From Planctomycetaceae bacterium (GTDB taxonomy: Bacteria > Planctomycetota > Planctomycetia > Planctomycetales > Planctomycetaceae): a stretch of DNA of 64,000 nucleotides. The position numbers were made by a program, and so were the translations under genes. Positions 1-64,000 of the stretch are shown here, piece by piece (within the stretch, counting starts at the first letter, position 1; each line of letters opens with the position of its first letter). Under the pieces are notes generated by a model that saw only the letters and a program-made list of their open reading frames with translations, was not told the origin of the DNA and searched no databases. Location: positions 1 to 64,000 of the forward strand of contig JAKFVC010000044.1 in assembly GCA_021732415.1 (NCBI GenBank), read 5' to 3'.

Positions 1-278
1 AACACCGTGACATGCCCCACATGCAGCAGGTCGAAGCAGCCATTCGTAAACACCACCCGTTTCCCCGCCTGCAGGCACGCCGCCCCCAGCGCCGCCAGTT
101 CAGCCCGATCGACGACCTTGGCCCCCCGAGTATGCGACCAGCCCGACAACTCGGCCCGAATCTCCGGCCACGACACCGGAGCCACGCCGAACCGTTCGAC
201 CTTCAACCCCGCCGCCGCATTGATCAGCGACAAGGTCTCGTCCCACCCCTTGTCATTCGCAAAACACCACCCCACCAT
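1..278 (-). CDS. hldE: 5'-truncated hldE: ADP-heptose synthase adenylyltransferase part (partial at window edge)
   Basis: Read on the minus strand, the first ATG is at 276-278 with an in-frame TGA just upstream. The product opens with the tail of a PfkB-type kinase domain ([19 protein letters not shown]), then a linker, then KVVDRAEL and the nucleotidyltransferase signature [15 protein letters not shown], after which it leaves the window. This matches the junction of bifunctional HldE, which makes ADP-heptose for the lipopolysaccharide core: the kinase phosphorylates heptose-7-phosphate and the C-terminal domain adenylylates heptose-1-phosphate. Almost all of the roughly 300-residue kinase is missing, and nothing recognisable as kinase lies upstream (279-640). 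The adenylyltransferase half may still work alone, as RfaE2 does elsewhere. The domain call is firm from the [12 protein letters not shown] motif; the truncation is inferred from the in-frame stop. Confidence 0.8.
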
Positions 279-642
279 CGCTATCCACGCGGATCACGGG
301 CACAGGAGCCTCCGAACTAAACCAGGAATTCAGAGTTAATGGAAGGGAGGGTTTACGATCGGCGAAAGGCACGTTGGGCGGCGAGCCGGAAAGCTTCAGA
401 CAATTCGGCGAGAGAGGGGACGGTTAATTGGTGGGAGGTACTAGACGGTGGGAAGTCCGCGGCCTCGGCATCAGCCGAGGACTTGGCTGGCAGATCAAGC
501 CTGACAAAATGGACAGTCGGGGTGCTGGTGTGGATCGATCCCAGTTGTTTCGAGCGATAAGTGAGAATCACCAGCGGACGTTTGGACCGCGGCGGACGCT
601 GTTGATTCCGGCGTCGCTGGGGGCTCACGTGATGAAATTGAG
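279..642. other. Stretch without a convincing gene
   Basis: About 360 bases between the truncated hldE and the recombinase remnant. Overlapping ORFs exist on both strands but none shows a recognisable motif, a signal peptide or a good ribosome binding site. Because both neighbours are broken, this is probably a decayed insertion boundary. Confidence 0.5.
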
Positions 643-1191
643 TCAAGAGTTACACCTTCTGCAAAAAGTTTGACGAGTTGGAGAAAGCACATGGCGGATC
701 AGCCAATCCTCTTCCGCCTGCAGCGCAGCGCTGCGATCGACAAAGGGACCCAGAATGTCGACTCGGTCGTTGATCGCAATCAGGCGTGTGCCTTCATCCT
801 CACTGAGTTCTCAAAAATCGAGGGCGCGGTTGCGACGGCAGATCCGACCAAGATCTTCGGAAATGACGACATCGATCATGCCACTTTCAATCGCGTCTGT
901 CAGCTCATCTAGCTCTTTGCGATCCAGATGCTCGCCGCTGCCCACACTCTTTATTACCTCGAAAGTGATTTGTCCTTCATATTCTTGTTTCACCTCATTT
1001 TGACAATAGGCTTCTTGGTCCTCCAAGCTGCGTGGATCTTGTTTGTCCGTACTGATCCGAGCGACGATCAGTACACGGGTCACCTTACAGTCCTTCGGAC
1101 GATACACGTTATCTGACTTTCGATTCACAGGCGTCTCTCCCACAATAAAAGGGAGGGCCCGCCGCAGGGCATGGCTTGGCACGTGTGCCAA
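643..1191 (-). pseudogene. Serine recombinase (resolvase/invertase N-terminal domain), nonsense-mutated and truncated
   Basis: The product contains RVLIVARISTDKQDP followed by LEDQEAYC, the catalytic-domain start of serine recombinases (catalytic Ser in ARIST), and later DVVISEDLGRICRR, another conserved block. The reading frame hits TGA at 811-813 directly after RALDF, yet the same frame continues beyond it with ELSEDEGTRLIAINDRVD, the expected next block of the family. The stop sits where relatives usually carry Cys (FCE), so a TGC or TGT to TGA change is likely. The frame then runs about 35 more codons without family features and ends at 643. The DNA-binding C-terminal domain is absent. 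This is a dead or N-terminal-only remnant of a mobile element or integrated phage. Start at 1191 is uncertain, since the domain itself begins about 37 codons downstream. Confidence 0.75.
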
Positions 1192-1519
1192 AAAAGCCCG
1201 TTAGACCTGATCACTGCTGACGAAAGATGATCACAGATGACACATCGCAACCAATTATGCTAAAATCGCTTGTGGCCGTAACTGCCGTGGCAATAAAGCC
1301 TTGCGAAAATGCCGTTAAAGAAGCCCAGATTCTTGAATCTGGGTGAGCGGACTGAACAAGAGACTTGGACTCATTCAATCTGCGGATTGCGTGAGGCGCT
1401 GTCCTCTGTGAAAACTCGTGGAATCAATAGTGATTAAGCAGCAATTCAAATAGTGCATGTGACCGCGGTTCACGGTACACTGGTGAGGGTTGCGTTCATC
1501 ACCTGTTTGCGAGGCGCTC
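1192..1519. other. Intergenic region with a 9-bp hairpin, possible mobile-element end
   Basis: Non-coding stretch between the recombinase remnant and the DUF1552 gene. It contains a perfect hairpin at 1324-1343 (CCCAGATTC, 2-base centre, GAATCTGGG). Such imperfectly flanked subterminal hairpins occur at ends of IS200/IS605-type elements, and the neighbouring remnant is also mobile DNA, but no transposase is present and a transcription terminator is an alternative. The promoter of the downstream gene must lie in the AT-richer part (about 1360-1480); no box is clear enough to name. Confidence 0.35.
1324..1343. repeat. Perfect 9-bp hairpin
   Basis: CCCAGATTC and GAATCTGGG separated by two bases. 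It lies between a dead recombinase and a live gene and may be a terminator or a mobile-element end. Confidence 0.55.
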
Positions 1520-2842
1520 ATGTCTGCACAGCCACTTTCCCGCCGCACGGTCCTCAAGACTCTGGGAGCCGCCATTCCTCTGCCTCTGCTGGAGGCCATG
1601 TTGCCGCGGGTCTCGTTGGCCGCTGAGGCGAGTCCCGTGCCGCCGCGGATGCTGGTTTGCCACTTCGGAACGGGAATGAACATTCGCGAGTTTTTCCCCG
1701 CCGAGACCGGGCCGGACTGCGTGCTGCCGCGCATCGTCAAACCGCTTGAAGCGTGGCGAAAACGGATGACGATCGTTTCCGGAATGAAGCTGGAACACGG
1801 CGGAGGACATACCGGCGACTATACGTTCCTGACCGGTACGGAAGGCTGGACCTCAACGGGCATTAAGAGCGGTATCTCCGCCGATCAGCTCGTGGCGAAT
1901 TCGATCGCTCAGGAAACGCGATTTCCGTCGCTGCAACTTTCCATCGCGCGCGGCACGAATTACGGGCAACAGGGATTGGCGACCTTATCGTGGAACAAGA
2001 ATGGAATTCCACTGGCTGCCGAGAATGACCCGCAGGCGGTCTTTCGGCGCTTGTTCGGAGTCGATGACGAACACGAAGCGGTCGTGCGTCGCGCGGGGCA
2101 CCGTCGTCGTGGCAGTATTCTGGACTATGTCAACGATCAAGCCAAGCGGATGGAACGCACCGTCGGCGCGAATGATCGTCAGAAGCTCGACGAGTATTTC
2201 ACATCGGTTCGTGAAATCGAAGGACAGTTAAAGCGCGACGTGGATTGGTCGCAACGACCCAAGCCGAAGCCGGAACTGGGTGAGCTGGGTGACTACTCGC
2301 GCAGCCTGACGCCCGCTGTGCAGGGCTTTGACTATAACACGTACCAGAAGCTGATGTACGATCTGATTGCCCTCGCATTTCAAACCGATTCGACACGCGT
2401 GATTACCTACAACGTGCGTCAGGAACTGGCGGGCGGCACGTTTGCCGTGCATCGTGTTTCGAAAGATTTCCACGCCCTGACGCATCACAACAATGATCCG
2501 AAGAATCTGGATGAGCTGGCTCAGGTCGATCAGATCAACATGGGCTTCTGGGCGCAGTTCATGGCCCGGATGGACCAGATCAAGCAAGTCGATGGCAGCA
2601 GTTTGCTCGACCATACGATGATGGCCTTCTCATCCAGTGCCGGCATGGACCATTCGCGCGACAAGTTGCCCACGGCGATTTTCGGCGGCGAAGCACTGGG
2701 CCTGAAACATCACACACACCTGAAACTGGCTGAGAACACACCGTTGGCCCGTGTCTGGCACACGATGGCCGACCGCATGGGAGTGCGTGCCGAAACGATT
2801 CAGGACAGTCGTGGACCGATTTCTGAATTGCTACGAACGTAG
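1520..2842 (+). CDS. DUF1552 (HXXSHH family) exported protein
   Basis: A 440-residue protein with an N-terminal RRTVLKTLGAAIPLPLLEAM, a twin-arginine-like signal, so it is probably exported folded. Family landmarks are FGTGMNIREFFP near residue 55, the GGGHTGDYTFLTG block, and HALTHH, the variant of the HxxSHH motif that names the family. AFSSSAGMDHSRDKLPTAIF near the C-terminus is also typical. DUF1552 genes usually accompany DUF1592 cytochrome proteins; one lies two genes downstream (5433-8081). The biochemical role is unknown. The ATG at 1520 is preferred over the upstream in-frame TTG at 1490 because it starts the signal peptide and follows GAGG. The stop codon TAG (2840-2842) lies inside the GTAG of a palindromic repeat, so the 3' end may have been set by that insertion. 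Confidence 0.9.
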   Translation: MSAQPLSRRTVLKTLGAAIPLPLLEAMLPRVSLAAEASPVPPRMLVCHFGTGMNIREFFPAETGPDCVLPRIVKPLEAWRKRMTIVSGMKLEHGGGHTGDYTFLTGTEGWTSTGIKSGISADQLVANSIAQETRFPSLQLSIARGTNYGQQGLATLSWNKNGIPLAAENDPQAVFRRLFGVDDEHEAVVRRAGHRRRGSILDYVNDQAKRMERTVGANDRQKLDEYFTSVREIEGQLKRDVDWSQRPKPKPELGELGDYSRSLTPAVQGFDYNTYQKLMYDLIALAFQTDSTRVITYNVRQELAGGTFAVHRVSKDFHALTHHNNDPKNLDELAQVDQINMGFWAQFMARMDQIKQVDGSSLLDHTMMAFSSSAGMDHSRDKLPTAIFGGEALGLKHHTHLKLAENTPLARVWHTMADRMGVRAETIQDSRGPISELLRT

Positions 2843-2973
2843 GATGGCCGCCCCGGCCGTCGTATTGCGCGAGTACCACCGCCACAAAGCTGCCGCACTC
2901 GTAGCCGTTTGACATGACTCACGATCGAGTTTTCCCGCCGATGAAAAGAAGACGGCCGAGGCGGCCATCCTAC
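2839..2973. repeat. Family A nested palindrome (REP-doublet-like), copy 1
   Basis: Left arm 2839-2861 is GTAG followed by the hairpin GATGGCCG-ccc-CGGCCGTC; right arm 2951-2973 is the inverse hairpin ending in CTAC. The spacer is about 89 bases of unrelated sequence. The T in GAT faces a G, a wobble kept in both arms. The left GTAG supplies the TAG stop of the preceding DUF1552 gene. Confidence 0.85.
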
Positions 2974-2999
2974 GAGGCCTACACGGCCTCGACACGAAA

Positions 3000-5411
3000 A
3001 TGCATTCCATGGTCGACATGACTTACCATCTTCGAACCCTGCTGACACAGAGCCCACTCAGACGCATGTCGATCGCCGTTGTCGTGTGCCTCGCCGGGCT
3101 GCTTCACCCGACTCTGCAAGCGGCCGATGATGTCCGCAGTTCCGTTGGTCTTACCCTGCGCCTGATCGGAGCGGGCCGGTTTGAAATGGGTGAGAACGAT
3201 CTGGGGCCGGGTTTCTCGAAGGATCATTCTGAGTTTCAAACAGGCGATGTCCGGCCCGTTCATCCTGTGGTGCTGACGAAGCCGTATTATCTCGCGACGA
3301 CCGAAGTCACCGTCGGGCAATTCAAGCAATTTGTCGTCGATACAGGATACAAGACCTCGGCCGAGACCAACGCAGCCGGCAGCGTGGGTTGGGATCCGGC
3401 GCCTCCCAAGGACAATCCTCGCGGTGTGAGTACCTTCCGCGACGGCGGTGGCTTCAATTGGAAGCAACCTGGTTTCGACCAGGAGGACAGCCATCCCGTG
3501 ACCGGCGTCAGCTTTGCCGACGCGAAGGCCTTCTGTGCCTGGCTGTCGAAGAAAGAGGGAGTCAAATACCGGCTTCCGACGGAAGCCGAATGGGAATACG
3601 CCGCCCGTGCGGGAACTGAATCTTTTTTCTCGTTCGGCGACGCCTACCGCGGCGTGATTCAGCGGTTCGCCAATATCGGCAATGTTGAACTGGAGCTGGC
3701 GTTTCCTGACCGAGTTCGTCGGCAGTGGCTGGTTGATGTCAAAGTCGATCCAGCCGACAAGCATGTGTTTACTGCCCCTGTTGGCAGTTACCAGGCGAAT
3801 CCCTGGGGCCTGTTCGATACCTACGGCAACGTTTGGGAATGGTGCGAGGACGACTATCTCGACACGTCTTATGCGCCGTATGTCAGTGCGAACTATCACC
3901 AAGTCCGTAAGCGGGCGATTGATCCGCTGAATACGGAAAAATGGAGCAATCAGGGTGAGTGGCGCGTCATTCGAGGTGGGGCGTGGTTCAATTCACCGAT
4001 CCAGTGCCGATCGTCGTGCCGCGGATACTTCGAGGCCTCTGACGCAGCGTGCTATATCGGATTCCGCGTGGCACGAGACGCCCCTGAAGCCGATATCGCT
4101 ACCGCGAAACAGCGCTTCGATCAGTCCGAAGCAGCCAGAGCGACGATCGAGAAGTTGGCCGACCGGATTCAAGAGCGACGCACCGGTCGGTTGACGATCG
4201 ACCTCAACCTGCAACGACAGGAATTGACCGAAGAGTTCCTGAAAGCACTGCAAACTCTGGATGAACCTGTCGATCTCCACTTGAACGTCAGTTACAAGCT
4301 GTCGGCGACTCAACTTGGGGAGCTAGGAAAAATCCCTCAACTCAAAGGCCTCTCGGTTAACGGTGTAGACAAGGCGGTCACGGACGCCGATTTTGGGATG
4401 TTGGCCAAGCATCCGCAACTCGAATGGTTGCAACTTTCGGGGGTACCACAGCTCACGAACGACGTGGTGAAACATCTGCGGAACATGGAGCGCCTGGAAT
4501 TCATGCAACTGGATGGGACCGCTATTACCGACGACGGGTTGCAGCAACTCCCGGAACTCAAGCGGTTGAAATCGCTGCGGTTGAATGGAACCGCAGCGCG
4601 TGGCTTGGTGCTGGCTCGATTTCGAGGCTCGCCATTGGAACGATTTTCCTGCGACCACCTGAGCGATGAGGGAGCCCGGTTGCTTTCAAAATTTCCGAAG
4701 CTCGTGGAGTTATCCGTGGGAGGGAGCCCGATCACGGGTGCGGGTCTGGCGGACATTGCTCGCCTGCCGTCGTTACAATCGCTCGCCCTGGCTGGCTGCC
4801 GTGATTTGAAGGACGCGGACTTTGCCGTGCTGGGAACTATCTACGGTCTCAGCAACGCGTATCTGATCAATACGGCGGCCGGAGATCTGGCCGCGCAAGG
4901 TCTGGCCCGACTTAACAACATGCGCGATCTACACCTCGGCAGCGACCAACTCACCGATGCTGGTGTGCGCAAGTTGTGCGAGATTGTCTCTCTGCACAGC
5001 CTCACGATTAATTCCGACGCGGTCAACCTGACCGACGAGGCCTTCGTTGATCTCTGGCGGCTGACGAACCTCCATGGTCTCACCATGTCGGCTCCGCATG
5101 TGACTGGCAGCCGTTTGTCGGCGATGGATGAACTGCGTCGTCTGGAGTGGGTGAATCTGGAAGGAGGCAGCATTGGTGATGCTGCCCTGGAAAATATCGC
5201 CAAGTCGGAAACGTTGAAGCGTCTCGTCATTGGAAGTGGTCAAAAAGGAGGCCCCGCCGCACTGACTGACGCGGGCCTCTTGCACTTAGCCAAGGCCCGT
5301 CAGCTGACGAATGTGTCGCTCATCCGGCGTGGTACTCAAGTGACAGATAACGGGGCCGCTGAACTACGCAAGCTTCGCCCTGCCCTGACGGTCGACGTGC
5401 GCAATCCGTGA
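3000..5411 (+). CDS. FGE/SUMF1-like domain protein with C-terminal leucine-rich repeats
   Basis: An 803-residue exported protein. A hydrophobic stretch (SIAVVVCLAGLLHPTLQA) forms the signal peptide. Residues about 50-360 are a formylglycine-generating-enzyme/sulfatase-modifying fold: GRFEMGEN, YYLATTEVTVGQF, PVTGVSFADAKAFCAWL, YRLPTEAEWEYAARAG, NPWGLFDTYGNVWEWC and VIRGGAWFN to IGFRVA. The catalytic Cys pair of true FGE is not in its usual position after RGG, so a modifying activity is doubtful; many bacterial members act as binding or EgtB-like domains. From about residue 395 to the end run leucine-rich repeats of the type LxxLxGTAITDDGLxxLPxL. The gene lies between a DUF1552 gene and a DUF1592 cytochrome gene on the same strand. 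In-frame ATGs at 3000, 3009, 3018 and 3066 all keep the signal peptide and none has a strong ribosome binding site, so the start is uncertain. Confidence 0.85.
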   Translation: MHSMVDMTYHLRTLLTQSPLRRMSIAVVVCLAGLLHPTLQAADDVRSSVGLTLRLIGAGRFEMGENDLGPGFSKDHSEFQTGDVRPVHPVVLTKPYYLATTEVTVGQFKQFVVDTGYKTSAETNAAGSVGWDPAPPKDNPRGVSTFRDGGGFNWKQPGFDQEDSHPVTGVSFADAKAFCAWLSKKEGVKYRLPTEAEWEYAARAGTESFFSFGDAYRGVIQRFANIGNVELELAFPDRVRRQWLVDVKVDPADKHVFTAPVGSYQANPWGLFDTYGNVWEWCEDDYLDTSYAPYVSANYHQVRKRAIDPLNTEKWSNQGEWRVIRGGAWFNSPIQCRSSCRGYFEASDAACYIGFRVARDAPEADIATAKQRFDQSEAARATIEKLADRIQERRTGRLTIDLNLQRQELTEEFLKALQTLDEPVDLHLNVSYKLSATQLGELGKIPQLKGLSVNGVDKAVTDADFGMLAKHPQLEWLQLSGVPQLTNDVVKHLRNMERLEFMQLDGTAITDDGLQQLPELKRLKSLRLNGTAARGLVLARFRGSPLERFSCDHLSDEGARLLSKFPKLVELSVGGSPITGAGLADIARLPSLQSLALAGCRDLKDADFAVLGTIYGLSNAYLINTAAGDLAAQGLARLNNMRDLHLGSDQLTDAGVRKLCEIVSLHSLTINSDAVNLTDEAFVDLWRLTNLHGLTMSAPHVTGSRLSAMDELRRLEWVNLEGGSIGDAALENIAKSETLKRLVIGSGQKGGPAALTDAGLLHLAKARQLTNVSLIRRGTQVTDNGAAELRKLRPALTVDVRNP

Positions 5412-5432
5412 AATCGATTTCCGAGATGTTCC

Positions 5433-8081
5433 ATGAGTAGTAGCTATCTATCACGGTGGTGCTCCAGCTTGCTGATTCCAATTCTGGGATTAGTGATATT
5501 TACGACCCACGAACCCAACTTTGTTCCAGCGGACGAGACGTCCAAGCCCTCTGCACTGCCAGCAGTCGTCGATCGCCAGACGTTCGAAAAGGACGTCCGG
5601 CCCTTCTTGACCAAGCACTGCGTGCAATGTCACGGTGAAAAGAAGGCTGAAGCGAAATTGCGGTTGGATACACTCGCCGCGGATTTCTTGCAGCGGGCTT
5701 CGTCTGACAAGTGGGTGGAAGTTCTCGATCGTATGAACCTGGGTGAGATGCCACCGGCGGACGAACCGCGTCCAGATGCCGTGGCGCTCTCGCGGACGGT
5801 TGACTGGATTACGTCCGAACTGCAACATGCCCGACAGGTTTCCCAATCGACGGGGGGCCAGGTCCTGCTGCGACGACTGACGCGGTTGGAATATGCCAAC
5901 ACTGTCCGCGACCTGCTGCAGGTCAACTTCGTCGAAGGGGAAAGCCCGCTGGAGCAACTGCCACCCGACGGCGCGATTGCGGGATTTGATCGCGTCAGCA
6001 AGGCGTTGCTCCTGGATCCCTCATTGATGGAAGCCTACTTGACCGTCGCCCAGCATGTGGCAGACAGAGCAGTCATTTTTCGTCCGCCGCCAGTGCCGCA
6101 GCGGACACTGCGGTTTGAGTTTGCACAGACGGCTAACTCGGCCATGTCTTACATTCTGAATAGCCGGCCGGCCCAAATGGATGGTGAGCGCTTAGTGCTC
6201 ATGGAATCAGCAGCCCGGACGTTCGGCAAACTGCGGCACCCGTCAAATGATAAAGAAATTCCGATCACCGGCAGGTACCGCATTCGGGTTAGTGCTGCGG
6301 CCGATCCTGGCCAACGTGCTGAGCCGGTCTATATGGACGTGACCTATGGTGCCCAGGGGCGGCATGCGAGATTTCGAGTCGATGCCCCGAAGGATGCTCC
6401 CCAGGTTTATGAGTTCGAGAAAACTTTCGACGCCTTCACGCCCGGTGAATTTCAGGTCGGAATCGTCAATGGGACTCGGTTCAGCGAAGGGAACCAGGAG
6501 TGGTATCACCTGAGTGGCATCTTGACGAGATTGGCTGAGGCGGGAAAGGCCTTGGAGTCGACCCGAATCAAATCCAGGATGCGCGCCGAAGGTTCCTATA
6601 GCGAGTCTGTGCGCGGTTCCTATTTGCCCAAGGTTCTGCATCTGCAAGGACTGCCGAAACTGTACTTGGACTGGATCGAAGTCATCGGGCCAATCCAAGG
6701 CGAATACCCGCCGCCGAGCATCAAGTCGATTTTCGGCGACCCCGAGATCGCCACGCATTTCTCCAAGCCCGAGACCCCGCGCGAGCAACTCGTCAAAGAT
6801 ACCCGAGCGGTATTCACGCAACTGTTGCCACGTGCGTTTCGTCGTCCGGTCAAGGACGCAGATGTGCAACCTCTGGTGGATCTCGTCGAGGCAGAATTGA
6901 AAGTCGGGGCCACTCCGCAGCAGGCGATTAAGACCGGATTGGTCGCGATGTTGAGTTCGCCCGACTTCCTCTTTTTGTTCGAACCCGTCCAGCAACCAGA
7001 GAAGCGGCGGCGATTGAATGATCATGAGCTGGCCTGCCGGCTGAGCTACTTCCTCTGGAGCACTTTGCCCGATGCGGAACTGACGCAATTGGCGAACGCC
7101 GGCAAGCTGAATTCACCGGATGTTTTGAAGGGACAGCTCGATCGCCTGCTGGCCGATCCCAAGATCGAAGGCTTCATCCAGGGCTTCGCCCGGCAATGGT
7201 TGAAGGTCGATGAATTCGACCGTTTCGCGCCGGACGTGCAGATCTATCCCGAATTCTACGCGACTGACATGGTTGGCATTGAGGCCGACGTCCAAGAGGA
7301 ACCGCTAGCCTTCTTTCGCGAGATCCTGCGAAAAGACGAGCCGATTGTCACCTTTCTCGACAGCGATTGGCTGATGCTGAACGAACGGCTCGCGAAGTTG
7401 TATGGAATAGAAGGCGTGACGGGAACCGAGCTACGACGAGTTGCACTGAAACGCGACGACAAGAATCCCTCAGGTATTCGCCGCGGCGGTTTGCTCGGCA
7501 TGGCCGGCGTCCATTTGTGGGGCGCGGATGGAAATCGTACAAAGCCCGTCGAGCGCGGGAAGTACATCCTGACCGTCTTGTTCAATGATCCCCCTGCCCC
7601 GCCTCCGCCGAATGCCGGTGAAGTTGAACCCAACCTGAACGGCCAGAAGCTGACGGTCCGCGAACGGTTGGCCAGGCATCGCGAGCAAACCACTTGTAAA
7701 AACTGCCACTACCGCATCGATCCTTATGGATTGGCGATGGAGAACTTCAATGTCATTGGCCAGTGGCGTGAGCGGATGGATGGCGAAAAGCCATTGGCTC
7801 ATTGGGGAGACGACCGTCCGGCGATCGATGCCTCGGGAACTCTGCCTAATGGGCGGGCGTTCGCTAATTTCGTGGAATTCAAACACACGATGCTCGAGCA
7901 GCAAGCTCGGTTCACTCGGGCGTTTGCCGAGAAACTGTTTATTTACGCGATGGGGCGCACGTTGGAATCGAATGACCGAGCGGCGATCGACAGTATGGTT
8001 TCAGACATGCAAACGCAAAGCCCCTCACCACGAACGATGCTGTTGAAGTTGATTATTTCGGAACCGTTTCAGACGAAATGA
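5433..8081 (+). CDS. DUF1587/1592/1588/1585 planctomycete cytochrome-like protein
   Basis: An 882-residue exported protein. After a hydrophobic leader, the N-terminus has a c-type heme site CVQCH (Cys63, Cys66, His67) in a planctomycete cytochrome C context (FEKDVRPFLTKHC). Then follow the domain blocks usual for the family: RRLTRLEYANTVRDLL (DUF1587), a carbohydrate-binding-like middle, PRAFRRPVKDADV and RLSYFLWSTLPDAEL (DUF1592), GGLLGMAGV with NRTKPVERGKYI (DUF1588), and a second heme-like site CKNCHYRIDPYGLAMENF (DUF1588/1585). The end RTMLLKLIISEPFQTK is characteristic. It starts 21 bases after the FGE/LRR gene and probably shares its transcript. The role is unknown; a periplasmic electron-transfer or polysaccharide-related function is usually suspected. 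Confidence 0.92.
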   Translation: MSSSYLSRWCSSLLIPILGLVIFTTHEPNFVPADETSKPSALPAVVDRQTFEKDVRPFLTKHCVQCHGEKKAEAKLRLDTLAADFLQRASSDKWVEVLDRMNLGEMPPADEPRPDAVALSRTVDWITSELQHARQVSQSTGGQVLLRRLTRLEYANTVRDLLQVNFVEGESPLEQLPPDGAIAGFDRVSKALLLDPSLMEAYLTVAQHVADRAVIFRPPPVPQRTLRFEFAQTANSAMSYILNSRPAQMDGERLVLMESAARTFGKLRHPSNDKEIPITGRYRIRVSAAADPGQRAEPVYMDVTYGAQGRHARFRVDAPKDAPQVYEFEKTFDAFTPGEFQVGIVNGTRFSEGNQEWYHLSGILTRLAEAGKALESTRIKSRMRAEGSYSESVRGSYLPKVLHLQGLPKLYLDWIEVIGPIQGEYPPPSIKSIFGDPEIATHFSKPETPREQLVKDTRAVFTQLLPRAFRRPVKDADVQPLVDLVEAELKVGATPQQAIKTGLVAMLSSPDFLFLFEPVQQPEKRRRLNDHELACRLSYFLWSTLPDAELTQLANAGKLNSPDVLKGQLDRLLADPKIEGFIQGFARQWLKVDEFDRFAPDVQIYPEFYATDMVGIEADVQEEPLAFFREILRKDEPIVTFLDSDWLMLNERLAKLYGIEGVTGTELRRVALKRDDKNPSGIRRGGLLGMAGVHLWGADGNRTKPVERGKYILTVLFNDPPAPPPPNAGEVEPNLNGQKLTVRERLARHREQTTCKNCHYRIDPYGLAMENFNVIGQWRERMDGEKPLAHWGDDRPAIDASGTLPNGRAFANFVEFKHTMLEQQARFTRAFAEKLFIYAMGRTLESNDRAAIDSMVSDMQTQSPSPRTMLLKLIISEPFQTK

Positions 8082-8160
8082 TCTGACTACGTGTGCAGGG
8101 AAATGAGTTAGAGTGTCAGTGCTTCTTCTCCAATACGGATCGTCGAGGTTAGGTGAAAGA

Positions 8161-8520
8161 ATGATGCGTCGTCGCGGTGTACTCATCGTCGTTGTTGCGT
8201 TGTACGCCGTAACTTGGGTCGGTGGATGGCGTTCACACGAACGTGAGATCGCTGCATTCGCTCGACATCGCTACGACTCAGCGATATCGATGAACGCCAA
8301 ACTTGCTCAGCACGCGTCTGAAAAAGGATATTCAATCAAGTTGCGTGCTGGTGGTCCGAGTAGCGGTGTCGAATGGTGCATCCCAATAGTTCCCGGTTTG
8401 TGTCTCGCTAATTCGTACTATGTAGTCGGACCGTTGTATGCCGCGGGTACGACAAAGCTTGTTCTCTTCTATGGAGTCGGTAGCATCACCGTGTGTAACT
8501 TGGCCGGCTGGTATGCATGA
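8161..8520 (+). CDS. Small hypothetical membrane-anchored protein
   Basis: A 119-residue protein starting MMRRRG. The ATG at 8161 follows GGTGAAAG, and residues about 6-22 form one transmembrane helix or uncleaved signal (VLIVVVALYAVTWVGGW). The rest is a small extracytoplasmic domain with two Cys (EWCIPIVPGLC) and a second hydrophobic stretch at the C-terminus (TTKLVLFYGVGSITVCNLAGW). I recognise no family. It is inserted between two cytochrome-type genes, with about 80 bases on each side. Confidence 0.6.
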   Translation: MMRRRGVLIVVVALYAVTWVGGWRSHEREIAAFARHRYDSAISMNAKLAQHASEKGYSIKLRAGGPSSGVEWCIPIVPGLCLANSYYVVGPLYAAGTTKLVLFYGVGSITVCNLAGWYA

Positions 8521-8601
8521 TACGCTGTTTGATAAGCGATATTAATACGACGCGCGTCGCGGTACGTTAGGTATAAGGCGAAAGTTAAGGTTCTTGATCT
8601 C

Positions 8602-10782
8602 ATGCGCAGATTCTCGAAGTTCGCTGTCGTAGTGATGCTTGTGTTGTCGTTGAGCGGCGGCGCGGGAGTCGCGTTCGCTGACGATGTCACGCCCATCAGT
8701 TTTGCCAACGACATCGTTCCGGTCCTCAGCAAATTGGGGTGCAATAGCGGCGGTTGTCACGGCAAGGCCATCGGACAGAATGGGTTCAAACTTTCGCTCT
8801 ACGGATTTGATTCGGACTCCGACTACGCGGCCCTTGTGAATGAGGGATTGGGAAGGCGTGTTTCTCCCGCTGCGCCGGATGACTCGCTGTTCCTGCTCAA
8901 GGCGACGGGTGCGATGCCGCATGGGGGTGGAGTGCGGTTGATTGCTGACTCTGACACGTATCGCCTGCTGCGGCGCTGGATTGAACAAGGGTTGCCGTTG
9001 GGACGTGAGGGCGAGCCGCTTGATGTGAAACTGGAAGTGATTCCGAACGAACACATCGTCCAGGAAAAAGTTTTGAAACCGTTGCGGGTGGTCGTCCACT
9101 ATTCAGATGGTTCGACCCGCGATGTGACGCAAGTCGCGCGGTACGACACTCAGCATGCTGACATCCTGACGGTGAATACCGACGGGGTGGTGCAGACGAC
9201 CGGCCGCGCTGGTGAGACATCGGTGATGGTGCGGTATCAAAACTGCGTGGCTACTGCTCGCTTCGTATCGCTAACAGCACCCGTGAAGTCCGAGTCCGAC
9301 TACGCGACCTTCAAACCCAAGAATTTCGTCGACGAACTCGTTCTGGCCAAGTGGCGGAAGCTGCACATTTCCCCGAGCACGGAATCAGACGACATCGAGT
9401 TTCTGCGGCGAGTGTTCATCGACGCGATGGGGACGCTCCCCACCCCTCAGGAAGTGCGCGCCTTCGTCGCGGAGACTGCTCCCGACAAGCGCGACACGTT
9501 GATCGACCGCGTTCTGCAGCGCGAGGAATACTTCGACCTGTGGGCTCACCGCCTGGGTGATCTGGTGCGGAACCGTGCGGGCGATGCCAACAGCAAAGAC
9601 AACACGATCGCGTTCGCCAAGTGGATCCGGCAATCTCTGGTGGAGAACAAGCCTTACGATCAGTTCGTCCGTGAAATCATCACGGTCTCAGGTAAGCGAG
9701 CCGATCATCCGCAGATGGATTGGTACCGCTGGGCGATCACTCACGAGAACCGCGTCGAAGATACCGCGCAAGCATTTTTGGGGCTGCGAGTCTCGTGCGC
9801 CAACTGCCATAACCATCCGTTTGAAAAAGTCAGTCAGACCGACTATTGGCGTTTCGCCGCGTTCTTTGCGCGGCTGAAGTCGGTAACGTACGGCAACGTC
9901 GACGAGTTGAGTCTCGATGATAAGGGCGAGGTCAAGCATCCGCGTACCGAGCAAGTCCTCACCCCCAAGCCGTTTGGAGGTCCGGAAATTGCCTATGTCG
10001 AGGGAGAAGATCCCCGGAAGAAACTCGCCGATTGGCTGACGGCGGCCGATAACCCATACTTCGCCCGCGCCATCTGTAACCGTGTCTGGGGGCATTATTT
10101 TGGAGTCGGCCTGGTCGATCCCGTCGACGACATGCGAGCCACCAATCCACCGAGCAATCCGGAACTGTTGGACGCCTTGGCCCGGGACTTCGTCGCCCAC
10201 AAATTTGATCTGAAGCATCTGATGCAGACCGTTCTCAAATCACGCGTCTATGCCTTGAGCTCCTCCCCCACAGACGACAACCGCCATGATACTCGCAACT
10301 ATGCCCGGTATTACTCGCGGCGAATGCAGCCCTATGTCTTGCTGGACGCCATTGGCAGCGCCACGGGTGTGCAACAAAAATTCGAAGATTATCCCGATGT
10401 CAAAAAGGCAATATTACTTCCGAATGAAACGGCCCGGAGCGACTTCCTCGAAATCTTCGGCCGCTCGATCCGAGCTACGCCGTGCGAATGCGAAACAAGT
10501 CTGGCACCGAATTTGTCGCAGGTCCTCTATCTCCTGAACTCAGATGAATTGCAGCGGAAACTGGCTGACAAGGCCGGGATCACAACGGAATTGGCCAAGC
10601 CAGAGAAGCTCGCCGCCGACGTTGTCGAAGAGCTGTTTTTACGGACGTTCTCGCGGCTGCCGAATTCGAATGAACTTCAAGACGGAATTAAGTTATTGGA
10701 TAGCGGACTCGACCGCCGCGCCGTCGTCGAAGACTTGTTGTGGACATTATTGAACTCGAAAGAGTTTTTGTTTAATCACTGA
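8602..10782 (+). CDS. DUF1549/DUF1553 protein with N-terminal cytochrome-like and Big_2 domains
   Basis: A 726-residue exported protein. After a signal peptide (to about residue 26) comes an atypical heme-type site CNSGGCHGK, Cys47-x4-Cys52-His53, with four rather than two residues between the cysteines. Residues about 135-215 (VVVHYSDGSTRDVTQVARY to TSVMVRYQ) are a bacterial Ig-like (Big_2) domain. Residues about 235-440 are DUF1549, with FLRRVFIDAMGTLPTPQEV and a canonical CANCHNHPFE; residues about 475-715 are DUF1553 (LADWLTAADNPYFARAICNRVW, TNPPSNPELLDALARDFV). It lies 41 bases upstream of a DUF1501 gene, its near-constant partner in planctomycetes, so the two are probably one operon. 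Confidence 0.92.
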   Translation: MRRFSKFAVVVMLVLSLSGGAGVAFADDVTPISFANDIVPVLSKLGCNSGGCHGKAIGQNGFKLSLYGFDSDSDYAALVNEGLGRRVSPAAPDDSLFLLKATGAMPHGGGVRLIADSDTYRLLRRWIEQGLPLGREGEPLDVKLEVIPNEHIVQEKVLKPLRVVVHYSDGSTRDVTQVARYDTQHADILTVNTDGVVQTTGRAGETSVMVRYQNCVATARFVSLTAPVKSESDYATFKPKNFVDELVLAKWRKLHISPSTESDDIEFLRRVFIDAMGTLPTPQEVRAFVAETAPDKRDTLIDRVLQREEYFDLWAHRLGDLVRNRAGDANSKDNTIAFAKWIRQSLVENKPYDQFVREIITVSGKRADHPQMDWYRWAITHENRVEDTAQAFLGLRVSCANCHNHPFEKVSQTDYWRFAAFFARLKSVTYGNVDELSLDDKGEVKHPRTEQVLTPKPFGGPEIAYVEGEDPRKKLADWLTAADNPYFARAICNRVWGHYFGVGLVDPVDDMRATNPPSNPELLDALARDFVAHKFDLKHLMQTVLKSRVYALSSSPTDDNRHDTRNYARYYSRRMQPYVLLDAIGSATGVQQKFEDYPDVKKAILLPNETARSDFLEIFGRSIRATPCECETSLAPNLSQVLYLLNSDELQRKLADKAGITTELAKPEKLAADVVEELFLRTFSRLPNSNELQDGIKLLDSGLDRRAVVEDLLWTLLNSKEFLFNH

Positions 10783-10823
10783 GCATCACTGGTAGATACT
10801 TCCTACGGCAAGGGAACGACAGC

Positions 10824-12131
10824 ATGATTCCATCGTTGAGACTCACGCGTCGCGGTTTCATTCAAATGGGGGCTCTCGCGTTTGGCGGGAGCGTTCTGAG
10901 TGATCTGCTGAGAAGCGAAGCCCGAGCGGGTTCACCTGCCACCGAAAAGCGCAGCGTCATCTTGCTCGTGCAAAAGGGTGGCCCCAGTCAGTTGGATATG
11001 TGGGACATGAAGCCGGAAGCACCGGTTGAATACCGCGGTGAATTCTCGAGCATCGCGAGTAACATCCCCGGTTACCGTGTCTGCGAGTTGATGCCCAAGC
11101 TTGCTCAGATGTGCGACAAGCTGGCCATCTTGCGGACTGTGTATCACACGATGATGGACCACGGCGAAGGGATGCACATCGCGATGACCGGTTACGCGCC
11201 GATCCGGAATATTCGTGCCTCCGGCCAGCAGGCTCCCAGCTTGGGCAGCATCGTATCGAAGGAACTCGGCTGGCGCGCCGGACTGCCCGGTTACATTGCC
11301 GTGCAGAGGGAAATCGGGTTCGGCAAGTCGGCGTATCTGGGGATTGCCCACGATCCGTTTGAAACGTTCGGCTATCCCACGAGCGACAGTTTTCGCGTAC
11401 GCAATCTGGGGGCCAGCGACGGTGTGAATCCGACTCGTGAGGCCAACCGACGGGCGATGCTCGAGCGGTTCGATACGTTACGCCGAGATGCGGATACGTC
11501 GGGAGCCATCGGTGCGATGGACACGTTCCGGCGTCAGGCGTTCGACCTGGCCACCAGTCCGCAGGTGCAGGAGGCGTTCGATCTCAGTAAGGAAGATCCG
11601 GCGACTCGCGAACGGTATGGCCGTAAGAGCAATGCCGGCCAATCGATGTTGTTGGCTCGACGACTGGTCGAACGGGGGGCTCGCTTCGTCACAGTCGCGA
11701 CCGACTATGACAAACCGTGGGACTCGCACGATGACAATTTTACCGCCCATCGACTCAACATCCCGGGCTACGATCACACGGTCTCGGCGTTGCTCGAAGA
11801 TATGGAGACTCGGGGGCTGCTCGAGAACACGCTGGTCATTATTAGCGGAGAATTCGGTCGTACTCCGCGAATCAACGCCAAAGCCGGCCGCGATCACTGG
11901 CCCACGTGCTACACGACTGTCATGGTCGGTGGCGGCGTCAAACGCGGCATCATCCTGGGGACGAGCGATTCGCTGGGCGAGCTTCCGAAAGAGCGGCCCA
12001 TCAGCATTCAGGATGTGTACGCCACAATGTATCACCAGCTGGGAATCGACTACACGAAGAGCTATTTGAACGAAGCGAACCGGCCCGTTCAAATCATCAA
12101 TTACGGCGAGCCGATTACCGAGATTCTTTAG
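10824..12131 (+). CDS. DUF1501 exported protein (alkaline-phosphatase-like fold)
   Basis: A 435-residue protein with a Tat-type leader (LTRRGFIQMGALAFGGS). The family signature KGGPSQLDMWDMKPEAP follows, then a long helical middle and the C-terminal block ISGEFGRTPRINAKAGRDHWP with GGVKRG. DUF1501 belongs to the alkaline phosphatase/sulfatase superfamily by fold; the Asp and His residues in the GGPSQLD and GRDHW blocks are candidate metal ligands. No member is well characterised. It follows the DUF1549/DUF1553 gene by 41 bases and precedes a cytochrome-WD40 gene. A family B palindrome begins 6 bases after its stop. Confidence 0.92.
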   Translation: MIPSLRLTRRGFIQMGALAFGGSVLSDLLRSEARAGSPATEKRSVILLVQKGGPSQLDMWDMKPEAPVEYRGEFSSIASNIPGYRVCELMPKLAQMCDKLAILRTVYHTMMDHGEGMHIAMTGYAPIRNIRASGQQAPSLGSIVSKELGWRAGLPGYIAVQREIGFGKSAYLGIAHDPFETFGYPTSDSFRVRNLGASDGVNPTREANRRAMLERFDTLRRDADTSGAIGAMDTFRRQAFDLATSPQVQEAFDLSKEDPATRERYGRKSNAGQSMLLARRLVERGARFVTVATDYDKPWDSHDDNFTAHRLNIPGYDHTVSALLEDMETRGLLENTLVIISGEFGRTPRINAKAGRDHWPTCYTTVMVGGGVKRGIILGTSDSLGELPKERPISIQDVYATMYHQLGIDYTKSYLNEANRPVQIINYGEPITEIL

Positions 12132-12137
12132 AAAATA

Positions 12138-12192
12138 GTAGCCGCACTCGCCAGAGTGTGGGCTGACAGTGCGACCACCCACGTTCTGGCGA
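12138..12192. repeat. Family B nested palindrome, copy 1
   Basis: GTAG at 12138 starts the left hairpin CCGCACTC-gcca-GAGTGTGG; the right arm, read in reverse, is CCGCGTTC-gcca-GAACGTGG and ends in CTAC at 12192. Two stem positions change as pairs (A-T to G-C, C-G to T-A) while the GCCA loop stays. Confidence 0.85.
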
Positions 12193-12232
12193 ACGCGGCT
12201 ACAACTTCCCGCCCTCGAAGAATTGCGTTGGA

Positions 12233-14986
12233 ATGAAGCGGCTCATCAATTTTGCCATTTTGTGCGTTACGACGGCATTTCTTTCCGGTTCCAACTGCGC
12301 GGCCGCCGATGCCATCGGTATCGAAATTCCGCTCCTCACGAAGCCCGTCGAATTTGGAACTGACATCGCCCCGATCCTGCGCGCCAACTGCGTCGCCTGT
12401 CACAACGAGAAGAAGGCCAATGGCGGCCTCAATCTGGAATCACCCCAGACGATTCTCAAGGGAGGCGATCAAGGTCCAGCGGTGCTGCCTGGTAAAGGGA
12501 CCGAAAGCCTGCTGCTGAAAGTCGCTGCGCATCAGCAGGAGTCGGTCATGCCGCCGCCGGACAATACGGTCCAGGCGAAGCCCCTCACTCCCCTGCAACT
12601 GGGTCTGTTAAAGTTGTGGATTGATCAAGGAGCCACCGGCAGCATCTCCACAACTCGGAATATCCAATGGCAGCCGATGCCTGCGGGATACCAGCCGGCG
12701 CTGGCCGCGGCCGTGACCCCAGATGGCCAATACGCCGCGTGCAGTCGAGGCAATCGACTGTCGATCTATCATCTGGCTTCGGCCAGGCTGGCGACGACGT
12801 TGTTTGATCCCGTGTTGAGCAGTATGCCGAACGGATCCGATTCTCATGTCGCGCATCGTGATCTCGTGCGGTGCCTGGCGTTTGATGCGACCGGCGACCT
12901 TCTGGCATCGGGCAGTTATCGTGAAGTCAAGCTGTGGCGACGTCCGCGAGTGACCCGCACTGCTGAATGGGCTCATGACGCAGCGGTACAGACGGTGGCC
13001 GTGAGTGCGGATGCTCGCTGGGCCGCGACAGGCGATGAAAGTGGCCGGATCCGCATTTGGGAGATGGGCTCCGGAAAGTCGACCCAATCTTTCGTCGCTC
13101 ACCCCACCGCAGTGACGGGCATTGTCTTTTCGCTCGATGGAACGGCTGTGTTTTCCTGCAGTCTGGAAAAATCGCTCCGCGCGTGGAACGTCGCGACCGG
13201 TGAGTCGATCGGCAAGGGGGTTGAGACTCCGTCGCCGATTCAGGGCCTGGCATTGGTCAGCAAGGGCCAGTTGTTAGTGACGAGTGGTCAAGATGGGATC
13301 GCCCGAGTTTGGGACACGACTGCCGTACGCAGTGCCAGCGGCGAGGCCGCGAAGCCACTCCAGGAGATCAAAGCCCACGACAGTGCGATCACGGCGCTGG
13401 CATCGTTTCCTGGTGTTGAAAATGAATTCCTCACCGGCGGCGTAGACGGGCAGGTTCGGCGCTGGAATGCTCAGACCGGAATGCGATTGGCAGAGTTGAG
13501 GAACGAAGGGCCTGTGGTTGCGTTGGCGGTCAGTCGCGATGGCCGTCGCATCACGTCAGCTGGAGCTAACGTTGTCACTCTGTGGGGCGATGACGGCAAG
13601 GTGGTCGCCCAACTGAAGGACGACCCGCGTGAGACTGCGAAGATCGCGCGCCTGGAGGCCGAGGCCAAATTCACCAAGGCCGCGATCGCTCACGCCCAGC
13701 AAGACCTCAAGAGCTATGAGGGTCTGATTCGTATCGCGATGGTCAGGGTCGAAGATATCAAGAAGGCAGAAGAAGAGGTGACCAAAGCTCAAAAGACCCG
13801 CGACGAAAAGAAGGCCGCCCTGGAAAAGGTGAAGTCGGAAAATGGCAAGCCGGAAGCTGCGGAAAAAGCCCTGGCGGACGCTGAAACTGCAGTCATGGTG
13901 TTCATGACCGTGGTGGATCGAGCCAAGGCGATCTCCGAACGGACGGCTAAAGAATTGGCTGCTGCCGAGCAGGATGTAAAGGCCCGCGAGGAGTTGCTCA
14001 AGCAACAGGAAGCGAACTCGGCCGCGGCAGTGACAGCGTCCAAAGCGAACATCCCCGTGATCAAGTCTCTCGCTTTTTCGGCCGATGGTCGCCAACTGGC
14101 GATCGGCTGTGAGGCGGGCGCGATTCACTTCTATGACGCGGAATCAGGCAGTTGGTCCGAGTCGCGTAGCGAGCATCAAGGCGCGGTCCGCGCGATCTGT
14201 GCCACCTCAACGGGGCAACTCGTCACGGGTTCAGCAGACCGTAAGGCCATGGTGTGGAACGCGACCAGCGAATGGAAACTGGAGCGTGTTATTGGCGGGC
14301 AGAATCCACCAGACATGCTTGCCGATCGCGTGTTGTCGTTGGACTTCAGCCGCGACGGTCAACGACTGGTCACCGGCGGAGGCATTCCTTCGAGATCGGG
14401 TGAGCTCAAGATCTGGAACGTCGCCGACGGACATCTGATTCGCGAGATCAAGGATGCTCATAGCGAAACCATCTTTGCGGTCCGCTTCTCACCGGACGGC
14501 AAGCAACTGGCGTCGGCTGCTGGTGATCGGTTTATTAAGTTGATTAACACGGAAACCGGCGAAACGATTCGCCGCATGGCGGGTCATACGGGGCACGTTC
14601 TCGGCTTGAGTTGGAAATCGGATGGCAAGATGCTGATCAGCACGGGGGCAGACAATGTCCTCAAACTCTGGGATGTCGAACGAGGAGTCCCCCTGCGCAC
14701 GATGAAAGGCTCGACCTACCGCATCGGCGCCTACAAACGTGAAGTCACGGCCGCAGCCTTCATCGGCGACAGCGAGCAGATTCTTGCCGCCTCGGGAGAC
14801 GGCACCGTTCGTCTCCATCGCACGACCAGCGACGGCGACATTCTGACGTTCGCGGGTTCCAAGGGCTATCAGTTTTCGGTGGCCGCGACGCCCGATGGCA
14901 AGTACGTGATGGCGACCGGCAGCGACGGGACGCTGAGAATTTGGTCTGGCCACGAACAACAACCGAAGCAGACACTCAGCCCGTGA
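12233..14986 (+). CDS. Planctomycete cytochrome c domain protein with two WD40 blocks split by a coiled coil
   Basis: A 917-residue exported protein. A signal peptide (to about residue 25) is followed by a planctomycete cytochrome C domain with heme site CVACH (Cys53, Cys56, His57) and the typical GGLNLESPQTILKGGDQGPA. WD40 repeats occupy about residues 150-460 (LASGSYREVKLWRRP, AATGDESGRIRIWEM, FLTGGVDGQVRRWNA) and about 605-905 (LVTGSADRKAMVWNA, LISTGADNVLKLWDV, MATGSDGTLRIWSG). Between them, about 465-605, is a highly charged Ala/Lys/Glu-rich coiled coil. It could therefore be an extended periplasmic scaffold holding a heme domain and two propellers. It follows the DUF1501 gene on the same strand; the leader lies beyond a family B palindrome. 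Confidence 0.9.
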   Translation: MKRLINFAILCVTTAFLSGSNCAAADAIGIEIPLLTKPVEFGTDIAPILRANCVACHNEKKANGGLNLESPQTILKGGDQGPAVLPGKGTESLLLKVAAHQQESVMPPPDNTVQAKPLTPLQLGLLKLWIDQGATGSISTTRNIQWQPMPAGYQPALAAAVTPDGQYAACSRGNRLSIYHLASARLATTLFDPVLSSMPNGSDSHVAHRDLVRCLAFDATGDLLASGSYREVKLWRRPRVTRTAEWAHDAAVQTVAVSADARWAATGDESGRIRIWEMGSGKSTQSFVAHPTAVTGIVFSLDGTAVFSCSLEKSLRAWNVATGESIGKGVETPSPIQGLALVSKGQLLVTSGQDGIARVWDTTAVRSASGEAAKPLQEIKAHDSAITALASFPGVENEFLTGGVDGQVRRWNAQTGMRLAELRNEGPVVALAVSRDGRRITSAGANVVTLWGDDGKVVAQLKDDPRETAKIARLEAEAKFTKAAIAHAQQDLKSYEGLIRIAMVRVEDIKKAEEEVTKAQKTRDEKKAALEKVKSENGKPEAAEKALADAETAVMVFMTVVDRAKAISERTAKELAAAEQDVKAREELLKQQEANSAAAVTASKANIPVIKSLAFSADGRQLAIGCEAGAIHFYDAESGSWSESRSEHQGAVRAICATSTGQLVTGSADRKAMVWNATSEWKLERVIGGQNPPDMLADRVLSLDFSRDGQRLVTGGGIPSRSGELKIWNVADGHLIREIKDAHSETIFAVRFSPDGKQLASAAGDRFIKLINTETGETIRRMAGHTGHVLGLSWKSDGKMLISTGADNVLKLWDVERGVPLRTMKGSTYRIGAYKREVTAAAFIGDSEQILAASGDGTVRLHRTTSDGDILTFAGSKGYQFSVAATPDGKYVMATGSDGTLRIWSGHEQQPKQTLSP

Positions 14987-15001
14987 GTCCAAAACGCTCC
15001 T

Positions 15002-15066
15002 GTAGCCTGACTCTCTGAGTCGGGTCGTCTTTGAGATCATGCTCCCGACTCCGAGAGTCAGATTAC
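15002..15066. repeat. Family C nested palindrome, copy 1
   Basis: GTAG at 15002, then CCTGACTC-tct-GAGTCGGG, a 20-base spacer, and the inverse arm ending in a slightly decayed TTAC. It begins 16 bases after a stop codon. The downstream tail AGGCTCGGCAGAAGCCT resembles the tail of copy 2 at 42074-42090, so the element extends past the right arm. Confidence 0.8.
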
Positions 15067-15531
15067 AGGCTCGGCAGAAGCCTCGCCCTCCCATCCGCCA
15101 AGTTGGGCATGCGCGCACAGACGTCAAACTCATCGCTCTAGTTTGACTGATCCCTACAGTCTGGAACATCGCGCCAACCGGTCCCGCCTTCGTCTGCAGA
15201 TTTCTGCCACCTTCATTTTATATACGATTTGTTCGTACACATCGACCTTATGTCGAATAGGCGGACAGCCTGTCTTTTTTTAAGTTCGATCGCCCATTTA
15301 GTCAAGCCTCAATTTCGTGTCATCCGATGTCGTTCTGTATTCACCTGCAGATGAGGCACATGAACACGCTCGTGGCCCCTCGGCGGATGTGGACGACTGC
15401 AATCGAGACTGAACTTCGCACCTGAGAGCTGAAACGCCTCAACAGTTTATTGCTTCAGTCATGAAGAATTGTCCCGCCGCCAACGGACTTTTTCGATGAT
15501 TGAAGCACCGCGGCGATCGACGCCGAACGAA

Positions 15532-15581
<50 letters not shown>

Positions 15582-15655
15582 GCGTCATGTTCTGACGTGG
15601 GCTTCTTTCTCTTCGACTTGGGCCATGTTGTTGATTAATTCGCGAGGAACTGCCA

Positions 15656-18600
15656 GTGCTTATTAAACGCTTTTTCGACCACATCAGCGCCCTGTTCCCC
15701 CCTCACAAAAAGAGCCGTTCTGGCAAGCAGAACCGCTCTCCAGTGGGCGCTGTCGAGCGACTCGAAGAGCGGGTCGTCCTGACAGTTGATACCTTTACCT
15801 GGGACGGCGGTGGTTCCGATACGAACTGGATGACTGCCGAAAACTGGGACACTGACGTGATCCCGACGGAGGGATCCAATCTTGTTTTTCCAGATGGCTT
15901 TGCGGGTTCCTCGTCCAATGACTTTCCGGACAACACAAACTTTAACGACATCACCATTGCGAGTGCCGGCTACTCCCTCAGCGGGAATGTCATTGATCTG
16001 GATGGCGATCTCTTCGAGACGGCCACTGGGGTTTCGGCAATTTCGTTTGGGATCGAACTGCAATCGGGCAGAACTGTCAATGTCGTATCGGGCGGCCAGT
16101 TGGCGCTGAATGGTAACATCGACGACGGAGCCGCTAGTTACTCGCTTTCGAAGACAGGCGCCGGGACACTGACGCTTCCGACGGCCAACTCCTACGATGG
16201 TGGGACGATGGTCGATGGAGGTTTGCTCGAGATAAGCAACTACCTGGCATTGGGAACAGGCGCGGTGTCGATTAACGACTCATCGTCGTTCGCGCTGAAC
16301 GACGACATCGACGTCTCGAATCCACTGACTTTAACGGGACTCCCGAACGCCGGTTACAATAAACTGCTCAACGAGTCCGGAAATAACACTTACAGTGGAT
16401 CGATCGCGATCACCGGTCCCAACAATGAATCCATTGAAGTCGGTAGCGGGCAGACCCTGACTCTGACTGGTTCGCTCAGCGGCAGCCGGGATCTCGACAA
16501 GAACGGTAGCGGAACCCTGGATCTCGATGGCACCAGCACACACACCGGCCATCTAAACGTCTATGACGGCACCCTGCTAGTCAACGGAGATTATTCGACT
16601 AGTTCGCTGATTTTTGTTGACGGTACCCTCGGTGGGACTGGGACGGTTTCGGCCGTGGAGATCTCGAATATCGGCACATTGGCTCCGGGTAACTCACCGG
16701 GCATCTTGCACACAGGTGATCTGACTTTTAGCAGCAGCGGTTCAATATATAGTGTGCAAATTAATGGGACAACGGTCGGTTCCGATTACGACCAGACCGA
16801 TGCCACCGGCAGCATCACCCTGGCGGACGCCACGCTGAGTATCTCACTGGGATTTCTGCCTGACGTGGGGGACACGTTTGAAATTATCAACAATGAGGGA
16901 TCCGGCGCCGTCAACGGTACATTTAATGGCCTTCCGGAAGGGGCCACCTTTACCATAGGTAATCAGCCATTTGAGATTACCTATGTCGGCGGTGATAGCA
17001 ATGACGTGTACTTGACGGCTCTGATGCGAGTCGATGTGTGGACGGGAAATGGCGGCGATAGCAATTGGACAACCGATACCAACTGGCTGTCTGGCGTGGC
17101 GCCTCTGCCTGGGGACCAACTGGTGTTCCCCAGCGGTTCGGCCGATTTTACGACAATCAATGATTTCTCTGCAGGTACTGAGTTTGACTCGATTGTTATC
17201 GCCAGTGCCAACTATTCGCTGATTGGTAACCCAATCCTAATCGATCACGGAATCTCGGCCAGCTACTCAGCTGGCACGTCAACCATCGATTTCAACACGA
17301 CTCTGGGGCTTCCCCAGCCCGTCTTTGTTCAAGACGGGGGGCAATTGACGATTGGCGGTGCGATAACCGATGGGACGAACACTTTCCTTCTCCAGAAGAC
17401 CGGTGGCGGCACGCTGACGCTAAGCGCTTCGAATAGCTACGACGGAGGTACGCTCGTCAGCGGCGGGTTTGTCGAAGTGACGGACGGTTCAGCTCTGGGG
17501 ACCAGCTCGGTATTCGTTGGCGATCTGGCGTCATTGATGTTGAGTAACGATATTTCGATCAACAACTCGATGACCCTGGACGGCCGCACGGCAGGGGGAT
17601 TTAGCAAACTTGTCGTTGGTTCGGGCGTGTACCAGATCCACGGAAATATTGCCCTCACCTCAAACAACCAGTCGTTCGAGGTGCCGAGCGGAGGATCGTT
17701 GAGTATTGATAGCGTCATCTCCGGCTCTGTCGATTTCGACAAGAATGGCGCGGGCCAATTAGTCCTGTCCGGCACGAGCACGCACACCGGGCGCATCAAC
17801 GTTGGAAATGGCTCACTGTTTGTCGATGGCGATACGTCGTCGAGTGACCTCATGTTCGTGGATGGAATTCTGGGCGGCACAGGCAAAGTCGGAGCTTTGT
17901 CGATCTCATCGATCGGCACGCTGGCCCCGGGGGATTTATCGCCAGGCATTCTCGATACGGGAGATGTCTCGCTGGTGAACGATTCGATCTATAGTGTAGA
18001 ACTTCTGGGGAGAACGGTTGATTCTGAATACGACCAGTTGAATGTCACCGGTGGCGTTAATCTGGGGACTCAACATGGATTTTTGACAGTCTCGTTGGGT
18101 TTCAGGCCCACGGTGGGTGACGTCTTTACAATCATCAATAATGACGACACCGATGGAGTCATCGGCTATTTCCTGGGCCTGCCGGAAGGCACCACGTTTG
18201 ATATCGGCAACGTCACATTCCGGATCAGCTATCGTGCGGGAACCAATGATAATGACGTGACCCTGACGGTCGCGAATATCTTGGACACCTGGGATGGCGG
18301 CGGAGGTGATAACAACTGGACCACGGCGGCCAACTGGGTGGGGGACATCGCACCACAGGGTGGTGATAGCCTCGTATTCCCCGTGGGGGCTCCACGACAG
18401 ACCACGACTAACGACTTCGACTCAGGCACGTGGTTTGACGGGATTACGATTGCCGATCCGAACTATGTGCTCGGCGGCAACGCGATCGAATTGGATGGCG
18501 ATATTGCGGCAACGTATTCAGCCGGCGTGGCGCTCATCAATCTCAATATGGAACTTGGTTCAAACGTTGTGATTGACGTCGCGGCTGGTGGTGTGTTGGC

Positions 18601-21600
18601 TCTCAATGGAGTGATTTCTGAGGGGCCGCACAGTACCGTCACGAAAACGAACGCTGGCCAGTTGACGCTGGCCGGGGCCAATACCTTTGGGAACGGAGTG
18701 AATGTTAATGGTGGAACACTGCTGATCAGCAATGGAAATGCCCTGGGCAGCGGTAACACAGTTGTCGATTCCGGGGCCAGTCTGCTACTGACCAATAATA
18801 TTACTGTGAGCAATTCCATTGATCTGCGCGGAGTAACGGCTCCGGGAATGAGCAAGGTCGAGAATGTCTCTGGCGACAATGAGCTCCAGGGGCTCATCTC
18901 GCTCTACTTTAATAATCAATCATTTGATGTGCCCAGCGGCACGACATTGACTCTGTCGAATGCGATCAGTGGGTCAGTTGATTGGGATAAAAATGGGCCC
19001 GGTATCCTGAGCCTGACTGGTACCAGCACGCAGACGGGGAATGTCAATGTTGGCGATGGAGTTCTACTCGTTGATGGTGATATCTCTGCCAGTCACCAGG
19101 TCTTCGTTGACGGCCGGCTCAGTGGATCGGGTACGGTCCCGACCGTCATTATTTCCAATATTGGCACATTGGCGCCAGGCAGCACGCTCAACTCGTCCTC
19201 AAAGATTCTCCATACCGGCGATCTGTCATTCATGAGTAGTGGATCGACATACAGTGTTGGGATCTACAGCCAAGGACTAGGTCCGGCAGATTTCGATCAG
19301 ACCGTTGTCACTGGCACGGTTGATCTGGCGAGCGCGACGCTCAACGTTTCGTTGAACTATACGCCGACCATCGGTAATGAGATTCCGATTATCGAAAACG
19401 AGGGCAGCGGCGCAATTTCCAACACATTTTCGGGACTGCCCGAAGGATCGCTGCTGACGTTTGGCAACGTGACGATGCAGATCAGCTATGTGGGGGGCAT
19501 AGGCAGTAATGATGTCGTCTTGACCGTAACCGACGTGACCTATACCTGGGACGGCGGCGGAACCGATGACAACTGGAGCACGGCTGCGAACTGGGTGGGC
19601 GACGTGGTCCCCACGCCGGGCTCCAATCTGGTATTTCCGAATGGTGCCGCGCGACAGACCAACTTTAACGACATGATCGGGAGGGATTACCACTCTATCA
19701 CGATTGCGTCTGCGGGCTACGATCTTTTTGGTCACCCGATTGTTTTAGACTCTGGAATCACCACGACCTACGGTTCTGGCAGCTCGCGTTATGATATTGA
19801 CACCTATTCCATGGTCGACCAGACCATTGACGTGGCTGCGGGCGGAACGCTGAAATTCGACAGTCAATTCTCTGATGACTTGCTCACGGCAGGTTTGATC
19901 AAGACCGGTGCGGGCACTCTGATTCTCTCCGGTGGCAACTCGTTCGATGGGGGCATGACTGTCAGCGATGGCTTGCTGATCGTGTCGAATGGTTTGGCGC
20001 TTGGTAGTGCAAACGCCACGATCTCCGATGAGGCCTCACTGGAGGTTAGAGACGGAATTACGATACCCAATGGGATCACTTTCAATGGGCTGGCGACCAG
20101 CGGCACAGTCAAGCTGGTGAGCAGCGGCGGTGATAACGTCGTGCAGGGGGATGTCTCCTTTAACGTCAATAATAATTCGATCGAAGTCACTGCTGGCTCG
20201 ACCTTGACTCTGTCTGGTGCCCTTTCTGGCCATCTCGATCTGGGCAAAGAGGGTGCGGGGACACTGATCCTGTCGGGAACCAGTACGTATTCGGGAGAGA
20301 TGGGTGTTCTGGTTGGAACGGTCCTGGTGAATGGATCTTTGGCAGACTGTCGACTCATATACGACAATAGTGTGCTGGGCGGCTCGGGCACGGTGTCGAC
20401 CGTTGTCGTGTCGAATGTCGGTACGCTGACGCCGGGCAGTGCGCTGGGCAATTCTCCGGCTATTTTAAGCACGGGCAACCTCACGTTCAACGCAGGCGCG
20501 ACGTACAAAGTCGACCTGGATGGTACGACGGAGGGAACTGGCTACGACCAGGCGAATGTGACCGGCAGCGTCGTTCTCAACAATGCGACTCTGGTGGCCT
20601 CGTTGGGCTTTGCAGCAACGGTCGGCGATACTTACACAATCATCGATAATGATGACAGCGATGCGGTTTCGGGCACGTTCTCCGGGTTGTCCGAAGGGGC
20701 GACATTCACGGTCGGCAATGCGACGATGTCGATCAGTTATACCGGAGGAACCAACAGCAACGATGTCGTCCTGACTGTCGTCGACGTGACATACACTTGG
20801 GACGGTGGGGGTGGAGATAACAATTGGACGACCGCCCAAAACTGGGTGAGTGACCTGGTTCCGACACCCGGCTCAAATCTGGTCTTCCCGGCTGGCGCTG
20901 CGCAGAAATCCAATGCGAATGATTTCCCGATCGACACCCCTTTCGGAGACATTACGATTGCCGCCAACGGTTATGGGCTGAGTGGCAGCCGGGTGGCACT
21001 GGATGGAGACCTGTTCTACACCGGGGGCGCCGCCACAGTTGGGCAACTCTATTTTGATATCAACTTGCAACATGACACGACGGTTGAAGTTGATCCAGGA
21101 ACCGGACTGCAGATTTATGGAGCGATCTCCGGCGGCAGCCATGGATTGACTTTAGATGGTGGCGGAGCACTTGTTCTTGGAGGCAATTTTTCAAACACGT
21201 ACACCGGCACCACGACTCTTAATGCAGGCAGCTTGAGTCTGACGAAGGACTCGGGAGCGATCGCGATCGCCGGCGACTTGACTGTGAATGCAGGGGTGAC
21301 TGCGTATGAGTACCACGACGATCAGATCGCTGATTCGTCGGATGTCACGCTGACCGGGGCCAGCCTCTACTTAATGAATCACAATGACACCGTCGGCTCT
21401 TTGACACTGACGGGCGGATATGCGCAGTCAGGTGCCGGGACCTTGACGATCGCCTCGGGTGGATTCATCACGACGAACGCGGATTCGCAGGTCTCTGTGA
21501 TTGGCGGCACCCTGGCATTTGCCGGTCCAAACAATACCTTCACGGTCGCCCAGGGAACCACTCTGGGCGGAAGAGACCTGGTGGTCGAGGCCGCCGTTAC

Positions 21601-24600
21601 CTCTGGGATGAACATCATTAAGGACGGTGCCGGTAAGATGCTGTTGTATGGTGCCAACTCCTATTCGGGTGGCACAAATATTAATTCCGGGATTCTAGAG
21701 ATTCAAAATAGTGCCGGTGCAGGCACCGGAGTCGTGAATATCCTGGGCACCGGGACGCTCGAAGTTTCCGGTAACATCACGGTGAATAATCCGATCTTGA
21801 TTACGACGACCAGTGCCGCCATTCATAGTACGGGCGGCGTCAACACCTTCGGGGACAACGTCACAATTCTCGCAGACACCACTTTAAACGTGGATGCGGG
21901 CGCGTATCTCGCATTTTCCGGAACGATTTCCGATTCGAGCGAGACACACAGTTTGATCAAGACGGGTCTCGGCACGCTCGTGCTGAATGGGACCAATGAC
22001 TATGAGGGCATTACGACGGTCGTCGGTACGTTGGTGGTGAATGGCTCGATTGCCACGAATCAGCACGTGTATGTTAACGGTACACTCGGGGGTTCAGGAA
22101 CCGTTCCCGCCGTGTCGTTGGCATCCACGGCGACGCTCGCCCCGGGAAATTCTCCCGGGATTCTGAACACCAGGAACCTCGCATTTATTATCGGGGCCAC
22201 CTATAGCGTAGAGATTGACGGAAGCTCCGTGGGTACTGAATACGATCAAACGAATGTTACGGGCACCGTTGATCTGGACAACGCAACGCTGTCGTTGTCG
22301 CTGGGATACACGCCGACAATTGGTGACACATTTACAATCATTGACAATGATGATTTCGATCCAATTACTGGCACCTTTAATGGGCTGTCTGAAGGCTCGA
22401 CCTTGACGATCGGGAACGTCACGTTCACGATCAGCTATCAGGGGGGCACCAATAATAATGATGTTGTGTTGACGGTGACTGATGTCACTTTTGTCTGGTC
22501 GGGTGCCAGCCCTGACGACAGCTTCTGGACCAATCCGGACAACTGGGTAGGCGGGCTGGTGCCGACCCCTGGTTCTAATCTGATCTTCCCGAGTAACCCT
22601 GATAATACTGAGAGCGTCGACAATTTGGCCTCTGGCATGGTCTTCCATTCGATTACCGTTGCCGGCAGTAACTACGACATTTACGGAAATGATATCGCCC
22701 TCGCGAACGGGTTGACGACGCTCTATTCGTCCGGGACTTCCAGATTCGAACTCAACACGCAGTTGCTCGCCAACACGGCGATCGACGTGGCGAGTGGTGG
22801 CACGCTGAATTTCGGCGGTGCGATCTCCGGTGCATTCAGCCTGTCTAAGACAGGGCAAGGCACGTTAGATCTGACTGCGGATAATTCTTATACCGGCGTT
22901 ACTAATGTCAGTGCGGGCAAATTACTGGCGAATGCATTCATTACGTCGAGCAGCCACGTTTATGTCGACGGCACTTTAGGCGGCTTATCTGCTGTTCCTG
23001 CAGTCTCGATTTCGTCGACCGGCACATTGTCACCGGGCAACTCACCAGCCATTCTGAATACGGGTGACTTGGATTTTAGCAACAATTCGAGCTACATCGT
23101 TGAACTGGATGGAACCACCGCCGGTGATGATTACGATCAGACCAAGGTAACCGGTACCGTCGATCTGACGGGAGCTATTCTGGATGTTTCTCTGGGCTAT
23201 AGTCCGACGAGTGGTGACTCGTGGACAATCATTGACAACGACGATAGCGATCCGGTCGTCGGTACCTTCCTCGGATTGCCCGAAGGGAGCACCCTCGCAG
23301 TTGATACCTACACATTTGTCATCACGTACGTTGGCGGTACCGAACACAATGACGTCGTCTTGATCTCGAATCAGGCCCCAACGGCTGTCGGCCTGAGTAG
23401 CGCCAGCGTCCCCGAAAACGAGCCTTCTGGCACTGTGGTTGGTACTTTCAACACGACCGATCCGGATGTGGGAGATACGTTTGCCTACACCCTCGTAAGT
23501 GGCTCTGGAGATGACGATAACACGTCGTATACGATCGACAGCACCGGCCAACTCCTGACTGCTGCGAGTTTTGATCGTGAGACGAAAGAGTTCTACTCGA
23601 TCCTTGTCCGTAGCACCGATGTAGGCGGACTGTATGTCGAGCAACAGTTCACGATTACTGTATTGCCGGTGAATGACAATGCCCCGGTGTTTACCTCGTC
23701 GGCAACATTCGACGTTGAGGAAAACACTTCCACAGTGGGCACCGTTGCCGCCAGCGACGCCGATCTGCCGGCACAGACTGTCACCTACAGCATTACTGGT
23801 GGAACTGATAAGGCGTTGTTCCACATTGATTCTGACAGTGGAGCATTGACCTTCATCACATCACCCGACTATGAGTTGCCGGGCAATGCGAATGCGGACA
23901 ATGTTTATCTGGTCGATGTGACGGCTGACGATGGCTTAGGTCAGACGACGGTTCAGCATCTCTCCGTCACGGTGACACCGGTGAATGACAGCTTCCCGAT
24001 CTTCACGTCAGCCACTTTATTTAATGTGCCAGAGAACACGACCCTCGTCGGGACGATGTCGGCCACCGATGACGATCTCCCGGCTCAGACGCTCACGTAC
24101 AGTCTGGTGCCGAATCCGGACTCGGCGCTGTTTACGATCGACCCTGCGACGGGAGTCTTGGAATTCGTCAGTGCTCCAAACTATGAATCTCCGTCGGACA
24201 GCGACGCGAATAACACCTATTTTCTGTTGATTAGCGTTGCCGATGGAATTAGTTCGCTTCAGAATCAATTCATCGAGGTCATCGTAACTCCGGTGAATGA
24301 ATTTGCGCCGGCCTTTAGTTCGTCGGCCACATTTAATGTCCCTGAGAACACCACGGCAGTTGGGACAGTTTCGACGACCGATGCCGATTTGCCGGCTCAG
24401 TCGGTGACTTATGGCCTGGGTGGTGCCGATGCCGCGTTGTTCACAATCAATGCGACCTCAGGAGTCCTGGCGTTTATCACGGCGCCCGACTACGAACTGC
24501 CGCCTGGCGCGAACAGCGACAATGTGTATCACGTCGATGTGATCGCCAACGACAACGCGGGCCGTACGTCGACCCAGAACGTGACCGTCACAGTTACTCC

Positions 24601-26032
24601 GATGAATGACAATGCTCCCATCTTTACTTCCCTGGCGGCGGCGATCATTCCCGAAAACTCAACCATCGTTGAAACAGTCCATGCTACAGATGCAGATTTT
24701 CCCGCGCAATCGTTGATCTACAGCATCACCGGCGGTCTCGATTCTGCATTGTTCCATATTGATTCTGCGACTGGCGTTCTGTCGTTCATCACAGCTCCGG
24801 ACTACGAAGTGCCCACCGACAACGGCACGAACAATTCGTACTTTGTGGACATTACCGCCAGTGACAATGCGGGCCAGTCCACGGTGCAGCACATCGCCAT
24901 CACCGTGACACCACTCAACGACAACGCTCCGTTCTTCACCTCTCCCGGTGCGTTCAACGTTGCCGAAAACGCGACATCCGTGGGGACAGTTGCCGCCACC
25001 GACGCCGATAGGCCGGCTCAACCGATCACGTACAGCATCACAGGAGGAGCCGATGAGACGCTGTTCACAATCAATCCTACGACTGGCGTGCTTACCTTTA
25101 ATACTGCCCCCAATTATGAGTCACCAGCCGATGACTTAACGGACAATGTTTATCACGTCGATGTGACGGCGAACGACAACTCGGGACTGACGACGATTCA
25201 GCTGATCGCGGTCACTGTAACGCCAGTCAATGACAACGCCCCGGTCTTTAGCTCGGCGACGAGCTTTACCATCGCCGAGAACACGACGATTGCCGGGACG
25301 GTGTCTGCGACGGATGCCGATTTGCCTGCTCAGGCAATGGCTTACAGCATCACAGGTGGAGTCGATCGAACACTCTTTAGTATTAATCCGAATACTGGCG
25401 TCTTGTCGTTCCTGACCGCACCGGATTACGAACATCCCGCAGATGTCGGAGCTGACAATTCCTATGAAGTTCAAGTCACGGCAAATGATGAAGCAGGGAT
25501 GTCGACGGCTCAAGATGTGACGGTGAATATCACAAATGCCGTCGAAGACCCCGTTATCACCTTGAATCCAGTCGATGGGTCGTATTACCTCGATAAAGAG
25601 AACGCGTACGTTGATCCGACCGCTCAGTATCAGGCTGATGTCACTGAAACTGATTATTCTGTAGCCGTGCTGACGGTGTCGATTACTGCCAATCGCCAGT
25701 CGAAGGACGTGCTGGGCATCAATCCTCAGGGCAATAGACCAGGCCAGATAAGTCTGAAGGGGAAAAGCGTGTTCTTCGGTGGAGTGGTCATCGGCACCTT
25801 CCAGGGTGGCTCGAAATCTCAACCTGATCTGGTTATCACGTTTAATTCATCTGCTTCGGAGGCGGCGGTCCAGGCGCTGGTGAAACGCATCACGTTCTTC
25901 GCGAAGAACGAGCGTCGGGCGTCACATGATCCCCGGACGGTTCAAATGCAGATCACGAATGTCAGTGGCCATAATAGCAACGCGGCGACTCGGCAGATCA
26001 ATATCGACGGCACGATGGCGCGAGGCCGGTAG
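15656..26032 (+). CDS. Giant LEPR-XLL-type surface protein: six autotransporter-like beta modules, seven cadherin repeats
   Basis: A 3,458-residue protein (about 350 kDa). The GTG start at 15656 follows GAGGAA with good spacing. There is no classical signal peptide; LEERVVL at residues 36-42 resembles the LEPR-XLL N-terminal signal of very large planctomycete proteins. Six modules each open with a WDGGGxDNNWTTAxNW motif (about residues 47, 460, 877, 1295, 1712 and 2278) and close with LPEGxxFxxGNxxxxISYxGG. Inside are autotransporter-associated beta-strand repeats (KTGAGTLxLSGxNSYxGG), predicting right-handed beta-helices. Modules 1-4 repeat every 1,239-1,254 bases; module 5 is longer and module 6 shorter. 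From about 2571 to 3290 run seven cadherin-like repeats (NDNAPVF, PENTT, DADLPAQ), which usually bind calcium. The last 165 residues (ITFNSSASEAAVQALVKRITF) form a cap seen in similar proteins. The likely role is adhesion or surface layer. It converges on a beta-helix gene. Confidence 0.93.
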   Translation: MLIKRFFDHISALFPPHKKSRSGKQNRSPVGAVERLEERVVLTVDTFTWDGGGSDTNWMTAENWDTDVIPTEGSNLVFPDGFAGSSSNDFPDNTNFNDITIASAGYSLSGNVIDLDGDLFETATGVSAISFGIELQSGRTVNVVSGGQLALNGNIDDGAASYSLSKTGAGTLTLPTANSYDGGTMVDGGLLEISNYLALGTGAVSINDSSSFALNDDIDVSNPLTLTGLPNAGYNKLLNESGNNTYSGSIAITGPNNESIEVGSGQTLTLTGSLSGSRDLDKNGSGTLDLDGTSTHTGHLNVYDGTLLVNGDYSTSSLIFVDGTLGGTGTVSAVEISNIGTLAPGNSPGILHTGDLTFSSSGSIYSVQINGTTVGSDYDQTDATGSITLADATLSISLGFLPDVGDTFEIINNEGSGAVNGTFNGLPEGATFTIGNQPFEITYVGGDSNDVYLTALMRVDVWTGNGGDSNWTTDTNWLSGVAPLPGDQLVFPSGSADFTTINDFSAGTEFDSIVIASANYSLIGNPILIDHGISASYSAGTSTIDFNTTLGLPQPVFVQDGGQLTIGGAITDGTNTFLLQKTGGGTLTLSASNSYDGGTLVSGGFVEVTDGSALGTSSVFVGDLASLMLSNDISINNSMTLDGRTAGGFSKLVVGSGVYQIHGNIALTSNNQSFEVPSGGSLSIDSVISGSVDFDKNGAGQLVLSGTSTHTGRINVGNGSLFVDGDTSSSDLMFVDGILGGTGKVGALSISSIGTLAPGDLSPGILDTGDVSLVNDSIYSVELLGRTVDSEYDQLNVTGGVNLGTQHGFLTVSLGFRPTVGDVFTIINNDDTDGVIGYFLGLPEGTTFDIGNVTFRISYRAGTNDNDVTLTVANILDTWDGGGGDNNWTTAANWVGDIAPQGGDSLVFPVGAPRQTTTNDFDSGTWFDGITIADPNYVLGGNAIELDGDIAATYSAGVALINLNMELGSNVVIDVAAGGVLALNGVISEGPHSTVTKTNAGQLTLAGANTFGNGVNVNGGTLLISNGNALGSGNTVVDSGASLLLTNNITVSNSIDLRGVTAPGMSKVENVSGDNELQGLISLYFNNQSFDVPSGTTLTLSNAISGSVDWDKNGPGILSLTGTSTQTGNVNVGDGVLLVDGDISASHQVFVDGRLSGSGTVPTVIISNIGTLAPGSTLNSSSKILHTGDLSFMSSGSTYSVGIYSQGLGPADFDQTVVTGTVDLASATLNVSLNYTPTIGNEIPIIENEGSGAISNTFSGLPEGSLLTFGNVTMQISYVGGIGSNDVVLTVTDVTYTWDGGGTDDNWSTAANWVGDVVPTPGSNLVFPNGAARQTNFNDMIGRDYHSITIASAGYDLFGHPIVLDSGITTTYGSGSSRYDIDTYSMVDQTIDVAAGGTLKFDSQFSDDLLTAGLIKTGAGTLILSGGNSFDGGMTVSDGLLIVSNGLALGSANATISDEASLEVRDGITIPNGITFNGLATSGTVKLVSSGGDNVVQGDVSFNVNNNSIEVTAGSTLTLSGALSGHLDLGKEGAGTLILSGTSTYSGEMGVLVGTVLVNGSLADCRLIYDNSVLGGSGTVSTVVVSNVGTLTPGSALGNSPAILSTGNLTFNAGATYKVDLDGTTEGTGYDQANVTGSVVLNNATLVASLGFAATVGDTYTIIDNDDSDAVSGTFSGLSEGATFTVGNATMSISYTGGTNSNDVVLTVVDVTYTWDGGGGDNNWTTAQNWVSDLVPTPGSNLVFPAGAAQKSNANDFPIDTPFGDITIAANGYGLSGSRVALDGDLFYTGGAATVGQLYFDINLQHDTTVEVDPGTGLQIYGAISGGSHGLTLDGGGALVLGGNFSNTYTGTTTLNAGSLSLTKDSGAIAIAGDLTVNAGVTAYEYHDDQIADSSDVTLTGASLYLMNHNDTVGSLTLTGGYAQSGAGTLTIASGGFITTNADSQVSVIGGTLAFAGPNNTFTVAQGTTLGGRDLVVEAAVTSGMNIIKDGAGKMLLYGANSYSGGTNINSGILEIQNSAGAGTGVVNILGTGTLEVSGNITVNNPILITTTSAAIHSTGGVNTFGDNVTILADTTLNVDAGAYLAFSGTISDSSETHSLIKTGLGTLVLNGTNDYEGITTVVGTLVVNGSIATNQHVYVNGTLGGSGTVPAVSLASTATLAPGNSPGILNTRNLAFIIGATYSVEIDGSSVGTEYDQTNVTGTVDLDNATLSLSLGYTPTIGDTFTIIDNDDFDPITGTFNGLSEGSTLTIGNVTFTISYQGGTNNNDVVLTVTDVTFVWSGASPDDSFWTNPDNWVGGLVPTPGSNLIFPSNPDNTESVDNLASGMVFHSITVAGSNYDIYGNDIALANGLTTLYSSGTSRFELNTQLLANTAIDVASGGTLNFGGAISGAFSLSKTGQGTLDLTADNSYTGVTNVSAGKLLANAFITSSSHVYVDGTLGGLSAVPAVSISSTGTLSPGNSPAILNTGDLDFSNNSSYIVELDGTTAGDDYDQTKVTGTVDLTGAILDVSLGYSPTSGDSWTIIDNDDSDPVVGTFLGLPEGSTLAVDTYTFVITYVGGTEHNDVVLISNQAPTAVGLSSASVPENEPSGTVVGTFNTTDPDVGDTFAYTLVSGSGDDDNTSYTIDSTGQLLTAASFDRETKEFYSILVRSTDVGGLYVEQQFTITVLPVNDNAPVFTSSATFDVEENTSTVGTVAASDADLPAQTVTYSITGGTDKALFHIDSDSGALTFITSPDYELPGNANADNVYLVDVTADDGLGQTTVQHLSVTVTPVNDSFPIFTSATLFNVPENTTLVGTMSATDDDLPAQTLTYSLVPNPDSALFTIDPATGVLEFVSAPNYESPSDSDANNTYFLLISVADGISSLQNQFIEVIVTPVNEFAPAFSSSATFNVPENTTAVGTVSTTDADLPAQSVTYGLGGADAALFTINATSGVLAFITAPDYELPPGANSDNVYHVDVIANDNAGRTSTQNVTVTVTPMNDNAPIFTSLAAAIIPENSTIVETVHATDADFPAQSLIYSITGGLDSALFHIDSATGVLSFITAPDYEVPTDNGTNNSYFVDITASDNAGQSTVQHIAITVTPLNDNAPFFTSPGAFNVAENATSVGTVAATDADRPAQPITYSITGGADETLFTINPTTGVLTFNTAPNYESPADDLTDNVYHVDVTANDNSGLTTIQLIAVTVTPVNDNAPVFSSATSFTIAENTTIAGTVSATDADLPAQAMAYSITGGVDRTLFSINPNTGVLSFLTAPDYEHPADVGADNSYEVQVTANDEAGMSTAQDVTVNITNAVEDPVITLNPVDGSYYLDKENAYVDPTAQYQADVTETDYSVAVLTVSITANRQSKDVLGINPQGNRPGQISLKGKSVFFGGVVIGTFQGGSKSQPDLVITFNSSASEAAVQALVKRITFFAKNERRASHDPRTVQMQITNVSGHNSNAATRQINIDGTMARGR

Positions 26033-26036
26033 TCCG

Positions 26037-26095
26037 CCCCCGTGGCAGACGCTGCTAGCGTCTGCGTTCCGACGCTGGCAGAGTCGGCCACGGGG
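26037..26095. repeat. Family D nested palindrome, copy 1
   Basis: Starts 5 bases after the stop of the giant gene. The ends are CCCCGTGG and CCACGGGG; the left hairpin is CAGACGCT-gct-AGCGTCTG, the right one (reversed) CCGACTCT/GCGTCGG-like with one mismatch. It lies between two convergent genes. Confidence 0.8.
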
Positions 26096-26113
26096 CACAC
26101 GTACTGACGCGAG

Positions 26114-28174
26114 CTATTTGGCGGCCGTTTCCCCATAGAGCGGAATTCGGCCGTCGACCCCCACGCCCCACGACTTTGTATTCAGAGGCAGTGCACCGGC
26201 ATCTGGCAGGCCGGCGTCGGCAGTGCGTAAGACGTCGGGCCATTCGGAAGGCAGAGCCACACCGGAGTTGACCGCCTGACTAGTAGATTTTAGCCCGAGA
26301 TCCATTTTGGGCAACTCGGCGAGCGTCAAGTTCACGAACGCGGGGTCAGCCCAATGGTCCAGGGTTGTCCAACCTGGCTCAAAGAACTGCTTGCTGTCGA
26401 TGAAGAGCTTTGAAGTACGAAACTTCGCGAAGGGATCCAGGTTACCGGCGGAACTTGGTGCGAAGCTCCACAGAAGATTTCCCCCTTCGCGTAAGTTGGA
26501 CGCAACTCCCATACCCATGCCTGGCGATCCTTCCAGTTGGACTAAGATGTTATTAAACACATGACGTTCGGTTTTACTGATTCCTACCGTACCGAGACCG
26601 AACAGGAAGTAGTCACGGAATACCGAGGCTCGCCGGATGATGGTGTTGTGATAGAACCGCATGACGGGATAGATCGGGCTGCCGTGGTCGCCTACCAGGA
26701 CTCCTTCGTTATGCAGATATTCACCAGTTGGTTCGTCTTTCGTGGGCATTGCATAGTAGACCCCGGCCCGTGGATCGAGGACGTTGCGATAGACGAACAC
26801 TCCGGTGTTCGGATCGTGATCGACTGGTGATTCGTCCTTCTCCAGTTCATGTTGTTGAAACATTCCCAGACAGGCGCCAATACGGTTCTGATAGACGAAC
26901 ATCGAGTGATTGCGTCGCTTGGGGCCAAACTCGAGACCATCGTCGTTGAAGTTGTCGACGTAGTTGTGATGGAACTGAAGATTCTTCACGAAGCGGAGGA
27001 AGGCGCAATCGTGGTCGTCGGTAAATTCGCACCAGGCGAATTCAATGTTCTCATTCTCTGGCTGGCCGTTTTGGAAAATGACCTGGTAGGAAGCCGTCCC
27101 GCGATACTTCATGTGGCCGCGTCCTGTCCAGGGAGCCGCCAGTCCGCGAAAGGCGGAGTGGGTGACGCGAATCTCCTTTGAGGCGCTCACCAGCAAGGCC
27201 GGGAAGCCGCCGAAGATCGTCAGATGGTCAAGATCGATGTTCTCGGAACCGTAGAGGTTGATCATGGGGCTGCCGGTGGCACCGCGGAGAACCAGGTCGC
27301 GAATCTGCACATGCTTGATACCACTGATGCGCAGTACTTCGCCGCCGAATCCCAAGGCCACAATCAGTGGCATTTTGCGCGGGTCAGTCTCGCCGCGATA
27401 GGCGCGATCTCCCAAGCCTGCCAGTCGATTATGACTGAGCCGGATGTGGACGCGTCCCGTTTCCCGATTGAACCACAGACCGGGACCGCAGTAGGGGCCG
27501 GCCTCGCGATCGTTACCCTTGGCTGCGGCCGGCCAAAACTCCGTTGGCGCACGCAAGTCGCCGATGGTGCGATATCCATGTAGCGGAATCATCGAGTCGG
27601 CAAAGTTCCCCAGGGCGATCGGACGTTCCGTTTCGATGCCCCACATCGGTTCCCAGGCAGTTGGCAAAAACTGATGCGGCACTTGGCGATCGTCAATCTG
27701 GGGATAAGTCTTGGTCGAGACGTACTCTCCCTCGGCACCCCCTTCGAATGGCTGCCAGCTTGTGGCGGGACTGTCGCAGAATTCACGCAATCCACCATCC
27801 AGGATGGAGATCTCGCCCGGATAGCCGCAAATGGTAATTGGTTTTGCGGCCGTTCCCGAATGGCGAAGGAACGGACGCTCGTAATACGTGCCGCCGCGCA
27901 GATAGAGCGTATCACCTGGTTTGAGTTGCCGGGTGGCGTGAGCAAGGGTTTTCCAAGGATGCAGTTGGCTGCCATCTTGGGCATCATCTCCTTTGCTCGT
28001 CGAATCGACGAAGAATGCTGGCCCTGGAGCGAGCGGTCGAGTCGATGCCGTCGGCAGCGGTCGCATCGGTGGATGAGAAAGGAGCTTGCCCTCTGCCGCT
28101 TTGATTTGGTTGGCCTGCCCCAGCAGGGCGACCAGCGAAAGGGTAACAACTTGTACAAGAGTTGAGCACGACAT
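26114..28174 (-). CDS. Secreted right-handed parallel beta-helix protein
   Basis: A 686-residue protein. The ATG at 28174 follows CGGAG and starts a clear signal peptide (TLVQVVTLSLVALLGQANQIKA); an in-frame ATG 52 codons upstream would bury it. The mature N-terminus has FFVDSTSKGDDAQDGSQL, then PWKTLAHATRQLKPGDTLYL and GGTYYERP, the entry motif of DUF1565/pectate-lyase-like beta-helix proteins. The middle contains rung-like repeats (NIDLDHLTIFGGFPALLVSA, NLQFHHNYVDNFNDDGLEFG) typical of parallel beta-helix repeats. It probably acts on or binds polysaccharide outside the cytoplasm; catalytic residues cannot be assigned. It converges on the giant surface gene. Confidence 0.85.
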   Translation of the reverse strand: MSCSTLVQVVTLSLVALLGQANQIKAAEGKLLSHPPMRPLPTASTRPLAPGPAFFVDSTSKGDDAQDGSQLHPWKTLAHATRQLKPGDTLYLRGGTYYERPFLRHSGTAAKPITICGYPGEISILDGGLREFCDSPATSWQPFEGGAEGEYVSTKTYPQIDDRQVPHQFLPTAWEPMWGIETERPIALGNFADSMIPLHGYRTIGDLRAPTEFWPAAAKGNDREAGPYCGPGLWFNRETGRVHIRLSHNRLAGLGDRAYRGETDPRKMPLIVALGFGGEVLRISGIKHVQIRDLVLRGATGSPMINLYGSENIDLDHLTIFGGFPALLVSASKEIRVTHSAFRGLAAPWTGRGHMKYRGTASYQVIFQNGQPENENIEFAWCEFTDDHDCAFLRFVKNLQFHHNYVDNFNDDGLEFGPKRRNHSMFVYQNRIGACLGMFQQHELEKDESPVDHDPNTGVFVYRNVLDPRAGVYYAMPTKDEPTGEYLHNEGVLVGDHGSPIYPVMRFYHNTIIRRASVFRDYFLFGLGTVGISKTERHVFNNILVQLEGSPGMGMGVASNLREGGNLLWSFAPSSAGNLDPFAKFRTSKLFIDSKQFFEPGWTTLDHWADPAFVNLTLAELPKMDLGLKSTSQAVNSGVALPSEWPDVLRTADAGLPDAGALPLNTKSWGVGVDGRIPLYGETAAK

Positions 28175-28508
28175 CTTGAAACTCCGGGAGTTGCGAGGCG
28201 GAGACAGATCGAAAGAGAGGTCGGTTATTTGACGGTGCAAAATTTCATTCACCCGCATAAGGGGCTGCATCGAGATGGAAATCCTGTCCCGTTTAAGTGT
28301 GATCGTACGATGAATGACGGCGAAAACCAAGCTTTGCGATTCGGGAAGCGGGAAAGAGCTGCAATTCGCGATTTCCCGTCGGGCGACGTCATCGACTCAA
28401 GGAATTGTGCTGGACGTCGCAACTACTTGACACGAATCTGCACCACCGTACAATCCCGGAGCGTGCCGACGCCGATCCGGCATCGGAGCAATAGAAAGAA
28501 CAGGTTCA
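28175..28508. other. Divergent intergenic region
   Basis: About 330 bases between the beta-helix gene (minus) and the acidic small protein (plus). It must hold both promoters. No tRNA, repeat or clear sigma-70 box was found; the candidate TTGACG near 28227 lacks a properly spaced -10 element. Confidence 0.5.
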
Positions 28509-28682
28509 ATGATGATTGACGATGATGACGTGGACGATGAATTCGAAGATGACGATACAGAAGAACTGGACGACGACGAGTTCGACGACGACTTCGATGA
28601 TGAAGGCGATGACGACCTCGACGACGATCTGGATGACGACGATGACGATGAGGAAGACGACGACGAAGACGAAGACGATTAG
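28509..28682 (+). CDS. Small extremely acidic Asp/Glu-rich protein (57 aa)
   Basis: The ORF ATG 28509 to TAG 28680-28682 encodes MMIDDDDVDDEFEDDDTEEL and continues almost entirely as Asp, Glu and a few Phe and Leu, ending DEDEDD; the net charge is about -45. Nothing in it is basic or structured. It is followed 46 bases later by a strong 11-bp hairpin terminator, which supports a real short transcript. An AGAAAGAACAGG stretch upstream is a weak ribosome binding site. Acidic tails and stand-alone proteins of this kind can bind cations or basic proteins, but no function can be assigned. The antisense ORFs over the same bases are composition artefacts. Confidence 0.6.
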   Translation: MMIDDDDVDDEFEDDDTEELDDDEFDDDFDDEGDDDLDDDLDDDDDDEEDDDEDEDD

Positions 28683-28728
28683 TTTGATCACTTCTTCGCC
28701 AATGGCGCAGAGGTCTTAGCAGAATAGA

Positions 28729-28757
28729 GAACCTCACGGAACATCCCCGTGAGGTTC
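28729..28757 (+). terminator. Intrinsic terminator after the acidic small protein
   Basis: Stem GAACCTCACGG / CCGTGAGGTTC (11 bp) with a 7-base loop, followed by TTGTGTT. It lies between the acidic ORF and the esterase gene. Confidence 0.7.
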
Positions 28758-28824
28758 TTGTGTTACAATCTTCTTGCTGGCTCGTCTGTCCGAGGTCTTC
28801 CGCAAATCGTGGCAAGGGTAGTCC

Positions 28825-29700
28825 ATGTCGGTCACGAGGCTATTGTTCGCATGGTGCGTTCTCCCCGGGAAGACCCGCTCTCTTAAGGTCGGAGGGCTGA
28901 AGCGGTCCTACCTGATCCATTTGCCCGAGGGCTACGATTCTCGCACGCCCACGCCCGTGGTCGTGGCCATGCATGGGGCCACGATGAATGGACCGATGAT
29001 GGCCTGGTTTTCCGGGTTGAGCAAAAAAGCGGATGAGGCTGGGTTCATTGCCGTGTACCCTGATGGCACGGGCACATTTTCCTCGTTGAATTGGAATGCC
29101 GGGACCTGTTGCGGTTCGGCCGTCGAGAAGAATATCGATGACGTGGGCTTCATCAACGCGATCCTGGACGACTTGATTCAGACCTTCAATGCGGACCCCC
29201 GTCGGATTTACATTACGGGCATGTCCAATGGGGGGATGATGGCCTACCGCATGGCGTCGGAAATGTCGGATCGCATTGCCGCCATCGCGCCGGTTTCCGG
29301 TACGATGGGAACGAGAACTTGTAACCCGAATCGTCCGGTGCCGATCTTGCACGTGCATGGGACTGACGACAAATTCATGCCGTTCGCCGGTGGTCGAAGT
29401 CCGTCCGGCAAACTGTTGTATTCAGTCGATCACTCGATTCAAGCCTGGGTGAAAGCCAACGGGTGCGATGAGACTCCTCACCGGGACGTGTTGTCCAAGG
29501 TCGATGACGACATGCGAGTCACCCGTGCAATATACGGCACGAATCCACATGGGCCCGAGGTGGTGCTGGTCGTGATTGAAGGAGGCGGCCATACCTGGCC
29601 GGGGAAGAAGTCCCCCTCGCGAAACCTCGGTAGGTCGGCGCTCAACATCTCCGCCAATGATCTGATGTGGGAGTTCTTTCAGAAACACCAACTGAAATGA
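28825..29700 (+). CDS. PHB depolymerase / feruloyl-esterase-like alpha/beta hydrolase (LpqC family)
   Basis: A 291-residue protein. RSYLIHLPEGYDSRTPTPVV and VVAMHGATMNG (oxyanion region) open an esterase fold; the nucleophile motif is GMSNGGMMAYRMA (GxSxG), the acid is probably in HGTDDKFMPFAGG and the histidine in EGGGHTWPG. This is the pattern of the polyhydroxybutyrate depolymerase/LpqC family, whose members include feruloyl and acetyl-xylan esterases, so the substrate is open. Paired Cys (GTCCGSA and TCNPNRP) are usual for exported members. The N-terminus MSVTRLLFAWCVLPGKTRSL is only a weak signal. It stands alone between a terminator and the toxin-antitoxin-like pair. Confidence 0.85.
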   Translation: MSVTRLLFAWCVLPGKTRSLKVGGLKRSYLIHLPEGYDSRTPTPVVVAMHGATMNGPMMAWFSGLSKKADEAGFIAVYPDGTGTFSSLNWNAGTCCGSAVEKNIDDVGFINAILDDLIQTFNADPRRIYITGMSNGGMMAYRMASEMSDRIAAIAPVSGTMGTRTCNPNRPVPILHVHGTDDKFMPFAGGRSPSGKLLYSVDHSIQAWVKANGCDETPHRDVLSKVDDDMRVTRAIYGTNPHGPEVVLVVIEGGGHTWPGKKSPSRNLGRSALNISANDLMWEFFQKHQLK

Positions 29701-29776
29701 CCGGCTCGGCGTCCATTTTCGAGAAATACTCTCGATGCCGACACCCTGATCTAATTCCGATTTTTCTATAGCAAGT

Positions 29777-29790
29777 TATCGCGATATACT
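29777..29790 (+). promoter_or_regulatory. Palindrome TATCGCGATA overlapping a TATACT box (candidate TA promoter/operator)
   Basis: A perfect 10-base palindrome at 29777-29786 overlaps a -10-like TATACT at 29785-29790, about 110 bases before the antitoxin-like gene. No good -35 is visible. An operator over the -10 box would fit autoregulation of a toxin-antitoxin operon; this is inference. Confidence 0.35.
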
Positions 29791-29900
29791 ACAAACTGAG
29801 ATGGTGAGCGCAATCGCACAAAACGCACTGAGTAGAATTCGCATTGTATTATTCAATCAAATTCGTGATTTTCGCTACGAACCGTTAGAAGAGAGCCAAC

Positions 29901-30095
29901 ATGAGTACTACGCTCATTCCTACCACTGACGAACTAGAAACGATTCGGCATGAACGGTATCGGAAGGCGGCGGAACGTCTGCTCCAGTGGTCACAAGAAG
30001 ATCACGAGTACGACGAACGTGTCGGTCAACTATTGGAAATTGAATTGAAAGACGCCGGTCTTCGGTGCGAGGATCGCGATGAACCTGCTGCTTGA
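29901..30095 (+). CDS. Putative antitoxin partner of PIN-domain protein
   Basis: A 64-residue hydrophilic, acidic protein (MSTTLIPTTDELETIRHERY...) preceded by AGAAGAGAG. It contains predicted helices but no ribbon-helix-helix or AbrB motif that I can identify. Its last 17 bases overlap the start of the downstream PIN-domain gene in another frame, a layout typical of vapBC-type pairs where the antitoxin comes first. The upstream region is AT-rich with a palindrome over a -10 box. The call rests on context and size only. Confidence 0.55.
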   Translation: MSTTLIPTTDELETIRHERYRKAAERLLQWSQEDHEYDERVGQLLEIELKDAGLRCEDRDEPAA

Positions 30096-30867
30096 CACCG
30101 GCATCTTGGGCCAATTGTGTCATCCTTCTAAACAGACCAACCAAGAAGTGAGAGATTGGATTGCGGCAATTCTGACCAGTGGCTCCGAAGATCGTGTCTA
30201 TTTGCCCGAGCTCTGTGACTACGAACTGCGCCGGAAACTGCTTCATCTCGTTCGAAAAGGTCAATCGTCCCCGCGCAGCATCCAACGGCTTGATGAACTG
30301 TGTGAACTGCTGGAGTACCTGCCTCTCGACACCGAGACGCTACGAAAGGCGGCCGAGTTTTGGGCCGACTCACGATTACGAGGGAATCCGACTGCGGCTG
30401 ACATCGCTCTCGACGGAGATGTTATCCTCGCAGCTCAAGCTGCAATGGTTGGTGGCACAATCGTGACGACAAATCGCAGCCATCTGTCGCAGTTTGTGTC
30501 TGCTCGTGATCGATCAGAAATACTCTGGGCCTATGTTTTCGTCTGTATCCGAGGGCCTGTTGATAACTTGGCATTCGATTGGAAAGACCATTTCGTAGTC
30601 CGAGATTCTCAAGGCCGCAATTGGCATTGTCGTCATGAGGCAACGTGGAACAGTCGGGACGAGATGGAAAGCAACGAACTTATTGCTCGCCTTCAAATCG
30701 ACTTTTCTGACGTGGGCTCAATGTACAAAAAATTGTTCGCAACGGGCCATGGAACGGAGGACGGAACGATCATCCTAACTCCAATCACCGTCGGTACCAT
30801 TCCAATCTCTCAAAAGAGACTTCGGGACGATCTTGTTGAGTCTCTTGGCGAATCTTCGAACGATTAG
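30079..30867 (+). CDS. PIN-domain (VapC-like) protein with unusual C-terminal extension
   Basis: A 262-residue protein. Residues 1-145 follow a VapC-type PIN ribonuclease: Asp6 in MNLLLDTGIL, Glu44 in LPELCDYELRR, Asp112/Asp114 in ALDGDVILAAQA, and IVTTNRSHLSQF in place of the usual T(N/D)xxHF block. VapC toxins are normally 125-150 residues; here about 115 more follow without a stop, including WKDHFVVRDSQGRNWHCRHE and GTEDGTIILTPITVG, which I do not recognise. It may be a real two-domain protein or a fusion created by loss of a stop codon. The start overlaps the antitoxin-like gene by 17 bases and follows GAGG. The stop shares four bases (TTAG) with the stop of the convergent LRR gene. Confidence 0.75.
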   Translation: MNLLLDTGILGQLCHPSKQTNQEVRDWIAAILTSGSEDRVYLPELCDYELRRKLLHLVRKGQSSPRSIQRLDELCELLEYLPLDTETLRKAAEFWADSRLRGNPTAADIALDGDVILAAQAAMVGGTIVTTNRSHLSQFVSARDRSEILWAYVFVCIRGPVDNLAFDWKDHFVVRDSQGRNWHCRHEATWNSRDEMESNELIARLQIDFSDVGSMYKKLFATGHGTEDGTIILTPITVGTIPISQKRLRDDLVESLGESSND

Positions 30868-32222
30868 GGCGCCCCTGCTTCACCTTCGCCCGATGCTCCA
30901 GACATTCCAAGATCCAGCTTTGACCATTTCTTGGATTCGAGTTTCTTCAGCCCCTCGGGTGTGACCGAGCCGTTGTCTTTGAACGTCAATGATTGCAGAC
31001 TGGAGATTTTCAACAGTTTGTCGATCGTACTGTCGGTGACTCCCGTTGCTCGGATTGACAGCTCTTTCAGATTAGGAAGTGTGGCGATCACGTCCACTGT
31101 GGCGTCGGTCATCTGGGGAACGGTCCAGATATCGAGCAACTCCAGCGACTTGAGATTTGCCAGATGCGTCAGGCCCGAGTCGCTGACTGAGGAGAGTTCG
31201 TGCAGGTAGAGACGGCGTAGCTTGGGGAGATCATCGAAGACTTCCATGGCCCGATCATCGACGTTCGGCAGGTCTCGCAAGGTCAACCGGATCAGTCCCA
31301 TTCCCTTGAGTGCCAGGACGCCTTCCGAACCGAAGCCCTGGCAGCGGAAGATTTCGAGTTGCGAGAGTTTGCTGAGTTTGGCGAGGTGCTGGCCAGACTG
31401 ATCGGAAACGGCGAAATCCTGAATCAGCAACGATTCCAGGGATTGATTGCGAGCGAGAGATTCCAATCCCGAATCGGTGACCGCCGTACTGCGATGCTTG
31501 AGAGCCGTGAGCTTCGGCAGATCCGCAACGACGTCCAGGGCCATGTCGCCCGCTTCCATGTTGCCGCGCAAGTCGAGCGAACGGAGGTCCTTCAGTTTTT
31601 CAAAGCGCTGGGACCCGATATCGTCGACTCTGTTTTGCACCAATGTCAGACGCTGGAGTTTGCTCAAATCGCTAATGATCTTGACCACCCCTTTGGTCAC
31701 GTTGGTGTTGGAGGACAGGTCCAGGTCGGTGAGATTGGGAAACGATTTGACGATCATCTGCACCGTGACGTCGTTGATCCCCGAATTGGTCAACGCCAGA
31801 TTGGTGAGACCTTTCAAGCCGCTCAACTTGGCCGCCATTTCGTCATTCAGAGTGCGGCAATTGAAGATCTGGAGTTTTTTCAGATCGCTGAGTTTACCGA
31901 ACAGCGTCAAGTCCTCGGCGGTGAGATTGGAGCCGTCTTGAATCGAGATCTCAGTCAACAAGTCGCCGTCTTTCGGCGTGTATTTGGCACGAGCCCCCAA
32001 GGCGTCGATCCGCGCCTTCGCGGCCTTCACGTCGTCTGCGTTGGCGGTGGATGGAGAGGCCGCGGCGGCGGCGGGCGGAGCTGCAGGTTTCGCAGGAGTC
32101 GGATTGGTCGTGGGGGGAGTCGCACCTCCACCAGCCCCGTCAGGTTTCGTGCATCCCGTCAGACAGAACAAACCCATTACCATGCCGGCAACGATGCCGT
32201 GCGACCAATGCGAACTCACCAT
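30864..32222 (-). CDS. Leucine-rich-repeat lipoprotein
   Basis: A 452-residue protein from ATG 32222 (AAGG upstream). The leader IVAGMVMGLFCLTGC is a type II signal with lipobox LTGC, so it is lipid-anchored. A low-complexity Pro/Ala/Thr linker (to about residue 60) leads to leucine-rich repeats that fill the rest, for example FPNLTDLDLSSNTNVTKGVV, DLRSLDLRGNMEAGD and LKELSIRATGVTDSTIDKLL. These are cysteine-free repeats of 23-26 residues, close in style to the LRR half of the FGE-like protein at 3000-5411. The likely role is protein-protein or ligand binding at the cell envelope. The 3' end overlaps the stop of the PIN-domain gene. Confidence 0.88.
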   Translation of the reverse strand: MVSSHWSHGIVAGMVMGLFCLTGCTKPDGAGGGATPPTTNPTPAKPAAPPAAAAASPSTANADDVKAAKARIDALGARAKYTPKDGDLLTEISIQDGSNLTAEDLTLFGKLSDLKKLQIFNCRTLNDEMAAKLSGLKGLTNLALTNSGINDVTVQMIVKSFPNLTDLDLSSNTNVTKGVVKIISDLSKLQRLTLVQNRVDDIGSQRFEKLKDLRSLDLRGNMEAGDMALDVVADLPKLTALKHRSTAVTDSGLESLARNQSLESLLIQDFAVSDQSGQHLAKLSKLSQLEIFRCQGFGSEGVLALKGMGLIRLTLRDLPNVDDRAMEVFDDLPKLRRLYLHELSSVSDSGLTHLANLKSLELLDIWTVPQMTDATVDVIATLPNLKELSIRATGVTDSTIDKLLKISSLQSLTFKDNGSVTPEGLKKLESKKWSKLDLGMSGASGEGEAGAP

Positions 32223-32315
32223 GATTCTTGCCTTATTCAACGAAAAGATTGGGCGCACGCGAACCGCGTGCGCCCAATTTCATACAGACATAACACGTTG
32301 ATCAGGTGAGTTGGG

Positions 32316-32375
32316 CCCCGTGGCCGACGCTGCCAGCGTCGGTGTTCGCAGACGCTAGCAGCGTCTGCCACGGGG
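32316..32375. repeat. Family D nested palindrome, copy 2 (opposite orientation)
   Basis: Reads CCCCGTGG, hairpin CCGACGCT-gcc-AGCGTCGG, spacer, hairpin CAGACGCT-agc-AGCGTCTG, CCACGGGG. Its reverse complement aligns with copy 1 (26037-26095) except for the short centre. It lies between two tandem minus-strand genes. Confidence 0.85.
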
Positions 32376-32392
32376 CTCACCTGCTTCACAGA

Positions 32393-33877
32393 CTAATCCA
32401 ACTTGTGACCTTCGGCATACACCGGCTTGATCAGATCCGCAACCTTCGGCGTCTTGAGTGACGCGAGGTTGGTGACCTTCAGGCCCTTGGCGTCCCATTC
32501 GACCTTCTCGCCCCAGTCGCCCATCGCGCCTTCGGCACCGCCCGTGGCCGCCGCCCAGACGGCGAGATTGCCCAACAGGATCGTTTCCGTCAGCGGGCCA
32601 GCGCGATCGATGAAGTTCGACTTGGCGATCTTCGGATCGTTGGCTCGCTTGGCACGGAACAACTCGTACATGTTGTTGAGGTCGTTGTTTCCCTTGTTCT
32701 CGGCCTTTTCGTATTCAACCTTGACCTTCTCGACACCTTTCAACTGGTAGACGCCACAGTAGTCGTCCGAGCTGTAGAAGGCTCCCTTTTCACCGACGAC
32801 CATCACACCGCTGTCCGAGACATTGGTGATGCCGTGCTTGGCGAAGACTTCCATGGGGGGCTTGTTGCCCTTGCGGTCATACCACCAGAAGGGAATCGCG
32901 GGCCGTTCTTTGGTCTCGGCATATTCGAACTTGATGATCGAACTGGCGGGAAAGCTGTCGAAGTCGTGTCCGGTCGACTTGGCGACCACCGAGATCGGAT
33001 CACGCAATCCGCACGAAGCGAACGGCACGGTCAACTGGTGGCAAGCCATATCACCCAGGGCACCGGTACCGAAGTCCCACCACCCGCGGTGTTGGAACGT
33101 GTGGTAGAGACCGGGCCAGTATTCGCGCGGCGGGGCGACACCCAGCCAGTTCTTCCAGTCGACGCGTTCCAGCGCCTTGGCGATTTCTTCCTTCTTCTTT
33201 TCGATCAGCTTCTCGGCATTTTCGGGATCGTCCTTCTTCGCTTGTGCGGCGAACTTGTCGAGAGTCATCCGGCGACCGGGACCTTGTGCCCAGACGGGAC
33301 GATTCGACCAGGCGAACACTTCCTTCAGCGTACCGAGGACACCCGACTGAATCTGGGCGATGGCTTCACGCGAAGAATCGAGGGCTGTGCCCTGATTACC
33401 CATCTGCGTGCAGACGCCCGTTTCCTTGGCGACTTCCGCGAGTTTCCGGGCTTCGTAGATCGTCCGGGTCAACGGCTTCTGCGTGTAGCAGCTGATTCCC
33501 AATCGCATACAGGCCAGGGTGATCGGACCATGCATGTGGTCGGGGGTGCTGATGGTGGCGATGTCGATCTTCTTGCCGAACTTCTCCAGCAATTCGCGAT
33601 AGTCGGTGAACTTCTCGGCGTCCGCGAAGCCTTTCGATTTGCCTTTGCTCTCGAGGGTATTGCGATCGACGTCGCAAATCGCGAGGACCTTACCGAATTC
33701 CGCCGCGTGGGCTGAGTCGCTACCACCCTTACCGCCGACGCCAAAGTTGACGACATTGAGTTGCTCATTGGCCGAGCGTTCCTGGCCGCGAAGATCGACA
33801 GATCCCCCGACGAACAGCGCGGCTCCAATCGCCGATGTATTTTGAAGGAACTCGCGACGCGACGTTTGCGTTCTCAT
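32393..33877 (-). CDS. Gfo/Idh/MocA-family oxidoreductase, exported by Tat
   Basis: A 494-residue protein. The ATG at 33877 follows AGGAGA; the leader TSRREFLQNTSAIGAALFVG is a twin-arginine signal. NVVNFGVGGKGGSD and LAICDVD form the Rossmann NAD(P) site, IATISTPDHMHGPITLACM and CYTQKPLTRTIYEARKLAEV (catalytic-type Lys in QKP) complete the fold, and GDMACHQLTVPF occurs in the C-terminal substrate domain. Such Tat-exported oxidoreductases are abundant in planctomycetes and carry a preloaded cofactor to the periplasm; sugar substrates are likely but unknown. It stands alone, divergent from the propeller glycosidase-like gene by about 250 bases. Confidence 0.9.
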   Translation of the reverse strand: MRTQTSRREFLQNTSAIGAALFVGGSVDLRGQERSANEQLNVVNFGVGGKGGSDSAHAAEFGKVLAICDVDRNTLESKGKSKGFADAEKFTDYRELLEKFGKKIDIATISTPDHMHGPITLACMRLGISCYTQKPLTRTIYEARKLAEVAKETGVCTQMGNQGTALDSSREAIAQIQSGVLGTLKEVFAWSNRPVWAQGPGRRMTLDKFAAQAKKDDPENAEKLIEKKKEEIAKALERVDWKNWLGVAPPREYWPGLYHTFQHRGWWDFGTGALGDMACHQLTVPFASCGLRDPISVVAKSTGHDFDSFPASSIIKFEYAETKERPAIPFWWYDRKGNKPPMEVFAKHGITNVSDSGVMVVGEKGAFYSSDDYCGVYQLKGVEKVKVEYEKAENKGNNDLNNMYELFRAKRANDPKIAKSNFIDRAGPLTETILLGNLAVWAAATGGAEGAMGDWGEKVEWDAKGLKVTNLASLKTPKVADLIKPVYAEGHKLD

Positions 33878-34128
33878 ACGTCTCTCCTGGCGGTATAACT
33901 TGTGATGTGGCAAATCGGTGAGCGGCAGTCTGTCTGCCCAACAACCAGAAATCCTAATCAACTCCGCCGAAACTTTACAGCAAGAGCATCATCCGCAGGC
34001 TTTCCGGTTGGTGAATGTGTCTTCAAGTTGTATGATTGGTCATGAACAAACCGTCATAATCTCGACCCGTGCCCGAGGCAGGTTAGCGGGTCTGCGTCAG
34101 TGATGGCCCGCGTTCCGGGAGTCGAACG

Positions 34129-35670
34129 ATGAGACACCTGAGATCCTGCTTGTTCGCGGTATTGGCGGGGTTGATTGCTCAACCGGCCCTGGCAGTCGAC
34201 CCGCAAAGTGTCGATACGTCCAAACCGATTGTCCTCGATAAGGGAGTCCATCTTCTGTTGGACGACCATCTCATTGTGAGCAGTGCCGGGGTGAATCGCC
34301 GGGTGTTCTCACCGCAGCGATTTCTCACCGAGCCTGTCGTCACGGGCAGCCTGGAGCATCAGAACTGGCAACCGTTTTTCACCGTGTTGCGTGATCCGGC
34401 GACACCTTCCGGCAAGCCATTTCGGATGTGGTACAACGTCGACACAGTCGATGATCCTGCCGATGGCGCCTATTTTGGCGTGACCGGCTATTTGGAGTCG
34501 TCAGATGGTATCCGCTGGCCTGGTCCCTATGAGCGTCTCAATTCGCTGACCGTTGACGGCCGAGTGCGATTTGGAGCCAGCGTGGTCGACGATGGGCCCC
34601 GAGCTCGGACGTCGGCAGAACGCTATAAGATGCTGTACTTCGATGCCGGATCGCTCGTCGGTCCGCGTGTCGCGTTTTCGCCCGATGGTCGGCAATGGAC
34701 CCTGCACAATGGCGGTAAGCCTGTGCTGCCCGTGAATAACGGCGACGACATCTGGAACGCCGGATTCGATCCCCTTCGGCAACGTTATTTCCTGATCGGC
34801 AAGATTTACGGGCCTCATACCTGGACCAACGTGGAAGGCAAACAGGTCACCGCCACGATTCGTCGCTATTTCACGAGTTTCAGTTCGGACTTCAAGAGCT
34901 GGAGCGAGCCGAAGATGGTCTACTCGCCGGATGAAAAGGACTCGGGAATCACACAGTGGTATGGCAGTGCCGGGTTGCTGGTCCGCGGCAAGTTGATGAT
35001 CTCGTTCTTGCGAGTGCTACGCGATGATCTCTCGCCGGAAGGCGTACCCGCAGAGGCGATCGAGGCCAACACGCGCGGCAAAGCTGGGCTGGGGGCTTCC
35101 GGATTGGGAGCCTCGGGAGGCTCGGGAATGGGTTATACGGTCCTGACGTGGACCCGCGACGGCGAGACGTGGCACCGCGATCGGCACACCAACAAGTTTC
35201 TGGGGCCTGACCCTCGAGTCGGAACTTGGGACCATGCCATGTCATGGGTGGGAAGTTCGGTTGAAGTGGGAGATGAGGTCTACCTCTACTACGCCGGCTA
35301 TCGTTGGGGCCATAAGTATCGACACTCAGTCGACCGGCAGTTGGGCGTGGTGAAAATGAAGCGGGATCGGTATGTCGCACGCGAGGCGGGAGAAAAAAAA
35401 GGAACCTTTACGACGCCGACAGTCACCGTGGAGGGAGATGCTTTGAGGCTCAATGTCGACTCCCCCAACGGCGAAGTACGAGTTCAGATCACCAATGTTG
35501 CTGGCGAACCAGTCCCTGGTTTTGGTTTTCAGGATTGTCAGCCCATCGCGACCGATTCCCTGACTGCGGAGGTGGCGTGGGCCAAACCCCTGTCTACGCT
35601 ACGCGGGAAGTCGGTTCGTTTGGTGTTCGAACTTTCGAATGCACGTCTGTTTGCATTCGAAGTTCAATAG
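34129..35670 (+). CDS. Exported beta-propeller glycosidase-like protein (GH32/GH43-like)
   Basis: A 513-residue protein with a signal peptide ending PALA near residue 22. HLLLDDHLIVSSAGVNRRVF opens the mature part, a motif common in planctomycete predicted glycosidases. Repeated strands with Trp and Asp (KPFRMWYNVDTVDD, GYLESSDGIRWPGPY, AFSPDGRQWTLHNGG, DDIWNAGFDPLRQRYFLIGK, FTSFSSDFKSWSEPKM, YYAGYRWGHKY) predict a five-bladed propeller as in GH32, GH43 and GH68 relatives. The C-terminal 90 residues (VTVEGDALRLNVDSPNGEVR) form a beta-sandwich. Activity cannot be confirmed from motifs. An LGASGLGASGGSG stretch forms a short internal glycine-rich repeat. Confidence 0.75.
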   Translation: MRHLRSCLFAVLAGLIAQPALAVDPQSVDTSKPIVLDKGVHLLLDDHLIVSSAGVNRRVFSPQRFLTEPVVTGSLEHQNWQPFFTVLRDPATPSGKPFRMWYNVDTVDDPADGAYFGVTGYLESSDGIRWPGPYERLNSLTVDGRVRFGASVVDDGPRARTSAERYKMLYFDAGSLVGPRVAFSPDGRQWTLHNGGKPVLPVNNGDDIWNAGFDPLRQRYFLIGKIYGPHTWTNVEGKQVTATIRRYFTSFSSDFKSWSEPKMVYSPDEKDSGITQWYGSAGLLVRGKLMISFLRVLRDDLSPEGVPAEAIEANTRGKAGLGASGLGASGGSGMGYTVLTWTRDGETWHRDRHTNKFLGPDPRVGTWDHAMSWVGSSVEVGDEVYLYYAGYRWGHKYRHSVDRQLGVVKMKRDRYVAREAGEKKGTFTTPTVTVEGDALRLNVDSPNGEVRVQITNVAGEPVPGFGFQDCQPIATDSLTAEVAWAKPLSTLRGKSVRLVFELSNARLFAFEVQ

Positions 35671-35755
35671 ATCGCGTCGACAGGTCGGCGCGGCTGGGTT
35701 CGGATGGAAAGTGTCACAGCCTGAATCTTAAGTTGCTTACGATGGTGGACCAATC

Positions 35756-37101
35756 ATGTTTCAGCTTTCACTGATACTCGCCGCGCTCATGATGCTGACT
35801 GCTCATATTCCATACCTGTTGCGACCGCGCTGGATGCCGGTGGTGGCCTTTCTGATCTGGGGCAGCCTGTGGTTCTGTGTGGTGTATATCGCGAATAACG
35901 CGGGCCATCCACCGGCTGTCGTATGGCTGTTTTGGATATTACTGCTGGCCACTCCGATTGCTCGTTTGGCGAAACTGCATTGGGGTTGGTTTGAAGCGAT
36001 CTGCCTCTCCTGCACGTTGGTCGCCTATGGCATCTCCCTGTACGAGTTCATGCCGGCCTACCACGAGCATCAGGAATTGCTCGCCAGGTACCCCGCGACT
36101 GATCTGAAACCCAGGCTCGCATATGAGCACCGTACCGCCCTGTCGACCCCGGCTGATTCCAACAGCACCGCAGACGTCTTCAGCACGGCGACCAGCGAGC
36201 GGCCACTTTACAGCATGAAAATGCTCAAGGAACTGGACGACAGATCGCGAGAATACCTCGACCTGGGGACTTTCCGCATCGAGTACCGTAAGAACGACCG
36301 CCGTCTGGCGTTTGGAGCGTTGATGAAAGTCCACGTGGGTTTCGTCGCCGACTTCATCGCCCAACCGGGGCTCGGGCGTAGTCGTTTGCCAGGTATCAAA
36401 CTTCTCCGCAAAGCCGACTTGAAATCAAGTTTTGAAGACATCGATTTGGACGCACCTCCCGAGCGGATTGACCAACCTGACCGTCAGCATGATGAAATTG
36501 ACTCATCGAGCAACGGACCTCATGCGGATCAGGCCGCGGGGCAGGACCCGGCGGCGCTACAAAAACATGATTTAACCGCATCCGACCGACTTCCGGGAAA
36601 CGACACCCTGGAGTCGTTTCATCGTGACAGCATCACCAATTTCGTGCCACTGAATTCATTAGGTGGAGTCAACGACAGGCTGGAGGCCAGAGGCTTTCTG
36701 TCACACGCGTTTCATCTCGCCCCTGATAACCTAAACGTCAGTTATGAGACGTTCGGGTGGAGATTCGCGCGATTAGAACTGGTCAGCCTCCTCAAGCATC
36801 AACCACCAGCGGCGTATGTGTCGGAGCACCTGCCATGGATGAACTACGGGACGCTCCAACTCGCGCCATCACACGGTTTGAGTCGGACGCAATTGCAAAA
36901 CTGGTTGCCGGCGAAGAACTGGTTCTCGACCAGCCCAATGGTCGTGAGCTTCACGTGCTGGGCTCAATTCGAGCGATCGCCGCGTGCCGCGAATGCCATC
37001 AGGTTCCGCTGGGAGGACTCCTCGGAGCGTTTACTTACACGTTCACACTCGAATCGTTCCGCAGACCAGGCGAAGAGAAAAAGGTGGCCACGCGAGAGTG
37101 A
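35756..37101 (+). CDS. Membrane protein with CxxCH motif, disrupted by a -1 frameshift
   Basis: The N-terminus carries about four transmembrane helices (residues 1-100), then a soluble domain. Translation from ATG 35756 is sensible as far as PPAAYVSEHLP at about 36834, after which the frame reads an implausible basic tail ending at 37120. The +1-frame reading from the same point gives MDELRDAPTRAITRFESDAI, EELVLDQPNGRELHVLGSIR and ACRECHQVPLGGLLGAFTY, ending at TGA 37099-37101, with a heme-type CRECH at 36985-36999. This is what I expect for the family, where a short HLPxMxELxxxPTR segment links the two parts. A single missing base after CTGCC (36830-36834) explains it. It could be a recent null mutation or a sequencing error; I cannot tell which. 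A hairpin covers the true 3' end. Confidence 0.75.
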
Positions 37102-37115
37102 TCACTCGCGTGGCC
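37086..37115 (+). terminator. Hairpin over the 3' end of the frameshifted membrane protein
   Basis: Stem GGCCACGCGAG / CTCGCGTGGCC (11 bp) with an 8-base loop. It overlaps the corrected-frame stop (37099-37101) and lies just before a family A palindrome, between convergent genes. There is no T-run, so factor-independent termination is unproven. Confidence 0.5.
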
Positions 37116-37116
37116 T

Positions 37117-37192
37117 GTAGGATGGCCGCCCCGGCCGTCTTCTTCGTATTCTCAAGATCTCAAAAAGGGACGGGCAAGAGTGCCCATCCTAC
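37117..37192. repeat. Family A nested palindrome, copy 2 (mixed arms)
   Basis: The left arm is GTAG with GATGGCCG-ccc-CGGCCGTC; the right arm, reversed, is GTAG with GATGGGCA-ctct-TGCCCGTC. The stem core changes from GGCCG/CGGCC to GGGCA/TGCCC as paired substitutions, with the flanking GAT/GTC wobble kept. The right arm ends 2 bases from the stop of the convergent DUF1552 gene. Confidence 0.85.
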
Positions 37193-37193
37193 G

Positions 37194-38480
37194 TTACAGA
37201 CCGGCGAGATGCTCGGTCGCATCGCCGAATTCCGCCCGTTCGATCCCCATGCGATTGAGCAGCGCCAAATACATGCTGCACAGTTTGCGGCGATCATTCC
37301 CGGCATCCATGAAGTCCATCGTACGCCCGGTCTTCAATGTGCCACTGAGACCACCCGCGAGGACCACCGGCAGTTGGTTCGAGTTGTGGGCATCCCAGTG
37401 TTCCGAAATGAACTGGATACAAGAGTTGTCGAGGACGGTCCCGTCACCTTCCTGCATCGAGGCCAGTCGCCCGATGAGATACGCGTATTGTTCCACGTGG
37501 AACTTGACGATCTTCTTGTAGTCGGGCCCCGTATTGGCGTGCGAGTAACTGTGATGGTCATCGCGAATCCCCAGGAAGGGATAGACCTGGCCAGAAAGAT
37601 CTCGCGACAACAGCAGCGTGGCGACGCGGGTGCGGTCGGTCTGGAAGGCCAACGCAATCACATCGCACATGGAGCGGGCGTAGTCCCGCAGATCGCCCGG
37701 CAACCCGTCGGGCGGACGCTGAGCCGACCGAGCCTTGGTCTGGGCTTCATCTGTTGATTGGGACTGCAGCTTTTTCACCCGTTGTTCGGTTTCCCGAACG
37801 GACGAAAAATACTCGTCGACTTTCACCTTATCCGAGCCACTTAACTGCCGGCGCAGATCGTTCGCCTGCTCGAGCACATGGTCGAGAATGCTGCCCTGTA
37901 GCTTGCCGGTCTTGCTGCCAAACAGGCTATCGAAGGCGAGCGACGGATAGAGTTCGATCGGCACCGGGGACTCGGAATTCTGCCACGAGATATGAGAAGC
38001 ATAGACCATCGAATACTGGCTCTCGTGGAAGCCGCTGACCGGGTGTTCGCAGCCCAGCACGAGGCTCGGCATGGCCGAAGCTTCTTCGTTGTGCTTGGCC
38101 AACATCTGATCCATGCTGGCCGCTCCGCGAATGATTCGGCCGCGCTGCAATGCGACACCCGAGAGGATGTTGCCGGTACACTTCGCGTGTCCGCCGCCGG
38201 CATTCCGGTTGAACAGGCCGTTGATGACGTTGAGTTTCGATTTGTACGGAGCGAGTGCCTCGAGGCTGGGGCCCAACTCCAGTGTGTCCCCCTGCCCTTT
38301 GGCCCACCAGTCGGGGGGAGAAATGCCGTCTCCCTGGAACAAGCAGGCGAACCGCTTGGGAGGCGTGTTACCTTTTGCTGCTTCATTTCCGAAGACGCGG
38401 ACAGACTCCAACCACGGGAGCGCCACCGTGACGCCCAGACCCTTGAGTACCGTGCGTCGGGAAACGTTATTATGGCTCAT
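37194..38480 (-). CDS. DUF1552 (HXXSHH family) exported protein
   Basis: A 428-residue protein with leader SRRTVLKGLGVTVALPWLES (Tat-like). Landmarks are LFQGDGISPPDWWAKGQG in place of the FGTGMN block of the other copy, GGGHAKCTGNILSG, HHSYSHAN (the HxxSHH-region motif) and FISEHWDAHNSNQLPVVLAGG. Start ATGA overlaps the stop of the upstream DUF1592-type gene by 4 bases, so the two are translationally coupled. It differs from the copy at 1520-2842 in several blocks, so the two represent separate subfamilies rather than a recent duplication. Confidence 0.92.
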   Translation of the reverse strand: MSHNNVSRRTVLKGLGVTVALPWLESVRVFGNEAAKGNTPPKRFACLFQGDGISPPDWWAKGQGDTLELGPSLEALAPYKSKLNVINGLFNRNAGGGHAKCTGNILSGVALQRGRIIRGAASMDQMLAKHNEEASAMPSLVLGCEHPVSGFHESQYSMVYASHISWQNSESPVPIELYPSLAFDSLFGSKTGKLQGSILDHVLEQANDLRRQLSGSDKVKVDEYFSSVRETEQRVKKLQSQSTDEAQTKARSAQRPPDGLPGDLRDYARSMCDVIALAFQTDRTRVATLLLSRDLSGQVYPFLGIRDDHHSYSHANTGPDYKKIVKFHVEQYAYLIGRLASMQEGDGTVLDNSCIQFISEHWDAHNSNQLPVVLAGGLSGTLKTGRTMDFMDAGNDRRKLCSMYLALLNRMGIERAEFGDATEHLAGL

Positions 38481-41400
38481 CGACTTGCTCCCTGATTCTT
38501 GATCCGAAATTGGGCCGTCGTAAAGTCGCGACCGCGCTGAGTACGGAACTGCGGACTGCGGACAATAGTTTCAAATAACGGGACGATACGATCGCCGTTC
38601 TTGTCGAGGGCGACTCGCATTTCTTCTAACAGGACTTGATCCGACAACTGCAACGACCGGCCGAGTGCATAGCCGAGCAACTTGCGACAGAGGGTATTCA
38701 CGTAGTCCCCACGCCGTTCCTTCAGGAGATGCTGGGCAAATTCGGGGATGCCATGTGCCTCGGCGCCATCGGTGAGCTTGATGACATTATCGACCAGACG
38801 ACCGGCCAGGTCTTTAGTGCGTTGTCGTCCAATCGGATCGAAACCTTCCATCGCCAGACCAACACCGTCAAACCGGACATGGCAGCGGGCACACTTGGCC
38901 GATTCGACGTGCATCGCGAGGAGTTCGCGAACCGTCTTGCCATTCGTATCAGTCTCTTTGGCAGGCAGAGCAACGACATCGGCTGGCGGAGCAGGAATGT
39001 GTTCTCCAAGAACCTTGTGGACGACCCAGAAGCCGCGTTTCACAGGACTAGTCCGTTGCGGTTGCGAGTTCTTCGTGAGAAACACCGCCATGCCGAGGAT
39101 GCCGCCCCGACCTTGTTTCTGCAGTCCTTCGACTGCCGCCCACTCGCCCTTCTGGCCGCTGAATGGCAGGCCGTAATGCTGGGCCAATCGTTGATCCACG
39201 AACGTCATGTCGGAGTCGAGCAGTTTCGTAACGGGGAGATCATTGCGAATGAGATGTGCCGCCAGTCGCGTCGGCTCCTCGAACATCGCCTCTTTGAGAG
39301 GTTCGTCAAACTCTTTGAAAACGGCGCGATCAACAGCTTCCCGCTGCGGGAAGTCACGATACCCGAGCCACTGCCCGTAAAATTCGCGGGCGAAGTCAGT
39401 CACCTTGACGTCCTTCAACATCCGCCGAGTCTGTGCCAGCAACACTTGTTCGTCATGAAGTTTGCCGGATTCGGCAAGGCCGCGCAGTTCGGCATCGGGC
39501 ATTGAAGACCACAGGAAGTAGCTCAGCCGTGAAGCCAGGGCCATGTCGTTGATTGCTTGGACGGTGTTTCCATCCGGTGACGGATCGATCCGGCAGCCGA
39601 AATAGGGCGAGACCAGAATGCGGACGATGGACGCTCGCACGGCTTGTTCCAAGCCCTGGTCTGCCTGACCGGCGGTCTCGTGGAAGAACTTTCGGAGGTC
39701 GTCCAGTTCCTTCGTCGAGAGCGGCCGACGATAGGCTGCCGTCGCGAATTCCTCGAGATTCTTGAGGTAGGTCGACTCAGCCTGCCGCAACTGGTCATGG
39801 CGGAGTTTCAGTCCGTTCCGGATCTGCTCGAAGAAGAGGTGAATCGGGTGCGTCGTTAATTCGTCAATCGGCTTCTTGAGACCCGCCTGATTCAAATACA
39901 ACCGTTCGAACTTGGTGAGCATCTCGGTCTCGACGAGTTTCGGATCATCTTCCTTGATGATATCGAACGACTCATCTTTAATGAAATTCCGTTCGGAGCG
40001 TTCGAAGAAGACGAACCCGCGGAGCATCTTCTCGGTGATCTCAGTGACAAATTCGAGTTCGGTCCACAGCCGGTTCAATTCGCGATTTTCATCGTCGCTG
40101 AGAACGCTCTTGCACAGCGGCTGGTCGTCGCGGAAGAAGCCTTCAATCAAGTGGAAGCCAGCCGACAGACCGCGGGTGTCGTCGGCGTAATAGAATCTGT
40201 TGGGAAACACTTTGCAGAAGGCCGCACCGGATGTGGCGATATCGCGAGCCGATGGTTGATCGGGATCGACCAGCATCGTCAACAGTTCGTTCGGCTTGGC
40301 CTCCGGGGTTTTGTCGTCGCTTTTCCGTTCCGACAGCGAGACCGCAATCAAATTCGATTTCGTGTGTTGGCGATCGAGTTCTGCTTCGGCAAAAAAGCGA
40401 ATCTCTTTCAGGGTGGCAAACGCGGTGACGGGAATTTCAAATTCCAATGAGCTACCCGCCGCCAGTACACAGGAGTCAGCGTCGACGGTCTCGCCCTTCG
40501 GGTGTATTCCGAATTGCAGTTTCTCCAATTGGTTCGGAGCGTGGTCGGTCAGCAGTTTTCGCAGCGAGAAATTTCGCTTCTCGTCCTTCGGCTGATAGTT
40601 GTCGAAGGGGGCCATGCTGAAGTTCAGCGACTTCAGGATGATGTATCCCCGACCTGCCGGAGCACCACCGAACTGCGAAGCCGTGACCACGATGACGACC
40701 TTATCGCGGCGATCGAGGTTCTTGAACTCCCGCTGCAATCGCCGAGTGGGCTGCAGTGACTGCGAGCTGAACGTGTCACGCTCGGCCGCAGTCTTGGCTC
40801 GCTTATCGAGATGTTCAATCGGAGCATTCCCCGCGTTGGCGACGATCGCCTCGGTCTCTTTGGGACACAACTGCTTGCTGAGTGCCGGGATCTCTTGCGC
40901 AAGGCGCTGGATTGAATCCCGTCCCTCACCGGAGAGGCCGGGATTCGCGGCATCTGCCGGAGCGGGAATCTCATTCCAGCGTTGCCGTAGCCAGCCGACA
41001 TAGTATTGGTCTGCTTGAGGATCGCCCTGCAAAATCTCATACAGTGCATTCAGGTATTTCGCGCTAAGTTTCCGTTCGGCGGCCCAGTCGCCAATCGTCT
41101 TCTCTTTGAGCATCGCCGACCGGTAACGGTACTCCCAACAGGCTGTCAGGTATTGTGCGTAATTGACCTGATGCTGCTCATAGAACTGCAGAATGGCCTG
41201 TTCGTAGAATGTGGTCTTGTCGGCCAGAGTGACGACGGGGAACGGCGCGAATTCCAGTCCCTTGGTGGTCAACACGGCATGATCGCCCACATTCTGCGCC
41301 GCCGCATACAGTTTCGAAAACAGCCCCGGCGACATCGCTAACGCTTCACCCGTATTGTCGAACCCTTCACCCGCGGCCGGATCGACCGGGAACGACCGCG

Positions 41401-41848
41401 TGGGACGGATATCGACTCCCGTGAGATCGCGAATTGTGTGATCGTACTCGGCGTTGCTCAACCGCCGTGGGAGAACCACTCCTGGATCCCCCGCCAGCTT
41501 CTTCGCTTCACTATCGAGTACCGTTCGCACTGTCTTCAGAATCTCGGCACGTTGCTCTGCCGACGGCTGCACCTTGGCTGACTTCGGCGGCATCTCACCC
41601 CGTTGCACGAACGTGATGACGTGTTCCCACTGGCGGAAATCCTCAGCCGCCATCTCGGCAGATTCGTATTTCGCCAGATTGAGCTCCGCTTCGGACAGAT
41701 CTGCGTTGTGGCAGTCAGCACAGAATTGCTTGACGAACGGGACGATCTTCTCGCGAAATGGATCGTCTGCTCGCGCCGTTGTCGACAGGCAGGCCAGGCA
41801 CGCGACGCCGACTGCAGATATGAACCGTGAAGACGGGAACGAAGGCAT
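38477..41848 (-). CDS. DUF1587/1592/1588/1585 planctomycete cytochrome-like protein, long form
   Basis: From ATG 41848, a 1,123-residue protein with signal peptide SAVGVACLACLSTTARA; an in-frame ATG 32 codons earlier would add a non-signal extension. The heme site CADCH (Cys43, Cys46, His47) sits in FVKQFCADCHNADLSEAELN. Then RRLSNAEYDHTIRDLTGVD (DUF1587), a middle about 300 residues longer than in the copy at 5433-8081, AAYRRPLSTKELDDL and RLSYFLWSSMPDAELRGL (DUF1592), GGILGMAVFL with RTSPVKRGFWV (DUF1588), a second site CARCHVRFDGVGLAMEGF, and the DUF1585 end. It is coupled by a 4-base overlap to the DUF1552 gene, supporting a common complex or pathway in the periplasm. Confidence 0.92.
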   Translation of the reverse strand: MPSFPSSRFISAVGVACLACLSTTARADDPFREKIVPFVKQFCADCHNADLSEAELNLAKYESAEMAAEDFRQWEHVITFVQRGEMPPKSAKVQPSAEQRAEILKTVRTVLDSEAKKLAGDPGVVLPRRLSNAEYDHTIRDLTGVDIRPTRSFPVDPAAGEGFDNTGEALAMSPGLFSKLYAAAQNVGDHAVLTTKGLEFAPFPVVTLADKTTFYEQAILQFYEQHQVNYAQYLTACWEYRYRSAMLKEKTIGDWAAERKLSAKYLNALYEILQGDPQADQYYVGWLRQRWNEIPAPADAANPGLSGEGRDSIQRLAQEIPALSKQLCPKETEAIVANAGNAPIEHLDKRAKTAAERDTFSSQSLQPTRRLQREFKNLDRRDKVVIVVTASQFGGAPAGRGYIILKSLNFSMAPFDNYQPKDEKRNFSLRKLLTDHAPNQLEKLQFGIHPKGETVDADSCVLAAGSSLEFEIPVTAFATLKEIRFFAEAELDRQHTKSNLIAVSLSERKSDDKTPEAKPNELLTMLVDPDQPSARDIATSGAAFCKVFPNRFYYADDTRGLSAGFHLIEGFFRDDQPLCKSVLSDDENRELNRLWTELEFVTEITEKMLRGFVFFERSERNFIKDESFDIIKEDDPKLVETEMLTKFERLYLNQAGLKKPIDELTTHPIHLFFEQIRNGLKLRHDQLRQAESTYLKNLEEFATAAYRRPLSTKELDDLRKFFHETAGQADQGLEQAVRASIVRILVSPYFGCRIDPSPDGNTVQAINDMALASRLSYFLWSSMPDAELRGLAESGKLHDEQVLLAQTRRMLKDVKVTDFAREFYGQWLGYRDFPQREAVDRAVFKEFDEPLKEAMFEEPTRLAAHLIRNDLPVTKLLDSDMTFVDQRLAQHYGLPFSGQKGEWAAVEGLQKQGRGGILGMAVFLTKNSQPQRTSPVKRGFWVVHKVLGEHIPAPPADVVALPAKETDTNGKTVRELLAMHVESAKCARCHVRFDGVGLAMEGFDPIGRQRTKDLAGRLVDNVIKLTDGAEAHGIPEFAQHLLKERRGDYVNTLCRKLLGYALGRSLQLSDQVLLEEMRVALDKNGDRIVPLFETIVRSPQFRTQRGRDFTTAQFRIKNQGASR

Positions 41849-42003
41849 CGAGATCTCTGTTTGAAAGCCAGCAGGCAGGAAGGCTCGACGCGCCATCAGA
41901 AACAGCAGGTCGATGTAAAGGAAAGAATTTCGAGGAACCAACATATCAATGGGTGTTGATTTTAGTCATAATAGAGACGATATTCAAGGTCTTCTGTGGC
42001 TCC

Positions 42004-42090
42004 GTAGCCCGACTCTCTGAGTCGGGTAAACTAATCTGCGGTCGAATGCTCCCGACTCAGAGAGTCGGGCTACAGGCTCGGCTGACGCCT
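42004..42090. repeat. Family C nested palindrome, copy 2, with conserved tail
   Basis: GTAG, CCCGACTC-tct-GAGTCGGG, 25-base spacer, CCCGACTC-aga-GAGTCGGG, CTAC at 42070-42073, then the tail AGGCTCGGCTGACGCCT shared with copy 1. It lies between divergent genes, 58 bases or less from the DUF1501 start, so it must sit in a promoter or leader region. Confidence 0.85.
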
Positions 42091-42130
42091 TGCAGATGTG
42101 TGTTGACGTGACTTGTCCAGGGAGTAGTTG

Positions 42131-43552
42131 ATGGCCCCACAAACACCTTGCCGCGGCCCGATTGGGCGTCGCACCTGGCTGCAACTCGGTGGGCTGAGCC
42201 TGGGGGCTTTGGCAACCGGTGGATTTCCGAATCTCTCGCAATTATTGGCGATGGAACAAGTCGGCGGTCAACGAACGATTTCCAAGGACTTTTCGGTCAT
42301 CCTGTTTTGGGCCAACGGCGGGCCCAGTCACCTCGATCTGTTTGATATGAAGCCGCAAGCCCCGGCTGAATATCGCGGCGACTTCCTTCCCATTCGCACC
42401 AATGTGCCGGGGATAGAAATCACCGAGATGATGCCGACGCTGGCCCGCATGGCGGACAAATTCGCCATCGTTCGTAGCCTGCATCACGAACGGGCCGAAC
42501 ATTCCGGCGGCACCAACCGCTTCCTCACCGGATATCCGTCGCGTGCCGCGAACCTCAACCACTCTGAGTTTCCCGAAATCGGTTCCATTGTTGCCAAACA
42601 ACTGGAGGCCGTCACAGACTCCATTCCGCCCTTCGTAGCCAACACAAAGTTCTACGGCAGCGGCCCGGCCTATCTCGGTCCAGCGTATGCCCCCTATATG
42701 CCGAGCCCTAATCCGCGGTCGTCGACGGGTGACAATCGATACGACCCCATTCCGATTTATCGTGCGGGGGGATCGAACGATAGCCTGTCGATTTCGTCGG
42801 ATGGTTTGCTCACGCTCAATCGGCGCCGCGACTTATTGAAATCTCTCGACACCCTGCCCCGCATCCTCGATCAGCACGGAACTCTACCAACGCTTGACGG
42901 CTTCCAACGCCGAGCCATCGAAATGCTCGCCGGCCGTCGCACGCGGGAAGCCTTTGATCTGTCTCGCGAAGATGAGACTACTCGTCAACGCTATGGCGAG
43001 ACGCACTTCGGCAAGAGCTTGTTGACCTGCCGGCGACTGGTCGAGGCCGGCGTCCGGTTTGTGCAATGCCAGGCCGAATACCGCTTGAGGCCGGAAACTG
43101 GTGTCACGAGCAACTGGGACGACCATTCGGTCAATTCGCACATCTTCAACGCCTATCGCGAGAAGCTACCGTCATTCGACCAGTCTGTGTCCGCATTGAT
43201 TGAAGACTTGGATGTGCGTGGGATTAGTAAACACGTGCTATTCGTATTCTGCGGTGAGTTCGGTCGCACACCAAAACTGTCGTATGGTGATTCCAGTCGC
43301 CGACCGGGCCGTGATCACTGGCCGCGAGCCATGAGCGTCTTCCTTGCGGGGGGCGGCCTGCGGATGGGACAAGTCATCGGTGCGACGAATCGCCGCGGAG
43401 AAGAACCGGTGGAACGTATCATGGACAGCAACTGCCTGCTCGCCACCATCTACGAGCGTTTCGGCATCGATACGACAGCGTCGTACCTGACCAACGCCGG
43501 GCGTCCGATCCCCATCCTGACGACCGGTCATCCCATTACAGAACTGTTATAA
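42131..43552 (+). CDS. DUF1501 exported protein
   Basis: From ATG 42131 (GGGAG upstream), a 473-residue protein. The leader GRRTWLQLGGLSLGALATGG is Tat-like. Signature blocks are FWANGGPSHLDLFDMKPQAP, then CGEFGRTPKLSYGD and PGRDHWPRAMSVFLAGGGLR. Compared with the copy at 10824-12131 it has a Pro-rich insertion near residue 190 (PYMPSPNPRSSTGD). It is divergent from the DUF1592/DUF1552 pair and has no DUF1549/DUF1553 partner here. A family E element begins 2 bases after its stop codon. Confidence 0.92.
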   Translation: MAPQTPCRGPIGRRTWLQLGGLSLGALATGGFPNLSQLLAMEQVGGQRTISKDFSVILFWANGGPSHLDLFDMKPQAPAEYRGDFLPIRTNVPGIEITEMMPTLARMADKFAIVRSLHHERAEHSGGTNRFLTGYPSRAANLNHSEFPEIGSIVAKQLEAVTDSIPPFVANTKFYGSGPAYLGPAYAPYMPSPNPRSSTGDNRYDPIPIYRAGGSNDSLSISSDGLLTLNRRRDLLKSLDTLPRILDQHGTLPTLDGFQRRAIEMLAGRRTREAFDLSREDETTRQRYGETHFGKSLLTCRRLVEAGVRFVQCQAEYRLRPETGVTSNWDDHSVNSHIFNAYREKLPSFDQSVSALIEDLDVRGISKHVLFVFCGEFGRTPKLSYGDSSRRPGRDHWPRAMSVFLAGGGLRMGQVIGATNRRGEEPVERIMDSNCLLATIYERFGIDTTASYLTNAGRPIPILTTGHPITELL

Positions 43553-43553
43553 G

Positions 43554-43660
43554 GTAGCCTTCACGCTCCGCGTGAAGATCGCCGAGCGTGCGGTTAACGT
43601 TGAATACGTTAGACCTTGGTCCGCGCGCCCGGCTTTCTTCGCGCGGAGCGTGAAGGCTAC
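43554..43660. repeat. Family E 107-bp structured element, copy 1
   Basis: Arms are GTAGCCTTCACGCTCCGCGTG and its inverse ending in CTAC; each arm is a TTCACGC-tcc-GCGTGAA-type hairpin. Unlike families A-C, the centre is also conserved with copy 2 (59143-59247, opposite orientation), including AATAC and CCTTG and GTCCGCG blocks. Confidence 0.85.
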
Positions 43661-43718
43661 TATCTTGCGATGTTGGTGATTGCGCTCCATCACCGTCGCG
43701 CTGCATTCGGAGATTGAA

Positions 43719-44663
43719 ATGGAACCTATGAATCGCCGCGAAATTCTCAAGAGCGCAATCGTCACTGCAGCCGCTGCAACCCTGGGTGGGGCTTCTACGG
43801 CGATGGCCGCGCCGCCTAGATTGATTATCGATACTCACCTGGAGGTCTGGACCTTCGATCCGAAATTTCCATTCAACCATCCTGAGAAGGGGAAGGATCT
43901 GCCGGAAAAGATCGCGGCGCCGATCGAAAATCAAGTCGAGCAAATGCGCGATTTTGGTCTACGTTACGCCGTGCTGATCAATCCGCGTTATTTCGGCTGG
44001 GACAACTCGTACATTGCTCACAGCTTAAAGAGTTATCCAAAACTCTTCGTGGCGCACGGGCTCCTGGATCCAGAAAACCCCAAGGCGGCGGAGAAGCTGC
44101 GCTATTGGGTGCAGGAACACGGGTTCCAGGGGATGCGGTTTAGTCCAATCTATCATCCCAAGTCAACCTGGCTGAATTCGAAGGAACATTACCCGCTGTG
44201 GCGTGAAGCGGAGAAACTGGGGGCCGTGTTTAACTTTTACATCGCGCCGCATCAGATGCCGATGCTGGCGGACATGGCCGGACGCTTCCCCGGTGTGAAG
44301 ATCATCGTCGACCATGCGGGCAAACCCGACTTAAAGTCCCCCGATTGCTGGGCCGAGTTTCGAAAAATGTTCCCCCTCAAAAAGTTTCCGCAGGTGTGGA
44401 TCAGCAATTCGGAACCTTATGAGATGTCAGAAACCAAGCGCTACCCCTACGAGGATACGTGGCCGTTTTATAAAGCGATCTATGAAGAGTTCGGCGGCAA
44501 GCAGTTGGTCTGGGGTACCGGCTATCCACGACCGCGGTGGGAGTTGCCCATGGACAAAGAGCTCGAGTTTGTCGATCGCTATTGTGACTTCTATACCAAG
44601 GAAGATCGCGTATTGATGCTCGGCAAGAACGCATTGGGAATCTGGAAGTTTCCGACCGCCTGA
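43719..44663 (+). CDS. Amidohydrolase_2-like TIM-barrel protein, Tat-exported
   Basis: A 314-residue protein; the ATG at 43719 follows GGAG and begins MEPMNRREILKSAIVTAAAA, a twin-arginine signal ending around STAMAAPP. RLIIDTHLEVWTFDP starts the barrel, where the usual metal motif DxHxH is replaced by DTHLE. Later blocks are GFQGMRFSP, VFNFYIAPHQMPMLADMAG, IIVDHAGKPD and QLVWGTGYPRPRWELP, where other members have a GSDxP block. Fewer metal ligands than normal remain, so either a divergent metal site or a non-metal enzyme is likely. It follows the DUF1501 gene on the same strand across a family E element. Confidence 0.8.
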   Translation: MEPMNRREILKSAIVTAAAATLGGASTAMAAPPRLIIDTHLEVWTFDPKFPFNHPEKGKDLPEKIAAPIENQVEQMRDFGLRYAVLINPRYFGWDNSYIAHSLKSYPKLFVAHGLLDPENPKAAEKLRYWVQEHGFQGMRFSPIYHPKSTWLNSKEHYPLWREAEKLGAVFNFYIAPHQMPMLADMAGRFPGVKIIVDHAGKPDLKSPDCWAEFRKMFPLKKFPQVWISNSEPYEMSETKRYPYEDTWPFYKAIYEEFGGKQLVWGTGYPRPRWELPMDKELEFVDRYCDFYTKEDRVLMLGKNALGIWKFPTA

Positions 44664-44864
44664 GACCTCATTTCCCGCATCGTTAACTGCAAGTGAAGCT
44701 CTCGGACTTTGGGCTATCGAAAGTGGACGATTGGACGCGTGCAGTGGTAGAATCCCCGCGTCAACTTGCAATTGCTGTTCAAACGCTGCCAACATCGTTC
44801 GACTTGTTGTGCATGGTTGCAGAATGTTTCTCACCGAAAATGATTCCTGAGAGGACCAGTCTTC

Positions 44865-45497
44865 ATGTCGACGCGCACCAGATTCATTGGCCTGACTGCA
44901 ATCGAACCGCTGCTCGCTGTTGTCGGTTCCGGGAACGAAGCCCTCGCTTCGAGATTGACGAAGGCGAACCAAAAAGAGGTCGAAGAGGCTTGGGGAGACG
45001 TGGACGACCTCGATGAGGATGATCAGGAAGAAATGCAGGAGGAAATCGACGAATTTTCGACCTACGTCACTGAGATGTTCCTGGGAGAGACCGAATCTGG
45101 GCTCGAACCGGGGGCTTGGTGCTATCTTTTCAAAGTCCTGATCGACGAACTGAAACTGGAGCTCCCCGGCAATTTGCCGATTAACAAAGGCTATAAACAT
45201 TTTTATGCCTGGGGACCGTATGCTGACATGGTTGCCACTGGATTGACACGAGGCTCGACTGCGAGCCTGAGGCATATTGAGAACGGACGACCTGTGAAGG
45301 GCCCCGGGCTGGAGGCCGATGGCTGCTTGTTTGCCTGGCTGACTCCCGCGGAAATCACGGAACTGTATCAGTCACTGGCGAAGCTCGATCAGGCCGCGAT
45401 CACTAACTGCGATCTGCAGGAGTTTCATGACGATCTGGTCAATTCACTGAAAGTGCTCTCGGAAAAACAGGCAGCGCTCTTTGTCATTGCCCATTAA
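44865..45497 (+). CDS. Uncharacterised cytoplasmic protein (210 aa)
   Basis: No signal peptide or membrane segment. The N-terminal third is helical with a very acidic stretch (VDDLDEDDQEEMQEEIDEF); the C-terminal part has YKHFYAWGPYADMVATGL and FAWLTPAEITELYQSLAKLD, suggesting a small alpha/beta domain related to short immunity-like or DUF proteins of about 200 residues. I do not recognise the family. The start at 44865 has GAGAGGA about 12 bases upstream. It lies about 200 bases after the amidohydrolase, with no terminator or promoter visible in the gap. Confidence 0.65.
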   Translation: MSTRTRFIGLTAIEPLLAVVGSGNEALASRLTKANQKEVEEAWGDVDDLDEDDQEEMQEEIDEFSTYVTEMFLGETESGLEPGAWCYLFKVLIDELKLELPGNLPINKGYKHFYAWGPYADMVATGLTRGSTASLRHIENGRPVKGPGLEADGCLFAWLTPAEITELYQSLAKLDQAAITNCDLQEFHDDLVNSLKVLSEKQAALFVIAH

Positions 45498-45556
45498 GGC
45501 TGCCGTATGAAACTTAGCCGCCAACCAGGTGCAGCTTCCTTGATGAAAGTGTGATC

Positions 45557-46249
45557 ATGGCCAAGACGATTCTGGGGATTGGCGCCCATTTCGACGATTG
45601 TGTGTTCGGGATCCCGGGTATCCTGCTGAAAGCGCTACGTAAGAATTACCGCGTGGTGATCCTGACGCTGATTGGTGACTACAGCAACTGGAAGCCAGGG
45701 ATGGGACGGGGGCGGGAAATTGTTGAGCAGACGGTCCAGATCTCGAAGGAATTCGGCGTCGAGATGCTGTTCCTGGACTTTGCCGGAATGCGGTTCGGTG
45801 TGACCGAAGACGCGAAGCGCAAGGTGGCCGAAGCAGTGGCACTGATTGAGCCCGATATCGCGTTTCAGCTCTGGCCGCATGACAATCATCCCGACCATGA
45901 AATGGCTTCGCAGCTTTGTAAGGTGGCCTTGCGGCATGGAGACCGCGTACTGGAACCGGGGGCGAAGACGAAGTCTCCGTCGCGAATCTATTGGTTCGAC
46001 AACGGTCCCGGTCATACGTTGGGTTTTGAACCGAATACTTTTGTGGATGTCACCGACGAATGGCCGCGCGCGATTGAATGGCTTGGCCGACTGATGGCCG
46101 TGCAGGCGAACAAGCCCTACGATCCGAAACAATTGGATGGAGCCCAACAAACCAAGGAAGCTCTGTCTCGCTATCGAGGTTTGGCGTGTGGAGTGAAGTA
46201 CGCAGAAGCCTTGCGCTCCACGACCGCATACCCTCAAGAGATCTTTTAG
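45557..46249 (+). CDS. PIG-L family N-deacetylase
   Basis: A 230-residue protein. ILGIGAHFDDCVFGIPGILL is the PIG-L metal motif (usual form AHPDD; here Phe replaces Pro), and FQLWPHDNHPDHEMASQL gives the HxxH ligand. These zinc-dependent enzymes remove acetyl groups from N-acetylglucosaminyl compounds or related substrates. The usual fold elements VVILTLIGD and ALIEPDIAF are present. An alternative GTG start lies two codons upstream (45551). It converges on the SDR cluster with a long perfect inverted repeat between. The substrate cannot be inferred. Confidence 0.88.
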   Translation: MAKTILGIGAHFDDCVFGIPGILLKALRKNYRVVILTLIGDYSNWKPGMGRGREIVEQTVQISKEFGVEMLFLDFAGMRFGVTEDAKRKVAEAVALIEPDIAFQLWPHDNHPDHEMASQLCKVALRHGDRVLEPGAKTKSPSRIYWFDNGPGHTLGFEPNTFVDVTDEWPRAIEWLGRLMAVQANKPYDPKQLDGAQQTKEALSRYRGLACGVKYAEALRSTTAYPQEIF

Positions 46250-46259
46250 AACCTGAAAA

Positions 46260-46337
46260 TACAAGCTCGCAGCGCAAGCGAGTGCATTGTCCCTCGGGTA
46301 AATTGCGGAATGCACTCGCTTGCGCTGCGAGCTTGTA
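46260..46337. repeat. Family F: perfect 29-bp inverted repeat between convergent genes
   Basis: Arms 46260-46288 and 46309-46337 are perfect reverse complements (29 of 29), built on GCTCGC...GCGAGTGC. The spacer is 20 bases. Each arm also has a partial inner palindrome. It lies between the stops of the PIG-L gene and the SDR gene and could terminate transcription both ways. GTAG is absent, but the ends read TACAAGC and GCTTGTA. Confidence 0.9.
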
Positions 46338-46360
46338 ATCTCAGACACGGCTAGGTCAAT

Positions 46361-47197
46361 TCACGACTTGACGCTACGTTTGCCCGGGGCTGCGGAAACG
46401 CCCTCGAGCCCGCCGCTGACGCGCAGCGTTTCACCCGTGATCCAACCCGCTTGGGGACTACACAGGAACGCCACGGCCTGTGCGATGTCGGTAGCCTCCC
46501 CCCAGCGGCCAAGGGGAATGGCGCTGCGGACGCGGTCGATCATCTGCTGTTCCGTGAGATTCAGACTTTGGCAACGTTGAGCCATCACCGTCTGATTAAA
46601 TTCGGTATACACGGGCCCCGGGCAAACGGCATTCACACGCACGCCGTACGCTGCCAGTTCGAGAGCCAAACTGCGAGTCAAACTGAGCACCCCCGCTTTG
46701 GCGACATTGTAGGCGGCCACCAGCGCTGCAGGATTCTGGCCGTTGATCGACGAGATATTCACAATCGAACCGGACTCCTGTTTTTCCATCATGCGAGCGG
46801 CGGCCCGGCAACAGAAGAAAGTCCCCGTCAAGGTGATACCAATCACTCGTTGCCATTCTTGATCTGAGAGTTCAGAGACTGGCGTGACAGTCTGCCCGAC
46901 TCCCGCGTTGTTCACTAGTATGTCTAAACGCGTCGTGGAATCTGCAATATTCTGAAAGCAGCGATCGACGGCAGCACTGTCGGCAATGTCGAGAAAGAGA
47001 TAGGAGACATTGAGATCCCGCTGTTGCAGCGCGCGAGCTGCGGCGGTTCCCTTCTCTTCCTGCCGGTCGCCAATGATTACGTGAGCTCCACGTTTCGCCA
47101 GCACTTCGGCGATGCTGAGCCCCAAGCCTTGAGCTGCTCCCGTGACTAAAGCGACTTTACCATTGAGATCTCGCGGAGTGATATCCGACTCGTTCAT
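46361..47197 (-). CDS. Short-chain dehydrogenase/reductase (SDR)
   Basis: A 278-residue classical SDR: VALVTGAAQGLGLSIAEVLA (TGxxxGxG cofactor site), DILVNNAGVG, the active-site Ser in IVNISSINGQ, and YNVAKAG (YxxxK), then VNAVCPGPVYTEF. Acidic residues after beta2 (IIGDRQE) favour NAD. It is the last gene of a minus-strand series with an SDR, an oxidoreductase, a TIM-barrel isomerase and an AraC regulator, suggesting oxidation of a sugar, polyol or inositol. The gap to the upstream SDR is 40 bases. Confidence 0.92.
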   Translation of the reverse strand: MNESDITPRDLNGKVALVTGAAQGLGLSIAEVLAKRGAHVIIGDRQEEKGTAAARALQQRDLNVSYLFLDIADSAAVDRCFQNIADSTTRLDILVNNAGVGQTVTPVSELSDQEWQRVIGITLTGTFFCCRAAARMMEKQESGSIVNISSINGQNPAALVAAYNVAKAGVLSLTRSLALELAAYGVRVNAVCPGPVYTEFNQTVMAQRCQSLNLTEQQMIDRVRSAIPLGRWGEATDIAQAVAFLCSPQAGWITGETLRVSGGLEGVSAAPGKRSVKS

Positions 47198-47237
47198 ATA
47201 AGTGCCTCGCTAGAGATTGTTTTCTATTGGTGACGTT

Positions 47238-48023
47238 TCAATATGGCCACGGACCTTGCGACCAGAGGCCACCGTCCACATATAGTGTTTGTGCTGAAAT
47301 GTGACTTGCGGCCGGGCTGGCCAGAAAGACGACGGCGTCGGCGACATGACTTACTTCACCTATCTGGCGCAGCGGAGTCAGCGGGATCCATGTTTTGGCA
47401 TAGTCGGGGGCTTCTTGTTTCGTCCGTTCGATTTCGATCGCTCCCGGGGCCACGCAATTGACTCGAATCCGATGCGGTCCCAACTCCACCGCGGCGACTT
47501 TGGTCAAGGCATCAATGCCCCCTTTGGAAGCGGAATAGTCGACGAGATTTGGGAATGGCGTCTTATTGGCTCCTGATCCGATATTGATGATCGAACCACC
47601 CTCGCCATCAGCAATCATCAGTCGTGCGGCCTGCTGGGTACACAGAAAGCAGCCTTTCAGATTGGTTCGAATGGTGCGGTCCCAGTCTTGTTCACTTAGT
47701 TCTACCAGAGATGCCCAGGTTTGCACTCCAGCGTTGTTGACGAGGAGCTCGATGCGGCCGATCGTTTCCGAAATCTTGGCGAACATCGCCTGCACTTCCG
47801 CGCCGTCGCCAATGTCGGCTTGCATCGTCCAGCATTCGCGCTGTAATGCACGCACCGCAGTGGCTGTCTCAGCTGCGCCCGTTTCATCCCGGTTATAATT
47901 GATGATGATATTCCAGCCGGCTGCGGCGAGACCAATCGCGATCCCGCGGCCGACTCCCTTGCTGGCACCTGTGACGAGTGCCAGCTTCTGCTTGGCGTTC
48001 TCATTTAAGGGTTCAGATGGCAT
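47238..48023 (-). CDS. Short-chain dehydrogenase/reductase (SDR)
   Basis: A 261-residue classical SDR: LALVTGASKGVGRGIAIGLA, IELLVNNAGVQ, IINIGSGANKT (Ser) and YSASKGG (YxxxK), then VNCVAPGAIEIERTK. NYNRDETGA after beta2 suggests NADP preference. The start ATG at 48023 lies one base after the stop of the upstream oxidoreductase, so they are translated together. With the neighbouring SDR it may catalyse successive oxidations in a carbohydrate pathway. Confidence 0.92.
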   Translation of the reverse strand: MPSEPLNENAKQKLALVTGASKGVGRGIAIGLAAAGWNIIINYNRDETGAAETATAVRALQRECWTMQADIGDGAEVQAMFAKISETIGRIELLVNNAGVQTWASLVELSEQDWDRTIRTNLKGCFLCTQQAARLMIADGEGGSIINIGSGANKTPFPNLVDYSASKGGIDALTKVAAVELGPHRIRVNCVAPGAIEIERTKQEAPDYAKTWIPLTPLRQIGEVSHVADAVVFLASPAASHISAQTLYVDGGLWSQGPWPY

Positions 48024-48024
48024 A

Positions 48025-49185
48025 TTACATCGTCACCCAACTTGAGCCGTTTTCACAAGATTCCACAGCCGCATAAATGAACTGCATACCACGCAGGCCG
48101 TCATAGACGGTTGGAAAATCATATTCTTCGGTGGTCATCGGCTTGCCATCTATCGTTCGCCGAATCGCACGCACAACATCACAGTAGATCGTGGCGAAGG
48201 CTTCTAAGTATCCCTCGGGGTGACCGGTCGGAATACGCGTGCAGGACTTGGCGGCATCGCTCAGATAGCCTTGGCCGCGGGTGAGTGTCTGCCGCGGCTC
48301 GCCATAACGATAGAGTTCCAGATAGTTTGGATTCTCTTGCGCCCAGATGACTGCACCGCGCTCGGCATAAATCTTCAGTTTGAGACCATTTTCTTCGCCC
48401 GTACAAACTTGGCTGATCACCAGCACGCCCTTGCCTCCGGCCTTGAAACGGAGCAACGCATTGACGTCCTCGTCGAGTTTACGGTCGGGAAGAAACGTGC
48501 TCTTGTCGGCACACAAGGCGGTGATCGGATCACTGGTGACGTATTCCAGAAGATTCACGCAATGCGTGCCCACGTCTCCCAGTGTCCCGCCGATTCCCGA
48601 CTGTGCCGGATCGACGCGCCAGGCCGCCTGCTTTTGTCCCAGCTTCTCGTGCGGCACCATGAGAAAGTCTTGCAGGTACTCGACGACGACTTTGCGCACC
48701 TGCCCCATTTCGCCCGAGCGAAACAGGTGTCTCGCGTGGCGCACCAGCGGGTGCCCGGTGTAGTTGTGAGTCAGGGCAAACACCAACTTCGATTGCTCGA
48801 CGATCTTGACAAGCTGTCGTGCTTCCTCGAGCGTGTAGGTCATCGGCTTATCACACACGACATGAATGCCCGCTTTGAGAAACGTCTCGGCCACGGCGAA
48901 GTGCGAGACGTTCGGTGTCACGATACTTACGAAATCAATGCGTTCCCCAGGAGGCAACGCCGCTTCGGACGCGGCCATTTCCTGATAGGTGGCGTAACAC
49001 CGTTGCGGCGAGAGATAGAGTTCTTCGCCAGTGCGGAGCGTCTTTTCGTGACTTTGCGAGAAGGACCCGGCCACGAGTTCAACCTGGCCGTCCAACACTG
49101 CACACAGGCGATGCACTCCGCCAATGAATGCACCGGGTCCGCCCCCGACCATCCCCATCCGTAATTTGCGTTTCCAGCTTTCCAC
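48025..49185 (-). CDS. Gfo/Idh/MocA-family oxidoreductase (cytoplasmic)
   Basis: From GTG 49185 (AGGTGG upstream), about 386 residues: RMGMVGGGPGAFIGGVHRL (Rossmann site), VSIVTPNVSHFAVAETFLKA and HVVCDKPMTYTLEEARQLVK (catalytic Lys), then GGTLGDVGTHCVNLLEYVT (His in the active-site helix). A longer ORF begins at 49263, but the extension is not similar to anything expected before the Rossmann strand. NAD(P)-dependent oxidation of inositol or a sugar is typical. It lies between the TIM-barrel isomerase and two SDRs, one operon by spacing. Confidence 0.9.
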   Translation of the reverse strand: MESWKRKLRMGMVGGGPGAFIGGVHRLCAVLDGQVELVAGSFSQSHEKTLRTGEELYLSPQRCYATYQEMAASEAALPPGERIDFVSIVTPNVSHFAVAETFLKAGIHVVCDKPMTYTLEEARQLVKIVEQSKLVFALTHNYTGHPLVRHARHLFRSGEMGQVRKVVVEYLQDFLMVPHEKLGQKQAAWRVDPAQSGIGGTLGDVGTHCVNLLEYVTSDPITALCADKSTFLPDRKLDEDVNALLRFKAGGKGVLVISQVCTGEENGLKLKIYAERGAVIWAQENPNYLELYRYGEPRQTLTRGQGYLSDAAKSCTRIPTGHPEGYLEAFATIYCDVVRAIRRTIDGKPMTTEEYDFPTVYDGLRGMQFIYAAVESCENGSSWVTM

Positions 49186-49278
49186 GAGCCACCTGTTTCT
49201 GAAACTACCGTAGAAGAAGTCATAAGACTTCTTGAATGCGAGGCTGAATGCAGGAATTCTCACGAATTCTGCTACGAA

Positions 49279-50328
49279 TTATTCCAAGCCAAGGATTTGG
49301 CGATTGCGTTTGAGATCGGCTGTTGAGCCGGCGAAATCATCGAATGCCACGTCGGTGGCTTCGATGATGTGGCGGGCCACAAACGGGGCTCCTTCCGCCG
49401 CTCCTTGAGCGGGGCTTTTCACGCAACATTCCCACTCAACCACGGCCCAGCCGTCATAGCCGGCTTCGGTTAGTAGTGTAAAGACGCGGTTAAAGTCCAC
49501 CTGCCCGTCGCCCAGCGATCGGAACCGTCCGGCACGCGTCGCCCATGGCTGGTAACCACCATAGACTCCGACGCGACCATTCGGGCGAAACTCGGCATCT
49601 TTCACATGGAAGCCGCTGATGCGGTCGGCGTAGAGTTCGATGAACTGGCAGTAGTCTAATTGCTGCAGAAGCAAGTGGCTGGGATCGTAATTGATGCAGG
49701 CCGCGGGGTGATCGTTGGTGTGTTCGAGAAACATTTCGAACGTAGCGCCGTCGTAGAGGTCGGAGCCTGGATGAAGTTCATAGCCGAACTTGCAGCCGTG
49801 TTCCTCGGCCAGGTCGAGCAGCGGACGCCAGCGTTTGGCGAGTTCGCCGAAGGCCTCTTCGATCAACCCGGGGGGACGTTGCGGCCACGGATAAACCAGG
49901 TGCCAGGCAAAGCCGCCGGAGAGGACCGGGATATTCTGCGTGCCCAGGTTGGCCGAGGCCAGAACGCACTTCTTGAGTTCACCCGTGGCCCACTCGGTGC
50001 GGGCAGTTCCGCTCAAGCCCGCGGGGTGAAATCCTGCAAACAACTGTTCGTAAGCGGGATGCACTGCCAGGACCTGCCCTTGCAAATAACCGGCGATCTC
50101 GGTCACCTGCAAACCCATCTCGGCCAACTCGCCGCGATAGTTGTCGCAATAGGTTTTCGAGCTGGCTGCCAGGTCGAGATCGATCACTCGCCGATCCCAG
50201 GCGGGGATCTGCAAGCCCTTGTAGCCCAGGTTAGCGAACCAGTTGGCAATCGATTTGAGTGAGTTAAACGGCGGCTCATCGCGCAAAAACTGGGCGAGAA
50301 ATACGGCGGGTCCCTGAATTTTCGACAT
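49279..50328 (-). CDS. Sugar phosphate isomerase/epimerase (xylose-isomerase-like TIM barrel)
   Basis: A 349-residue protein preceded by AGGAGAA. Metal-ligand strands can be read: FGYELHPGSDLYD (Glu), CINYDPSHLLLQQLDY (Asp, His), ISGFHVKDAEFRPNG (His, Asp) and WAVVEWECC (Glu). This is the AP-endonuclease-2-like barrel of sugar epimerases and inosose dehydratases. Its place before a Gfo/Idh/MocA oxidoreductase and two SDRs, after an AraC regulator, resembles inositol or rare-sugar catabolic clusters; the actual substrate is not deducible. Confidence 0.9.
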   Translation of the reverse strand: MSKIQGPAVFLAQFLRDEPPFNSLKSIANWFANLGYKGLQIPAWDRRVIDLDLAASSKTYCDNYRGELAEMGLQVTEIAGYLQGQVLAVHPAYEQLFAGFHPAGLSGTARTEWATGELKKCVLASANLGTQNIPVLSGGFAWHLVYPWPQRPPGLIEEAFGELAKRWRPLLDLAEEHGCKFGYELHPGSDLYDGATFEMFLEHTNDHPAACINYDPSHLLLQQLDYCQFIELYADRISGFHVKDAEFRPNGRVGVYGGYQPWATRAGRFRSLGDGQVDFNRVFTLLTEAGYDGWAVVEWECCVKSPAQGAAEGAPFVARHIIEATDVAFDDFAGSTADLKRNRQILGLE

Positions 50329-50390
50329 GGATTATGTTCTCCTGAATGGATGGTACCGACATTCAAACCGTCGCCGCCAGCCATTTTCGA

Positions 50391-51323
50391 TTACGGCTTT
50401 GCTGTTTTCGATCTGCGTTGCAAATAGGTCCCGGGGGACATGCCCGTGAAGGCGCGAAACGTGGCGTTAAAATGACTTAGACTCTCAAACCCGACGGCCA
50501 ACGCGGCCTGCGTCACGTTACATTCCGAGGTGCTCAGCAATGCCACCGCTTGTTGTACCCGATACCCCTGCATATAGCGCGACCACGGGACCCCCAGCGC
50601 TTCACGAAACAAGACTTTCAGTCGCGATTCACTCACGCCAATCTCTTGGGCGATGTCCCGCGCGTAAACTGGTTCCGCAAAGTGGGCTCGCAGGTAACAG
50701 AGGGCCTGATTCACGAGTTCCCATTTGGGCGAAACTTCGGTTCCCTCAATCTCCTGACCCGTTCGACTTTCCGAACGGATCAGTTCTACGAGCATCTCCA
50801 TCAGCAGGGTCCGCAGTCGAATTTCGCGTCCCAGTTCCTGGCCGGCGAATTCCACTTGAATGTCACGAAATCCCGTTAGCAGTCGATTTCGCGCGGCAGC
50901 GGGTAGACGCACCAGACGCCGATTGAGATCTTGCCGCACCGTAAACCGACGCAGGATGTGCAGTCCGTCAAAGTTCGGGCCCATTTCGCATAGCAAGCTG
51001 GGTAAGAAGTAGATCGCAGTCCCCTGTAACGGGAATTGCATGATCTTAAAGCAATGGGGCACTCCGGGGCCGGCAACAAACAGATCGCCCGGTCGACGCA
51101 GGCCCTGCTCGAGCTCCACATATTCGATGCCGGTGCCGCTGGAGTGTAGGCCCAGTTCGCAGTAGGGATGACGCTCGGGTTGCGTCAACTGCGGGCCATC
51201 GGAAAGAACCTCGAAGTGCTTGACCGCGATCGGCGATTGTGGCGTGAGTTGAGGGCCAACTTCGTCCACCATCGACAGCCAGGAGAGATCGGTTATCGCG
51301 GTTGCGCTGGGTTTCTTGGGCAT
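50391..51323 (-). CDS. AraC-family transcription regulator
   Basis: A 310-residue protein. The N-terminal 190 residues are a cupin-like ligand domain (SPIAVKHFEVLSDGPQ, HPYCELGLHSSGTGIEYVEL, VAGPGVPHCFKI). The C-terminal 100 residues hold two helix-turn-helix motifs, ARDIAQEIGVSESRLKVLFR and QAALAVGFESLSHFNATFRA, with GMSPGTYLQRR. It starts the minus-strand sugar cluster, 62 bases before the isomerase gene, so it probably activates the cluster in response to a sugar. Its start codon is only 12 bases from a family B palindrome, which must be in the leader. Confidence 0.93.
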   Translation of the reverse strand: MPKKPSATAITDLSWLSMVDEVGPQLTPQSPIAVKHFEVLSDGPQLTQPERHPYCELGLHSSGTGIEYVELEQGLRRPGDLFVAGPGVPHCFKIMQFPLQGTAIYFLPSLLCEMGPNFDGLHILRRFTVRQDLNRRLVRLPAAARNRLLTGFRDIQVEFAGQELGREIRLRTLLMEMLVELIRSESRTGQEIEGTEVSPKWELVNQALCYLRAHFAEPVYARDIAQEIGVSESRLKVLFREALGVPWSRYMQGYRVQQAVALLSTSECNVTQAALAVGFESLSHFNATFRAFTGMSPGTYLQRRSKTAKP

Positions 51324-51334
51324 CGCATTGGGCC

Positions 51335-51399
51335 GTAGCCACGCTCGCCAGAGCGTGGGAATGATGCGGCAAAGCCCACGTTCTGGCGAACGTGGCTAC
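51335..51399. repeat. Family B nested palindrome, copy 2
   Basis: GTAG, CCACGCTC-gcca-GAGCGTGG, spacer, reversed arm CCACGTTC-gcca-GAACGTGG, CTAC. One stem pair changes C-G to T-A between arms with both partners altered. It lies between the lipoprotein and AraC genes, both minus strand. Confidence 0.88.
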
Positions 51400-51455
51400 G
51401 ACGCTCAGTATAGAAATGCAGGTACTCGAATGGCAGGCTGCTTACAGGTGGTCGA

Positions 51456-51896
51456 TCACGGTTTCAGGTTCCTGTTGATCGCGGACATGCCGGACTCCAC
51501 GTCCACCGTTAGGCCGGAGGTTTTGGGGTCCGTGAATTTCTCCGGGATCAGGCTTGGGCCGGGCTTGGGATAGAGGTCCTTGGGTGAAGGTTCCGGCGTA
51601 TCGCGAGATTCGATACGCACGGCGTATTTCCCGGCAACCACACCCTGAGCATCCACCGTCGTGAGCATGGTGAACTTGCCGTTGTTGATCTGGCCAGTCG
51701 CTGGCTGACCGGCTGGTTCCTCGGGGAGAAAGAACACGGTGCCGCTTTCGAGAGGCTCGTTTTCCAGAGAGACGGAGCCGCTGACAGGCACCAAGTTCTT
51801 GATCGCAGCTACGTCACTTCCGCTGCAACCCGCCAGGAAGAACAGGCACAGCACGGTCGCGATCTGCCCATTGCCTTTCGATGATAGTGTCGCCAT
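51456..51896 (-). CDS. Small lipoprotein with transthyretin/carboxypeptidase-regulatory-like fold
   Basis: A 146-residue protein. The leader ATVLCLFFLAGC has lipobox LAGC. VPVSGSVSLENEPLESGTVF and GVVAGKYAVRIESRD are the strands typical of planctomycete small Ig-like lipoproteins (the GKYxV motif of the carboxypeptidase regulatory-like group). It lies downstream of the DUF1559 gene by about 118 bases; these two families are regularly neighbours in planctomycetes, so an operon is plausible. Confidence 0.85.
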   Translation of the reverse strand: MATLSSKGNGQIATVLCLFFLAGCSGSDVAAIKNLVPVSGSVSLENEPLESGTVFFLPEEPAGQPATGQINNGKFTMLTTVDAQGVVAGKYAVRIESRDTPEPSPKDLYPKPGPSLIPEKFTDPKTSGLTVDVESGMSAINRNLKP

Positions 51897-52013
51897 TCTC
51901 TACTCCAGATGACGTCGGATATTGCTCTAAATAACGGGCGACTGAAGTTAACTTGGTGAGCCCAACCCTCACGGGAGTGGGCTCACCGGGAGTGATACAA
52001 CGTGGATACAGAC

Positions 52014-52964
<951 letters not shown>

Positions 52965-53505
52965 GGTAAGACTCCCTGCAGAAACTGACTACGAAAAGAT
53001 CGCTATACAAGCGCGAGAAATGTCGGCAATCAAACGAAATCGAGATCTGGAAACGAATGATCGGCCACCGCCAAAATTCAGTTTTCAGGTTTACTGCTGG
53101 TTAGTTCAAATCGCGCCGCGGAAGAACTGCGGCAGAAGTACGTGGGACCGTCAAACTCCACCATGAATATGGGCTCTCACGAAAACGATATCGCCCTTGA
53201 GGCAAGCATCGCTACCGTTTTTCGGCTAACGCTTTGCTGTTTTCGACCGTCAAGTCAACGTGGGGTCGCTGTTGACGGCTTTGTAAAGGGTTCGTCTGAG
53301 TTCCCAGTCGCAGGCCTCTGGACAGCGGACCTTGTGGAGGTTGAACCCGCATGGAGCCTGAACAGTCTTGCCAAATGATCACGTCGTGTACATAATGGAA
53401 TAAGGGGAATCCATTGAGCCCCCGCCGCCGGAAATGGCATGTCAAGAGTGGCTAGCTGGGACGCAGGCAGTACGTCTCGTACACGACTTGTGGAAGGCGA
53501 CAAAC
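52965..53505. other. Stretch without a convincing gene
   Basis: About 540 bases between the DUF1559 gene (minus) and the small GGPLDG protein (plus). ORFs of about 80 codons exist on both strands but none has a motif, good start or signal. Promoters of the flanking divergent genes must be here; I cannot identify boxes. Confidence 0.5.
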
Positions 53506-53772
53506 ATGACCGAATACCTTTTTGTCGGCGGCCCCCTCGATGGCGAGCGTCATCGAGTTCACTCTAACACGAACCGCCTGGCCATTTTCGATGAGTACGG
53601 GAGCTTGGTGTTCTATTATCCCGGCACGTATCAGTTTCCGTCTCTGCAGCCTCACCAGGCGGCGATTGGCATTACGGCTTTTGTCGTCGATGGTCGCATT
53701 GAAGAGTTTGCCAACCGGCTGTGGCTGATGGCAAAACAACCTCAATATGCCGATCTCGTGCATCTCAGCTAG
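53506..53772 (+). CDS. Small protein with GGPLDG motif
   Basis: An 88-residue protein from ATG 53506. MTEYLFVGGPLDGERHRV is a motif found in small bacterial and phage proteins of unknown function. The remainder is hydrophilic and probably folds as a small beta barrel. An in-frame GTG/ATG about 24 codons upstream would add an unlikely sequence. It stands alone; a family G palindrome follows. No function can be given. Confidence 0.65.
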   Translation: MTEYLFVGGPLDGERHRVHSNTNRLAIFDEYGSLVFYYPGTYQFPSLQPHQAAIGITAFVVDGRIEEFANRLWLMAKQPQYADLVHLS

Positions 53773-53794
53773 TGCTTAGTCACAGCAAAGAATT

Positions 53795-53868
53795 GGGGTG
53801 CCACTGGCTCTGCCAGTGCTTTTCGCGGGTCAACTGACACCCTGCACTGGCAGAGCCAGTGGCACCCA
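53795..53868. repeat. Family G nested palindrome
   Basis: Arms GGTGCCACTGGC-tct-GCCAGTGC and the exact inverse; 24 or more matching bases, spacer about 25 bases, short A+T ends. Each arm is itself a CACTGGC/GCCAGTG hairpin. It starts 22 bases after the stop of the GGPLDG protein. Confidence 0.85.
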
Positions 53869-53982
53869 ACCCCAATATCACGCGTTGACAAAGCACGAGT
53901 TGAGCGTTCGATCGAGTCGTCTGGAACGCAGGCAGGCGACTTCGAACAGGCCCCCATTGACGCCGACCATTTGGAAATTCAT

Positions 53983-54009
53983 TTGACATCTGATCGTCCG
54001 CCGTATAAT
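53983..54009 (+). promoter_or_regulatory. Consensus sigma-70-like promoter (TTGACA-15-TATAAT) of the cytochrome locus
   Basis: TTGACA at 53983-53988 and TATAAT at 54004-54009, both perfect, with a 15-base spacer (shorter than the usual 17). It is the best promoter in the window and stands 76 bases before the first gene of the cytochrome bc locus. Confidence 0.7.
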
Positions 54010-54020
54010 TTAGGATAAAA

Positions 54021-54034
54021 GGATATGTGTATCC
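54021..54034 (+). promoter_or_regulatory. Short palindrome just downstream of promoter (candidate operator)
   Basis: GGATA-tgtg-TATCC lies 11 bases after the TATAAT box, roughly at the transcription start, where a repressor would block the locus. An Rrf2 regulator is encoded at the end of the locus; any link is inference. Confidence 0.35.
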
Positions 54035-54085
54035 GGTAATCCCGTTATGTGGGTGGTCTGTCCCTGCTTTTATGCGAGGTGTCCC

Positions 54086-54787
54086 ATGTTTGGCGTCGTG
54101 TTTCTGTCGCTGTTGGTGACAACTGTCGTGGCCTGCTGCATTGTTGCGGCGATGTTTGCGGATGTGGCATTTGCCCGTCCGGCGGTGGGATTGCGGTCCG
54201 CGATTGCGGCAAACAGGAGGCGTGGTGATTCTGCTCCTGGAAGTTTTGACGGTGCCGGGCTGGCGCTGCGGTTGGAGCAGACGGTCAGCCGGGTGATCAC
54301 CAAGCTCGGGATGAAACCTGCAGTCGTCGCCACGTGCGATGCCGCCTGTCACGAGCGTGAAATTCAAGTCACGACGCCAGAAGTGCTGGCCATCGTGCAG
54401 GAATTGTACGACCAAAAACCGCCGGGGTTGGTCGATTCGATTCGTATGCAGGCACAACGGAATCAACTCGACCAGGATGGCAGATACCACTGCCCGCTGT
54501 TGATGTCCGGCGGCTTCTGCGCCTGTCAAACGGCCCGACCGGTTTCATGCAGAACCCGCTGCGTAGCAGGTGCCGACTCACCGGTTGAGGCCCAGTTGCT
54601 GGCGGATGCTGTCGGAACTGGCGTCACCGAGGTCTTTCAAGACTGCCTGCAAGCATCGGGTCTGGACGATTCCCGATATGAATTGAATTATGCGCTGGCG
54701 CATGTTCTGGAAACCCCGCAAGCTGCCCGTCGCTGGGCGCGGGGAGAACAAATTCTCAAATCCGCAATAACGACCAGTAATGCCTGA
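54086..54787 (+). CDS. Membrane-anchored YkgJ-like (CxxCxxCC) metal-binding protein
   Basis: A 233-residue protein from ATG 54086 (GAGGTG upstream). One transmembrane helix near residues 5-28, then a domain with CDAACHEREIQV and later YHCPLLMSGGFCACQTARPV, SCRTRC, matching the YkgJ-type pattern (CPFL...C.IY..RP..CR) of putative zinc/iron-chelating proteins. The gap between the two Cys clusters and the Asp-rich helices fit the family. It is the first gene after a consensus promoter and precedes the Rieske and cytochrome b genes, so it may serve metal or iron-sulfur assembly for this complex. Confidence 0.65.
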   Translation: MFGVVFLSLLVTTVVACCIVAAMFADVAFARPAVGLRSAIAANRRRGDSAPGSFDGAGLALRLEQTVSRVITKLGMKPAVVATCDAACHEREIQVTTPEVLAIVQELYDQKPPGLVDSIRMQAQRNQLDQDGRYHCPLLMSGGFCACQTARPVSCRTRCVAGADSPVEAQLLADAVGTGVTEVFQDCLQASGLDDSRYELNYALAHVLETPQAARRWARGEQILKSAITTSNA

Positions 54788-54916
54788 TTCTGCCTGATAT
54801 CGCCCCCGCTATGTTGTCCCTCGCCTGTGCCAGCCTTGCGAATTGCACCTACTCCGCCCTGCCCCCGCCGAGAGCCCAGTGCTTGTGGTCTCGCCTACCG
54901 TCCTGAGGCATCCATT

Positions 54917-55474
54917 ATGCAACGACGAAATTTTCTGATCTGGGTCAGCCGCATGCTGGGATCCGCTGTTGCGGCACTCGTAGCATTGCCCGGAATACAG
55001 TACGTCTGGAGTACGCTGAGTTCCGACACCTCGGTGTCTAATACTCGCCGTCGCATCGTCCGCTGGAAAGATTTGCGTCCGGGTGAACCGGTGCAGTTTT
55101 CGATTTACGGTGAACGGCGCGATGCCTGGCACATCGAACCGCAGCAGGTTATCGGCAGGGTCTGGCTGGTTCGTCAGCCGGAAGGAACATCTCCTGCCGC
55201 CCAGGGCGTGACGGCATTCACCAGCATTTGCCCGCATATGGGGTGCCAGGTGCAAAAGTCGGCGGCGGATGCCAGCTTCGTCTGCCCCTGTCATCGCGCT
55301 GCGTTCAAACTCGACGGAAACCCATTACAGCAGGGGGCCGAACGGAACCACACCCCCCGTGGTCTCGATCAACTGCCCTGTGAACTTGTCAAAGATGACG
55401 CGGGTGACTTGTGGGTCGAAGTCGAGTACCAACGGTTCGAACCTAGCTTGACCCGCAAAGTGATCAAGGCTTGA
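54917..55474 (+). CDS. Rieske iron-sulfur protein (bc1/b6f-type)
   Basis: A 185-residue protein from ATG 54917. The leader QRRNFLIWVSRMLGSAVAAL is a twin-arginine transmembrane anchor. The cluster-binding boxes CPHMGC and CPCHRAAF are intact (two Cys, two His), and the third element is GLDQLPCELV. It transfers electrons from quinol to cytochrome c in a bc complex. The downstream cytochrome b gene starts 172 bases later, so they are probably one operon interrupted by a family B palindrome. An in-frame ATG at 54827 would add 30 unlikely residues before the anchor. Confidence 0.93.
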   Translation: MQRRNFLIWVSRMLGSAVAALVALPGIQYVWSTLSSDTSVSNTRRRIVRWKDLRPGEPVQFSIYGERRDAWHIEPQQVIGRVWLVRQPEGTSPAAQGVTAFTSICPHMGCQVQKSAADASFVCPCHRAAFKLDGNPLQQGAERNHTPRGLDQLPCELVKDDAGDLWVEVEYQRFEPSLTRKVIKA

Positions 55475-55534
55475 ACGAGCGCTGTGTTGCGCGTTGCGTT
55501 GAGCGCTCAGTCGAGATTGTCGCATTCAACTTTC

Positions 55535-55592
55535 GCCATGCTCGCCAGAGGGTATGTTGACGGCATATCGCCCACACTCTGGCGAGCGTGGC
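55535..55592. repeat. Family B nested palindrome, copy 3 (degenerate) inside the Rieske-cytochrome b gap
   Basis: Arms CGCCATGCTCGCCAGAG and CACACTCTGGCGAGCGTGGC are related to family B, but the GTAG and CTAC ends have decayed. It separates the Rieske and cytochrome b genes in what is otherwise one operon. Confidence 0.65.
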
Positions 55593-55646
55593 AAATCCAG
55601 TGAGTGATGCCCCGATCCTGAAATTCCGTTTTGCGAGACCCTCCTC

Positions 55647-57509
55647 ATGCGGCATTACTTTGATTGGCTCGACAGTCGTCTGGGATATCGGTCGTTTCTG
55701 GAACTGCTGCGCGGGCGCGTCCTGCCCAACGGCCCCAGTTGGTTATCGACCAGTGCGTCCTGCTTGTTTTGGCTGCTGGTGATCCAGGTGGTGACCGGAC
55801 TGTTGATGATGGCATCGTACAGTCCTTCGATCACGAGTGCCTGGGCCAGCGTGCATTTTATCGATCAGACAGCGGCTGGCCGATTCATCCGAGGTCTGCA
55901 CCACTTCGCCTCGCACGCGATGATCGTGGTCCTGATACTGCACGTGACCCGGGTGCTAATTGCGGCGAAATTCCGGCAGCCGCGAGAATTGATCTGGGTG
56001 ACGGGCTTGTTGATGATACCGTTAGTGATCGTGTGGACTGTAACCGGAAATCCGCTGTCGGGCAGCCAGAAGGGATTGGTTCAGATCGAGGTAGAAGGAC
56101 ATATCCTGGGGGCAATACCATTGGTGGGCCCGCCCCTGCAACGGTTGCTGATCGGCGGGGATGAGGTTGGCAACTTGACCTTAACGCACCTGTATTTCCT
56201 GCACGTCGGGTTGCTGCCGCTGATCGTGGGTGGTCTGTGCGCGGTGCATCTGCACCAGGTCTTGCGGCACAGTGATCGCGTGGTTGTGGTGGACGGTCCC
56301 GCGCCTTTGCCGTATTGGCCGTATCAATCGGTCCGCAACTGGACGGTACTCGCTGGGGTCATGGGAATCATCTCCTGGTGGGCCTGGATGCATGGCGCAC
56401 CGTTGGATGCGCCCGCCGACGCTGCGCTCCCCAGCATGCCGCGTCCGGAATGGTATTTCCGGTGGATTTTCGAATTGCGGCGATCATTCACCGGAGATTC
56501 GGAGTTTCTGATCACCGTAGTATTGCCCTCTGTGATCCTTGGCTGTTTTATGATCGTCCCCTTGTTCGACCGCTGGTTGTCGCGGCGGATGAGTGCTGTG
56601 TTCCGCGTCGCAATTGTATTGGGAGCGTTGGGGGGCTGGTCGTGGCTCACGTTTGCATCATTGTCACGGGATTGGAATGATCCCGAGTACCTGGCCGCTC
56701 AACAGAAGTCCCTCGAACTGGCTGACCGGGCTCGGTTCCTGGCTGACCGGCAACATGTCACGGCGACGGGAGCAGCGGCTTTGCTCCGTGGTGACGCCCG
56801 CACCCAGGGACCGCTGCTGTTCGCCCGGCATTGCACGGCGTGTCACAGCCATGTCGACGGCCAGGGACATGGCATTGTGGCCGAGAATCCTTCGGCGCCA
56901 AACCTGTATGGATTTGGATCACCGGATTGGATTCAGGGGATGCTCGATCCGGAACGCATTGTGTCGCCTCAGGTGTTTGGTAACACAAAATTCAAGAAGG
57001 GAGAAATGGCGGCCAAGGTCCGCAGCCTGTTCAAGAAGGCGGGGCCCGACGGGGTCGCCGAGCTCAAGTGCCAGTTGGAGTTGATCGCGCGGGCGCTTTC
57101 CGCAGAGGCCCGCCGTCCGGACCAAATCGCCCGGGATAAGCATGAGCAGGCTGATATTAAGCAGGGACGAGAGCTGCTCGTCGAGGTCGGCTGCACCGAG
57201 TGTCACAAATATCATGACGAAGGAGACCTGGGCCAGGCTCCGGACCTTACAGGGTATGCCTCGCGAGAATGGCTGACGGGGATCATCAGTAATCCTGCGC
57301 AGGAGCGATTCTACCCCGACGATCAGAACGACCGGATGCAGCAATTCGCCGCAGACGCACTACATCCTGAGTTGAATCTGCTGAATGCGAACGAACTGCG
57401 ACTGATTGTGGACTGGTTGCAAGGGGAATGGGTCCAGCCCGATCCGCCACGTGAAACCTCAAAGCCGTCTGGGGCGATCCCCAAACGGCAACTGGCAAAA
57501 GGGGACTAA
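55647..57509 (+). CDS. Cytochrome b (b6/b-type) fused to a two-heme cytochrome c region
   Basis: A 620-residue protein. Residues about 1-330 are cytochrome b: the paired heme ligands in GLHHFASHAMIVVLILHVTR and LYFLHVGLLPLIVGGLCAVH, and the quinol-site motif PEWYFRWIFELRR (usual PEWY). Several helices follow to about residue 345. Residues about 380-600 add two c-type heme sites, CTACH in LFARHCTACHSHVDGQGHG and CTECH in LLVEVGCTECHKYHDEG, so the electron acceptor domain is carried in the same chain. It pairs with the upstream Rieske gene to form a compact bc complex. A four-helix N-part plus fused c domains is an unusual but known arrangement. Confidence 0.93.
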   Translation: MRHYFDWLDSRLGYRSFLELLRGRVLPNGPSWLSTSASCLFWLLVIQVVTGLLMMASYSPSITSAWASVHFIDQTAAGRFIRGLHHFASHAMIVVLILHVTRVLIAAKFRQPRELIWVTGLLMIPLVIVWTVTGNPLSGSQKGLVQIEVEGHILGAIPLVGPPLQRLLIGGDEVGNLTLTHLYFLHVGLLPLIVGGLCAVHLHQVLRHSDRVVVVDGPAPLPYWPYQSVRNWTVLAGVMGIISWWAWMHGAPLDAPADAALPSMPRPEWYFRWIFELRRSFTGDSEFLITVVLPSVILGCFMIVPLFDRWLSRRMSAVFRVAIVLGALGGWSWLTFASLSRDWNDPEYLAAQQKSLELADRARFLADRQHVTATGAAALLRGDARTQGPLLFARHCTACHSHVDGQGHGIVAENPSAPNLYGFGSPDWIQGMLDPERIVSPQVFGNTKFKKGEMAAKVRSLFKKAGPDGVAELKCQLELIARALSAEARRPDQIARDKHEQADIKQGRELLVEVGCTECHKYHDEGDLGQAPDLTGYASREWLTGIISNPAQERFYPDDQNDRMQQFAADALHPELNLLNANELRLIVDWLQGEWVQPDPPRETSKPSGAIPKRQLAKGD

Positions 57510-57566
57510 ATCTACTCACCCGGTCGCGGGCCAGTCTCCAACATTCAAGGACTCGTTATGGGAGTG

Positions 57567-58010
57567 CTACTGCTGCTTATTTTCCAACGGAAAACGGCAG
57601 AGTGGTTTGCGGGTCTGAGGCACATCGAGCAGCGAGCTGATGGTCGTGGTGCCAAATGCCTGCTCGGCAAGAATTGCGGTGTCGTCCAGTTTCCGATGCA
57701 GGGGGCAGAGATTTTTGCCATGATGCGGCAGTTTCAGCGGGCACTCCGGAAATCGGCGGATGGGATCGACGGCATTGATGACTTCCAGCACCGTCAGGAG
57801 ATGGCCCGGTTTGGCCAGAATAAATCCGCCGTTGGGCCCCCGCTGGGCATGCACGAGCTTGGCTTTGCTCAGGGCCTGCATCACTTTCGCCAGGTAGTTG
57901 ACCGGGACGAAAGTCTCCTCCGCGATCTGGACTGTCGTCTGCGGAACTTCGTTTCGATCGGCCAGATAGACAATCGCCCGAAGAGCATATTCAGCCGTTT
58001 GCGAGATCAT
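57567..58010 (-). CDS. Rrf2-family transcription regulator
   Basis: From ATG 58010, a 147-residue protein starting MISQTAEYALRAIVYLAD, the family N-terminus, then QIAEETFVPVNYLAKVMQAL (helix-turn-helix) and LVHAQRGPNGGFILAKPG (wing). The iron-sulfur region has ECPL and NLCPLH, giving two cysteines; the third cysteine of IscR/NsrR is not evident, so it may sense redox or NO differently or bind no cluster. It converges with the cytochrome b/c gene, 58 bases away, and could regulate that locus. An upstream in-frame ATG at 58025 is less likely. Confidence 0.9.
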   Translation of the reverse strand: MISQTAEYALRAIVYLADRNEVPQTTVQIAEETFVPVNYLAKVMQALSKAKLVHAQRGPNGGFILAKPGHLLTVLEVINAVDPIRRFPECPLKLPHHGKNLCPLHRKLDDTAILAEQAFGTTTISSLLDVPQTRKPLCRFPLENKQQ

Positions 58011-58157
58011 ACAGCAAGGTCCCAATTCGTGACGCGTTGTCCATACACTCCTGGAGTAGGGACCTGAGCATTCAGATTAGAAGTCCAGTCGGAATCTGTC
58101 AAACACCGAGTGCTCGATCGTGCCGTTTGTTCCCATTGGGTTAAGGCGGCGAACCGC

Positions 58158-59090
58158 CTAATGCAAAATCGACGCGGGAATCCAATCAGGCAGACGTTCG
58201 CCCAGCAATCGGACGAAGGTGTGAAATTCATCATCGGTGGATCCGACATACGGGGGGAGCAGGCGAAGCGGGACTTCCGGGTCGTACATCTTTTCGAACA
58301 ACTTGTCGTACGAACCGTCAATGCGGCCGTCGGGAACGGCTTCGAAGAGCGTCTGGATGACGATGTTGATTTCGCGATTAATGGCGGTTGCGGTTGCGAT
58401 GTCGCGGCGTTTGCCCGCTTCTAGCAGAGCATTCAGCTTGGGCCAGTTCATGATGAAGGAAGCCAGGATACTGCATTCTCCGAACATTGACCCGTAGACG
58501 TAGCCCGCTTCCGACAGGAAGTGTTGCAACTGCGGGGCTTGCTCAACCAGGCCTTGCAGGAGTGACAACGAGTCGCCGCAGTTCTTGGTCGCGACGAGGT
58601 TCGGGTGGGCGGCTGCCAGCTTGCCGTATTCTTTGCCGGTCACCAGGCGTTTGGTTCGCGGCAGGTTGTAGTGCATAAATTGACAGTCAGGAAAACTGTC
58701 GCAGACTTGATCGAAAAAGAGAAACAATTCTCGATCACTGAGGGCCGCCCAACTGGGGAGCGACACCTGGAACCGAGTGACCCCCAGATCCCGGCTGCGT
58801 CGAATGCGTTCGAGCATGGTTCCAAGTGACAGGTGGATGATGCCGACCATGGGCTCGGCGCCACCCGAGTGCATCTCGCTGGCAAACGCCTTGACGATCT
58901 GATCGAACTGCTGATCGGTGATCGCATAGCCTTCCCCCGCTGTGCCGAAGACATAGAGGTGTGGCGTGGCCGTCAGGGAGTGGCGTACGGTTCGGCGAAA
59001 GATTGTTTCGGCAAATTGAAATCGTTCGTCCCAATGAATGCAGCACGTGCTCATGATGCCTTGGGGGTAACGTTTGGTCGCGTTTGACAT
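58158..59090 (-). CDS. DapA-like (dihydrodipicolinate synthase family) aldolase
   Basis: A 310-residue protein from ATG 59090. Family marks: HLYVFGTAGEGYAITDQQFD (usual GTTGE block), QFMHYNLPRTKRLV (Tyr in YNxP), and LVATKNCGD with the Schiff-base Lys. The rest of the barrel and a C-terminal helical domain are present. Such aldolases or lyases act on pyruvate-derived sugar acids; the substrate is not assigned. The upstream ORF extension (to 59186) crosses a family E element and is not part of the gene. Confidence 0.88.
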   Translation of the reverse strand: MSNATKRYPQGIMSTCCIHWDERFQFAETIFRRTVRHSLTATPHLYVFGTAGEGYAITDQQFDQIVKAFASEMHSGGAEPMVGIIHLSLGTMLERIRRSRDLGVTRFQVSLPSWAALSDRELFLFFDQVCDSFPDCQFMHYNLPRTKRLVTGKEYGKLAAAHPNLVATKNCGDSLSLLQGLVEQAPQLQHFLSEAGYVYGSMFGECSILASFIMNWPKLNALLEAGKRRDIATATAINREINIVIQTLFEAVPDGRIDGSYDKLFEKMYDPEVPLRLLPPYVGSTDDEFHTFVRLLGERLPDWIPASILH

Positions 59091-59142
59091 GGTGCGGATT
59101 CCCATTTTGGATTGGGGGGGAACTCTATAAGGATTCAGGATA

Positions 59143-59247
59143 GTAGCCTGCACGCTCGGCGTGAAGTATGCCGTGCACGCGGACAAGGTACAGGTATTTC
59201 ACGTCAACTGTGCGCTCGGCTATCTTCACGCGGAGCGTGAAGGCTAC
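59143..59247. repeat. Family E structured element, copy 2 (opposite orientation)
   Basis: Its reverse complement aligns over its whole length with 43554-43660, including the central spacer, while families A-C keep only the arms. It ends 2 bases before the stop of the PhyH gene and separates two tandem minus-strand genes. Confidence 0.85.
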
Positions 59248-59249
59248 TT

Positions 59250-60155
59250 TCATACGTCCCACCGACTCGGATTGATGCCAGGGGCTTCCGTGCGCATATT
59301 GGCCGGTCGGTTGGCGACGTGGAAATCGATCTTGCGTGTGTTGGGGCTGTTGAAGAGCGGTCGCACGTGTGCTGGCAATTGCGAGACCTTGTCAGCAGGC
59401 CATTCAGGAACTTCAGCGATGGGGCCAGCCCACGCGGGGCGATAAGCGATGGCCAGCAGGCGGCGATCTTCCTGGCTGACGTTAGGGTAATTTGCGTGAA
59501 AGACGGTCTGGTTGATAATGGCTGCAGTGCCCGCCTGGCAGGTGATCATCACTTCTTCGGGGTGTCGCAAGAAGCGATGGTAGGGATTGCCATCAGCGTG
59601 CAGCGAGAGGTGCGAATGCGGGATCACTTTCAGCGGGGCTCGCTCCGGAGTCAGGTCGTCCAGATAATAGAGGACTCGGACGAGCCGCGGGCTGCTGGCC
59701 TGGGCGCCGAAGATTTCTGAGCCATACGGTTGAGCATCCGTGTGGATGGCGATTCCCGGATGTCCGGGGCGCGACAAGGCGAAGTGGCAACTTGTGCAAA
59801 GCAGTTCGTCGCCGAACAGCGCGGTCAGAAAATCCAGCATTGCCGGCAAGGCAATCAAGTTGATGCACGTGGGCGAATCGGACCACTGCACGTCGCGATG
59901 TCCGCGCTGGTTTTCGCTGTAATCGGTGCCGATGGTGGGGAGGCGGTCGAGTTCTTCACGGATTTTCAGGACTTCATCGGGCGGAATCACATCGGGCAAG
60001 ACGACGTAGCCTTCGATCTCCAGATGCTTGATCTGCTGCGCGGTGGTCAGCGTCGACCAGTCGGTATTGACCCGGATTGCGTCGGTGGTCGAGTTCGTTG
60101 GTTCGACAGAGGGCGTTGCCGTAATGGGGGGAGGCATCGCAGAGTCTTTCGTCAA
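59250..60155 (-). CDS. Phytanoyl-CoA dioxygenase (PhyH) family protein
   Basis: A 301-residue protein. HLEIEGYVVLPDVIPPDEVL opens the fold; HTDAQPYG (HxD) and VFHANYPN (distal His) with RRLLAIAYRPAWAG (Arg for 2-oxoglutarate) form the Fe(II)/2-oxoglutarate site. The N-terminus is an unstructured Thr/Pro-rich stretch of about 35 residues. Planctomycetes carry many such dioxygenases; a substrate cannot be named. It precedes the DapA-like gene, and divergent from it lies a DUF1501 gene beyond two palindromes. Confidence 0.9.
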   Translation of the reverse strand: MTKDSAMPPPITATPSVEPTNSTTDAIRVNTDWSTLTTAQQIKHLEIEGYVVLPDVIPPDEVLKIREELDRLPTIGTDYSENQRGHRDVQWSDSPTCINLIALPAMLDFLTALFGDELLCTSCHFALSRPGHPGIAIHTDAQPYGSEIFGAQASSPRLVRVLYYLDDLTPERAPLKVIPHSHLSLHADGNPYHRFLRHPEEVMITCQAGTAAIINQTVFHANYPNVSQEDRRLLAIAYRPAWAGPIAEVPEWPADKVSQLPAHVRPLFNSPNTRKIDFHVANRPANMRTEAPGINPSRWDV

Positions 60156-60207
60156 GACAAGGTTAGTGGACGTAAGAGTTTAAAGTGATGGTCCGTATTA
60201 CGAGGTT

Positions 60208-60272
60208 GTAGCCACGCTCGCCAGCGCGTGGGCATTCACCGTCGTTTCTCACGTTCTGGCGAACGTGGCTAC
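60208..60272. repeat. Family B nested palindrome, copy 4
   Basis: GTAG, CCACGCTC-gcca-GCGCGTGG, spacer, reversed arm CCACGTTC-gcca-GAACGTGA, CTAC. It lies between the divergent PhyH and DUF1501 genes. Confidence 0.85.
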
Positions 60273-60498
60273 TCTCCAGATGGTTCCGAAGATCGTAATC
60301 TTTCACTTCAGCGAATCAAGCGGTCCCGTGGATATCAATGGTTCGGACCAATTGGCAGGTTGAGAGGCCGAAATCTCGGGAATTCACGACGGATCGAACG
60401 TATGCCGATATTGTGATGTGACTTGGTTTCGGTGAGAATAGTTGAAGATGAGTGACATCGGCTGACGCGCTAAGCCGGGTGTACGAATACGAAGAAGA

Positions 60499-60521
60499 CC
60501 CGACTCGGAGAGTCAGGCTAC
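60499..60521. repeat. Family C solo right arm, copy 3
   Basis: A single arm CCCGACTC-gga-GAGTCAGG followed by CTAC. The matching left arm is missing, so it is a half-element, 21 bases before the DUF1501 start. Confidence 0.7.
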
Positions 60522-60542
60522 AGGTTCGGTGGAGTTGAAGTG

Positions 60543-61991
60543 ATGCTCACGATCCAAGGTCATCCGCGGCGGTTGTGTGATGGAGTTCACCGGCGGGACG
60601 TATTGCGCGCCGCCGGGGCGGGCATGCTGGGGACGAGTCTCAGCGGTCTGCTGGCTGCGGAAGAGGCCGGGGAGATCGTGCAGCCGCGGGCCAAGTCGGT
60701 GCTGTTCCTCTATCTGTTCGGCGGACCGAGTCAGCTCGATACGTTCGATATGAAGCCGCAGGCGCCGCAGCAGATTCGCGGGCCGTATCAGCCGATCGCG
60801 ACGCGTTCGCCCGGTTTGCTGATGTGCGAGCATATGCCGAAGCTGGCAGAATTGTCCGATCGGTACGCCGTCATTCGCACGATGACTCACGGGCAGAACG
60901 ATCACAATGCCTGTCACATTATTCAAACCGGTCACGCCATGCCCCCCGCGGATCGCGGGCCCGCTCGGGTGAACGCGACCGAAATCGACTGGCCGGCGTA
61001 TGGGTCGGTGGTCGAGTATCTCGATCATCAGGCCGACCAGTTGCGTCCGGCGCACCTGCGACGTGATTTTCCCAGCTTCGTGTATCTTCCGAATCGGCTG
61101 GGGCACATTCAGGGGTATGATCGTTCGGGGCAGTACGCCGGCTGGTTGGGGCGAAGTTACAACCCGTTGGCGACGAAGGTCGGAAAGCGCGACGCCAAAG
61201 ACAATCCGTACTTTCGCAATTGCACCGATGAAGACCTGAACTTCCGGGTGGAAGGTGTCGAGTCGCATGCCGATGTGACGCTCGACCGGATGAATCGCCG
61301 CGTCAGTTTGCTGGAGCAATTTGACGGTGCCCGGCGCGAGCTGGATCGTTCGCAGTCAGTGCGTGAGTTTGGCCGGTTGCAGGGGCGGGCCCTGGATCTG
61401 GTCACGTCGGCGAAGATGCGGGCGGCCTTCGATCTCACCAAGGAATCACCGGAGCTGCGCGACCGGTATGGCCGGCATCTGTTTGGTCAGTCGGTCCTGA
61501 TGGGACGACGGATGATTGAAGCCGGTGCGCGTTTCGTGACCGTCCTGTGGGATTCTCCCGACGGTTATGGATGGGACAGCCACACGCATTCCAACGACGT
61601 CCGCCAGCACTTGTTGCCGGGGTTGGATCAAAGCCTGTCGGCCTTATTGGGAGACATGCAGGACCGGGGTCTGCTGGATGAGACTCTCGTGGTTTGCATG
61701 GGAGAAATCGGCCGGACACCCAAGCAGGACACCGCTCAATGGGGACGTGGACATTGGAGCTATTGCTTCCCGGCCGTGCTCGCCGGCGCCGGGATTCGCG
61801 GGGGAACCGTTTATGGTCGCTCGGATAAGGATGCCGGGTTTCCGCATGAGAAACCGGTGAGTCCTGAGACCCTGGCGGCGACAGTGTTCCATGCTTTGGG
61901 GATCTCACCGGACACGCGTCTGCACGATGCGTTTGGCCGGCCCGTGTCGGTCATCGAGGGTGGCCAGCCGCTGCTGGACTTGTTCGGGTAG
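60543..61991 (+). CDS. DUF1501 exported protein
   Basis: From ATG 60543 (GGAG upstream), a 482-residue protein. HRRDVLRAAGAGMLGTSLSG is a Tat-type leader. LYLFGGPSQLDTFDMKPQAP is the family signature, then GEIGRTPKQDTAQWGRGHWS with GAGIRGGTVYG. It has a long insertion with an HDRSG- and Asp-rich region compared with the 10824 copy. It begins an apparent operon with an FG-GAP protein 36 bases downstream. It has no DUF1549/1553 partner inside the window. Confidence 0.92.
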   Translation: MLTIQGHPRRLCDGVHRRDVLRAAGAGMLGTSLSGLLAAEEAGEIVQPRAKSVLFLYLFGGPSQLDTFDMKPQAPQQIRGPYQPIATRSPGLLMCEHMPKLAELSDRYAVIRTMTHGQNDHNACHIIQTGHAMPPADRGPARVNATEIDWPAYGSVVEYLDHQADQLRPAHLRRDFPSFVYLPNRLGHIQGYDRSGQYAGWLGRSYNPLATKVGKRDAKDNPYFRNCTDEDLNFRVEGVESHADVTLDRMNRRVSLLEQFDGARRELDRSQSVREFGRLQGRALDLVTSAKMRAAFDLTKESPELRDRYGRHLFGQSVLMGRRMIEAGARFVTVLWDSPDGYGWDSHTHSNDVRQHLLPGLDQSLSALLGDMQDRGLLDETLVVCMGEIGRTPKQDTAQWGRGHWSYCFPAVLAGAGIRGGTVYGRSDKDAGFPHEKPVSPETLAATVFHALGISPDTRLHDAFGRPVSVIEGGQPLLDLFG

Positions 61992-62027
61992 TTGACTTCT
62001 GCTTTCTCTTGGGGGGAGTGACTGACG

Positions 62028-63218
62028 ATGATTCTGCGCACCTGCGTCGTGCTGTTGTTTTGCCTGTTTTTGTTGGCCGCGAATAAGAAGGCTGCGACTC
62101 CGACGGTCACCTTCTCTGAAGAGTTGATCGCCGACAAGTACGGCTATGCGTATGGTGTCGCGGCGGCTGACCTGGATGGCGATGGCGATCTGGATCTGAC
62201 CAGTTGCAACACGACGGGCAACGCCATGTACTGGTTTGCGAATGACGGCAAAGGGGCTTTTAAGCGACACTTCATCCAGCAGAACGAGGCGGGCTGGTTT
62301 GAACGGCACGCGATCGGTGATATCAACGGGGACAAACTGCCGGATGTGGCCATCGTGAAGAATCTGCACGGGCATCTGGTCTGGTTCGAAAACAGCGGCC
62401 ACCCGGCAACCGACGAACAATGGAAGAGGCATGTGATCTCGACCGATATCAAACGGGCTTACGACGTGGCACTGGTCGATCTCAATGGCGATGGAAAACT
62501 GGATGCCGTCGCCACAGCGTGGGTGGGCAATCATCTGGCCTGGTTTGCCAATCCGGGGACGACCACGGCAGATCAAGAGTGGAAGAAAGAGATCATTGAT
62601 CCGCAGATTCTTGAGTCGCGGGCGATTCGGATTGCAGACTTCAACGGAGATGGAAAATCAGATCTGATGAGCACCGGTCGCGTGAGTAACTTGACAGCGT
62701 GGTATGAACAGGCTGCCCCGGGCCAACCGTGGAAGAAGCACGTCGTGGATGAGAAATCTCTACAACCAATTCACGGTGAACCAGCCGACATGGATGGAGA
62801 TGGCGACTCGGACATCGTGATGGCATTCGGGATGCTGGCCGTACCAGAGCAGCGCGAGTCCAATCAAGTGGCCTGGTATGAAAACGTCGGCAAACCCGGT
62901 ACTGGAGGCGAGTGGAAGAAGCATCTCGTCGGTCCCCTGCCCTATGCATTTGAAGCAGTTGCGGCGGACTTGGATGGCGATAAAGACTTGGACGTCGTCG
63001 CGACAGCCTGGGGAGGTACCGGGAAGGTCGTCTGGTTTGAGAATTCGGGCGACTCGAAGCTGGGCTGGAAGGAACATGTCCTCAAGGAAAAATGGAATCG
63101 GGCCAATCAGCCGATCGTGGCCGACCTGGATGGCGACAAGCGACCGGACATCGCGGCGACCGCCGAGAACGGGTCGAATGAACTGCGCTGGTGGCGTAAT
63201 CAAGGAAAAAGCAAGTAA
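62028..63218 (+). CDS. Exported FG-GAP/VCBS repeat protein (calcium-binding propeller)
   Basis: A 396-residue protein. The leader LRTCVVLLFCLFLLAANKKA is a signal peptide. Seven DxDGDxxxD or DxNGDxxxD loops (DLDGDGDLD, DINGDKLPD, DLNGDGKLD, DFNGDGKSD, DMDGDGDSD, DLDGDKDLD, DLDGDKRPD) with VWFENSG and WFANPG strands mark a seven-bladed propeller. The function is presumed binding of carbohydrate or protein outside the cell. Its 36-base gap to the DUF1501 gene suggests one operon. Confidence 0.93.
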   Translation: MILRTCVVLLFCLFLLAANKKAATPTVTFSEELIADKYGYAYGVAAADLDGDGDLDLTSCNTTGNAMYWFANDGKGAFKRHFIQQNEAGWFERHAIGDINGDKLPDVAIVKNLHGHLVWFENSGHPATDEQWKRHVISTDIKRAYDVALVDLNGDGKLDAVATAWVGNHLAWFANPGTTTADQEWKKEIIDPQILESRAIRIADFNGDGKSDLMSTGRVSNLTAWYEQAAPGQPWKKHVVDEKSLQPIHGEPADMDGDGDSDIVMAFGMLAVPEQRESNQVAWYENVGKPGTGGEWKKHLVGPLPYAFEAVAADLDGDKDLDVVATAWGGTGKVVWFENSGDSKLGWKEHVLKEKWNRANQPIVADLDGDKRPDIAATAENGSNELRWWRNQGKSK

Positions 63219-63279
63219 TACGCTCAACTGATTCGCGCTCTTTGAAGCTGGAATGGGTGATCGCGGTTTACCACAGGGT

Positions 63280-64000
63280 TCACGACGATTCGTCGAGTTT
63301 GAATCCAAACAACCGAATGGCGTTATCGCGTAAAATCTGTTGCTTGACGGCATCGGACAGGTCGGCATGATCGATGCGATTACGCTGCATGCTGGTCATA
63401 TAGAGCGGCGTGTCGGTTCCGAACAGCACGCGGTCGGCTCCGACTTTTTCTACGGCCCATTCAATCAGCTTGGGAGTAATCGAACGGGCACTGGAAGTAT
63501 CGGCGAAGACGTTGCCGTGGCGGCTCTGCTGAATGCCGCGGACTTGATGAGTGCAATCGCCGTCCCAGCCGCAGCCGATGTGTGCCAGGATCAGTTTCAT
63601 CTCGGGAAAACGATTGGCCCAGTCAACCAGATCCGAGGCCTGACTGTTCCGTTCGCTGCTATGCGACAGGACGACTGCGCGATGCTGAGCGGCGAAGGCA
63701 AACAGGGCCTCGCCGAATTCGTTGATGTGATAGATGTGCTCTTCGGGGTGAATCTTGATCCCCACGCACGTCGGCAATTTCAGCATCTCCTCAGCTTGGC
63801 GATAGGTCTCGGGCTGTCGAGGGTCGATGACCACGTACTGCCTCAGACCCGGCGTTTCTGGGATTACCCGAGCGGCATCGAGATTGCCCGAGATCGCATT
63901 GCCGTGGCCGCGGGGAAGCAATGCCTCCAACGGTGAGACGATCGTGAGTTCGATGTTCGCGCGCCGGGCCCGTTCGGCCACGACGTTGGCGTCTCCGGTC
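63280..64000 (-). CDS. Amidohydrolase_2 family protein (partial at right edge)
   Basis: The frame stays open past 63981 to the window end, so the start lies outside; the apparent GTG at 63981 is internal. Present are VGIKIHPEEHIYHI, FAFAAQHRAVVLSHSSERNS, LILAHIGCGW and RVLFGTDTPLYM (usual GSDxP block here GTDTP), then ILRDNAIRLFGFK, the family end. The N-terminal HxH motif is outside. Metal-dependent decarboxylases and hydrolases belong here. It converges on the FG-GAP gene. Confidence 0.9.
   Translation of the reverse strand, partial: TGDANVVAERARRANIELTIVSPLEALLPRGHGNAISGNLDAARVIPETPGLRQYVVIDPRQPETYRQAEEMLKLPTCVGIKIHPEEHIYHINEFGEALFAFAAQHRAVVLSHSSERNSQASDLVDWANRFPEMKLILAHIGCGWDGDCTHQVRGIQQSRHGNVFADTSSARSITPKLIEWAVEKVGADRVLFGTDTPLYMTSMQRNRIDHADLSDAVKQQILRDNAIRLFGFKLDESS

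Follow-up and report, generated by a model that had tools for sequence, protein, structure and literature searches.

The 3,458-residue product of a single open frame with a GTG start (positions 15656..26032, forward strand) is a real, handsome and ordinary member of the known class of planctomycete giant surface proteins. We consider it likely that it is exported and displayed on the surface as a protein of the LExRxLL type, most likely an adhesin or an envelope fibre. The gene lies in a window of 64,000 nucleotides from a member of the Planctomycetaceae, which is the whole stretch of DNA that was analysed. Inspection of the frame, pairwise BLASTP and Pfam family PF00028 confirmed the three elements of the first-pass annotation, namely the 3,458-residue frame, the six modules and the seven cadherin domains. 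Its description of a modular surface protein is also borne out, by a basic stretch with LEERVVLT, then PATR beta-helix modules, then cadherins. A Shine-Dalgarno-like GAGGAA can be read 6 nt 5′ of the GTG (15644..15649, forward strand). A perfect array of 15.7 GCT triplets (15535..15581, forward strand), 75-121 nt 5′ of the start codon, presumably belongs to the 5′ region of the gene; such a repeat could vary in length and possibly affect expression. The GC content of the gene (54.4%) differs too little from that of the window (56.6%) to argue for transfer.

Six modules follow one another on the forward strand: module 1 (413 aa, 15797..17035), module 2 (417 aa, 17036..18286), module 3 (419 aa, 18287..19543), module 4 (417 aa, 19544..20794), module 5 (566 aa, 20795..22492) and module 6 (292 aa, 876 nt, 22493..23368). 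All six are homologous, every pair scoring 145-337 bits (E 1e-44 to 1e-116, pairwise BLASTP), whereas 200 shuffled modules scored 29 bits at best. Each consists of a Trp-rich opening, a PATR body and a closing segment of ~140 aa, with mean pairwise identity of 0.58 and 0.55 at the two ends versus about 0.4 in the middle. Measured in frame, the module starts are spaced by 1239, 1251, 1257, 1251 and 1698 nt; the first of these agrees with the earlier measurement and the other four earlier values (1252, 1254, 1250 and 1699) were off by 1-3 nt. The near-constant module size that had been claimed holds for four of the six modules, but not for module 5, which is of a long type, nor for module 6, which has a truncated body and had been omitted. 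Module 5 carries ~150 aa of extra beta-helix, common to the long modules of a relative in another genus (G004, see below).

The end motifs had been described as the same in every module. A closer look shows that they are homologous throughout, but not identical. The opening reads TWDGGGSDTNW in module 1, VWTGNGGDSNW in module 2, TWDGGGGDNNW in module 3, TWDGGGTDDNW in module 4 and VWSGASPDDSFW in module 6, so that WDGGG is replaced by WTGNGG in module 2 and by WSGASP in module 6; positions W2, G4, W11, N16, W17, P23, G26, L29, F31 and P32 are invariant. The closing LPEG, found as LPEG/NDV in module 1, reads LSEG in modules 4 and 5. A reading of LPEG as a sortase LPXTG signal was rejected, because the motif is an internal loop of the closing segment at all six occurrences and the protein ends in ...INIDGTMARGR. 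Sortase-anchored proteins, in contrast, have a C-terminal LPXTG, a hydrophobic stretch and a basic tail, a combination that the giant protein lacks. The opening of module 1 (15818-15904) also matches PF14828 (Amnionless), just over the cut-off and over 29 aa only; this may reflect a beta-helix cap motif common with the animal protein, or chance.

Ahead of the modules, an N-terminal basic leader (15656..15796, forward strand) contains LEERVVLT (15761-15784) after its basic stretch, which resembles the planctomycete LExRxLL surface-protein signal. The longer form RRLxxExLExRxLLA is regarded as a probable export signal in Rhodopirellula, and among the 10 longest proteins of Tuwongella, 8 have a motif of this kind (PMC8567305). 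Planctomycetes commonly have giant genes, which point to adhesion and in some cases have been tied to it (PMC5177795). Where clusters of huge bacterial proteins fall into the cell-wall/membrane class, most of them include cadherin or DUF11 domains (PMC11573180). The present protein shares with the LExRxLL giants of Rhodopirellula and Tuwongella its huge size and its repetitive adhesion-type domains, and has an N-terminal motif resembling theirs; unlike them, it combines a six-module PATR array with seven cadherins and a C-terminal domain typical of its genus. Given the presumed role of the leader motif and the links between giant genes and adhesion, export and display as a long rod are most likely. 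The case for export is made by analogy, since neither a classical Sec signal peptide nor an outer-membrane anchor was identified in the giant protein. Similarly, 'adhesin' is a guess from architecture, as no ligand-binding site was found in the protein, and it may instead have a scaffold, matrix or enzyme-bearing role. The cut-off of Pfam PF07595, the family of this N-terminal motif, was reached nowhere in the host genome. The T9SS SprA model found no match anywhere, and its controls were likewise without a match.

The bodies of the modules belong to a recognisable family. PF12951 (PATR) matches 12 stretches (E 5e-52, 174 bits against a curated cut-off of 27), as does TIGR02601 (E 1e-51, 171.8 bits, cut-off 19.85). 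Modelling of the fold, which had been proposed as a check, gave a confident AlphaFold prediction for modules 3 and 4 in tandem, an all-beta solenoid with a mean pLDDT of 88.8; the angle between the two modules is uncertain because the pTM is 0.66. The best PDB folds found by Foldseek are a metagenomic beta-helix and the passengers of autotransporters (SepA, EspC, Ag43, Hbp), with Ssp aligned at 27% identity over 209 columns and 3.4 A, and at the sequence level the module profile retrieves Ssp, IcsA and Fusolisin. Each module is a PATR/TIGR02601 beta-helix, with the Trp-rich opening on one side of it and the closing segment on the other.

PATR turns and a right-handed beta-helix are shared with ShdA, IcsA and Ssp and are typical of passengers, which raises the question of a type V autotransporter secreted through its own barrel. 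However, the helix of the giant protein is split into self-contained modules by the opening and closing segments, no barrel is present among its Pfam matches down to E 1, and its C-terminus is occupied by a ~157-aa domain. Membership of type Va was rejected for want of a C-terminal translocator barrel, and self-secretion of this kind is scarcely credible. In another reading the helix would be pectin-lyase-like, the six modules catalytic or polysaccharide-binding, and the whole a giant secreted enzyme instead of a structural adhesin. Planctomycetes degrade sulfated polysaccharides, and there are structural matches to beta-helix enzymes of PL6 and GH55, which are weak and not significant by themselves. 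Against this, no enzyme family of Pfam or NCBIfam was found, except for autotransporter peptidase models (AtpSerPepEprS and fusolisin), which were rejected as they score far below cut-off and reflect PATR turns only. Moreover, structural residue types (Gly, Leu, Val, Asn, Trp, Pro) make up most of the invariant positions of the modules, and polar ones are few. We therefore regard an enzymatic rod as unlikely, and prefer the exported adhesin or fibre.

A further possibility is a length-variable surface rod of the 'periscope' type, in which the number of modules changes by recombination between repeats. The giant protein resembles periscope proteins in being a rod of tandem modules, presumably at the surface; its six modules are homologous and four are of similar size, and variation is known among PATR proteins, ShdA for example having 4-6 repeats (PMC9704523). 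What defines the periscope class, however, is tandem repeats of high identity, and variation within it correlates with the identity of the repeats at the DNA level (PMC9704523). The identity between modules of the giant protein is far too low for this, at 41-52% (aa) and 51-55% (nt) between pairs, and the longest exact nucleotide run between modules is 9-14 nt. The best windows of 40 codons agree at 0.63-0.70, and agreement at fourfold sites is 0.23-0.38, versus 0.28-0.29 expected from composition alone. Fourfold sites between modules are saturated and synonymous similarity is entirely lost. There is therefore no sign of recent gene conversion between modules of the giant gene in exact matches, 40-codon windows or fourfold sites, and little substrate for homologous recombination. 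The cadherin repeats are somewhat closer relatives of each other, with DNA identities of up to 69%, and likewise include no near-identical pair. The first-pass annotation had read the regular design as predicting recombination between modules and variation in length among strains, and had suggested an alignment of module nucleotides for recent homogenisation; the alignment revealed none, and neither part of the prediction is supported for this gene. An even spacing of modules is not by itself a sign of ongoing recombination.

The closest relative offers evidence on both sides of the periscope reading. It is a protein of 4,574 aa from another genus of the same family (G004 C7, L036 / L041; JAKFWA010000054.1, MAG D4_Bin_5), which likewise has an LExRxLL-type leader, six opening-PATR-closing modules (409-693 aa) and a stalk with cadherin-like repeats. 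Its modules are 43-54% identical (aa) to those of the giant protein. The two loci differ in that they are not syntenic, and that the relative ends in PKD-like/cadherin-like and RTX calcium-binding repeats instead of the ~157-aa domain. They differ also in the recent duplication of some modules of the relative. Modules 2 and 4 of G004 are 81% identical (nt), with an exact run of 94 nt and a fourfold agreement of 0.81, and the module tree firmly joins G2/G4 and G1/G3 of this protein, whereas the modules of the window are deep and largely unresolved. Module turnover thus happens in the family. The same number of modules and unrelated module DNA in relatives, the pattern that had been set against the recombination prediction, was found in part: the number is again six, but some G004 modules are recently duplicated or converted. 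On balance a periscope rod is very unlikely here. In the preferred reading, the modules of the giant protein would have arisen by old tandem duplication and diverged one by one, and would no longer form a recombining array; the gene appears to have been left undisturbed for long while turnover occurs in the family. Single opening-plus-closing units are found in Planctomycetota, Acidobacteria, Verrucomicrobia and other phyla (public genomes and fetched loci). Tandem arrays of units are rare in this sample, with 6 in the giant protein and in G004, 3 in L092 and 2-3 in a few others.

No orthologue of the giant gene was found in three congeners; as the assemblies of all three are fragmented, with two of them only 85-87% complete, its absence elsewhere in their genomes is provisional. 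In the nearest congener (G002), the left neighbours are 88-96% identical and most of the right neighbours 83-98%, on different contigs. Both contigs run past the junction into other genes, and neither flanking gene adjoins such a giant gene. In G001, too, the left block runs on into other sequence. The giant gene is thus located at a break in synteny. REP/REPIN-like elements, in the form of inverted pairs of CTGTAGCCTGACTCTCNGAGTCGGG, occur at 15000-15068, 42002-42075 and 60499-60523, one pair lying in the interval that separates the giant gene from the conserved gene upstream of it. Exact matches to the CTGTAGCCTGACTCTCNGAGTCGGG core number 76 in the host genome, 97 in G002, 0 in G001 and 1 in G003. 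REP-associated (Y1) transposases also occur; one of them is flanked by REP copies in G002 (C294). Downstream, the reverse strand encodes a 738-aa protein (26114-28330) with no Pfam match, found at 83% in G002 and at about 60% in another genus. Planctomycete gene sets of PSCyt/PSD/DUF1501/DUF1552 flank the giant gene at 1490-14986 and 37194-43552.

Beyond the modules, PF00028 matches seven stretches (E 1e-69, 231 bits against a cut-off of 28.8), giving seven cadherin domains with a period of 102-104 aa (23369..25525, forward strand). The modules had been described as capped by these repeats; the domains are there, but the protein continues into a C-terminal domain of ~157 aa (25526..26023, forward strand). 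This domain matches no Pfam or NCBIfam family and has no credible sequence match in the PDB. Ribosomal L1 (PDB profile, E 0.004) was judged a chance match and rejected as a homologue. A single-sequence AlphaFold model of the domain, with a pLDDT of 38, was not used.

The host genome has 50 places that match the domain; the three congeners have 56, 47 and 29. Besides the giant protein, at least 34 proteins of the host genome carry it and, among the best-scoring copies, which do not include all of the weakest, the last copy lies 1-20 aa before the stop in 34 of 35 carriers examined. It is similarly terminal, within 26 aa, in 22/22 frames with a definable end in the congeners. The domain also forms tandem arrays of 2-6 copies (G000 C326, C106, C99; L177, L175), the last copy still being terminal. 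Other genera of the family usually have fewer copies, with 0-8 places in every one of 18 genomes tested. There the domain is missing from 96 of 134 genomes, although a few have up to 28 copies, which often adjoin one another within a single frame. Outside the genus the domain is mostly internal, being terminal in 4 of 14 genes by our own count. Moreover, LExRxLL is found near the N-terminus in 22 of 30 domain carriers with complete 5′ frames, versus 2 of 118 control frames, and most of the remaining carriers have visible leader variants such as FEDRLLLT or LEDRLLLA. This pairing of leader motif and terminal domain is the pattern expected of a sorting or anchoring signal, and makes the domain a candidate for sorting, anchoring or capping. 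That it is a true sorting/anchoring domain, which together with the leader on at least a few dozen proteins per genome in this genus would mark the cargo of a planctomycete pathway for surface display not yet described, is a tentative proposal that we think less likely than not. A similar picture would result from a simple structural cap, or from a protein family that expanded while keeping both ends.

Taken together, the parts suggest how the exported surface protein may be built. The N-terminal basic/LExRxLL leader would direct passage across the envelope, the six right-handed beta-solenoids would be linked into a long stiff rod, and the seven cadherin domains, of a calcium-binding type, would form a further rod or stalk. 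The ~157-aa domain, common to dozens of exported-looking proteins of the genus, would then hold or finish the C-terminus at the cell surface by sorting, anchoring or capping. The giant protein is in this respect one more well-resolved example of how planctomycete giant surface proteins are constructed, and what most deserves further work is its C-terminal domain. To our knowledge, it is not understood how planctomycetes place megadalton-scale proteins on their surface. If the C-terminal domain is a sorting or anchoring tag, it would provide a handle on this placement, with dozens of cargo proteins.
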